This document shows, one piece after another, positions 1 through 28,291 of a stretch of DNA of 28,291 bases. The stretch lies in IMG/VR virus record IMGVR_UViG_3300015360_000156, positions 1-28,291 of that record; one strand, written 5' to 3'. Source of the stretch: a virus. Every line of letters starts with the position of its first letter. Position 1 is the stretch's first letter. A program made the position numbers and the translations under genes. The notes beneath the pieces are model-generated. The model had not been told where the DNA came from. It searched no databases and was given only the letters and a program-made list of their open reading frames with translations.

Positions 1-93
1 CAAGACGTGGGCACGCTCACGGTGTCGGGCCAGGCCGAGAGCTGGGCGATCCTCGAAGTGGTGCTCGGCCAGCCCGCGCAGGTGGTCCCGTGA
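1..93 (+). CDS. 3' end of an unidentified protein (partial)
   Basis: Frame 1 is open from the window edge to a TGA at 91-93 and gives 30 residues ending GQPAQVVP. The stretch is mildly hydrophobic with no recognisable motif, so no function can be given. It is accepted as a gene end because the next gene starts with a GTG overlapping its stop (GTGA at 90-93), the tight coupling seen elsewhere in this genome. The rest of the gene lies outside the window. Confidence 0.5.
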   Translation, partial: QDVGTLTVSGQAESWAILEVVLGQPAQVVP

Positions 94-257
94 ACCAGAG
101 CCCGTACCCGAGCCCCCTATGTTATGTAGGGTCGGCGCTGTTCCTCGGGGGGTTGTGGTTTTACCTCCCCGTCTCGGTGGGTGTGGTGGTGATCTACAGC
201 GCCTGCCTGTGGTGCCAGTTGTGCGCGTCTAAGCAAGGCATGGACACATGCGACTGA
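90..257 (+). CDS. Small Cys-rich single-span membrane protein
   Basis: A 55-residue reading frame starts at a GTG that overlaps the preceding stop and ends at a TGA inside the start of the HU-like gene. An AGG about 7 bases upstream could serve as a weak ribosome binding site. Residues about 12-40 are a continuous hydrophobic stretch long enough to cross a membrane. A CxxCxxC run (C39, C42, C45) follows at its cytoplasmic or periplasmic edge, with further Cys at 11 and 54. Families of this size are poorly conserved in phages. Roles such as an early host-membrane factor or a lysis accessory are possible but nothing in the sequence decides between them. The overlaps at both ends are the main argument that it is real. 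Confidence 0.5.
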   Translation: MNQSPYPSPLCYVGSALFLGGLWFYLPVSVGVVVIYSACLWCQLCASKQGMDTCD

Positions 258-562
258 TGCTGAAAAACGGAACGCCCAACCTTCACGCCATCGTGGCGCA
301 GAAGTTGGGGCTGTCCCTCAAGGACGCATCTGAGGTGGTAGCACTGTTCCACGATGCCATGTCCGAAGTCCTGGTGCGTCGGGGGGAGATCTTCCTACCG
401 GGCATCGGTCGGTTGACGGTTCGGGATACTCCGGCCAGAAAACGCTACGATCCAGATCGCCAGGTGCTCCGGGAGGAACCCCCGGGGCAAACGATCAAGT
501 TCAAGGTCTTGCCAGCGGCGCTGCGGCGCCTCAGCAAGGGCCGACAAGAACGCCCGGCATAA
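248..562 (+). CDS. HU/IHF-family DNA-bending protein
   Basis: The 104-residue product has the length and layout of HU/IHF histone-like proteins, which dimerise and bend DNA. An N-terminal helical part (about 10-45) is followed by the beta-arm core. GIGRL at 52-56 sits where HU has GFGxF. The arm segment PARKRYDP (62-69) matches the usual ARxGRNP, with P69 at the position of the intercalating proline, and an IKFKVLPAALRRL ending matches the FkaGkxLk ending of the family. This identifies the family well, but not whether it acts in replication, packaging or recombination. It leads the replication gene cluster, which favours an architectural role there. An AAGG about 10 bases upstream supports ATG 248. 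ATG 257, overlapping the upstream stop as TGATG, is an alternative that drops only three residues. Confidence 0.85.
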   Translation: MRLMLKNGTPNLHAIVAQKLGLSLKDASEVVALFHDAMSEVLVRRGEIFLPGIGRLTVRDTPARKRYDPDRQVLREEPPGQTIKFKVLPAALRRLSKGRQERPA

Positions 563-602
563 ACCGGGCTTGCATGGGCAATGCAGCTCCCCCTCTTTCA
601 CC

Positions 603-628
603 GGAGGGGGGGCAATTGCCCCCTCCCC
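603..628 (+). promoter_or_regulatory. Strong GC palindrome between the HU and primase genes
   Basis: A perfect 16-base palindrome (608-623, centred on AATT at 614-617) is extended by a G-T pair and further G-C pairs to 603/628. A second C-rich tract at about 587-593 could pair with the same G-run, giving two alternative RNA folds. There is no T-tract, so it is not a standard terminator. It lies 17 bases before the preferred primase start at 645 and could be an operator or a translation-control hairpin. Confidence 0.45.
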
Positions 629-644
629 CCCACACCAGCCGCCC

Positions 645-3206
645 ATGCTGACAGCACTCCACAACCCCTTCGTCGCTATTGTGCCGTCGATTACGACGCC
701 AGCACAAGGCACCCTTGCGGGCATTTTTGACCCCCAAATTTTGGCGGTGGATCTCGAAACGGCCCTCACCACCGAGTGGCACGACGAGGCCCTGATGGCT
801 CCCCTCAGCATCGAGCACGAGGGGCGCATCGCGCATGCTCGCCTGCTGAAGAGCCCCCAGCGCAACCGGCTCACGATGTCGCAGCTCGAAGCCATGGGGT
901 GTCGTGTGCTCGTGCAGGCGCTGATGGTCGACTGGGACAGGACACCGCACACCCCCTGGGGGAACGCCGCCCAGGCCCTCGAAGGGCTGGAGACCATGCG
1001 ACACAAGCTGGTCGGCCTGGGGCTGGAGCCCACGGCGGCGTACACCACATTGCAGGGATTGCGCCTGGTGTGGAGCCTGGACGAGCCCCTAGCGCCGGCG
1101 GATTTTGAGCGCCTGGCAGCGGGTTTTTGGTGCGAACTCTACCAGCACCAGATCACCACAGACCCCCTGTTCGACTCGACTCGGGTGCAGAAGCTGCCCA
1201 AGATCTTGCGCAGCGGGGCCCCCACATGGGAGCAGCCGTGGCTGCAACTGTGCCTTGCCGACACGGGGCTTGACCCGCGGCGTATCACGTTCCGCGACCC
1301 CACCGAAGTGCGCTCGATTGCGCGGGGTACGGGCGCGATGCTTGTGCCTCCGCGGGCGCTCAGCCGCAAGACACGCACCGTCCCGGTGCCGATCAACGAC
1401 AAGTTGCCCGACGCCGAGACGGCGTGGACGCTGGCCTGGAAGCCCGACGGGCGCCCGCAGCCGTGGGCACAGGAGCTGCGCAGTTACTTGTCCATGGATC
1501 TGCGCACGCGGATCTACGTGCAGCCTGAGTCTTGGGCGTCGGGAGCACGCAACACGGTGCTGGCTAGTGCGGTGGGCAGCATATGCCGCGCCGCGGTGCG
1601 CATCGAGGGGGCGAGCCCCGAAGCCGTGTACGGCCTGCTGATCCCCTTGCTCCAGCTCATGGAGCCGGACGAGGAGACCAAGAGCTGGTTCGAGATCGCG
1701 TGGTCGATGGTGGTCCGCTTCTGGGTGGCCCAGACGATCCACGAGGAGCAATTGACGCAGACCAAGAAGGAAACGGTCGCGACTCTGGTGGACAAGATCC
1801 GGAGCATATACCCGGACATGCACGGTCTCGAGGACGAGAGGGTAGAGGCGTCGATCGCGCACCGGGCCATACTGGCGCAGAGCTACGGGGTCTGCTACAC
1901 GCTGGAGGCGTCGGGCGAATACTCCCCCTTCGCGATGCAGTGGGACGCGGCGGTCCGCCGTGTGATGAGCTGCCCGGTGCTGAGCCCGTTCGCTGGGCAC
2001 CTCGTCAAGGACACGGGCGCTGGCCGATACTCAGACGCCGACTATCGGATGCTGCGCACACCGATTCAGGAGGTCCACTACCGGTCCTGGGGGGCCAGCG
2101 ACTACGCATTCAATTCCGAGCGGGGGTGGGTGCTCACTTTGCGATGCCACCGCGTGGACGACACGATTTTGCCCGTCTACCACCACCTGGTGGACGTGTG
2201 GCTCCGCGAGCTTGCCGGGGAGTCCTGGCCGGTTTTCGAGCGGTACCTGATGTCGGTCACCAACACCCGGTACCCCACGGCGGCGTTGTCCCTGCACGGC
2301 GTGAAGCACGCCGGCAAAGGGCTACTGGCTGCGTGCCTGGCTGCCTTGTTCCGCGGCAAGGTGCCCGTGCGCGACTACGGCACCAGCGACTTTACCGCGG
2401 AGCTGCTCATCCAAAACCCGGTGTTCTTCTACGACGAGATGAAGCCCGAGGGGATGAAGACAAAACGCATTGACGGCCTGGTCCGCGAGATGAGCGTGGG
2501 GGGCACGTTCCTCGCCAACCGCAAGTACCGGGACCGGGTGACAGTCGAACTCTACCCGCGCTTCGTTTTCGCGGCGAACAACGAGGGCTTGATCGCAGCT
2601 CTCATGGGCTCCGGCGAACAGACCCGGCACGACACGCAAGCCATCGGCGAGCGGGTCATCATCCTCAAGGCTGGGGCGGGATCCCCTGGGGCGATGCGCA
2701 GACTGGAGGCCGACCACCGCGCGGAGCTGGTCCATGTGGTCACCCAGCACATGCGCTGGATGGCTGAGAGCGTGCCGGAGTGGAAGCCTGTTGAGCGGTT
2801 CCTCGTGGGAGGGAACGCGGCCAGCGAAGCATGGCTGGCCAAAGCGGGCTTGCGCTCCGCTAGTGCGCAAGCGGTCCTGCGCGTCCTGGCAGGCTGGCTC
2901 GGTGACGAGGCCATGCCGGTCCCTTGCACGATCGTGGACATGGAGTTCCGCCTGGGGCTCACGGCGATCTTCAAACGGCTGGAATACCAGAGAATCAACA
3001 TCACCCACCACCAGCTTGCAAACACGCTCCGGATGGTGGATGCTGAGGCTCACAAGGCCACCAGAAACGGCGTGCCCGTGTACGTGTTACGCGTGCCCGT
3101 GGTGGTGAGGTCTTTGATTGCACAAGACATCGACCTAAACCCCAACATGGCCGTCCGCGCGGTCCTCAGAGACCATGAGCCTCACACCCTTGCCCTCTTC
3201 GAATAA
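645..3206 (+). CDS. Primase-polymerase / SF3 helicase fusion (replicative primase-helicase)
   Basis: Phage replication protein predicted to synthesise primers and unwind DNA. With the start at ATG 645 it has 853 residues. The N-terminal half resembles the archaeo-eukaryotic primase fold: a D96-x-D98 metal motif after a hydrophobic strand, then a TLQGLRLVWSL segment at the usual S-G-H-hydrophobic-W position, then a DSTRVQKLPKILRSG segment matching the RvxRlPG region. The C-terminal half has the SF3/DUF5906-like ATPase: Walker A G552-x4-GK558-G559, Walker B YDE (D597, E598), sensor asparagines N645/N646 in FAANNEG, and a C-terminal winged-helix-like end. The GKG form of Walker A is known in DUF5906-type proteins and need not mean loss of activity. 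The frame is open from an ATG at 570, but that adds 25 low-complexity residues read through the palindrome. The sequence at 645 has a C-rich leader like other genes here. Residues 710-726 carry the peptide shared with the nuclease. Confidence 0.8.
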   Translation: MLTALHNPFVAIVPSITTPAQGTLAGIFDPQILAVDLETALTTEWHDEALMAPLSIEHEGRIAHARLLKSPQRNRLTMSQLEAMGCRVLVQALMVDWDRTPHTPWGNAAQALEGLETMRHKLVGLGLEPTAAYTTLQGLRLVWSLDEPLAPADFERLAAGFWCELYQHQITTDPLFDSTRVQKLPKILRSGAPTWEQPWLQLCLADTGLDPRRITFRDPTEVRSIARGTGAMLVPPRALSRKTRTVPVPINDKLPDAETAWTLAWKPDGRPQPWAQELRSYLSMDLRTRIYVQPESWASGARNTVLASAVGSICRAAVRIEGASPEAVYGLLIPLLQLMEPDEETKSWFEIAWSMVVRFWVAQTIHEEQLTQTKKETVATLVDKIRSIYPDMHGLEDERVEASIAHRAILAQSYGVCYTLEASGEYSPFAMQWDAAVRRVMSCPVLSPFAGHLVKDTGAGRYSDADYRMLRTPIQEVHYRSWGASDYAFNSERGWVLTLRCHRVDDTILPVYHHLVDVWLRELAGESWPVFERYLMSVTNTRYPTAALSLHGVKHAGKGLLAACLAALFRGKVPVRDYGTSDFTAELLIQNPVFFYDEMKPEGMKTKRIDGLVREMSVGGTFLANRKYRDRVTVELYPRFVFAANNEGLIAALMGSGEQTRHDTQAIGERVIILKAGAGSPGAMRRLEADHRAELVHVVTQHMRWMAESVPEWKPVERFLVGGNAASEAWLAKAGLRSASAQAVLRVLAGWLGDEAMPVPCTIVDMEFRLGLTAIFKRLEYQRINITHHQLANTLRMVDAEAHKATRNGVPVYVLRVPVVVRSLIAQDIDLNPNMAVRAVLRDHEPHTLALFE
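2772..2823 (+). repeat. Copy 1 of a 52-bp in-frame repeat (primase copy)
   Basis: This segment matches 5038-5089 at 48 of 52 positions, with the first 27 bases identical. It is read in the same frame in both genes and encodes VPEWKPVER, two variable residues, then V-x-GN-x-A. In the primase it lies between the ATPase core and the C-terminal winged-helix-like region. Confidence 0.9.
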
Positions 3207-5418
3207 TAGTCTTGCCGCCCGGGGCGAGCGCAAGACGGCGTTCATTGACGGGCGGCTGCACATCAGCGCGACGCGGGTGGCCATGTGGCGCATGTGCCAG
3301 CGCAAGTGGTACCTCCAGCAGCTTGCGGGCTTGCCGAGCAAGCCCACCAAGGCCCAGATCTTCGGCACTGTGATGCACTCCCTCGTGGAGCGCGAGCTGC
3401 TGGGCAAGGACCCCTTCTGCTTGGGGTGGGACAAGGGCTTGTCGATGCCGCAGATCGAGCTGCTGCGGGAGCTGCTCAAGAACGGCATCGAGACGGGGAT
3501 CATCCACGCCAGCCCGGGGCAGCTCGTGGAGTGGGACTTCCAGGTTGACTTGGACGATTACCTGGGGGTGCCCGTGCGGCTGGAGGGTCAGGTGGACCTG
3601 GTCCGGAGGGCAGAAGGCATCCTGACCATCATCGACCACAAGACGGTGGGGGATGCCAAGTGGGCCTTGAAGGCCGCGGACCTCCTGCACGACACGCAGA
3701 TCACCATCTATGCAGAGGCGACGGCGCGCCAGCTAGGGTTCGAGTCAGAAGTGGGAGTAGCCCACAACCACTTCCACAAGAAAACTGGTAAGGTAACGAC
3801 AACGGTCCTGCACGAGGCGCTCCTCTCCCCGGCCATGCGTGCTCGGGTCTGGCAAGACCTGCTCAAGGACGCACGGGCCATGTACGCCATGGCAATCGCC
3901 AAGGAGACAGCATGGGAGAAGATCCATGCCCCCACGCAGGTCGGTGCGTGCTCAGCTTACGGGGGGTGCGAGATGGTGCCCCTATGCACCCACGTTGAAT
4001 CCCCCAAACAATACATCCTCCGCATGGCTCGTGTAGAGCAGGCGGGGGAGCAAGGCGGCAAGTTCCGGTTCGGGCCGCCCGAGATCCAGTCCCCAAGCAC
4101 ACCTTTTCCGATGAATAAAGACCTTTTCGCTGCATTCAAGCGCCCCGGCGGGTCGCCCTCCGCGGGACCTATCCCCACCCCCTCCAACATCAATCCCCGC
4201 CCTGAAGCGGCGAAGGTGGCCGTCCAAGCGCGGGCCGCTTCGGCCCAGGCGCAACCCGCCCAGGCACGGGAGACCAACCCCCCCTGGGCGGACCCCCGCT
4301 GCATTGCATGCAAAGGGGCGGGCGTCAACTCCCAGGGCTACCCGTGTCGCATCTGCGACGGGCGCGCTGCGCGCGGGGGACTGCCCACGTCTGCCGCTTG
4401 CCATGCGCAGGTCGTGAACGGAGTACTGGTGTGGCAGACGCCGGAGGGCGAGGCCGGGGGCGGGGCAGCGGTCGAGACCCAGCGCCTAGAGCCGGCAGCC
4501 GAACTGGCTGAGGAAGTAGACGAAGCAGAGTACTCCTTTGACGAGGAGCAAGAGCAAGAGCAAGAGCCGGAGCCGGAGCAAGAGCCGGAGCCGGAGGAAG
4601 AGCAAGAGCAGGATGCCCTGCCCCAAAACGAGCCGCTGTCAGTGGAGACGGTGAAGCAGGCGATCTTGGGGCTGCTACCCGCCGATGGAAGCGCCATCGG
4701 CAACGTGCGGTGCCGCGGGCTAGTCTCCCAAGGTCTCAGCGTCGAGCTGAGCCAAGACGACTACAACCGCGCGCGTGACATGCTTGTTGTGGAGGGCGCT
4801 CTTGAGCGCGGGAGCGGACGAGGGGGCAGCATCAAGCGCCCGACGCTGACCCCGCACGGCCTGCGCCCTGTGGCCATGTCGGGCATCGTGAATGCCGGGC
4901 CGCCTCTGGCTACTGCTCCGGTGATGTCCAAGCCCGCGCCCTCGGGCGCGATCAAGATCGAGCCCTTGACCGACGTGCGCCGGTTGGTGCCCGCCCCGAG
5001 CGCCACCCCGCCCCCGCCGGCCAAGGCGGAGGCTACGGTGCCGGAGTGGAAGCCTGTTGAGCGGCTCCACGTGGCAGGGAACGTGGCCCCGCAGGCCAAG
5101 GTGGAGGCTGCGGCGGCTACGGTGCCGTCCCAACAGCCCCCGGTGCTCTACATCGGCTGTGCCCCCGTGGGAGTCATGGAGCAAACCATGGACGAACTCT
5201 TGACCGAGACGCGCGTGGCACTCCTGGACGGCCGCCAGTTGGCGGCCTGGTGGGGCATGGACTTTTTCAAGCGTCGCGATGCCCTGGTTGCGGCGGTGGT
5301 GCAGGCCGTGCAGGCCGAACCCCGCAGTTTGGTCGCGTCCAAAACGCCCGGCCAAGAAGGGCTCGAAGTGTTGGCGGTGCTGCGAGGCATCTACGGCCAG
5401 ATTGTCGAGAGCTACTGA
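3175..5418 (+). CDS. Composite Cas4/RecB-type PD-(D/E)XK nuclease with zinc knuckle and winged-helix domain
   Basis: A 747-residue protein overlapping the primase gene by 32 bases. Residues about 28-275 form a RecB/Cas4-like nuclease: GTVMH (H68), GQVD (D141), and a D154-H-K156 active-site pair, plus four cysteines (C41, C259, C265, C271) placed like the iron-sulphur cluster of Cas4 and AddB. Such enzymes trim single-stranded or double-strand-break ends. After a Pro/Ala linker comes a Cys4 knuckle (C376, C379, C391, C394; CxxCxGxG...CxxC, DnaJ-like). Next are an acidic Glu/Gln/Pro run (about 457-479), a winged-helix-like region (about 490-560) ending in the GSGRGGSIKR style seen at the C-terminus of some methyltransferases, the peptide shared with the primase (622-638), and a conserved-looking C-terminal block (about 655-747). 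Typical Cas4-like phage nucleases are 200-350 residues, so the long tail is unusual. The next gene encodes a helicase, suggesting a nuclease-helicase pair. Confidence 0.85.
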   Translation: MSLTPLPSSNNSLAARGERKTAFIDGRLHISATRVAMWRMCQRKWYLQQLAGLPSKPTKAQIFGTVMHSLVERELLGKDPFCLGWDKGLSMPQIELLRELLKNGIETGIIHASPGQLVEWDFQVDLDDYLGVPVRLEGQVDLVRRAEGILTIIDHKTVGDAKWALKAADLLHDTQITIYAEATARQLGFESEVGVAHNHFHKKTGKVTTTVLHEALLSPAMRARVWQDLLKDARAMYAMAIAKETAWEKIHAPTQVGACSAYGGCEMVPLCTHVESPKQYILRMARVEQAGEQGGKFRFGPPEIQSPSTPFPMNKDLFAAFKRPGGSPSAGPIPTPSNINPRPEAAKVAVQARAASAQAQPAQARETNPPWADPRCIACKGAGVNSQGYPCRICDGRAARGGLPTSAACHAQVVNGVLVWQTPEGEAGGGAAVETQRLEPAAELAEEVDEAEYSFDEEQEQEQEPEPEQEPEPEEEQEQDALPQNEPLSVETVKQAILGLLPADGSAIGNVRCRGLVSQGLSVELSQDDYNRARDMLVVEGALERGSGRGGSIKRPTLTPHGLRPVAMSGIVNAGPPLATAPVMSKPAPSGAIKIEPLTDVRRLVPAPSATPPPPAKAEATVPEWKPVERLHVAGNVAPQAKVEAAAATVPSQQPPVLYIGCAPVGVMEQTMDELLTETRVALLDGRQLAAWWGMDFFKRRDALVAAVVQAVQAEPRSLVASKTPGQEGLEVLAVLRGIYGQIVESY
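4543..4611 (+). repeat. Hexanucleotide-type low-complexity tract encoding an acidic linker
   Basis: Alternating GAGCAA and GAGCCG units encode a Glu/Gln/Pro-rich linker in the nuclease, between the zinc knuckle and the winged-helix region. The pattern suggests slippage-driven expansion, so length variation between related phages is expected. Confidence 0.8.
5038..5089 (+). repeat. Copy 2 of the 52-bp in-frame repeat (nuclease copy)
   Basis: Near-identical partner of 2772-2823 with four mismatches, all after the first 27 bases. It encodes residues 622-638 of the nuclease and is flanked by short Ala/Glu/Pro-rich stretches (EATVP before, AATVP after), as expected for a motif displayed in a flexible linker. 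Confidence 0.9.
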
Positions 5419-5421
5419 GCC

Positions 5422-7425
5422 ATGCAATTCAGAGCACACGCCCTGATGTCGGTAGGGTGGGAGGAGCGCGAGCGGATGCGCATCCTCGAGCTGCCCGTGC
5501 TAGGCCCCTTGGCCCCAGAAGAGGTTGAGGAAGCGTCTCGCATGGCACTGCGTGCGTCCGTGTTTGCCCAAGGCGAGCGGCTCCTGGAGCCGCAAGCCTC
5601 AATGTACTTGACCCTGCTTGAAAGCCCTCATGGGGGAGCGTTCGCGCCCGTCCCTGTGGGCTACGGCAAGTCGGGATGCGCTCTGCTGGCCGCCAAGGTG
5701 GCGATCGAGCAGGGCGCATCCCGCGTGATGATCGTCGTACCCGCCAGTGCGCTGTTTCAGTTTAGACAGATCGACGTGCCTATGTGGCGACGGATGGCGC
5801 AGCTTCCCTACCAGGTGCGCGACGTCTCATCCCCTGGCCCTCGCGCCCGAGATGCGATGTACCGCGTGGCAGCGCCGGGGGTGTACCTGTGCAGCTACCA
5901 CAGTTTGAGCCGCAAGGACAGCACAGATATGCTCGAAGCCTTGCACCCGCAGATGTTGATTTTCGACGAGGCCCACCACGTCGCCCAATCGAGTGCGGTG
6001 CGCAGCAGCCGCGTGTTCGCGCGCGACGGGTTCCTCGCCCAAGCGGAGGAGAAGATGCGCCCCTGCCGGGTCATCGCCATGTCTGCCACCATCAGCGACA
6101 AGCGGCTGGGGGATTACCAACACCTCATGGCCGCGGCGCTCGGCGAGTCCTCGCCGATGCCCTTATCGAAAACGGTGCTCTACAACTGGGGCGCGTCCCT
6201 TGACGCCGCTTCCGATGGCATCGGGCAGGCGGGGCCCGCACTGCTCTCGTTGCCGGGCTGGGCCCGGACCACGTTGGGCATCAACGTCGAGTCCGGCCAG
6301 ATGGGCCTGCGCCGCGCTTACAAGTTGCGCATGGTCACGGCTCCGGGCGTAATCACGATGCCGCAGCAGACGCTCAAGACCAGCGTGGAACTCGACCTCG
6401 ATCGAGTGCCGATGCCGGCCGATGACCCGGGCATCCAGCAGGTGCTCGAGATGGCCACGCAAGTTGAAGCGGGCCAGACCCCGAGCGGGGATGAGATCGA
6501 CAGCGAGATGCACAAGTGGCGGTACCTACGCGACCTCGCCGCGGGGCACTACCACCTGCTATACTGGCCGGAGGACGCCCCCAAGGACACGCTGGACCGC
6601 AGCAAGGCCCACTTGGACATCGTGCAGGAGTACCACCGCGAGCTGCGTGCGTACCTCAACGACCATGCTATCCTTCGCCTGGACACCCCGGCGCTGGTGG
6701 GTGCCTACTTCGCGCGGACCAAGGGCCCGGGGGTCCTGCCCGAGCACCTCTGGCCCTTGTGGGAGGCGGCGAAGGCTGCGGAGTTCCCGGGAATGCTCCA
6801 GCGCAACAGCCGCTTCGTCCGGGTCAGCTCCTACAAGGTAGATGCTGCCGTGCGGTGGGCCCAGGCCCTGCTGAAGCAGCACAAGGGCGTGTGCCCGGGA
6901 GCGCTGATCTGGTACGAGAACATCGGGACTGGGATCTGGCTAAAAGAGGCCCTTGACAAGGCAGGATTGCCGACGCTACACTGCCCGGCAGGTAAGGCGT
7001 CGAACGAAGCCATCGCCAGCCCCCAAGCCCGAACGCGCTTCGTGCTGGCGTCGATCCCTGCCCACGGGCAGAGCAAGCAACTACATGATTTCCAACACAA
7101 CTACATCGTGCAGCCGCCCCGGCAGGCAAAGACGATGGAACAGATGCTTGGACGCACGCACCGCACCCGGCAAACTGCTGACAGCCTGCTTTACCCGCTA
7201 TGCGTGGGTCCATCGTTTGACGATGAAGTGCTCGCAGCGTGCTTGGTTGACAGCCTGTACCAACACTTCACCTTGGGCGATCCGCGCAAGGTCATATATG
7301 GCACATGGCGCACCGCGCCGGTGCTCTACCCACCCGAGTTCCTGCATGCGCGGGGGCTCGAGTGCCGTGTACTTGATGAGCGCGAACGTCGCGCCCTGAG
7401 AGCACGCTTCCAGCCAGACCCCTGA
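5422..7425 (+). CDS. DEAH-type superfamily 2 helicase
   Basis: A 667-residue ATP-dependent helicase/translocase. Motifs in order: Walker A PVGYGKS (K83, S84), motif II DEAH (182-185) in the form IFDEAHHVA, motif III SAT (221-223), and motif VI QMLGRTHRTRQ (Q574, R578, R581). The first RecA-like domain spans about 55-240. The second, from about 480 to 620, is separated by a long insert (about 250-470). The start is four bases after the nuclease stop. Adjacent PD-(D/E)XK nuclease and SF2 helicase genes in a phage replication module suggest joint DNA unwinding and end processing, in the manner of AddAB or Dna2 but as separate proteins. This pairing is an inference. The substrate (D-loop, R-loop, fork) cannot be read from sequence. 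Confidence 0.85.
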   Translation: MQFRAHALMSVGWEERERMRILELPVLGPLAPEEVEEASRMALRASVFAQGERLLEPQASMYLTLLESPHGGAFAPVPVGYGKSGCALLAAKVAIEQGASRVMIVVPASALFQFRQIDVPMWRRMAQLPYQVRDVSSPGPRARDAMYRVAAPGVYLCSYHSLSRKDSTDMLEALHPQMLIFDEAHHVAQSSAVRSSRVFARDGFLAQAEEKMRPCRVIAMSATISDKRLGDYQHLMAAALGESSPMPLSKTVLYNWGASLDAASDGIGQAGPALLSLPGWARTTLGINVESGQMGLRRAYKLRMVTAPGVITMPQQTLKTSVELDLDRVPMPADDPGIQQVLEMATQVEAGQTPSGDEIDSEMHKWRYLRDLAAGHYHLLYWPEDAPKDTLDRSKAHLDIVQEYHRELRAYLNDHAILRLDTPALVGAYFARTKGPGVLPEHLWPLWEAAKAAEFPGMLQRNSRFVRVSSYKVDAAVRWAQALLKQHKGVCPGALIWYENIGTGIWLKEALDKAGLPTLHCPAGKASNEAIASPQARTRFVLASIPAHGQSKQLHDFQHNYIVQPPRQAKTMEQMLGRTHRTRQTADSLLYPLCVGPSFDDEVLAACLVDSLYQHFTLGDPRKVIYGTWRTAPVLYPPEFLHARGLECRVLDERERRALRARFQPDP

Positions 7426-7449
7426 CCCCTAACCCCAGAGAAAGAGACT

Positions 7450-8262
7450 ATGACGATCCAAAACGGAATGCGCCCCCTGCCCGGCAAACCCAACCCGGCG
7501 GTCACCCCGCAGTCGCCGGGGCGCCTGGCGCCCGCGGCGTCCCGCCCCGCGGCGCTCCGCGAAAGCCCCGCACGAGCCTTGCGGCTGTTCGACCAGGTGG
7601 ATTCAGACACCCCGATCACGAAAGGGCGGTTGCCCGATCTGCGCATCGGCACCTACGTGTGCCGCATCGAATCCCACGGAAGCTTCCAGGGAGAACGGAA
7701 CAGGGCCGCCACGGGCGTCCGCATGACGCTCACGGTCCTGGGTGTCGTGGCGGAACGGGACGAGACGGGGCGCTTGGTCATGCCCCAAGGGGCCCCGCCG
7801 ATGGCGGTGGCCCAAGGGTTCAACCAGCCGGGGACGGAAGTGTCCTTGGTGTGGTTCACCGACAGCAACGGCTTCTTCGAGAGCGACATGAAGCGCATGT
7901 TCGTGCGTCTCGGACAGCCGGAAGAGAGCATCGACGGTGACTTCTTGTCGAGGGCCGTAGACTCCCTGGACGACAACTTCCAGCCGCTGACGAACGACGA
8001 CGGCTCGCCCTGGCACACCCTCGGCGGGATGATCGTGGAAGTGACCCGCACGATCGCAATCGGCAAGAAGCCCGAGAACATGGGCCAGCCCATCTACAGC
8101 AAAGGGGGCGACCTGGTGTACCGCACGGAGTTCGAGCGCGCGTTGCGCTCGAGCGCAGATCTGGATGAGTGCAGGAGCTTCATCCCTGAGAACATCTGGA
8201 AGAAGCACCTTGAGGCCGCGTACCTGGAGCAATGCACCCTTGAAGCAGCACAAGAAGCCTGA
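7450..8262 (+). CDS. Candidate single-stranded DNA-binding protein
   Basis: A 270-residue protein with a Pro/Ala-rich disordered N-terminus (about 1-45). A beta-rich core follows, starting LPDLRIGTYVCRIES, with strands typical of phage OB-fold or DUF669-like ssDNA-binding proteins (GxYxxxI..., a middle R-M-T-L-T-V-L strand, a long acidic insert, then TLGGMIVEVTR). The C-terminal helices end in an acidic AAQEA rather than the Asp-Phe-type tail of bacterial SSB. Its place between helicase and polymerase genes fits a replication cofactor that coats unwound strands. Assignment rests on fold-like pattern and position, not on a decisive motif. A purine-rich AGAGAAAGAG upstream fixes ATG 7450. Confidence 0.5.
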   Translation: MTIQNGMRPLPGKPNPAVTPQSPGRLAPAASRPAALRESPARALRLFDQVDSDTPITKGRLPDLRIGTYVCRIESHGSFQGERNRAATGVRMTLTVLGVVAERDETGRLVMPQGAPPMAVAQGFNQPGTEVSLVWFTDSNGFFESDMKRMFVRLGQPEESIDGDFLSRAVDSLDDNFQPLTNDDGSPWHTLGGMIVEVTRTIAIGKKPENMGQPIYSKGGDLVYRTEFERALRSSADLDECRSFIPENIWKKHLEAAYLEQCTLEAAQEA

Positions 8263-8275
8263 GACACCCGCAGCC

Positions 8276-8446
8276 ATGAGCGCCCGCGCGAAGCGCGACG
8301 TGCTCAAGCGCCAGAAGGCCGCAACGCGAAACGCTGCGATCATCTCGGCGATCGGAAAGGGCACGCCAGTGGTCCAGATTGCGAAGACCTTCGGCATCAC
8401 GCCCCAAGCGGTCTACCAGCGTCGTCAGACTCTCATGCGCGGGTAG
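8276..8446 (+). CDS. Small helix-turn-helix protein
   Basis: The 56-residue product has a basic N-terminus (KRDVLKRQK) and a helix-turn-helix: IISAIGKGTPVVQIAKTFGI then TPQAVYQRRQ, the pattern of resolvase-type (HTH_7) and Sigma-70 region-4-like DNA-binding helices. No catalytic or dimerisation domain is present, so it is probably a small regulator or DNA-binding accessory. It begins 13 bases after the preceding stop, without a clear Shine-Dalgarno. The hairpin or palindrome at 8468-8494, just downstream and ahead of the polymerase gene, is a natural candidate target for autoregulation, but nothing shows binding. Confidence 0.65.
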   Translation: MSARAKRDVLKRQKAATRNAAIISAIGKGTPVVQIAKTFGITPQAVYQRRQTLMRG

Positions 8447-8467
8447 CGCATCGAGGTCCCCTTGCCT

Positions 8468-8494
8468 TGCCGGGCTGGCACTAATCGCCCGGCA
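8468..8494 (+). promoter_or_regulatory. 8-bp perfect inverted repeat before the DNA polymerase start
   Basis: TGCCGGGC at 8468-8475 and GCCCGGCA at 8487-8494 are perfect complements with an 11-base loop. There is no T-tract, so it is not a typical terminator. It ends 13 bases before the preferred polymerase GTG start. It could be a DNA operator dyad or an RNA hairpin limiting polymerase translation. Confidence 0.5.
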
Positions 8495-8507
8495 CCTACA
8501 CACCCCC

Positions 8508-10784
8508 GTGCCTAACATCAGCGATCTCTTCGTGGCCCCTGAGACTCATCTCGTGGTGGCCCTTGACTTTGAAACCTGGCCTTTCACGGCGGGTTGCATT
8601 GCACCTCCCCCTGTATGCTTGGCGGTCGCCTGGCGCGACGAGACGGGGCAGGTGGTCGCGGAGCTGCACGGCAACCACGCACAAGACGGCATGAGGGAGC
8701 GGGTCGAACAAGTGCTGCGCGCCGAAGGCGTGCTGCTTGTGGGCGCCAAGATCGCCTACGACATGGCTGTCATCTGCGCTGCATGGCCCGAGCTGATTCC
8801 TGACGTGCTGCGCAAGTACATGTCCGGCGAAATCGAGGACGTGCAGCTCAACGAGAAGCTGCTCAACGTCTCGACCCACGGCGGTACGGACCTGCTCGAG
8901 CGCCCTGACGGGACCTGGGAGCGGCTGAGCTACAGCCTACAGGTCCTTGAGCGCACCTACATCGGGCGCGATCGGGGAGGGGAGAAGGCGGGCGACGACG
9001 CTCTGCGGATGCACTACTACCTGCGCGACGGCGAACGCGCGTCGGAGTACCCTCAAGACTGGTTCGAGTACCCCCTCCAGGACGCGGAGGGAGCGCTGCT
9101 CGTGCGCGAGGCGCAGGTGGCCCGGGACCTCGAAGGCAGGGGCAGCCTGCACTCGTGCAGGTTTCGTGCGCTGCTGGACTTCGCCTACCAGATGGTCACA
9201 GTTCGGGGGATTGCCCTGGACCAAGACTACGTGCTGGACATGGCCGAAAAGCTGGAGGCGATCACCGACATCGGGACCATGCCCGACCTCGTGGCCGCGG
9301 GGTTCCTCTTGCCAGCAGAGCCCCCGCGCCCGCACAAGAACGGCGCGGTGGACAAGGCCACGGGCGAGCCCAAGATGACCAAGGGCGTGGACGAGCAAGT
9401 CCGGGAGGGCACCCTGCGCAAGTGGGTCGGCGAATGGCTGCTCACGAACGAGCTGCCGATGCGGCTGACGGAAAAGGGCGAGGAGGTCTTCGGCACGGAG
9501 TGGCTGCACTCCGACGACGTAGAGGGTATGGCCCCAGAGGAGCGCGACGCGGCCTTGAGCTTCGCGTCGCTCGCTGCGGAGCACCTTCTCTTCGCAGCGC
9601 AAAGCCACCCGGTGATCGAGCAGTACGCACGGCGCAAGAGCGTGGCCAAGCTGTTTTCGGCCAAGTCGGGGCTGGTGCGCACGATGCTGGGCGCGGAGTG
9701 CTTGCACCCCAACTTCGACTCCGTCAAGGAGACCATGCGGGCGAGCAGCTACGGCTCGGACCACTACCCCTCGGGCAACATCCAGCAGATACCCAACGCG
9801 ATCGGGGACATCGACCCCCGCCGTGCGTTCGTTGCGCGCGAGGGGTACGTGTACATCGACTGCGACTACTCGATGCTTGAGCTGTGCTCGGTGGGCCAGA
9901 CCACATGGGACCTCTTCGGCCGCTCGGGTGTTGTGCGGTGTGCGCACCGCGAACTCATCAACGCGGGGGTAGACCTGCACAGTTGGTTGGGCAGCTTGTT
10001 TGCCCAACGCAAGAGCCCCGAGTTCGCCCAATACGCGCGGGCCTCGGGGGCCTCCACCCGGGAGGAGATCTACCGCCTCTTTAAGACGATGGAGAGGGGC
10101 TCTTCGGAGGAGCTGCAAAAGATCTACAAGAGGTTTCGCACCTTCGCGAAGCCCGTGGGCTTGGGCAAGCCGGGGGGCATGGGGGACAAGACCCTCGTGG
10201 AATACGCTGCGAGCATGGGCGTGTCCTTCAGCCAGAAAGAGGCCCAGGAGATGGGCTTGTACTGGCACGAGCTGTACCCCGAGATGAAGGTCTTCTTCGC
10301 TTGGGCCAACGAGCAACGGGACACCCTTAACCCCGTGCGGGGGTACTGGGCGGACGGCAAGCCCAAGGCTTCCTACGCCTACACGACACCCATGGGCGTC
10401 ACCCGCCGCGGGTGTTCTTGGACCGCGCTCTGCAACGGGATAGGTATGCAGTCGCCTTCCGCTGAGGGATTCAGCCTGGCGATGGTTGCCCAACTGTGGC
10501 CGAGCATGGTGGCAGAAGAAGGGAGCCCCTTGTACGGCGGTGGCGTGGTGGCCCCGATCCACGACCAGATACTCTTCGAGACGCCTTTGGGTGGCAAGGA
10601 CGGAGGGCTTGAGCGCCCCCGCTTGGCCGCGCGCGAGCTGCAACGGCTGATGGAGCAGGCGATGCAGGTGGTCTTCCCCGACGTGACTTGCCGCGCAGAG
10701 CCTGTGCTGTGCAGGAGCTGGTCCAAGGACGCAAAGCAAACTTTGAACGAGAAAGGAGAGCTGATACTATGGCAACCAAGCTAG
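8508..10784 (+). CDS. Family A DNA polymerase with 3'-5' exonuclease domain
   Basis: The phage replicative polymerase, 758 residues from GTG 8508. Proofreading domain: Exo I D20-F-E22, Exo II region with D85 (AKIAYD), Exo III Y188-x3-D192. Polymerase domain: motif A D451-C-D453-YSMLEL, where D451 is the expected metal ligand, motif B region starting at K548 with AKPVGLGKPGG and VEYA, and motif C H685-D686 in APIHDQILFE. All catalytic residues appear intact. No 5' nuclease domain precedes the exonuclease, as in T7-like enzymes. The frame is open further upstream, to 8379 on a TTG, but that part overlaps the helix-turn-helix gene and reads as Arg/Ser-rich noise. GTG 8508 lies just before the first conserved strand. 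It has a C-rich leader and no Shine-Dalgarno, so the start is less certain than the gene. Confidence 0.9.
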   Translation: MPNISDLFVAPETHLVVALDFETWPFTAGCIAPPPVCLAVAWRDETGQVVAELHGNHAQDGMRERVEQVLRAEGVLLVGAKIAYDMAVICAAWPELIPDVLRKYMSGEIEDVQLNEKLLNVSTHGGTDLLERPDGTWERLSYSLQVLERTYIGRDRGGEKAGDDALRMHYYLRDGERASEYPQDWFEYPLQDAEGALLVREAQVARDLEGRGSLHSCRFRALLDFAYQMVTVRGIALDQDYVLDMAEKLEAITDIGTMPDLVAAGFLLPAEPPRPHKNGAVDKATGEPKMTKGVDEQVREGTLRKWVGEWLLTNELPMRLTEKGEEVFGTEWLHSDDVEGMAPEERDAALSFASLAAEHLLFAAQSHPVIEQYARRKSVAKLFSAKSGLVRTMLGAECLHPNFDSVKETMRASSYGSDHYPSGNIQQIPNAIGDIDPRRAFVAREGYVYIDCDYSMLELCSVGQTTWDLFGRSGVVRCAHRELINAGVDLHSWLGSLFAQRKSPEFAQYARASGASTREEIYRLFKTMERGSSEELQKIYKRFRTFAKPVGLGKPGGMGDKTLVEYAASMGVSFSQKEAQEMGLYWHELYPEMKVFFAWANEQRDTLNPVRGYWADGKPKASYAYTTPMGVTRRGCSWTALCNGIGMQSPSAEGFSLAMVAQLWPSMVAEEGSPLYGGGVVAPIHDQILFETPLGGKDGGLERPRLAARELQRLMEQAMQVVFPDVTCRAEPVLCRSWSKDAKQTLNEKGELILWQPS
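10752..10760 (+). promoter_or_regulatory. Shine-Dalgarno for the nucleotide kinase gene
   Basis: AAAGGAGAG lies 8 bases before ATG 10769, inside the polymerase coding end. It is one of the best ribosome binding sites in the window and selects 10769 over in-frame starts upstream at 10688. Confidence 0.85.
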
Positions 10785-11419
10785 TGACTATCATCTTCGT
10801 CAACGGCCCGCCACGCAGCGGCAAGGACGCCTTTGGGCGGAGCCTGGCGAAGAAATACCAGAGGGTGGACACCTTCAAGTTCGCCTCCCCCCTACGGGCA
10901 GCGACCGAAGCTGCCTTGGAGGCGGTGGGGGTACCGGTGGGGGACTACGAGCAGACCAAAGACACGCCCTTTGATGCCGGCACGGGTGGCACGCTCCGCC
11001 AGGCGATGATCGCCATGAGCGAGCAGTTGATAAAGCCCCTGCTTGGGCAGGGGTACCTTGGCCGCTGCGCGGCAGAGTCGGTGTTGGACTTCCTCCGCAG
11101 GGGCGAACACAGCGACCTCTACGAGGGCGCGCCGGGCACGCGAACGATCGTGTTCACCGACTCGGGCTTTGCCGCGGAGGCGGACGAGCTGCTCGGGGCG
11201 CTGCGCTGCGCACGCCCCGACACCGAGTTCCGGCCGTACGTGGTTGAGCTGCACTGCGAGGGAGGTACCTTCGAGGGGGACTCCAGGAGCGCCTGGGGAG
11301 CAACGCGAACCGACATACCCCTGTTCGTCTTCTGGGTGCCCGAGCCCAAGAACGAAGAAGCCGTCAGCCACCCGGTCAAGTGGGTGGCGGAGTATTTGAA
11401 GTTGACGGAGACCCCCTGA
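10769..11419 (+). CDS. Deoxynucleoside monophosphate kinase
   Basis: A 216-residue P-loop kinase predicted to phosphorylate dNMPs from host DNA breakdown to dNDPs for phage DNA synthesis. The P-loop is G13-PPRSG-K19-D20 after a hydrophobic strand (VTIIFVNG), the GxxxxGKD form typical of phage dNMP kinases and AAA-type NMP kinases. Downstream, the DTFKFASPLR segment, the lid-like central helices and TIVFTDSGF fit the family. The start overlaps the polymerase end by 16 bases and its stop overlaps the resolvase start, so translation is likely coupled. Substrate preference cannot be deduced. Confidence 0.8.
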   Translation: MATKLVTIIFVNGPPRSGKDAFGRSLAKKYQRVDTFKFASPLRAATEAALEAVGVPVGDYEQTKDTPFDAGTGGTLRQAMIAMSEQLIKPLLGQGYLGRCAAESVLDFLRRGEHSDLYEGAPGTRTIVFTDSGFAAEADELLGALRCARPDTEFRPYVVELHCEGGTFEGDSRSAWGATRTDIPLFVFWVPEPKNEEAVSHPVKWVAEYLKLTETP

Positions 11420-12021
11420 TGCTGACCCTCATGTCTCCGAATGATGCCTGCCCGTTGTCGACCTACCTCGGCATCGACCCGGGGCTCAAGACGGCGTTTG
11501 CCCTGCTATGCCGGTCGGCCCGGTCGGCACCGAGCCTGTTGATCGGGTTCATGCCCTTCGAGTTCGGACCGAAGCTCAACGCAGCCATGGCAGGGACGGT
11601 CCGCGGGGGGGATACCCGCGGGCACACCCTGAAAGGGGTGGCGGTCGAGGCGCAAAAGATCTACCCCGGGGGCGCCACCAAAAAGCCGGAGTCGATTCTG
11701 TCTCTGGCAGTGAAGGCGGGCGCCTTGCTGCAAGCAGCCCACATGGAGTTTGGCGACGCGGCCATCCTGCATCCCATCCCCTCCCAGTGGCAGCAGAGTT
11801 CGCTGCCCAAGGTGTCCGGGCAGACCAAGATCTGCAAGGCTCTTCGGTGGCAGTTCGCGAGCAACAAACGCCACGCCTACCCCACGGGGTTCGACCCGAA
11901 CGCAGTGCCAGTTGCGCTGCTCTGGGACGAGCAACCTACGAGGGCGGAGTGGTCAGACATCCTGGACGCGATCGGGATTGCCATGTGGCTCGAGCATCAG
12001 TTCCGCGCGGCAAAAACATGA
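11419..12021 (+). CDS. RuvC-like Holliday junction resolvase
   Basis: A 200-residue RNase H-fold nuclease predicted to resolve branched DNA before packaging. Catalytic acids fit RuvC: D20 in YLGIDPG at the end of strand 1, E77 in GVAVEAQKIYPG, and the D180-x2-D183-A pair in SDILDAIGIAMW near the C-terminus. In between, a PSQWQQSSLPKVSGQTK segment resembles the P-x-x-W/V-K-x2-x2-G-x-G-x-x-K region of RuvC-like enzymes. ATG 11419 overlaps the kinase TGA. A second ATG at 11431 would remove only four residues. The gene ends in an ATGA overlap with the next small gene. Confidence 0.8.
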   Translation: MLTLMSPNDACPLSTYLGIDPGLKTAFALLCRSARSAPSLLIGFMPFEFGPKLNAAMAGTVRGGDTRGHTLKGVAVEAQKIYPGGATKKPESILSLAVKAGALLQAAHMEFGDAAILHPIPSQWQQSSLPKVSGQTKICKALRWQFASNKRHAYPTGFDPNAVPVALLWDEQPTRAEWSDILDAIGIAMWLEHQFRAAKT

Positions 12022-12320
12022 ACCTAAACCTTGCCCGTCTGCACCAGGCCCTGCGAACATGCGGCTTCGACCCGGACTCGGAGACGGCCCACGCCGACAC
12101 TCTGCCGGGCCCGCTCCGTCAACGATCCATTGCCGGCATGGTCCCCGCCAGCTTGGTCCTGCGGCTCCTAGAGGCGATCAAGGGGTATCGGGAGGAACTC
12201 ACCTCCCTCCAGCAGAGGACTTCTCCCCTCGACGCAGGTGAAGGTCAAACATCGTCGCAACCCTTGTCGAAGCCCGAAGAGACGCCGCGTCTTCCGCCAT
12301 CCGCATTCCCGTACTGGTGA
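12018..12320 (+). CDS. Small protein of unknown function at the end of the replication operon
   Basis: A 100-residue frame beginning with an ATGA overlap with the resolvase stop. The N-terminal half is helical with a clear amphipathic pattern (NLARLHQALRTC... SLVLRLLEAIKGYREELTSL). The C-terminal third (from about residue 70) is Ser/Pro/Gln-rich and probably disordered. No known family is recognised. Its last 122 bases overlap the end of the opposite-strand gene at 12199-12771, and that part may be free to vary because both protein ends look disordered. Translational coupling is the main support. Confidence 0.5.
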   Translation: MNLNLARLHQALRTCGFDPDSETAHADTLPGPLRQRSIAGMVPASLVLRLLEAIKGYREELTSLQQRTSPLDAGEGQTSSQPLSKPEETPRLPPSAFPYW

Positions 12321-12771
12321 GCCAAGGATCGCCATCTGCCTTTCCGGTCGGCCCGCGGGTGATGATGACCGGAGAAGGGACGCCCCTATTCAAAGCGTCT
12401 TCGAACTGCGCCAGCGCGTCGTAAAACTGCGCCTTGGTCAACCGCTTTTGCTCGCTCCGGCGAGTCGGGTAGCCATGGGGGATGGGAGCGATGCGCGGGT
12501 CCATCCCCCTGTCATCTGGCCAGTACACGAGCCATTGCTTGTAGCGCCGCTTCACGACCCCGCGCCCGTCGTGCAGGTACTGCGCCCAGAAGTGGGAGTA
12601 GACCAGCTTGGTCACGGCATTCTGCACGTCCAAGTACAGGCCCGCCCGCAAGCCCCTCGAGGGCGTCAGCACGAGCAGCGCGTCATAGATCGAGTGGGCC
12701 AGGATGCGCCGCGCAATCCCCATGACCTTCTGGGGATCAAGCTCTGCGGCCACGGTCTTCCCCGCGCTCAA
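12199..12771 (-). CDS. Unknown protein downstream of the portal gene
   Basis: A 190-residue protein on the minus strand starting with TTG at 12769-12771, inside the 3' end of the portal gene. On the minus strand a GAAGGAAGG lies 5 bases upstream, which strongly supports the TTG start. The middle (about 15-120) looks folded and aromatic-rich, with RILAHSIYDALLVL, KLVYSHFWAQYL, YKQWLVYWPDD and KAQFYDALAQFEDAL segments. The C-terminus is Arg/Ser-rich. It is not a recognisable terminase, protease or minor head protein. Position after the portal suggests a head or packaging accessory role, but that is only context. Its 3' end overlaps the convergent small gene. Confidence 0.65.
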   Translation of the reverse strand: MSAGKTVAAELDPQKVMGIARRILAHSIYDALLVLTPSRGLRAGLYLDVQNAVTKLVYSHFWAQYLHDGRGVVKRRYKQWLVYWPDDRGMDPRIAPIPHGYPTRRSEQKRLTKAQFYDALAQFEDALNRGVPSPVIITRGPTGKADGDPWLTSTGMRMAEDAASLRASTRVATMFDLHLRRGEKSSAGGR

Positions 12772-14224
12772 GCGTGCCTTCCTTCGGGTCGCGCCCCGAG
12801 CCCGCCATAGGCTCGCGCATCTTCGACACGCCTTCCATGGCTTGGAGGTCGAGAGCTTCCGTCAAGGTCCTGAACCCGTTGCGGTGGCGCTCTTTGGCCT
12901 GAGGCACCGGCATCCCCGCAGCAAGCAGTTCCTTCGCTTGGGGGTGCTCGATGGGTTTCGTCTTGCCCAAGAACATCTCAGCGCTCACCGCAAGGCCCCC
13001 ATTGATCTGCGGGTTGCCCAGGGTGGCTGCGAGGATCTCGCTGATGTTCCGTTGGTGCGGGTGGATGCGCATGGCCTGGTACGTGGCGATGGCGTTGGGG
13101 CCCTCGTTGTTGGCCCCGACCTTGCCGGGCACTTGGATGCCCGCGAGCACGAGCGGCGTGCCCGAGGCCGTGGCAACGCCTAAGGCATAGCCCGTGCGCT
13201 TGTCGGAATACTGCTGCCCTTGTGGGTCGTCGATCGCGAGCCGTTCGATCTTCACCTCGATCTCCTGGCCTTCGAAGTTGTAGACCAGCGCCTGGTGCGA
13301 CTGGCCCAAGCCCACGATGCTCTGCATGTCCGCCTTGATCTCCAGCCACGCCTTCTCGTCGATGCGCCCGCCGGTGATGAACATCATGAACTCGGGCACG
13401 CCGCGGTTGACGTAGAAGTCCATCTCGTACTGAGAGACGGCCTTCATCAGATCCACGCTGGCGCCGCTGGCCACCCAATCGCCGCAGCCGTACCAGCGCG
13501 AGCGGGTTGTCGGGTGGCGAAGGTTGATGATCTCGCTGGAGTAATTGCCGTCCTTGTTATCCCTGCGGGCCAAGTGGCCGTGCGCGCGAGTGTGCTCCTC
13601 GGTCTCGCCGAATGCGGGGTAGACCGCCTGCGAGCCTGACACGGGGAACGCGTGGGTGCCGCCGTGCGCGTAGGACAGCAGGTACTTGCCCTCGTAGACG
13701 CGCACGATCTTCGAGATGGTGACGGCCTGCACGTAGTGGACGCCCACGATCTTGGAGGTTTTCGAGGGCCCCTCGCGCACGACCTCGATGAAGCCATCGC
13801 CGACCGTGAAGTAGTCGTCCACGGCCTGGTCGAGCACGGTCTGCCAGTTGTGTACTGCCAGGGGGTTCAGGGCGTCGTAGATTTCCTCGTCCGCGTGCCC
13901 GTGCCCTACCGCGGAGGTCACCGCGGTGCGGAGGCAGTTCGCTGCATACTCGTTGTCGTAGCTCATCTGCCGGGCCACCCCCCGGTTGATCGGCTCCTCG
14001 ACGATATCGCCAATGAGGTCCCCGAAAAGCTCGTCCGTCATGCCCGAGGCGGGCACGCCAGACCCGTCCTCGGATGCGGCCTGGATTTCGTGCAGCCCGC
14101 TGAGCAGGGATTTGATCTCTACCCTCCGCGCCTGTGCCAAGGGCGAGGTGTCGAAGATCGCCCCTAACTGGCGCGGGACACGGAAGGACTGGGGGGTCTT
14201 CGACTGCTGGTCGGGCGTTGCCAT
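12737..14224 (-). CDS. Phage portal protein
   Basis: A 495-residue protein forming, by family, the dodecameric ring at the packaging vertex through which DNA enters and leaves. Hallmarks of the HK97/PBSX-type portal (PF04860-like) are visible: an N-terminal helical region, a VGDGFIEVVRE strand near residue 145, then IINLRHPTTRSRWYGCG followed by VSQYEMDFYVNRGVPEFMMFITGG, matching the usual 'wyG.s....a......yn..ff.ngg.P.g.l' core. A long helical C-terminal region ends in a charged Arg/Glu/Gly-rich tail. It is encoded opposite to the protease, decoration and capsid genes, 61 bases from the protease start and divergent from it. Start ATG 14222-14224 has no clear Shine-Dalgarno and sits directly against the AT-rich element at 14225. 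Confidence 0.85.
   Translation of the reverse strand: MATPDQQSKTPQSFRVPRQLGAIFDTSPLAQARRVEIKSLLSGLHEIQAASEDGSGVPASGMTDELFGDLIGDIVEEPINRGVARQMSYDNEYAANCLRTAVTSAVGHGHADEEIYDALNPLAVHNWQTVLDQAVDDYFTVGDGFIEVVREGPSKTSKIVGVHYVQAVTISKIVRVYEGKYLLSYAHGGTHAFPVSGSQAVYPAFGETEEHTRAHGHLARRDNKDGNYSSEIINLRHPTTRSRWYGCGDWVASGASVDLMKAVSQYEMDFYVNRGVPEFMMFITGGRIDEKAWLEIKADMQSIVGLGQSHQALVYNFEGQEIEVKIERLAIDDPQGQQYSDKRTGYALGVATASGTPLVLAGIQVPGKVGANNEGPNAIATYQAMRIHPHQRNISEILAATLGNPQINGGLAVSAEMFLGKTKPIEHPQAKELLAAGMPVPQAKERHRNGFRTLTEALDLQAMEGVSKMREPMAGSGRDPKEGTLERGEDRGRRA
12777..12785 (-). promoter_or_regulatory. Shine-Dalgarno for the TTG-started gene after the portal
   Basis: The minus-strand sequence GAAGGAAGG lies 5 bases before the TTG at 12769-12771, within the portal coding end, and decides that unusual start. 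Confidence 0.75.
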
Positions 14225-14236
14225 TTGTAGATAAAA
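14225..14236 (+). promoter_or_regulatory. AT-rich element TTGTAGATAAAA, copy 1 (candidate late promoter)
   Basis: This 12-mer is repeated exactly at 23019-23030 and both copies fall in intergenic gaps. Here it lies 49 bases before the protease ATG, in the divergent region shared with the portal gene. It stands out against the GC-rich background. It heads the unit protease, decoration, capsid, terminator. The rest of the gap (14237-14285) holds a short GGCTA-TTC-TAGCC dyad at 14271-14283, just before the ATG. Confidence 0.5.
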
Positions 14237-14285
14237 ACAGACCGGGGGATTGTGCCGCCTATCGCGTCCTGGCTATTCTAGCCCC

Positions 14286-15344
14286 ATGCTGCCCAACAAA
14301 GCCACCCGGCGCGTCAAGAAGGCGCGCGTGCTGATGGTCTCCCTCGTGCCCCGGGGGAAGAACGAGCTGAACTCCCGGCTTGTTCTGGCCGATGGCGACC
14401 CCGACCACGCCACGCTGGAACTGGTCTTTGCGTCCCGCGGCGAGGAGCACGGCAGCGGAGAGCTTGAGGTCTACGCCTTGGCGATCCTGCCCGACGTCGC
14501 GACCCCCCTCATGGGACGAGACAAGCCGAGCGTGATTGCCGGCGCAGAAGCCGTCAAGGAGATGGTCGACACGTTCGGCCAAGGGGGCTTCAAGATCGAC
14601 TTGCAACACAACTTCGTCCAGGTCCCTGCGTCAAAGGCATACTTGACCCAGAGCCTGGTCGTCCAAGCGGGAGATGCCCGCTTTTCCGGGATCCTGAACA
14701 ACGCCTCCGGCCAGCCTGTGGACTCCACGGGCGGGTGGGGGCTGGTCATCCGGGTTCCCGACCCCGACCTTGCCGCGAAGTACCGCTCTGGTGAGTGGGA
14801 CGGCGTTTCCATGTACGGCTTCCTTCATCTGGAAGAGCCTGTCCTGGCCTCGAAAGACATGACCCCCGAAGAAATCAAAGAACTCATCGCCCAGGCGTTC
14901 GCTGCGCGTGCCGCTGCCCTGCCTGCCCCCCCGGTTCCGATTGTGGCTGAGGCGCCGCCCCTCGACCCCAACAGCCCCAAGGCCCTGCGTGAGCGTGCGC
15001 GCCACGCGCGACGCGAAGCCATCGTGGCCCGCTTGGATGCTGACCCGGAGAATCCGGAAACGCTCGAAGAGGTGGCCGCCGAACTCGAAGCCCTCGACGC
15101 TCCCGCACCGCGCAAACCCGCGGCCTCAAGTGCGGGCGAAGGTCCGGCTCGAGTGGGCGCTATCGCCCAGGGCCGACTGCCCGTGCCTGCGATCGTAGTG
15201 TTCCCGGGGGACCTCGTGCTTGCCTCGGACTCGTTCGGTCCTGACCAAGATGCGCAACTCGACCGTGCGGGACTGGCATACGGCCAGCTCATGCTGAAGG
15301 AACTGCGCGAAGACCGCGCAGAACGAAAACTCAACCTCCGCTGA
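14286..15344 (+). CDS. XkdF-like prohead protease with C-terminal scaffold-like domain
   Basis: A 352-residue protein. Residues about 55-180 match the pattern of phage serine protease XkdF (Peptidase_S78_2): VYALAILPDVATP, a helix with VKEMVDTF, then DLQHNF with H108, a G-x-S-x-x-DSTGGWGLVIRVPDPD strand region, and GEWDGVSMYGFL with S175. H108 and S175 are the likely catalytic pair. After about 195 the sequence becomes helical and Ala/Glu/Arg-rich (KELIAQAFAARAAAL, ARHARREAIVARL, EEVAAELEAL) with Pro linkers, as expected for a scaffold cleaved during capsid maturation. No separate scaffold gene lies before the capsid gene, which supports this reading. ATG 14286 is preferred over the in-frame TTG at 14250. 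No Shine-Dalgarno is visible. Confidence 0.7.
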   Translation: MLPNKATRRVKKARVLMVSLVPRGKNELNSRLVLADGDPDHATLELVFASRGEEHGSGELEVYALAILPDVATPLMGRDKPSVIAGAEAVKEMVDTFGQGGFKIDLQHNFVQVPASKAYLTQSLVVQAGDARFSGILNNASGQPVDSTGGWGLVIRVPDPDLAAKYRSGEWDGVSMYGFLHLEEPVLASKDMTPEEIKELIAQAFAARAAALPAPPVPIVAEAPPLDPNSPKALRERARHARREAIVARLDADPENPETLEEVAAELEALDAPAPRKPAASSAGEGPARVGAIAQGRLPVPAIVVFPGDLVLASDSFGPDQDAQLDRAGLAYGQLMLKELREDRAERKLNLR

Positions 15345-15360
15345 AAACTGAGGAACAACC

Positions 15361-15765
15361 ATGGCCATCCAACCGAAAGAACTCTACTCCGCCGCGCAGA
15401 CCACTTCCTTCTCGTTGCGGATGCACCCCCATCCCGACGGCACCAAACCGGCCCTGTTTTTCGCAGGCACCGCGTTGCTGCCCGTAGGGACGCCGCTGGT
15501 CAAGGACTCCAGCGCCAGCCAACTGCGCGCGTGGGCTGACGCCGACACCACGACCAACGCCATCGTCGCGTTCGTCTACCCCCTCGCGGTCCAACTTGTG
15601 GCGGGTGCGGAAGTCATCCACACCGTGATGCTCAAGGGCACGCTGCACGTCGACGACATCCCCACTCCTGCCGCCCAGACTCGCGCCACCCTGCTCACCG
15701 CATTGGCCACCCAGACGGTCCTCAACTCATTCCTCATCGAGGGGGTCCAACAAGCGGGCGTCTGA
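15361..15765 (+). CDS. Capsid decoration protein
   Basis: A 134-residue protein between protease and major capsid genes, the usual place for head decoration proteins that stabilise expanded capsids. Family-like features are GTALLPVGTPLVKD (a 'Gt.L..Gtvl' strand pair near residue 40), then AIVAFVYPLAVQL and VMLKGTLHVDDIP strands, all in a compact beta-rich protein. GAGGAAC 6-12 bases before ATG gives a good ribosome binding site. Homology could not be tested, and a head-stabilising rather than receptor-binding role is inferred from position. Confidence 0.65.
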   Translation: MAIQPKELYSAAQTTSFSLRMHPHPDGTKPALFFAGTALLPVGTPLVKDSSASQLRAWADADTTTNAIVAFVYPLAVQLVAGAEVIHTVMLKGTLHVDDIPTPAAQTRATLLTALATQTVLNSFLIEGVQQAGV

Positions 15766-15786
15766 TAGCCTGCTGGACACAACAAA

Positions 15787-16905
15787 ATGCCGACACTCAT
15801 TCCCGCAAACCTTCGCACCACGGCTCTTACGCCCGTAGTGAACGAAGAGCCCCCGGTGCCGAATTTCTTGCGCACGCTGCTGTTCAGCCGGGCCTCGGAG
15901 GTCCTCCTGACCACCGAGCAGATCAAGATCGAGCGCCTCGTCAAGACGCGCCGGCTGGCCCCCTTCGTCACGCGCGGATCTGCTTCGCTGATGGTTGGAG
16001 GCATCACGGAAAAGGCAGAGTACGTTGATGGGCCTTACATCAGCATCAACACGCCGCTTGAGCCTTGGTCCTTGATCGGGGCCCCGACGGTCATGCAGAC
16101 GGAGCTGTACCCCAGCGACGACGCCATGAACCGCCAGATCCGTCGGCGCATCCGGCAAACGCTGGATGTACTCACCCAATCGGTGGATGACCGCGAGGAG
16201 TGGATGATTGCCCAGCTCCTCACCGGAACCATCTCCTACTCGTCGATTGGTAACGACGCCTTCACCATTACGTTTCCTCGCCCTGCGGCGAACAACGTCA
16301 CGTTGTCGGTATTCTGGGATCAAGCGGTGAGCGGTGGCCTCGTGGGCAACGGCATCCCCACGAACATCAAGAGCTTTCAGACCATCATCTTCAACGCGGT
16401 GCAACGCAACGCGACGGACGTGATCCTGGGTTCGGAGGCCACTACCCACTTCCAGAGTTCCCCGTACCTTCTGGACCAAGGCACCAAGCTGGTGTCGAAC
16501 AGCCTTCTGTCCTTCGGGCAGAACCAGTCGCTCGTCAGCCTGTTCCAGACGAGCGGTGCGCGCTACCTGGGCGACCTGTTCGGCATCCGGTTCTGGTCGT
16601 ACACCCGGACCTTCATCAACGATGCAGGTGTTGAAACCGCCTTCATCCGTCCCAAGTACGCTGAAGTGGTGACCGCCAACCTCTTCGACGAGAACGTCTT
16701 TTACTACGGCGCAATCGCCGACTGGGACAACATGCTCCGCAGTTCGGGCGGCATCCGGAGCGCGGGCCTGGCCCCGACCCGGCGCTTCGCCAAGGCGGAG
16801 TTGCTCAAGGACCCGAGCGTGTACAAGGCGATGCTCCAGACCGCGCCTCTCCCCGTGGCCCGCCGGGCCAACGCCTACCTATCCGCAAAGGTCGTCTCAG
16901 GCTGA
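15787..16905 (+). CDS. Major capsid protein (E-family)
   Basis: A 372-residue protein, close to the length of the Phage_cap_E (lambda gpE-like) family, that builds the icosahedral shell. Diagnostic segments are KTRRLAPFV near residue 57-61, the ISINTPLEPW region, RRRIRQTLDVL helix, DRLEW-like DDREEWMIAQLL segment, and the C-terminal run LFDENVFYYGAIADWDN...GGIRSAG followed by APLPVARRANAYLSAKV. These are the classical conserved blocks of this family. It lies 21 bases after the decoration gene, and is followed by a strong intrinsic terminator, consistent with the need for very high expression from this unit. Confidence 0.9.
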   Translation: MPTLIPANLRTTALTPVVNEEPPVPNFLRTLLFSRASEVLLTTEQIKIERLVKTRRLAPFVTRGSASLMVGGITEKAEYVDGPYISINTPLEPWSLIGAPTVMQTELYPSDDAMNRQIRRRIRQTLDVLTQSVDDREEWMIAQLLTGTISYSSIGNDAFTITFPRPAANNVTLSVFWDQAVSGGLVGNGIPTNIKSFQTIIFNAVQRNATDVILGSEATTHFQSSPYLLDQGTKLVSNSLLSFGQNQSLVSLFQTSGARYLGDLFGIRFWSYTRTFINDAGVETAFIRPKYAEVVTANLFDENVFYYGAIADWDNMLRSSGGIRSAGLAPTRRFAKAELLKDPSVYKAMLQTAPLPVARRANAYLSAKVVSG

Positions 16906-16918
16906 TGCCCACAACCTC

Positions 16919-16933
16919 CGGTTTTTCAAACCG
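16919..16933 (+). other. Small hairpin between the capsid gene and its terminator
   Basis: CGGTTT at 16919-16924 and AAACCG at 16928-16933 form a perfect 6-bp stem with a TTC loop. There is no T-tract after it. It may protect the 3' end of the capsid mRNA or simply be an ancillary hairpin. Confidence 0.4.
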
Positions 16934-16962
16934 ACGCTAGCTTCCACAGGCTGGGACAACCT

Positions 16963-17000
16963 AGACCCCGACGAGCCCCCTCGCCGGGGTCTTTTTCTTT
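16963..17000 (+). terminator. Rho-independent terminator after the major capsid gene
   Basis: An 8-bp perfect stem (16963-16970 with 16985-16992) continues after one mismatch into four more pairs (CGAG/CTCG) and a CCCC loop. A T-rich tail starts at 16992 (TTTTTCTTTT). The stem is very GC-rich, so it should be strong. The rest of the gap, 17001-17068, has a purine patch (TTGGAGGTACAAGAG) and then a C-rich leader, with no clear promoter. Confidence 0.9.
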
Positions 17001-17068
17001 TGCCTCCGGATCGGGTTGGAGGTACAAGAGAAGCCCCTGAAACCCCTTCCCCCAACCCCACACCCCCA

Positions 17069-17500
17069 ATGACAAAGTACTTCATCATGCCCGGGCACTC
17101 CATCCTGCACCAGAGCGAGGTTCTGGCGGCAGGGACGGTGATCTCCGAGGACATCACGTCCAAGAAAAACCTTGCCGACATGCTCGAACAAGGGCGCATC
17201 GGGGTGTACTCCGAGCACGAGGAGGTCCGCAGCAAAGTGCAATCCGCACGCGACAACGAAGCGGCGTTGACTGGCACCGACCCTGCAAGCAAGCAGGCCA
17301 AAGCCAAAGACCAAGCCTCCAAGAAGCCCAAGGCCAAGAGCCCGTGGCAGCACAACCCCCAGGGCCTCGCGGACCGCTCGCTGGCCGAAATGCAGGCGAT
17401 CATCAAGGGGCAGATGGCCTCGCAAGGCGTCGTAGAATACGACCTGCCCGCCACCCACGAAGAAGCGGTTTCCATCCTTTCGGCCGACTACCAGGACTGA
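17069..17500 (+). CDS. Putative head completion/neck protein with a HeH-like C-terminus
   Basis: A 143-residue protein. The N-terminal part (about 1-50, MTKYFIMPGHSILHQSEVLAAGTVI) is beta-rich and folded. The middle (about 65-90) is a Lys/Ala/Gln-rich linker. The end carries SPWQHNPQGLADRSLAEMQAII and then ATHEEAVSILSADYQD, which resembles the helix-extended-loop-helix pattern (W-x-x-x-P-x-x-L...EA...L) found at the end of small phage head proteins. Position straight after the capsid gene fits a head-neck accessory, similar to lambda FI or a head-fibre protein, but the exact role is unproven. An in-frame start at 17000 is rejected, since it adds Pro-rich residues read from the leader. The C-rich leader has no Shine-Dalgarno. 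Confidence 0.6.
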   Translation: MTKYFIMPGHSILHQSEVLAAGTVISEDITSKKNLADMLEQGRIGVYSEHEEVRSKVQSARDNEAALTGTDPASKQAKAKDQASKKPKAKSPWQHNPQGLADRSLAEMQAIIKGQMASQGVVEYDLPATHEEAVSILSADYQD

Positions 17501-17506
17501 TTTCCC

Positions 17507-19357
17507 ATGCCCCTACCCCCCGGACTCAACACGTTTCAGATCGCTGGCATTTTGGCCAACTACGCGTCGAGCGCGGGGGAAGCGGTGAAGAACCTGGCCA
17601 TCAAGGCGGTGTCGTCCTGGCAGGGGCAGCCGATCCCCGAGCACGACCTCAACCTGGCCTTGGCGAATGCCTTGGCCTTGCTGGACACCGCGCGGACGTG
17701 GGTTAGCCACTGCCACGAATCCGCCATTGCGGGCCTAGCCCCGCCGCAGAAGCAAGAGCGGCTCGTTGGCATGAACGTGAGTGCCATCGTGAACTATGGC
17801 AACAACGTCTGCTTCAGCGACGTCATGCGCATGCACGATGCGTGGATCAGCCAGGGCAACGGGCCTTCAGGGCTCGGCAAAGCAGGCGCTTGGGACGACA
17901 CCACGAACCCCATCGCGATCAACTCCGAGGGCTACCCCACGGTGCTCGGACCGACGACCGATGGTCCCTACCAGCAGGTCGCGTTGACACTGCTCATGCA
18001 CGACTCCAACGGGGGCTTCCCCGCAGGCGCATACACCCTACTCTGGGAGGGCGCTGCGACGTGGGCTATCCGCCAAGGGGGCGGAGTGCTTTCCAACACC
18101 ACGCCCGGCCGGGCGGTGTTGACTCTCGCCGAGCCTATCAACGGAGGCATCGGTCTGGCGCTGACCAGCATGGACCCCGCCAACCCCCTGCGCAATCTCC
18201 GGCTGATCCTGCCGGGCATGGAGTTCACCTACCAGACCCAGCCCTTCAACCCGGCGTGGCTGGCGATGAACGCGCCGTTCTCGTGGTTGCGCACCATGGA
18301 CTGGCAGCGGACGAACAACTCGCCGTTGACCCACTGGGCGGACAGCGAGTCCGAAACCCGGCTGGGGTACGGGACCGCGAAGGGTGTCCCGCCCAAGTTC
18401 CTGGTGGACCTCTCCAAGGCCACGGGCAAGCCGGTGTGGGTCTGCATCCCCCACCTCGCCACAGACGCGTACGTCACGAGCTTTGCGACGTACTTGCGCG
18501 ACGGCAACCCCGGAGCGCGGTGGATGGTCGAGTACACCAACGAGTGTTGGAACGGCCAGTTTCAGCAGGCGCAGTATGCGGTAGCTCAGGCCCAAGCGGC
18601 GGGTATCCCAGGCCCCGAGTTCACGGCCAGCCAGAACTGGTACGCTCGCCGCGCGCGCCAAGTGTTTCAGATCTTTTCCGTGGTCTTCGGGCAAGGGTAC
18701 GCGTCCCAAATCGAGCGCGTCCTTTCGGGCCAGAACACGGGCGCCGAGTCGGCAAATATGATCCTGCCGTTCGAGTCCGCCCACCTGAGTGCCACGCACT
18801 GGTCAACGGCCCCCTACTTCGGGTCGTTCCTAATCAACGAGGCGAGTTGGGCGGCCACCTTGGCTAACCTCTCGGCGGCACAGGTCGTGGAGCAGTGCAG
18901 AGCGCAGGTCGCGGGCACCGCTGGCGGCAACCTGCCTGGGGTGGTAGCAGCCAGCGCAGCCGCGGCCGCCACCTACAACTTGAAGTACGTCACCTACGAG
19001 GGGGGCAACCATGCCTTCAACCTCGTGGGCCAGGCGGCCAACCTGGAACTCACGGCGCTGCTCACCGCTGCCGATAGCATGGGGACGATGGGGAACTGCT
19101 ATACGGAGTACCTCCAGATGCTGGACGACAACGGGTGTACAGCCCTGACCCACTACCACGACTGTCAGAAGTCAAGCAACTTCGGGTCGTGGGGAGCGAA
19201 AAGGTACATCACGCAGACAGATGCCGTGAAGTACAACGCCTTGGTGGGATGGGTGCAGCAATCGTTCAGCGCGCAGACGGCTGCGCTGTACCATGACAGC
19301 CAAAACGCCCGCACCACGGGCATGGAAGCGTTCATCCGCAGGACCCGCAACGTTTGA
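17507..19357 (+). CDS. Virion-associated glycoside hydrolase (GH-A clan-like)
   Basis: A 616-residue protein. Residues about 1-80 form a helical structural region unlike any enzyme (probable virion anchor). Residues about 85-590 look like a TIM-barrel glycosidase: a MNVSAIVNYGNNVCFSDVM first strand, a beta-rich insert about 160-250, FSWLRTMDWQRTNNSPL, GVPPKFLVDLSKATGKPVW, PHLATDAYVTSFATYL, and VEYTNECWN with N345-E346 as the likely acid/base. Then KYVTYEGG follows with E498 as the likely nucleophile. This pair of glutamates on strands 4 and 7 is the hallmark of GH-A enzymes, and YEGG matches a family of bacterial extracellular glycosidases. No signal peptide is present, as expected for a virion enzyme. 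It probably attacks host capsule or exopolysaccharide. Location between capsid and tail-tube genes is unusual for such an enzyme. The substrate is unknown. Confidence 0.75.
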   Translation: MPLPPGLNTFQIAGILANYASSAGEAVKNLAIKAVSSWQGQPIPEHDLNLALANALALLDTARTWVSHCHESAIAGLAPPQKQERLVGMNVSAIVNYGNNVCFSDVMRMHDAWISQGNGPSGLGKAGAWDDTTNPIAINSEGYPTVLGPTTDGPYQQVALTLLMHDSNGGFPAGAYTLLWEGAATWAIRQGGGVLSNTTPGRAVLTLAEPINGGIGLALTSMDPANPLRNLRLILPGMEFTYQTQPFNPAWLAMNAPFSWLRTMDWQRTNNSPLTHWADSESETRLGYGTAKGVPPKFLVDLSKATGKPVWVCIPHLATDAYVTSFATYLRDGNPGARWMVEYTNECWNGQFQQAQYAVAQAQAAGIPGPEFTASQNWYARRARQVFQIFSVVFGQGYASQIERVLSGQNTGAESANMILPFESAHLSATHWSTAPYFGSFLINEASWAATLANLSAAQVVEQCRAQVAGTAGGNLPGVVAASAAAAATYNLKYVTYEGGNHAFNLVGQAANLELTALLTAADSMGTMGNCYTEYLQMLDDNGCTALTHYHDCQKSSNFGSWGAKRYITQTDAVKYNALVGWVQQSFSAQTAALYHDSQNARTTGMEAFIRRTRNV

Positions 19358-19899
19358 ACCTACCCGTCTTCCAGACGCTCGAGGAACTCCGGTCGGGCTT
19401 GCGCTTGTCCGGGATCGAAGGCAAGGAAACGGACGCCCATGCGATCCTGTCCAACGCCATCGGCATCGCCAAAGCGCGGCTCGCAAGCTACCTCGGCGTC
19501 CCGCGCGTCGTGGAGCTTGCGGCCATGACCCCCGACCCCGCGGGGTTGTCCGAGGGGGGCATTCTGCGCTCCTTGGCTGCGATCCAGGAGGGCAGGCTCG
19601 TGCGCATCGAGATCCTCAAGACGCTGCCGGTGATGCTCTTGGACACATCTCCTGCCGCGCGCAGCGCATGGAACCAGGAATCGATCCTCAAGACGCCTGA
19701 CCTGTGGACGCTCATTGAAGACCTGGAGCGCGAGGTCTTCGGCAACTGGTCTCTACTGGCGGGCTCTGAGGTGCTGGGAGTGCCCGTGCCCGCCTACCGC
19801 TCCGCAGTCATCGGTCGCCTCAAGGGCTCTCCGCCCTACACTGCGGGCGATTCGCTTCTCCCCTTCTGGCCCTACATCTCCTCCGAGCCCCCCGTATGA
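19354..19899 (+). CDS. Putative head-tail connector protein
   Basis: A 181-residue protein starting with TTG at 19354 in a TTGA overlap with the glycosidase stop. GCAGGA about 10 bases upstream is a plausible ribosome binding site. It is mainly helical: FQTLEELRSGL, AHAILSNAIGIAKARLASYLG, GILRSLAAIQEGRLVRIEILKTLPVMLL, LWTLIEDLEREVFGNW. The helix ending AKARLASYLG resembles the first helices of gp36/DUF1320- or gp6-like connectors that plug the portal ring. The genomic slot (head-neck) agrees. The sequence match is too loose to choose between adaptor and other neck proteins. Confidence 0.45.
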   Translation: MNLPVFQTLEELRSGLRLSGIEGKETDAHAILSNAIGIAKARLASYLGVPRVVELAAMTPDPAGLSEGGILRSLAAIQEGRLVRIEILKTLPVMLLDTSPAARSAWNQESILKTPDLWTLIEDLEREVFGNWSLLAGSEVLGVPVPAYRSAVIGRLKGSPPYTAGDSLLPFWPYISSEPPV

Positions 19900-20339
19900 A
19901 CCGCTGGTACCCCACTGGCCTGATTGGAGTGCTCGAGAGCACCACAAGCCTCCAAGGCGACGTGCGCGCTGCCCTGGTGACAGCGGGCACGGTCTACAAC
20001 AGCACGCACACGGCGATGGCGGACCTGGCTTCGTCCGAGCTGCTGGCGACCAACTACGTGCGGGCGCAAACCGCGCTTGAGGTCGGCGTGCTCGGCAACT
20101 TCGTGTCCGTGTTCTTGTCTGCTCCCGCGGTGTGGGCAACACTGGGAGGGGCGACCAACTCCAACATCGGCGCGGTGGTGTTCTTCCTGCGCACGGGCTC
20201 GAATGACACCTTGAACCCCCTGCTGTTTTGGATCGACCAGACCCAGGGCTACCCCAACTTCCCGCTCTTGTCTGACGGGGCGGATTTCACTCTCAAAGCC
20301 CCCCTGTCCGCGGGCGGCCTGATCCGCGCGCCGTACTAA
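19896..20339 (+). CDS. Virion structural protein, neck or appendage
   Basis: A 147-residue protein starting by ATGA overlap. The pattern VYNSTHTAMADLASSELLATNY followed by beta-strands (GAVVFFLRTGS, PLLFWIDQTQGYPNFPLLSDGADFTL) resembles a widespread family of small phage structural proteins (an 'LV...Y.fn.ahtvl.di' N-terminus, then an FFl.tg and l....d.. C-terminus) that are often found near tail and neck genes. The function is unknown. It probably joins head, connector or an appendage. The stop is one base before the next start (TAAC-ATG), so co-translation is likely. Confidence 0.55.
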   Translation: MNRWYPTGLIGVLESTTSLQGDVRAALVTAGTVYNSTHTAMADLASSELLATNYVRAQTALEVGVLGNFVSVFLSAPAVWATLGGATNSNIGAVVFFLRTGSNDTLNPLLFWIDQTQGYPNFPLLSDGADFTLKAPLSAGGLIRAPY

Positions 20340-20340
20340 C

Positions 20341-21210
20341 ATGCCGCTCACTGCTGTCAACCTCGGCGCGTTCCCGGACGACGGTTCGGGCGACGCCCTC
20401 CGCACAGGCGGAGCGATCATCAATGCCAACTTTGACTTGCTGGGGGCGAAGGCGGTCATCTTCGCCAGCACGTTGGATCTCAGCGGTGGCGTGCGTCTCC
20501 AGCCGGAGACCACGCTTGTGGGCACGCTCAACATCGCACTGCCGGGCGCTCTTGAGCCTGGTGCGCGGTGCATCATGCGGCTGCGCGCGGGTCTCATCAC
20601 CTTGCCGCCCCGGTGCATCCTGATTCGGGGCAACTACATGCCCGACAGGCTGAACACCATCGTCTTCGAAGCGCTCGAGGGTAACTCGGCCGCGAACGGT
20701 ACGGTGACGTGCTCGATCTTCTCCAGCGTGCCCACGACGGTCACGGGTCTCTACTACAGGCAGGACGCGACGACGCAAGCCAACCTGTGGGGCGATTGGG
20801 GTTTGTTCATCAACACGCCTGCGGCAACCCCCGCAACGGCAGCGCAGTATTCGAGGCTGAACTTGCTCGAAGCCCAGGGGCGCGCGTCAGACAAGCACTT
20901 TTACTTCCGCCTCAAGTACGCCGACGGCACCAACATCGAGTGGCGGCAGTGGAGCAACCCGCTGAACCACTACAGCAAGGTGCTCGGCTACACGCCCATC
21001 CTGGGCACGGGGCAGATCGCGGGCTTTGGGGGCTTGAGCCGATCGCCCAGCCCCTTCCTCTACATGACAGCGCTCCCCGGAGTGGCGGACGGCAACGTCG
21101 TGTTGCGAGGAACCTTGGGCGGCACCAAGTTCGAGCTACCCGGAAGTGAGGGGCAGCCCGGGTTGACCCTTGCCAACAAGCTGGCCGAGCTTTCAATCTT
21201 CACGCCATGA
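20341..21210 (+). CDS. Fibre-like virion protein
   Basis: A 289-residue protein whose N-terminus, AVNLGAFPDDGSGDALRTGG followed by AIINANFDLLG, is the conserved 'NxGxxxNDGxGDxLRxAxxxINxNF' signature that begins many phage tail fibre and tail-associated proteins. The rest is beta-rich with a TVTGLYYRQD...GDWGLFINT segment and an ending that is Gly/Leu-rich. It ends in an ATGA overlap with the esterase gene, and the two probably form one appendage. It lacks a recognisable enzyme domain or chaperone region. The sequence cannot tell which part of the particle carries it. Confidence 0.6.
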   Translation: MPLTAVNLGAFPDDGSGDALRTGGAIINANFDLLGAKAVIFASTLDLSGGVRLQPETTLVGTLNIALPGALEPGARCIMRLRAGLITLPPRCILIRGNYMPDRLNTIVFEALEGNSAANGTVTCSIFSSVPTTVTGLYYRQDATTQANLWGDWGLFINTPAATPATAAQYSRLNLLEAQGRASDKHFYFRLKYADGTNIEWRQWSNPLNHYSKVLGYTPILGTGQIAGFGGLSRSPSPFLYMTALPGVADGNVVLRGTLGGTKFELPGSEGQPGLTLANKLAELSIFTP

Positions 21211-23018
21211 CCGACTCAACCCAGTTTCTAGGACTGGCCTCCGGCCTGCCCTTCGACACCCAAGAGATTCGGGGTGCGATGCTCGCGCCGTACGAGTTCG
21301 AAATGTGGCTGTGCGGCGGGCAGTCCAACTCCGCCGGGGCCCAGCTCCCCACGGTTGCTGAGATGCTGCCGGGGGGCAACTTCGCCCCGGTACCCAACCT
21401 GTTCATGGTTGAGGGAGAGGGCACCATCGTTGGCGCTCGAGCGGGGCACCACTTCGGGCCCATCCCCGGCGGCAACTTCTCGATAGGTGGGGTGAGTGCG
21501 TTCTGGGAGTTCTGCCGCTTGCGAGCGCAGATGTACCCTGAGCGAAAGATTTTGATGTGCTCGGCTGCGCTCGGGGGCACCAAGCTCGTCAACGCCCAGT
21601 GGGACGTTCCGCCCGCGACCTTGGGCGCCAACATCGCGAAGCTGCGGGGGATGCTTTCAACGGTCCTCAACAACTCGACAATCAAGGTCCACGTAGGTGG
21701 CGTGTGGTGGCAAGGGCACGAGTCGGATGGTTTCGCAGGCGAAACCAAGGCGACCTATAAGGCGCGTTACCTGGCCATGCGCACGTACCTGATTGACGGC
21801 CTCTCGGACGTATCCGGGCCGCTGGACGATCGCCCCTGGATGCTGGCCAGCTTCCACGACGATTGGATCGCCAACGGCGTTGCGCCGAACATCCTTGCCC
21901 CCGTCGACCCGGGTGTTCCCGCCGCGAACATGCGTGTGATCCACGAAGCGATCACCGAGATGTGCAGGGAGCAGACGAACTTCTATTACGTGCCGAGCAA
22001 CGGCCTCGTGCTGTTCGACACGATTCACTGGGACGCAGTTTCACAACGGCGCCTTGGCCGCAGGCTGTTCCGCGCGGTCAACCGCGCCCAGGCCGAGCTG
22101 CGTGGCAACCTGGAGTTTCGCGGGACTTGGGCCCCCAACGGGAACACGCCCCCGTCCTTCCCCGCCAACGCGCGCAAGGGGGACTTCTACACCGCGACCG
22201 CCCAGACGCTCGCGGGCTTGCCTGTGGACGGGTTAGAGGTCCTCGCCGGCGACATCCTCCTCGCCCTCGTGGACAACCCGCGCACCGACCTGTACGCAAA
22301 CCAGTGGCTTAAGATCCGGACCAGCAACGTCGAGTTCACGAGCAAGACGCTGGTTTCCGCAGGCGCCTTCCAAGTCAACCTCCAAAACACGGCACTGTTC
22401 GGCGGCCTTGGGACCTTCGCAGGCTACGGCATCCTGGACGTCATCTCCCCGTCTCATACATGGGCGCACGCTTTCGGCCGCTCGCTCGGGGCGGGCCTCC
22501 TTTTCGGGGCGAGCAACTACCCGACGGGCACCGACGCTTGGACGGTTTTTGCCCTGCGCGCCGGGGTCTTCCAGATGATTATGGACCTCCAAGCCTCGCC
22601 GGCGGGAGATCCTACGTACCGCATGCTGGTCCACCACACAGCCAGCGGGGCAGCGTTCACGCTGTTCAGCGCGGACAAGAACAACATCGAAGCGACCTTC
22701 AACCAAGCGGGCTGGGCTGCGGGGTTGCAGGTCTCCCGCGCGTCAGACACCTTCCCCACTTTCCTGCGTGGGCGCGCCAAGGTCGACATCGCTACCGACA
22801 ACACCACGAACCGCACGACCGTGCGCACCAATCCCACGAACGTGGAGGTCCACTCGGGCGCCACGGGGGGCGACGGCACCAAGATCGCGACCGTGCTTTC
22901 CAACGGGGACATGGAGCTGCACGTAGTAGGCCGGGGCATCATCCTCGCCTCGCCAGACGGCACCCGGTACAAGGCCACTATGGTTAATGGCGGCACCTGG
23001 GCAATCGCTCCGGCCTGA
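21207..23018 (+). CDS. Sialate O-acetylesterase-like (SGNH/CE6) virion protein
   Basis: A 603-residue protein starting in an ATGA overlap with the fibre-like gene. Residues about 28-300 form an SGNH hydrolase of the SASA/CE6 type: CGGQSNSAG with S40 as nucleophile, then GGTKL, then VGGVWWQGHESD (168-174) at the place of the usual WxQGExD motif, and D271-x2-H274 in FDTIHWD. The motif has an extra His before the Glu (QGHESD instead of QGESD). Such enzymes remove O-acetyl groups from polysaccharides. About 305-400 has a GTWAPNGNTPPSFPANARKG... segment typical of fibre attachment regions, and the rest is beta-rich and ends in IILASPDGTRYKATMVNGGTW. Together with the glycosidase gene it suggests a host with acetylated surface polysaccharide. 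It is followed by the second copy of the AT-rich element. Confidence 0.8.
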   Translation: MTDSTQFLGLASGLPFDTQEIRGAMLAPYEFEMWLCGGQSNSAGAQLPTVAEMLPGGNFAPVPNLFMVEGEGTIVGARAGHHFGPIPGGNFSIGGVSAFWEFCRLRAQMYPERKILMCSAALGGTKLVNAQWDVPPATLGANIAKLRGMLSTVLNNSTIKVHVGGVWWQGHESDGFAGETKATYKARYLAMRTYLIDGLSDVSGPLDDRPWMLASFHDDWIANGVAPNILAPVDPGVPAANMRVIHEAITEMCREQTNFYYVPSNGLVLFDTIHWDAVSQRRLGRRLFRAVNRAQAELRGNLEFRGTWAPNGNTPPSFPANARKGDFYTATAQTLAGLPVDGLEVLAGDILLALVDNPRTDLYANQWLKIRTSNVEFTSKTLVSAGAFQVNLQNTALFGGLGTFAGYGILDVISPSHTWAHAFGRSLGAGLLFGASNYPTGTDAWTVFALRAGVFQMIMDLQASPAGDPTYRMLVHHTASGAAFTLFSADKNNIEATFNQAGWAAGLQVSRASDTFPTFLRGRAKVDIATDNTTNRTTVRTNPTNVEVHSGATGGDGTKIATVLSNGDMELHVVGRGIILASPDGTRYKATMVNGGTWAIAPA

Positions 23019-23030
23019 TTGTAGATAAAA
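23019..23030 (+). promoter_or_regulatory. AT-rich element TTGTAGATAAAA, copy 2 (candidate late promoter)
   Basis: Identical to 14225-14236. It begins directly after the esterase stop and lies 32 bases before the next ATG. The gap continues with CACGTG at 23037-23042 and a C-rich leader. It heads the unit with the tail completion candidate and tail tube gene, which ends at the terminator at 24516. Confidence 0.5.
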
Positions 23031-23062
23031 GACTGCCACGTGCTTGTTCCCCCTACCCCCCG

Positions 23063-23575
23063 ATGCCTACACTGATCCTCAGCCCGCTCGCCACCTCCTT
23101 GGAGGTACTGCCGCCCTCTCTCGTGGGTGGGCAGGGGATCGAGACGACCTACGAGCTGATCCACAACGCTCTTTCCACTATCATCGCTTCGGTGCCCTTC
23201 TACGTTTTGGAGACGCAGGCCAACGGCAACGTGCGGGTGGGGCCCGAAACATCCCAACCCACGGTCTACTACAACGAGATCGCCTCGGCTTTCGGGCCCT
23301 CCCGAAACAGGACCTCGTTGATGCGCGAGCCCATCGTACGCCAGTGGCAGATTCTCCTCGAGTTCGCCACACGCGTCACCATCGAGCCCCTTGAGCTGGC
23401 CTTGTGCTTGAGGGTGCCCACGATCCCAGGCATCGCATCCATCAAGAGCAGCCCGCTGTTTGTCCAGATCGTGAAGTCCGAAGTCGAGCATCCCCGCGAA
23501 GAGCAATCCCCCCAAGGAACCTTCGCTCGCGTCCTAGTCGAAGTTTCCTCCGCCCGTTCCGCGAACCCCGTATAA
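23063..23575 (+). CDS. Putative tail completion/terminator protein
   Basis: A 170-residue protein directly upstream of the tail tube gene, the usual slot for the tail terminator that caps the tail tube before joining to the head. It begins LILSPLATSLEVLPPS and has a DNA-free globular look with helices (TTYELIHNALSTIIASV) and beta-strands (RQWQILLEFATRVTIEPLEL, FARVLVEVSS). Its length is in the range for gpU-like or gp17-like proteins. No decisive motif is visible, and the call relies on position. The leader is C-rich with no Shine-Dalgarno. Confidence 0.4.
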   Translation: MPTLILSPLATSLEVLPPSLVGGQGIETTYELIHNALSTIIASVPFYVLETQANGNVRVGPETSQPTVYYNEIASAFGPSRNRTSLMREPIVRQWQILLEFATRVTIEPLELALCLRVPTIPGIASIKSSPLFVQIVKSEVEHPREEQSPQGTFARVLVEVSSARSANPV

Positions 23576-23578
23576 CCC

Positions 23579-24490
23579 ATGTCTACGCTCCTCCCGGCCT
23601 TCGGCCAACAATCCCCGACGGCCATCAACCTTGGTCGAGGCAGAGCCTATGCCGGGGCCCTAACGGCCACAGGCGCGCTCGCCCCCTCTGGTTGGCGGTT
23701 CCTCGCCAACATGACGGCTCTCAACCTGACGCCCACGGTGGAGACCCTGGCGCGCCCCAACTACACCGCGGCCTTGAAGGTGATCGACGCCCGCATCCCT
23801 TTGTCGAACGAGTGGGCGCTGGGGTTCACCCTAGACGAGCTGAACATGGAGAACCTGGCCGAGTTTGCGCTCGGTACCTCTACCTCGTACGTGCTCCCGC
23901 TGAACCTCCCCGTGTCTGCCGTGACCATCAGCACCTCGCTGGTCAAGGGCTACGTCTACCAGACCTTCACCTCTGCCGGCGTCCACCTGCGCAGCTTCAC
24001 CGGCGTGCAGGTGGCTGGCGCTCCCCTCACAGGGCAGTACCAGCTCCTCGTGGAGATGGGGGACGGCGTGGCCCCGGCTCTTTTCGGCACGGCGGTGCCC
24101 CTGGTCCTCGGCACGTCCTACACATTCGACGCCGCGCGCGGTTTCATCACCATCCTTGCGAATGGTGCAGCCGTCACCGGTCGGCCGCTGCGTTGGAGTT
24201 ACACGCTGAACGCCACCCCGGGCATCTTGGCCGGAAACGCCTACCGCGTGCTCGGGCAGACCCGCTCGAGCTGGGAGATGGCGCTGTTCTTTGTCGCCGA
24301 GAACCCGGCCAACAACGACCGGCTGTGGAACTTGCAAGTCCACAAGACCCGGATGGTGCCGGACGGGGACTTGGCGCTCATCGGGGACGACCTGACCACG
24401 ATGGCCTTCACGGGCACCGTCGAGCGCAACACGATCCTGGGCTCGATCGCTTCGCCCTTCTTCCACTTCGAAGGCTGGGATCAAGTCTGA
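23579..24490 (+). CDS. Major tail protein (tail tube)
   Basis: A 303-residue protein, three bases after the preceding stop. INLGRGRAYAGAL at the N-terminus and a beta-rich core with FLANMTALNLTPTVETL..., long loops and repeated strands fit siphovirus tail-tube proteins, which stack as hexameric rings. It is followed by a strong terminator and then by the two tail assembly chaperone frames and the tape measure, the canonical order (tube, G, G-T, tape measure). The gene order makes this assignment firmer than the sequence alone would. No C-terminal Ig-like domain could be recognised with confidence. Confidence 0.75.
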   Translation: MSTLLPAFGQQSPTAINLGRGRAYAGALTATGALAPSGWRFLANMTALNLTPTVETLARPNYTAALKVIDARIPLSNEWALGFTLDELNMENLAEFALGTSTSYVLPLNLPVSAVTISTSLVKGYVYQTFTSAGVHLRSFTGVQVAGAPLTGQYQLLVEMGDGVAPALFGTAVPLVLGTSYTFDAARGFITILANGAAVTGRPLRWSYTLNATPGILAGNAYRVLGQTRSSWEMALFFVAENPANNDRLWNLQVHKTRMVPDGDLALIGDDLTTMAFTGTVERNTILGSIASPFFHFEGWDQV

Positions 24491-24515
24491 TCCGTGCCCC
24501 TGATGCTTTGAATGC

Positions 24516-24556
24516 AGGGCCTCCGGCGCTACCATTGCGTCGGAGGCCCTTTTCCT
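24516..24556 (+). terminator. Rho-independent terminator after the tail tube gene
   Basis: A perfect 10-bp stem (24516-24525 with 24541-24550) extends by a wobble pair and three more pairs (CGC/GCG) to leave a 7-base loop. A TTTT tract starts at 24550. It separates the highly expressed tube gene from the chaperone genes. Confidence 0.92.
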
Positions 24557-24560
24557 AGAC

Positions 24561-24586
24561 CCGCCCACACCCACACCCACACACCC
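24561..24586 (+). repeat. CA/C-rich leader before the tail chaperone gene
   Basis: Repeats of CCCACA run straight up to the ATG at 24587 with no Shine-Dalgarno. Similar C-rich leaders precede 645, 8508, 17069 and 23063, so they may be a translation feature of this phage. Confidence 0.6.
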
Positions 24587-25210
24587 ATGAACAAGCTGCC
24601 CGAGTTCAAGACCACATTTATCGAGCGAGAGGTCGCAGGCGCGAACCTGCGGTTCTACCCCGCCCGTTTCAAGACCATCCAGCGGCTGCGTGCCGAGGGG
24701 GGTGCGCTGCTCTCCGCGGTCATGCAAATCACGGCTCCGGACGCGGACCCCGGGGGGTCCGAAACCATCGAGAACACCGACACGCACAACGGCGTGCACC
24801 AGGTAGTCAGCAAGATCTCCCCGATCCCGCTGGCGGTGCTTGAGCACCAGGAGCAGAAGCGCATCGATGCGGCCAAAGCCGTGTTCGATGCGTTCACGGA
24901 CGAAAGCGCCCGTGCGCTGATCTTCTCCCTCTTGCTGGATTCCCTGCGGCTGGCCGAGGATGAGCACAACATTGAGCGCCTCGCTGAGACGGAGGTGCCC
25001 ACGATTTTCGCCATGCTCGCTGGATGGGCGGAAGCCCAAGTCGGCATCCCTTTCGTCCAACAGGGGCTCGCGCGACTCCACGCAATGCGCGAAAAACAGC
25101 AATCCGCCCCGACGCAATCCTCCAAGACGGGGCCGAGTGGTTCGGGCTCCTCGACTCCATCAACACCCTCATCCGCAACGGGTACTCCCTCACCGACGTT
25201 GGAGGACTGA
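24587..25210 (+). CDS. Tail assembly chaperone (G-like frame)
   Basis: A 207-residue protein in the slot of lambda G, between tail tube and tape measure. It has a folded N-terminal part (KLPEFKTTFIEREVAGANLRFYPARFKTIQRL) and helical middle (AKAVFDAFTDESARALIFSLLLDSLRLAEDE, IFAMLAGWAEAQVG, GLARLHAMREK). From about residue 170 the frame reads as Ser/Thr/Pro/Gly-rich sequence. That is what one sees when a real coding frame is read out of frame, and the T-like frame is open there. The functional G form may be shorter, and a fraction probably shifts into the -1 frame. ATG 24587 is preferred over 24512, which lies in the terminator region. Confidence 0.75.
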   Translation: MNKLPEFKTTFIEREVAGANLRFYPARFKTIQRLRAEGGALLSAVMQITAPDADPGGSETIENTDTHNGVHQVVSKISPIPLAVLEHQEQKRIDAAKAVFDAFTDESARALIFSLLLDSLRLAEDEHNIERLAETEVPTIFAMLAGWAEAQVGIPFVQQGLARLHAMREKQQSAPTQSSKTGPSGSGSSTPSTPSSATGTPSPTLED

Positions 25211-25452
25211 CGCTCGACGACATCTCGCAAGCCGTAGCCAGCATGGAGAGGTTGCGGTGCAGAGAACTACTGGACATGTCACAAGCCTGTGGCTTGCCCT
25301 ACATGGAGGCAAAAGACGCCAGCACCTTCACTCGGACCCTGCGCGCGCAATCCGAGCCGTGGGTGCCCCCGGACGCATCTAAAAGCAAGAAACCCCTCGA
25401 CCTGCCGTCCTCTGAGGACATCCAACGTCGCCTTGGTGTGAACGTCTCCTGA
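25024..25452 (+). CDS. Tail assembly chaperone (T-like frame, -1 relative to G)
   Basis: The -1 frame relative to the G-like gene is open and gives a convincing protein from about 25096: TAIRPDAILQDGAEWFGLLDSINTL... to LGVNVS, 118 residues, ending one base before the tape measure start. The DGAEWFGLLD-like segment and length fit the T part of G-T fusions. An in-frame ATG at 25024 exists, but the residues before 25096 overlap the helical end of G and look like out-of-frame sequence. The likely product is therefore a G-T fusion of about 288 residues. A separate start remains possible. Confidence 0.65.
   Translation: MGGSPSRHPFRPTGARATPRNARKTAIRPDAILQDGAEWFGLLDSINTLIRNGYSLTDVGGLTLDDISQAVASMERLRCRELLDMSQACGLPYMEAKDASTFTRTLRAQSEPWVPPDASKSKKPLDLPSSEDIQRRLGVNVS
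25090..25097 (+). other. Probable -1 ribosomal frameshift site for the G-T fusion
   Basis: C-GAA-AAA-C in the G frame. The Lys AAA can slip by -1 onto AAA within the five-A run (25092-25096), giving MREK then TAIRPDAIL. The preceding GAA does not re-pair well (GAA to CGA), so this is not a classical XXXYYYZ heptamer. Other sites in the overlap up to 25210 look poorer. Confidence 0.4.
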
Positions 25453-25453
25453 C

Positions 25454-28291
25454 ATGGCATTCAATCAGCACGGGCTTGACTACACGATCAAGGTCAAGGA
25501 CGCTTTCAGCGCGGCGACTGCGAAGTTCCGTGCCGATATCGAGGAGGCACGAGCGGCATTCGCTGCCCTGAAAGTGGAGATGGCAGCGGGGGTCTTGGGA
25601 TCCCCGCAAGATGCCTCTGTCCGCGCAAAAACCGCAAACGCGGATCTGGTTGCAGCCAAGGCCGACCTGGCAGAACAAGGGCGCGCGCGCCGGCGCGAGG
25701 TGGACAAGGAGTTCACCCGCGCTCTGAAGGAGGAGGCCAACGACCGCAAGCGGATCCACCGCGAATTCGAGCGGTCGCTTTCCGAAGAGCTGCGCGCCCA
25801 GAAAGCAGCCGGCCGTTCGAAGGCCCAGGTAGTCCAAACCCAGGCCAAGGCGCAGGTAAAAGCTGCCAAGGAGGTGACCGCGGCGGAACGCGAAGCGGGT
25901 CGGGCCGAGGCAGCCCGCATGCGCAGTCTGCCCGGCGGGGGAAGGGATCCGGCGGATGTCGCACTTCGGCGCGCGGACAACGCTGCGTTCGAGCGCGAGG
26001 TGGATCTCGAGGTCGGCGTCCAAGGGTTGGACCTAGCGAAGCGGTCTAATGCGCAAGTTGCGCTTCGAGCTCAAGCGGAAGCCCGGGTCCGCACCCTGCT
26101 TGCCCAGCAGGTTATTGAGCAGCGCAAGGCGCAGCTCCTCAGCGCTCAAGGGCTGGGCAGCGACGGCCTCAAAGACGAGGAAGCCGTTCGACGTTCCATT
26201 GTCCGGCTGCTTGAGCGCACGCGCCGAGAGACGGAGCGCCTGCGGCAGCTCGAAGCCCAAGGGCTGGGCAGCGACGGCCTCAAAGACCAAGAGGCAACTC
26301 GCCGTACCATTGTCCGGCTGCTTGAGCGCACGCGCAGGGAGACGGAGCGCCTGCGGCAGCTCCAAGCCGAAGGGCTAGGCAGCGACGGCCTCAGAGACGA
26401 AGAAGCGGCTCGCCGCTCCATCGCCAAACTGCTTGAGCGCACGCGCAGGGAGACGCAGCGCCTGCGGCAGCTCGAAGCCCAAGGCTTGGGGGCCAACGGC
26501 CTCACGGCACAGGCAGAGGCCGCGCGGCGCGTGGCTTCTGCTTTGCGCCAAGCGCGAGTGGAGCAGGAGCGCATGGCCCTCCTGCGCGGCCAGCAGTTGT
26601 CCCCCACGGGTCGGACTCCTGGCCAAGCCGCGGCGTTGTCCGTTCAGCGTGCCCTCGCTGCCCAGCGGGAAGCTGTGGCGGAGATCAGCCTGCGCCGACA
26701 ACAGGGCCTTGCGGTCAGCCCTGAACTCTTGAATCGGGCCTCGGGCAGTATCCTGCGCATGAACAGGGGGCTCGCGCAGACCAACAACCTGGTGGGGCGC
26801 CTTGGCCCTTCGCTCCAGCGCGTTGCGGCAGCGATCTTGGTCTTCGGCACCCTCCGCCTGGCGGTTCAAGGTTTCCAGGCACTGGTGCGTGAGTCGGTCA
26901 CGTTCAACACGCTTCTCGAGCGCGCAGAGATCTCGTCGGCGGGCCTGATCCTGAGCGCCACGCAGCTCCGAGACGTGTGGGGGCAGGCGCTGACCCCGGC
27001 TGCGTCTTTCGGTCCCGCATTGGCTCTCGCCTCCAAACAATCCAAGGGGCTGCGCCAGGACGCGCTGGACACCGCGGCCTCGTTCAACGAGCTGCTCAGT
27101 GCCTTGCAAGTCTCGATTGCGCCGGGCCTTTCGCAGGGCTTGGGCCTGAACGAAATCCGCCGAGTGACGGTGCTCATCAGCCAAGCTGCGACCGCTTTGG
27201 GGTTGCAGCAGAACCAGCTCGCCGAAGAAATCCGCTCGATCCTCCAGGGCACGATCAACATCCGCAACACGCGGATTGCTGCGGCGCTCAACCTGACGAA
27301 CAGCCAGGTCCGTTCCGCGCAGGAACAGGGCCGGTTGTATGAGTTCCTCACCGAACGCCTGGGGGCTTTCGGGCTCACTGCGGATCGGGTGGCTGGGTCG
27401 GTGTCGGGTTTGGGTCGGCGTATCTCGGACATCTTCCAGCAGGTCGCAGGCGAAGCGGGAGCGGGCGCGTTCGAGGAACTGCGCACGACCATGCAGGCGG
27501 TGTTCGACACCCTGCGCGGGACGGGCTCCAGCCTCACCAACCCCCAGGCAGTTTCCTCGCTATTGCCGATCTTCGAGTCCCTCTCCAGGATCCTGCGCGA
27601 TGTGCGCTCGGGCATCGAGGACATCGACTTCTCCCGGTTCCAAGATTTTGTAGAGGACATCGGCGGGCTGCTTGAGACGACGTTCAAGCTCGGCACAGCC
27701 TTCTTCAAAGGACTGGCCAAAGCGATTGCCGACTTCGGAGCCATTGCGAGTCTCGGGGGAGGCAGCTTTGAGGGGCTTGCCCAGCTCGCGGGGACTTTTA
27801 CAGGCTTGGCATTGACTTTCGGCCCGGTCCTCGCAGGTGTGGGGGCCCTAGCAGGGGTTTTGAGGCGGCTGAGAACCGTGTTCACGACACTGCGGGTGGC
27901 TGGGGCGGGGATGTTCGCTGCTGTGCGTGTTGGCGCCGGGGCCACTCTGGGGCCGATCGGTCTTGTGATATCCGCGGCCTTCGCCCTGTACACGGTCTTC
28001 GACCTTGTGCGATCGGCTATTGGGTCCGTGCCTGAGGCTGTGCAGGCTTCGGTCCTGTCTGCCGACAAGCTCAAGGAGTCCTTTGGCAACCTGGACCTCA
28101 ACCTCGAGGCCCCGCAGTCGCTGGTGCGCAGCGGGCTCGCGGATCTTGAGGAGGTGCTGAGCAACACAGTTCAAGAGCTTCAAAAAGCGGCTGTGGCTTT
28201 GGAGGTTGCGAGGCGGGGCCGGGAGACCGGGACGATCACCGACGAGACCACTACCCAGTCGGTTGATTCCGAGTTTTCCGTTCAGCGCGAC
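25454..28291 (+). CDS. Tape measure protein (runs off the window)
   Basis: At least 946 residues with no stop before the window edge. It starts MAFNQHGLDYTIKVKDAFSA, a usual beginning of tape measure proteins. The long N-terminal half (to about 440) is coiled coil, rich in Ala, Arg, Glu and Gln, with a 37-residue tandem repeat. A PhageMin_Tail-like region follows (about 455-680: RVAAAILVFGTLRLAVQGF, ESVTFNTLLERAEI, then ADRVAGSVSGLGRRISDIF). Two hydrophobic stretches come next, near residues 775-810 and 820-860. Such proteins set tail length and thread into the tail tube, and later enter the host envelope. No peptidase or lysozyme domain is seen in the part present. The upstream sequence gives only a weak ribosome binding site. 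Confidence 0.9.
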   Translation, partial: MAFNQHGLDYTIKVKDAFSAATAKFRADIEEARAAFAALKVEMAAGVLGSPQDASVRAKTANADLVAAKADLAEQGRARRREVDKEFTRALKEEANDRKRIHREFERSLSEELRAQKAAGRSKAQVVQTQAKAQVKAAKEVTAAEREAGRAEAARMRSLPGGGRDPADVALRRADNAAFEREVDLEVGVQGLDLAKRSNAQVALRAQAEARVRTLLAQQVIEQRKAQLLSAQGLGSDGLKDEEAVRRSIVRLLERTRRETERLRQLEAQGLGSDGLKDQEATRRTIVRLLERTRRETERLRQLQAEGLGSDGLRDEEAARRSIAKLLERTRRETQRLRQLEAQGLGANGLTAQAEAARRVASALRQARVEQERMALLRGQQLSPTGRTPGQAAALSVQRALAAQREAVAEISLRRQQGLAVSPELLNRASGSILRMNRGLAQTNNLVGRLGPSLQRVAAAILVFGTLRLAVQGFQALVRESVTFNTLLERAEISSAGLILSATQLRDVWGQALTPAASFGPALALASKQSKGLRQDALDTAASFNELLSALQVSIAPGLSQGLGLNEIRRVTVLISQAATALGLQQNQLAEEIRSILQGTINIRNTRIAAALNLTNSQVRSAQEQGRLYEFLTERLGAFGLTADRVAGSVSGLGRRISDIFQQVAGEAGAGAFEELRTTMQAVFDTLRGTGSSLTNPQAVSSLLPIFESLSRILRDVRSGIEDIDFSRFQDFVEDIGGLLETTFKLGTAFFKGLAKAIADFGAIASLGGGSFEGLAQLAGTFTGLALTFGPVLAGVGALAGVLRRLRTVFTTLRVAGAGMFAAVRVGAGATLGPIGLVISAAFALYTVFDLVRSAIGSVPEAVQASVLSADKLKESFGNLDLNLEAPQSLVRSGLADLEEVLSNTVQELQKAAVALEVARRGRETGTITDETTTQSVDSEFSVQRD
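26039..26704 (+). repeat. 37-residue (111-bp) tandem repeats in the tape measure gene
   Basis: Three strongly similar 111-bp units begin at 26150, 26261 and 26372 (GLGSDGL..., RTRRETERLRQLEAQ). A fourth at 26483 is diverged, a fifth at 26594 keeps only the period, and the 37 residues before 26150 show the same end pattern. The repeats preserve the frame and extend the coiled coil. Confidence 0.85.

Follow-up and report, generated by a model that had tools for sequence, protein, structure and literature searches.

The late genes of phage P2 are switched on by the activator Ogr at four promoters (PP, PO, PV and PF), through the site TGT-N12-ACA (PMC3931495; PMC5694545). In Smp131 a single 18-bp site is common to the promoters PP' and PO' and serves both divergent operons (PMC3931495). 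The middle and late promoters of the Thermus phage P23-45 belong to the extended -10 class (PMC7403470). The locus described here is part of a 28.3-kb fragment of a tailed-phage genome (28,291 nucleotides, the whole stretch of DNA analysed, hereafter the window). As in P2, one upstream site appears to be common to the promoters of separate structural operons, the portal-side operon diverges from the protease/capsid-side operon with the site between them, and the tail operon has its own copy. Unlike in P2, the site is a 12-mer in the window and a palindrome in its relatives, it is accompanied by -35/-10-like hexamers, and it is linked with the protease strand alone. The likeness to P23-45 consists of a distant similarity of the DNA polymerases and of a host polymerase that would likewise be redirected by phage factors, but the window differs in having a -35-like block and an upstream site. 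In T7 a promoter (phi10) precedes and a terminator (T-phi) follows the major capsid gene, and the capsid gene of the window is likewise found between a putative promoter and a terminator.

The proteins of the window matched families of the Casjensviridae type rather than those of P2 in the searches made. The families of the capsid protein (capsid E, phrog_29) and the tube protein (phrog_807) also occur in the Casjensviridae (Chi-like siphoviruses, e.g. Stenotrophomonas phage Suzuki), at about 20-30% identity, and the gene order protease-decoration-capsid-connectors-tail terminator-tube-terminator-chaperone-tape measure is the same. In the Casjensviridae isolates (Suzuki and others), however, the portal gene is in line with the capsid genes, whereas it is inverted in the window and its relatives.

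The 12-mer TTGTAGATAAAA has exactly two sites in the window (Table 1). As the preliminary description had claimed, both are intergenic and oriented as the downstream genes, on the plus strand; the scan of the whole 28 kb revealed neither copies scattered through coding regions nor a third site with at most one mismatch. When the window was dinucleotide-shuffled 300 times, no repeated 12-mer with at least ten A/T bases turned up, and only five patches in the 28 kb contain at least 11 A/T in 14 bases, two of which are the 12-mer copies. Chance is therefore a poor explanation for the pair, in line with the earlier judgement that such a repeat is improbable. The 12-mer shows no clear dyad by itself. 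Copy 1 touches the start codon of the portal gene (14224) on the other strand, and the gap is therefore divergent. A DNA-level search of 50,697 phage records yielded no match. The 12-mer combined with TTGTnCC was matched 28 times in viral contigs, in AT-richer unrelated DNA, and these matches were taken as chance; besides these there was a near-identical copy in the contig L003.

An alignment of the flanks had been proposed earlier, although the collinearity itself had been missed. Without gaps, the two copies are collinear over 55 nt, and a longer consensus was obtained, with successive blocks that match at 12/12, 4/13, 10/12 and 9/18 positions. Beyond the 12-mer 23 of the 43 bases are identical (P ~6.5e-4). 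The third block, TTGTkCcNCCTA at +25, is identical at ten of its 12 positions (P ~1.5e-4), and TAnnnT is present at +49 in both copies. Outside the module the similarity is that of the background (9/40 upstream of the 12-mer, 10/45 after +55). The window has 97 pairs of exact 12-mer repeats, and among these the downstream similarity was higher only in longer coding duplications.

The arrangement TTGTkC-N18-TAnnnT corresponds to the layout of sigma70/A promoters, and the spacing is identical in the two copies. The hexamers thus have a spacing within the 16-19 nt range of a host promoter and stand at a fixed distance from the upstream site, although they are weak in comparison with the consensus (three of six positions for the -35, four of six for the -10). 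The earlier remark that no sigma-70 pattern could be placed holds for a simple sigma70 scan of the window, which detected neither promoter, but not for the aligned copies, with their -35-like block, 18-nt spacer and -10-like block. Since such hexamers follow each copy, the 12-mer would be located near -55, the place of an activator site or an UP element. The most plausible reading of the two copies is that each forms the upstream part of a putative promoter of about 55 bp, and that these matching promoters serve the capsid genes and the tail-tube genes, respectively.

Table 1. Positions of the promoter-like elements, structural genes and terminators in the window.
Feature	Position	Strand	Basis or remark
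Portal gene	12737..14224	-	phrog_12; transcribed away from the protease operon, a conserved trait of the clade
Upstream element copy 1, TTGTAGATAAAA	14225..14236	+	roughly -61 to -50 relative to the predicted start
-35-like hexamer TTGTGC, copy 1	14250..14255	+	alignment of the copies; TTG at the homologous offset in relatives
-10-like hexamer TATTCT, copy 1	14274..14279	+	end 6 nt 5' of the protease ATG
Capsid maturation protease (S78-type)	14286..15344	+	PF14550 above cut-off
Head decoration protein	15361..15765	+	tblastn with relatives and synteny
Major capsid protein E	15787..16905	+	phrog_29, PF03864
Intrinsic terminator after capsid gene	16964..16991	+	followed by T-tract; -19.6 kcal/mol, z -4.6
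Upstream element copy 2, TTGTAGATAAAA	23019..23030	+	directly after the stop codon of the esterase/fibre gene (gene end 23018)
-35-like hexamer TTGTTC, copy 2	23044..23049	+	alignment of the copies
-10-like hexamer TACACT, copy 2	23068..23073	+	predicted start ~23080
Tail terminator/completion gene	23123..23575	+	GTG 23123 probably the start, rather than ATG 23063
Major tail tube protein	23579..24490	+	phrog_807
Intrinsic terminator after tail-tube gene	24516..24550	+	followed by T-tract; -31.6 kcal/mol, z -6.6

The gene assignments by profiles, alignment and tblastn bear out the two units that had been proposed: copy 1 heads protease-decoration-capsid and copy 2 heads tail completion-tail tube, each of which ends at a strong terminator. 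Across the clade, terminators were found after 25 of 83 capsid or tube genes versus seven of 127 protease, decoration or tail-terminator genes. Being ordinary and clade-wide at these places, they need no special explanation. The start listed for the protease ORF (14250) coincides with the -35-like hexamer itself. For the tail terminator gene the GTG is the likelier start, since the conserved domain starts only near residue 24 in the longer form; if the ATG were the true start, the -10-like hexamer of copy 2 would fall within the ORF. In front of the likely GTG start the sequence ACCTCCTTGGAGGT (23092-23105) forms a small hairpin, with strings resembling an anti-Shine-Dalgarno and a Shine-Dalgarno sequence. 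After the tube gene, overlapping frames (24587-25452) resemble a frameshift-made pair of tape-measure chaperones, as annotated in phage Suzuki, and the tape measure gene contains three tandem repeats of 111 nt (26131-26504), a multiple of three that corresponds to 37 aa each. Elsewhere in the window two different genes, one for a DUF5906 protein and one for a PD-(D/E)XK nuclease, contain a 51-nt stretch of 92% identity (2772-2822 and 5038-5088).

Scans for close relatives with the capsid, polymerase, tube and portal sequences returned L003 alone or nothing, so that alignment-based queries were needed. These yielded 59 non-redundant uncultivated contigs (806 kb; ~30% portal identity). L003 is a 99.8% copy of the window, and the next closest contigs, with ~30-37% protein identity, are too distant for a phylogenetic test of the 12-mer. 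A search of bacterial genomes for a prophage or host link gave nothing useful, with one weak Planctomycetota bin (23%). Wherever both could be placed among the relatives, the portal gene is on the strand opposite to protease-decoration-capsid. A motif search in 25 portal/protease gaps of the relatives, with the window left out, identified the palindrome GATAcATgTATC (log-likelihood 154.6, versus 69-77 in shuffled gaps), which in many of these gaps occupies the same slot as the 12-mer of the window. On the protease strand TAnnnT is found 51-54 nt from the first base of the palindrome in 9 of 20 cases (at most seven in 1000 shuffles); TTG is concentrated at 28-31 nt on that strand (P 0.003). The portal strand showed no peak, and the distance from the palindrome to the portal start mostly varies (1-36 nt).

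A held-out set of 24 gaps, one of them similar to a training gap, contained the core palindrome in ten (0.8 expected), and with the correct -10 spacing in four (0.07 expected). In the whole 806 kb ten complete promoters (palindrome, TTG and TAnnnT) were found, all of them by position portal/protease-gap copies, versus 0-3 in controls with shifted spacing. Some relatives' gaps lack the palindrome or have another dyad. In the gap of L138 the palindrome GTCTCACTCTGAGAC stands in place of GATAcATgTATC, another sign that the site sequence is exchangeable. The 12-mer as a variant of GATAcATgTATC was rejected, since it does not match the palindrome profile (~5 bits). It fills the palindrome slot without resembling the palindrome, and the slot is therefore conserved with a different sequence in the window lineage.

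It appears probable that a sequence-specific regulator acting near -55 assists host RNA polymerase at both promoters, which would then be activator-dependent. The regulator, probably phage-coded, would bind the 12-mer and help the polymerase to start at the weak -35 (TTGTkC), N18 and -10 (TAnnnT). The first base of the protease-decoration-capsid transcript would be ~14286, and that of the tail terminator-tail tube transcript ~23080. Given the short distance between the -10-like hexamer and the ATG, which would place the first base at or near the A of the ATG, the protease mRNA is probably leaderless. The intrinsic terminators would end both units, which would favour abundant capsid and tube mRNA, with the level of each set on its own. 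To judge from the gene content alone, both units may be expressed late in infection.

The 12-mer might instead be an UP element, contacted by the alpha subunits of the host RNA polymerase with no activator involved. The UP-element zone overlaps ~-61 to -50, where the 12-mer is predicted to lie, and the 12-mer is among the few A/T-rich patches in GC-rich DNA. UP elements tolerate variation, however, yet the 12-mer is identical at all positions while the adjoining 13 bases differ at most of theirs, and the palindrome in the slot of the relatives is what is expected of a site for a dimeric protein; we therefore regard the UP element as unlikely. That a phage-coded or modified RNA polymerase, or a T4-like late sigma factor, reads the 12-mer as a core promoter seems quite improbable. 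The 12-mer is indeed the most conserved block and the sigma70 hexamers are weak, but the conserved blocks run to +54, far past a core element at +0. T7 relies on a single-subunit polymerase of its own and on a continuous promoter of 23 bp; in contrast, neither the window nor any of 29 relatives, most of them incomplete records, yielded such a polymerase (PF00940), with a positive T7 control. The T4 late octamer TATAAATA is present in neither window copy, and no sigma region 4 above the cut-off was found in the 29 relatives. The earlier promoter-system claim is thus well supported as to the shared promoters of the capsid and tail-tube operons, but not as to the phage-coded or modified polymerase; its alternative, an activator, survives, with hexamers at fixed spacing in both copies and in the relatives.

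The palindrome slot, and with it the 12-mer, could also serve as an operator, acting as a repressor site or switch on the portal gene or on the two divergent genes together. The site is close to the portal start, and by inspection a TA could be part of a portal -10 in several phages. Yet it is the distance to the protease -10 that is fixed while that to the portal start varies, and copy 2 of the window has no divergent gene, which makes an operator very improbable. Hardly credible is that the copies represent a shared RNA leader element, a recombination scar without a promoter role, or coincidence: copy 2 does stand at the edge of the inserted fibre cassette, but both copies have -35/-10-like blocks at fixed offsets, and the architecture in the relatives matches.

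For the activator-dependent promoters favoured here, no regulator family (HTH_7, HTH_3, HU-like or Ogr) was found to be shared across the clade. The Ogr/Delta zinc-finger (PF04606) was absent from the window and 19 relatives, with a positive E. coli control. Since the records are mostly fragments, genes for Ogr/Delta or a single-subunit polymerase may lie outside them. The window encodes a helix-turn-helix protein of 56 aa (8276-8446), HTH_7-like just under the Pfam cut-off and lacking in most clade members searched, which is a candidate regulator of both promoters. It also encodes an HU/IHF-like DNA-binding protein (PF00216; 248-562), which is absent from the 15 relatives searched. TGT-N12-ACA is found at neither window copy of the 12-mer. 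Because the site sequence differs from that of P2 and no Ogr/Delta gene was found in the records searched, the promoters are not of the P2 Ogr type; by analogy they are best regarded as working like the Ogr-dependent late promoters without belonging to them.

In the window the fibre genes (20341-23018) are located between the connector genes and the tail terminator-tube genes, whereas in some relatives, L041 and L042 among them, the connector and tail terminator-tube genes are contiguous. Among the phages examined a second full promoter was found only in the window. No convincing second copy of the element was found elsewhere in the relatives: a scan of 29 whole records gave one extra match, discounted since a reversed control pattern gave two. 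In L129 a high-scoring palindrome (3221-3236) upstream of a tail-terminator domain may be fortuitous or may correspond to copy 2 of the window; as a parallel of that copy it was rejected, being inside an ORF of 374 aa and without the -35/-10 spacing. In L145 a terminator and a weak palindrome stand between two tandem tail-tube genes (4457-5500) and the chaperone gene downstream of them. As copy 2 stands after the inserted fibre genes, and the corresponding genes are contiguous in L041 and L042, we infer that the promoter was copied to the tail operon, where it would restore transcription to tail genes that the fibre insertion had cut off from the head genes.

A possible but tentative extension is that this diverse clade arrived independently at a P2-like switch for its structural genes, in which host polymerase and a regulator not related to Ogr act at one dyad between the diverging portal and capsid operons. 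In the lineage of the window this site would then have given way to a new 12-mer, perhaps together with a new regulator such as the 56-aa protein, and once the fibre genes had been inserted the entire promoter would have been duplicated in front of the tail operon.

The findings provide a sequence-defined architecture of putative promoters for the structural genes of a clade in which no cultured member was found here, and suggest how a promoter can be copied when a structural operon is broken up by inserted genes. In P2, too, late control is common to the divergent portal and capsid operons; this parallel suggests that the arrangement is found repeatedly among unrelated phages, and the arrangement may matter for the stoichiometry of head assembly.
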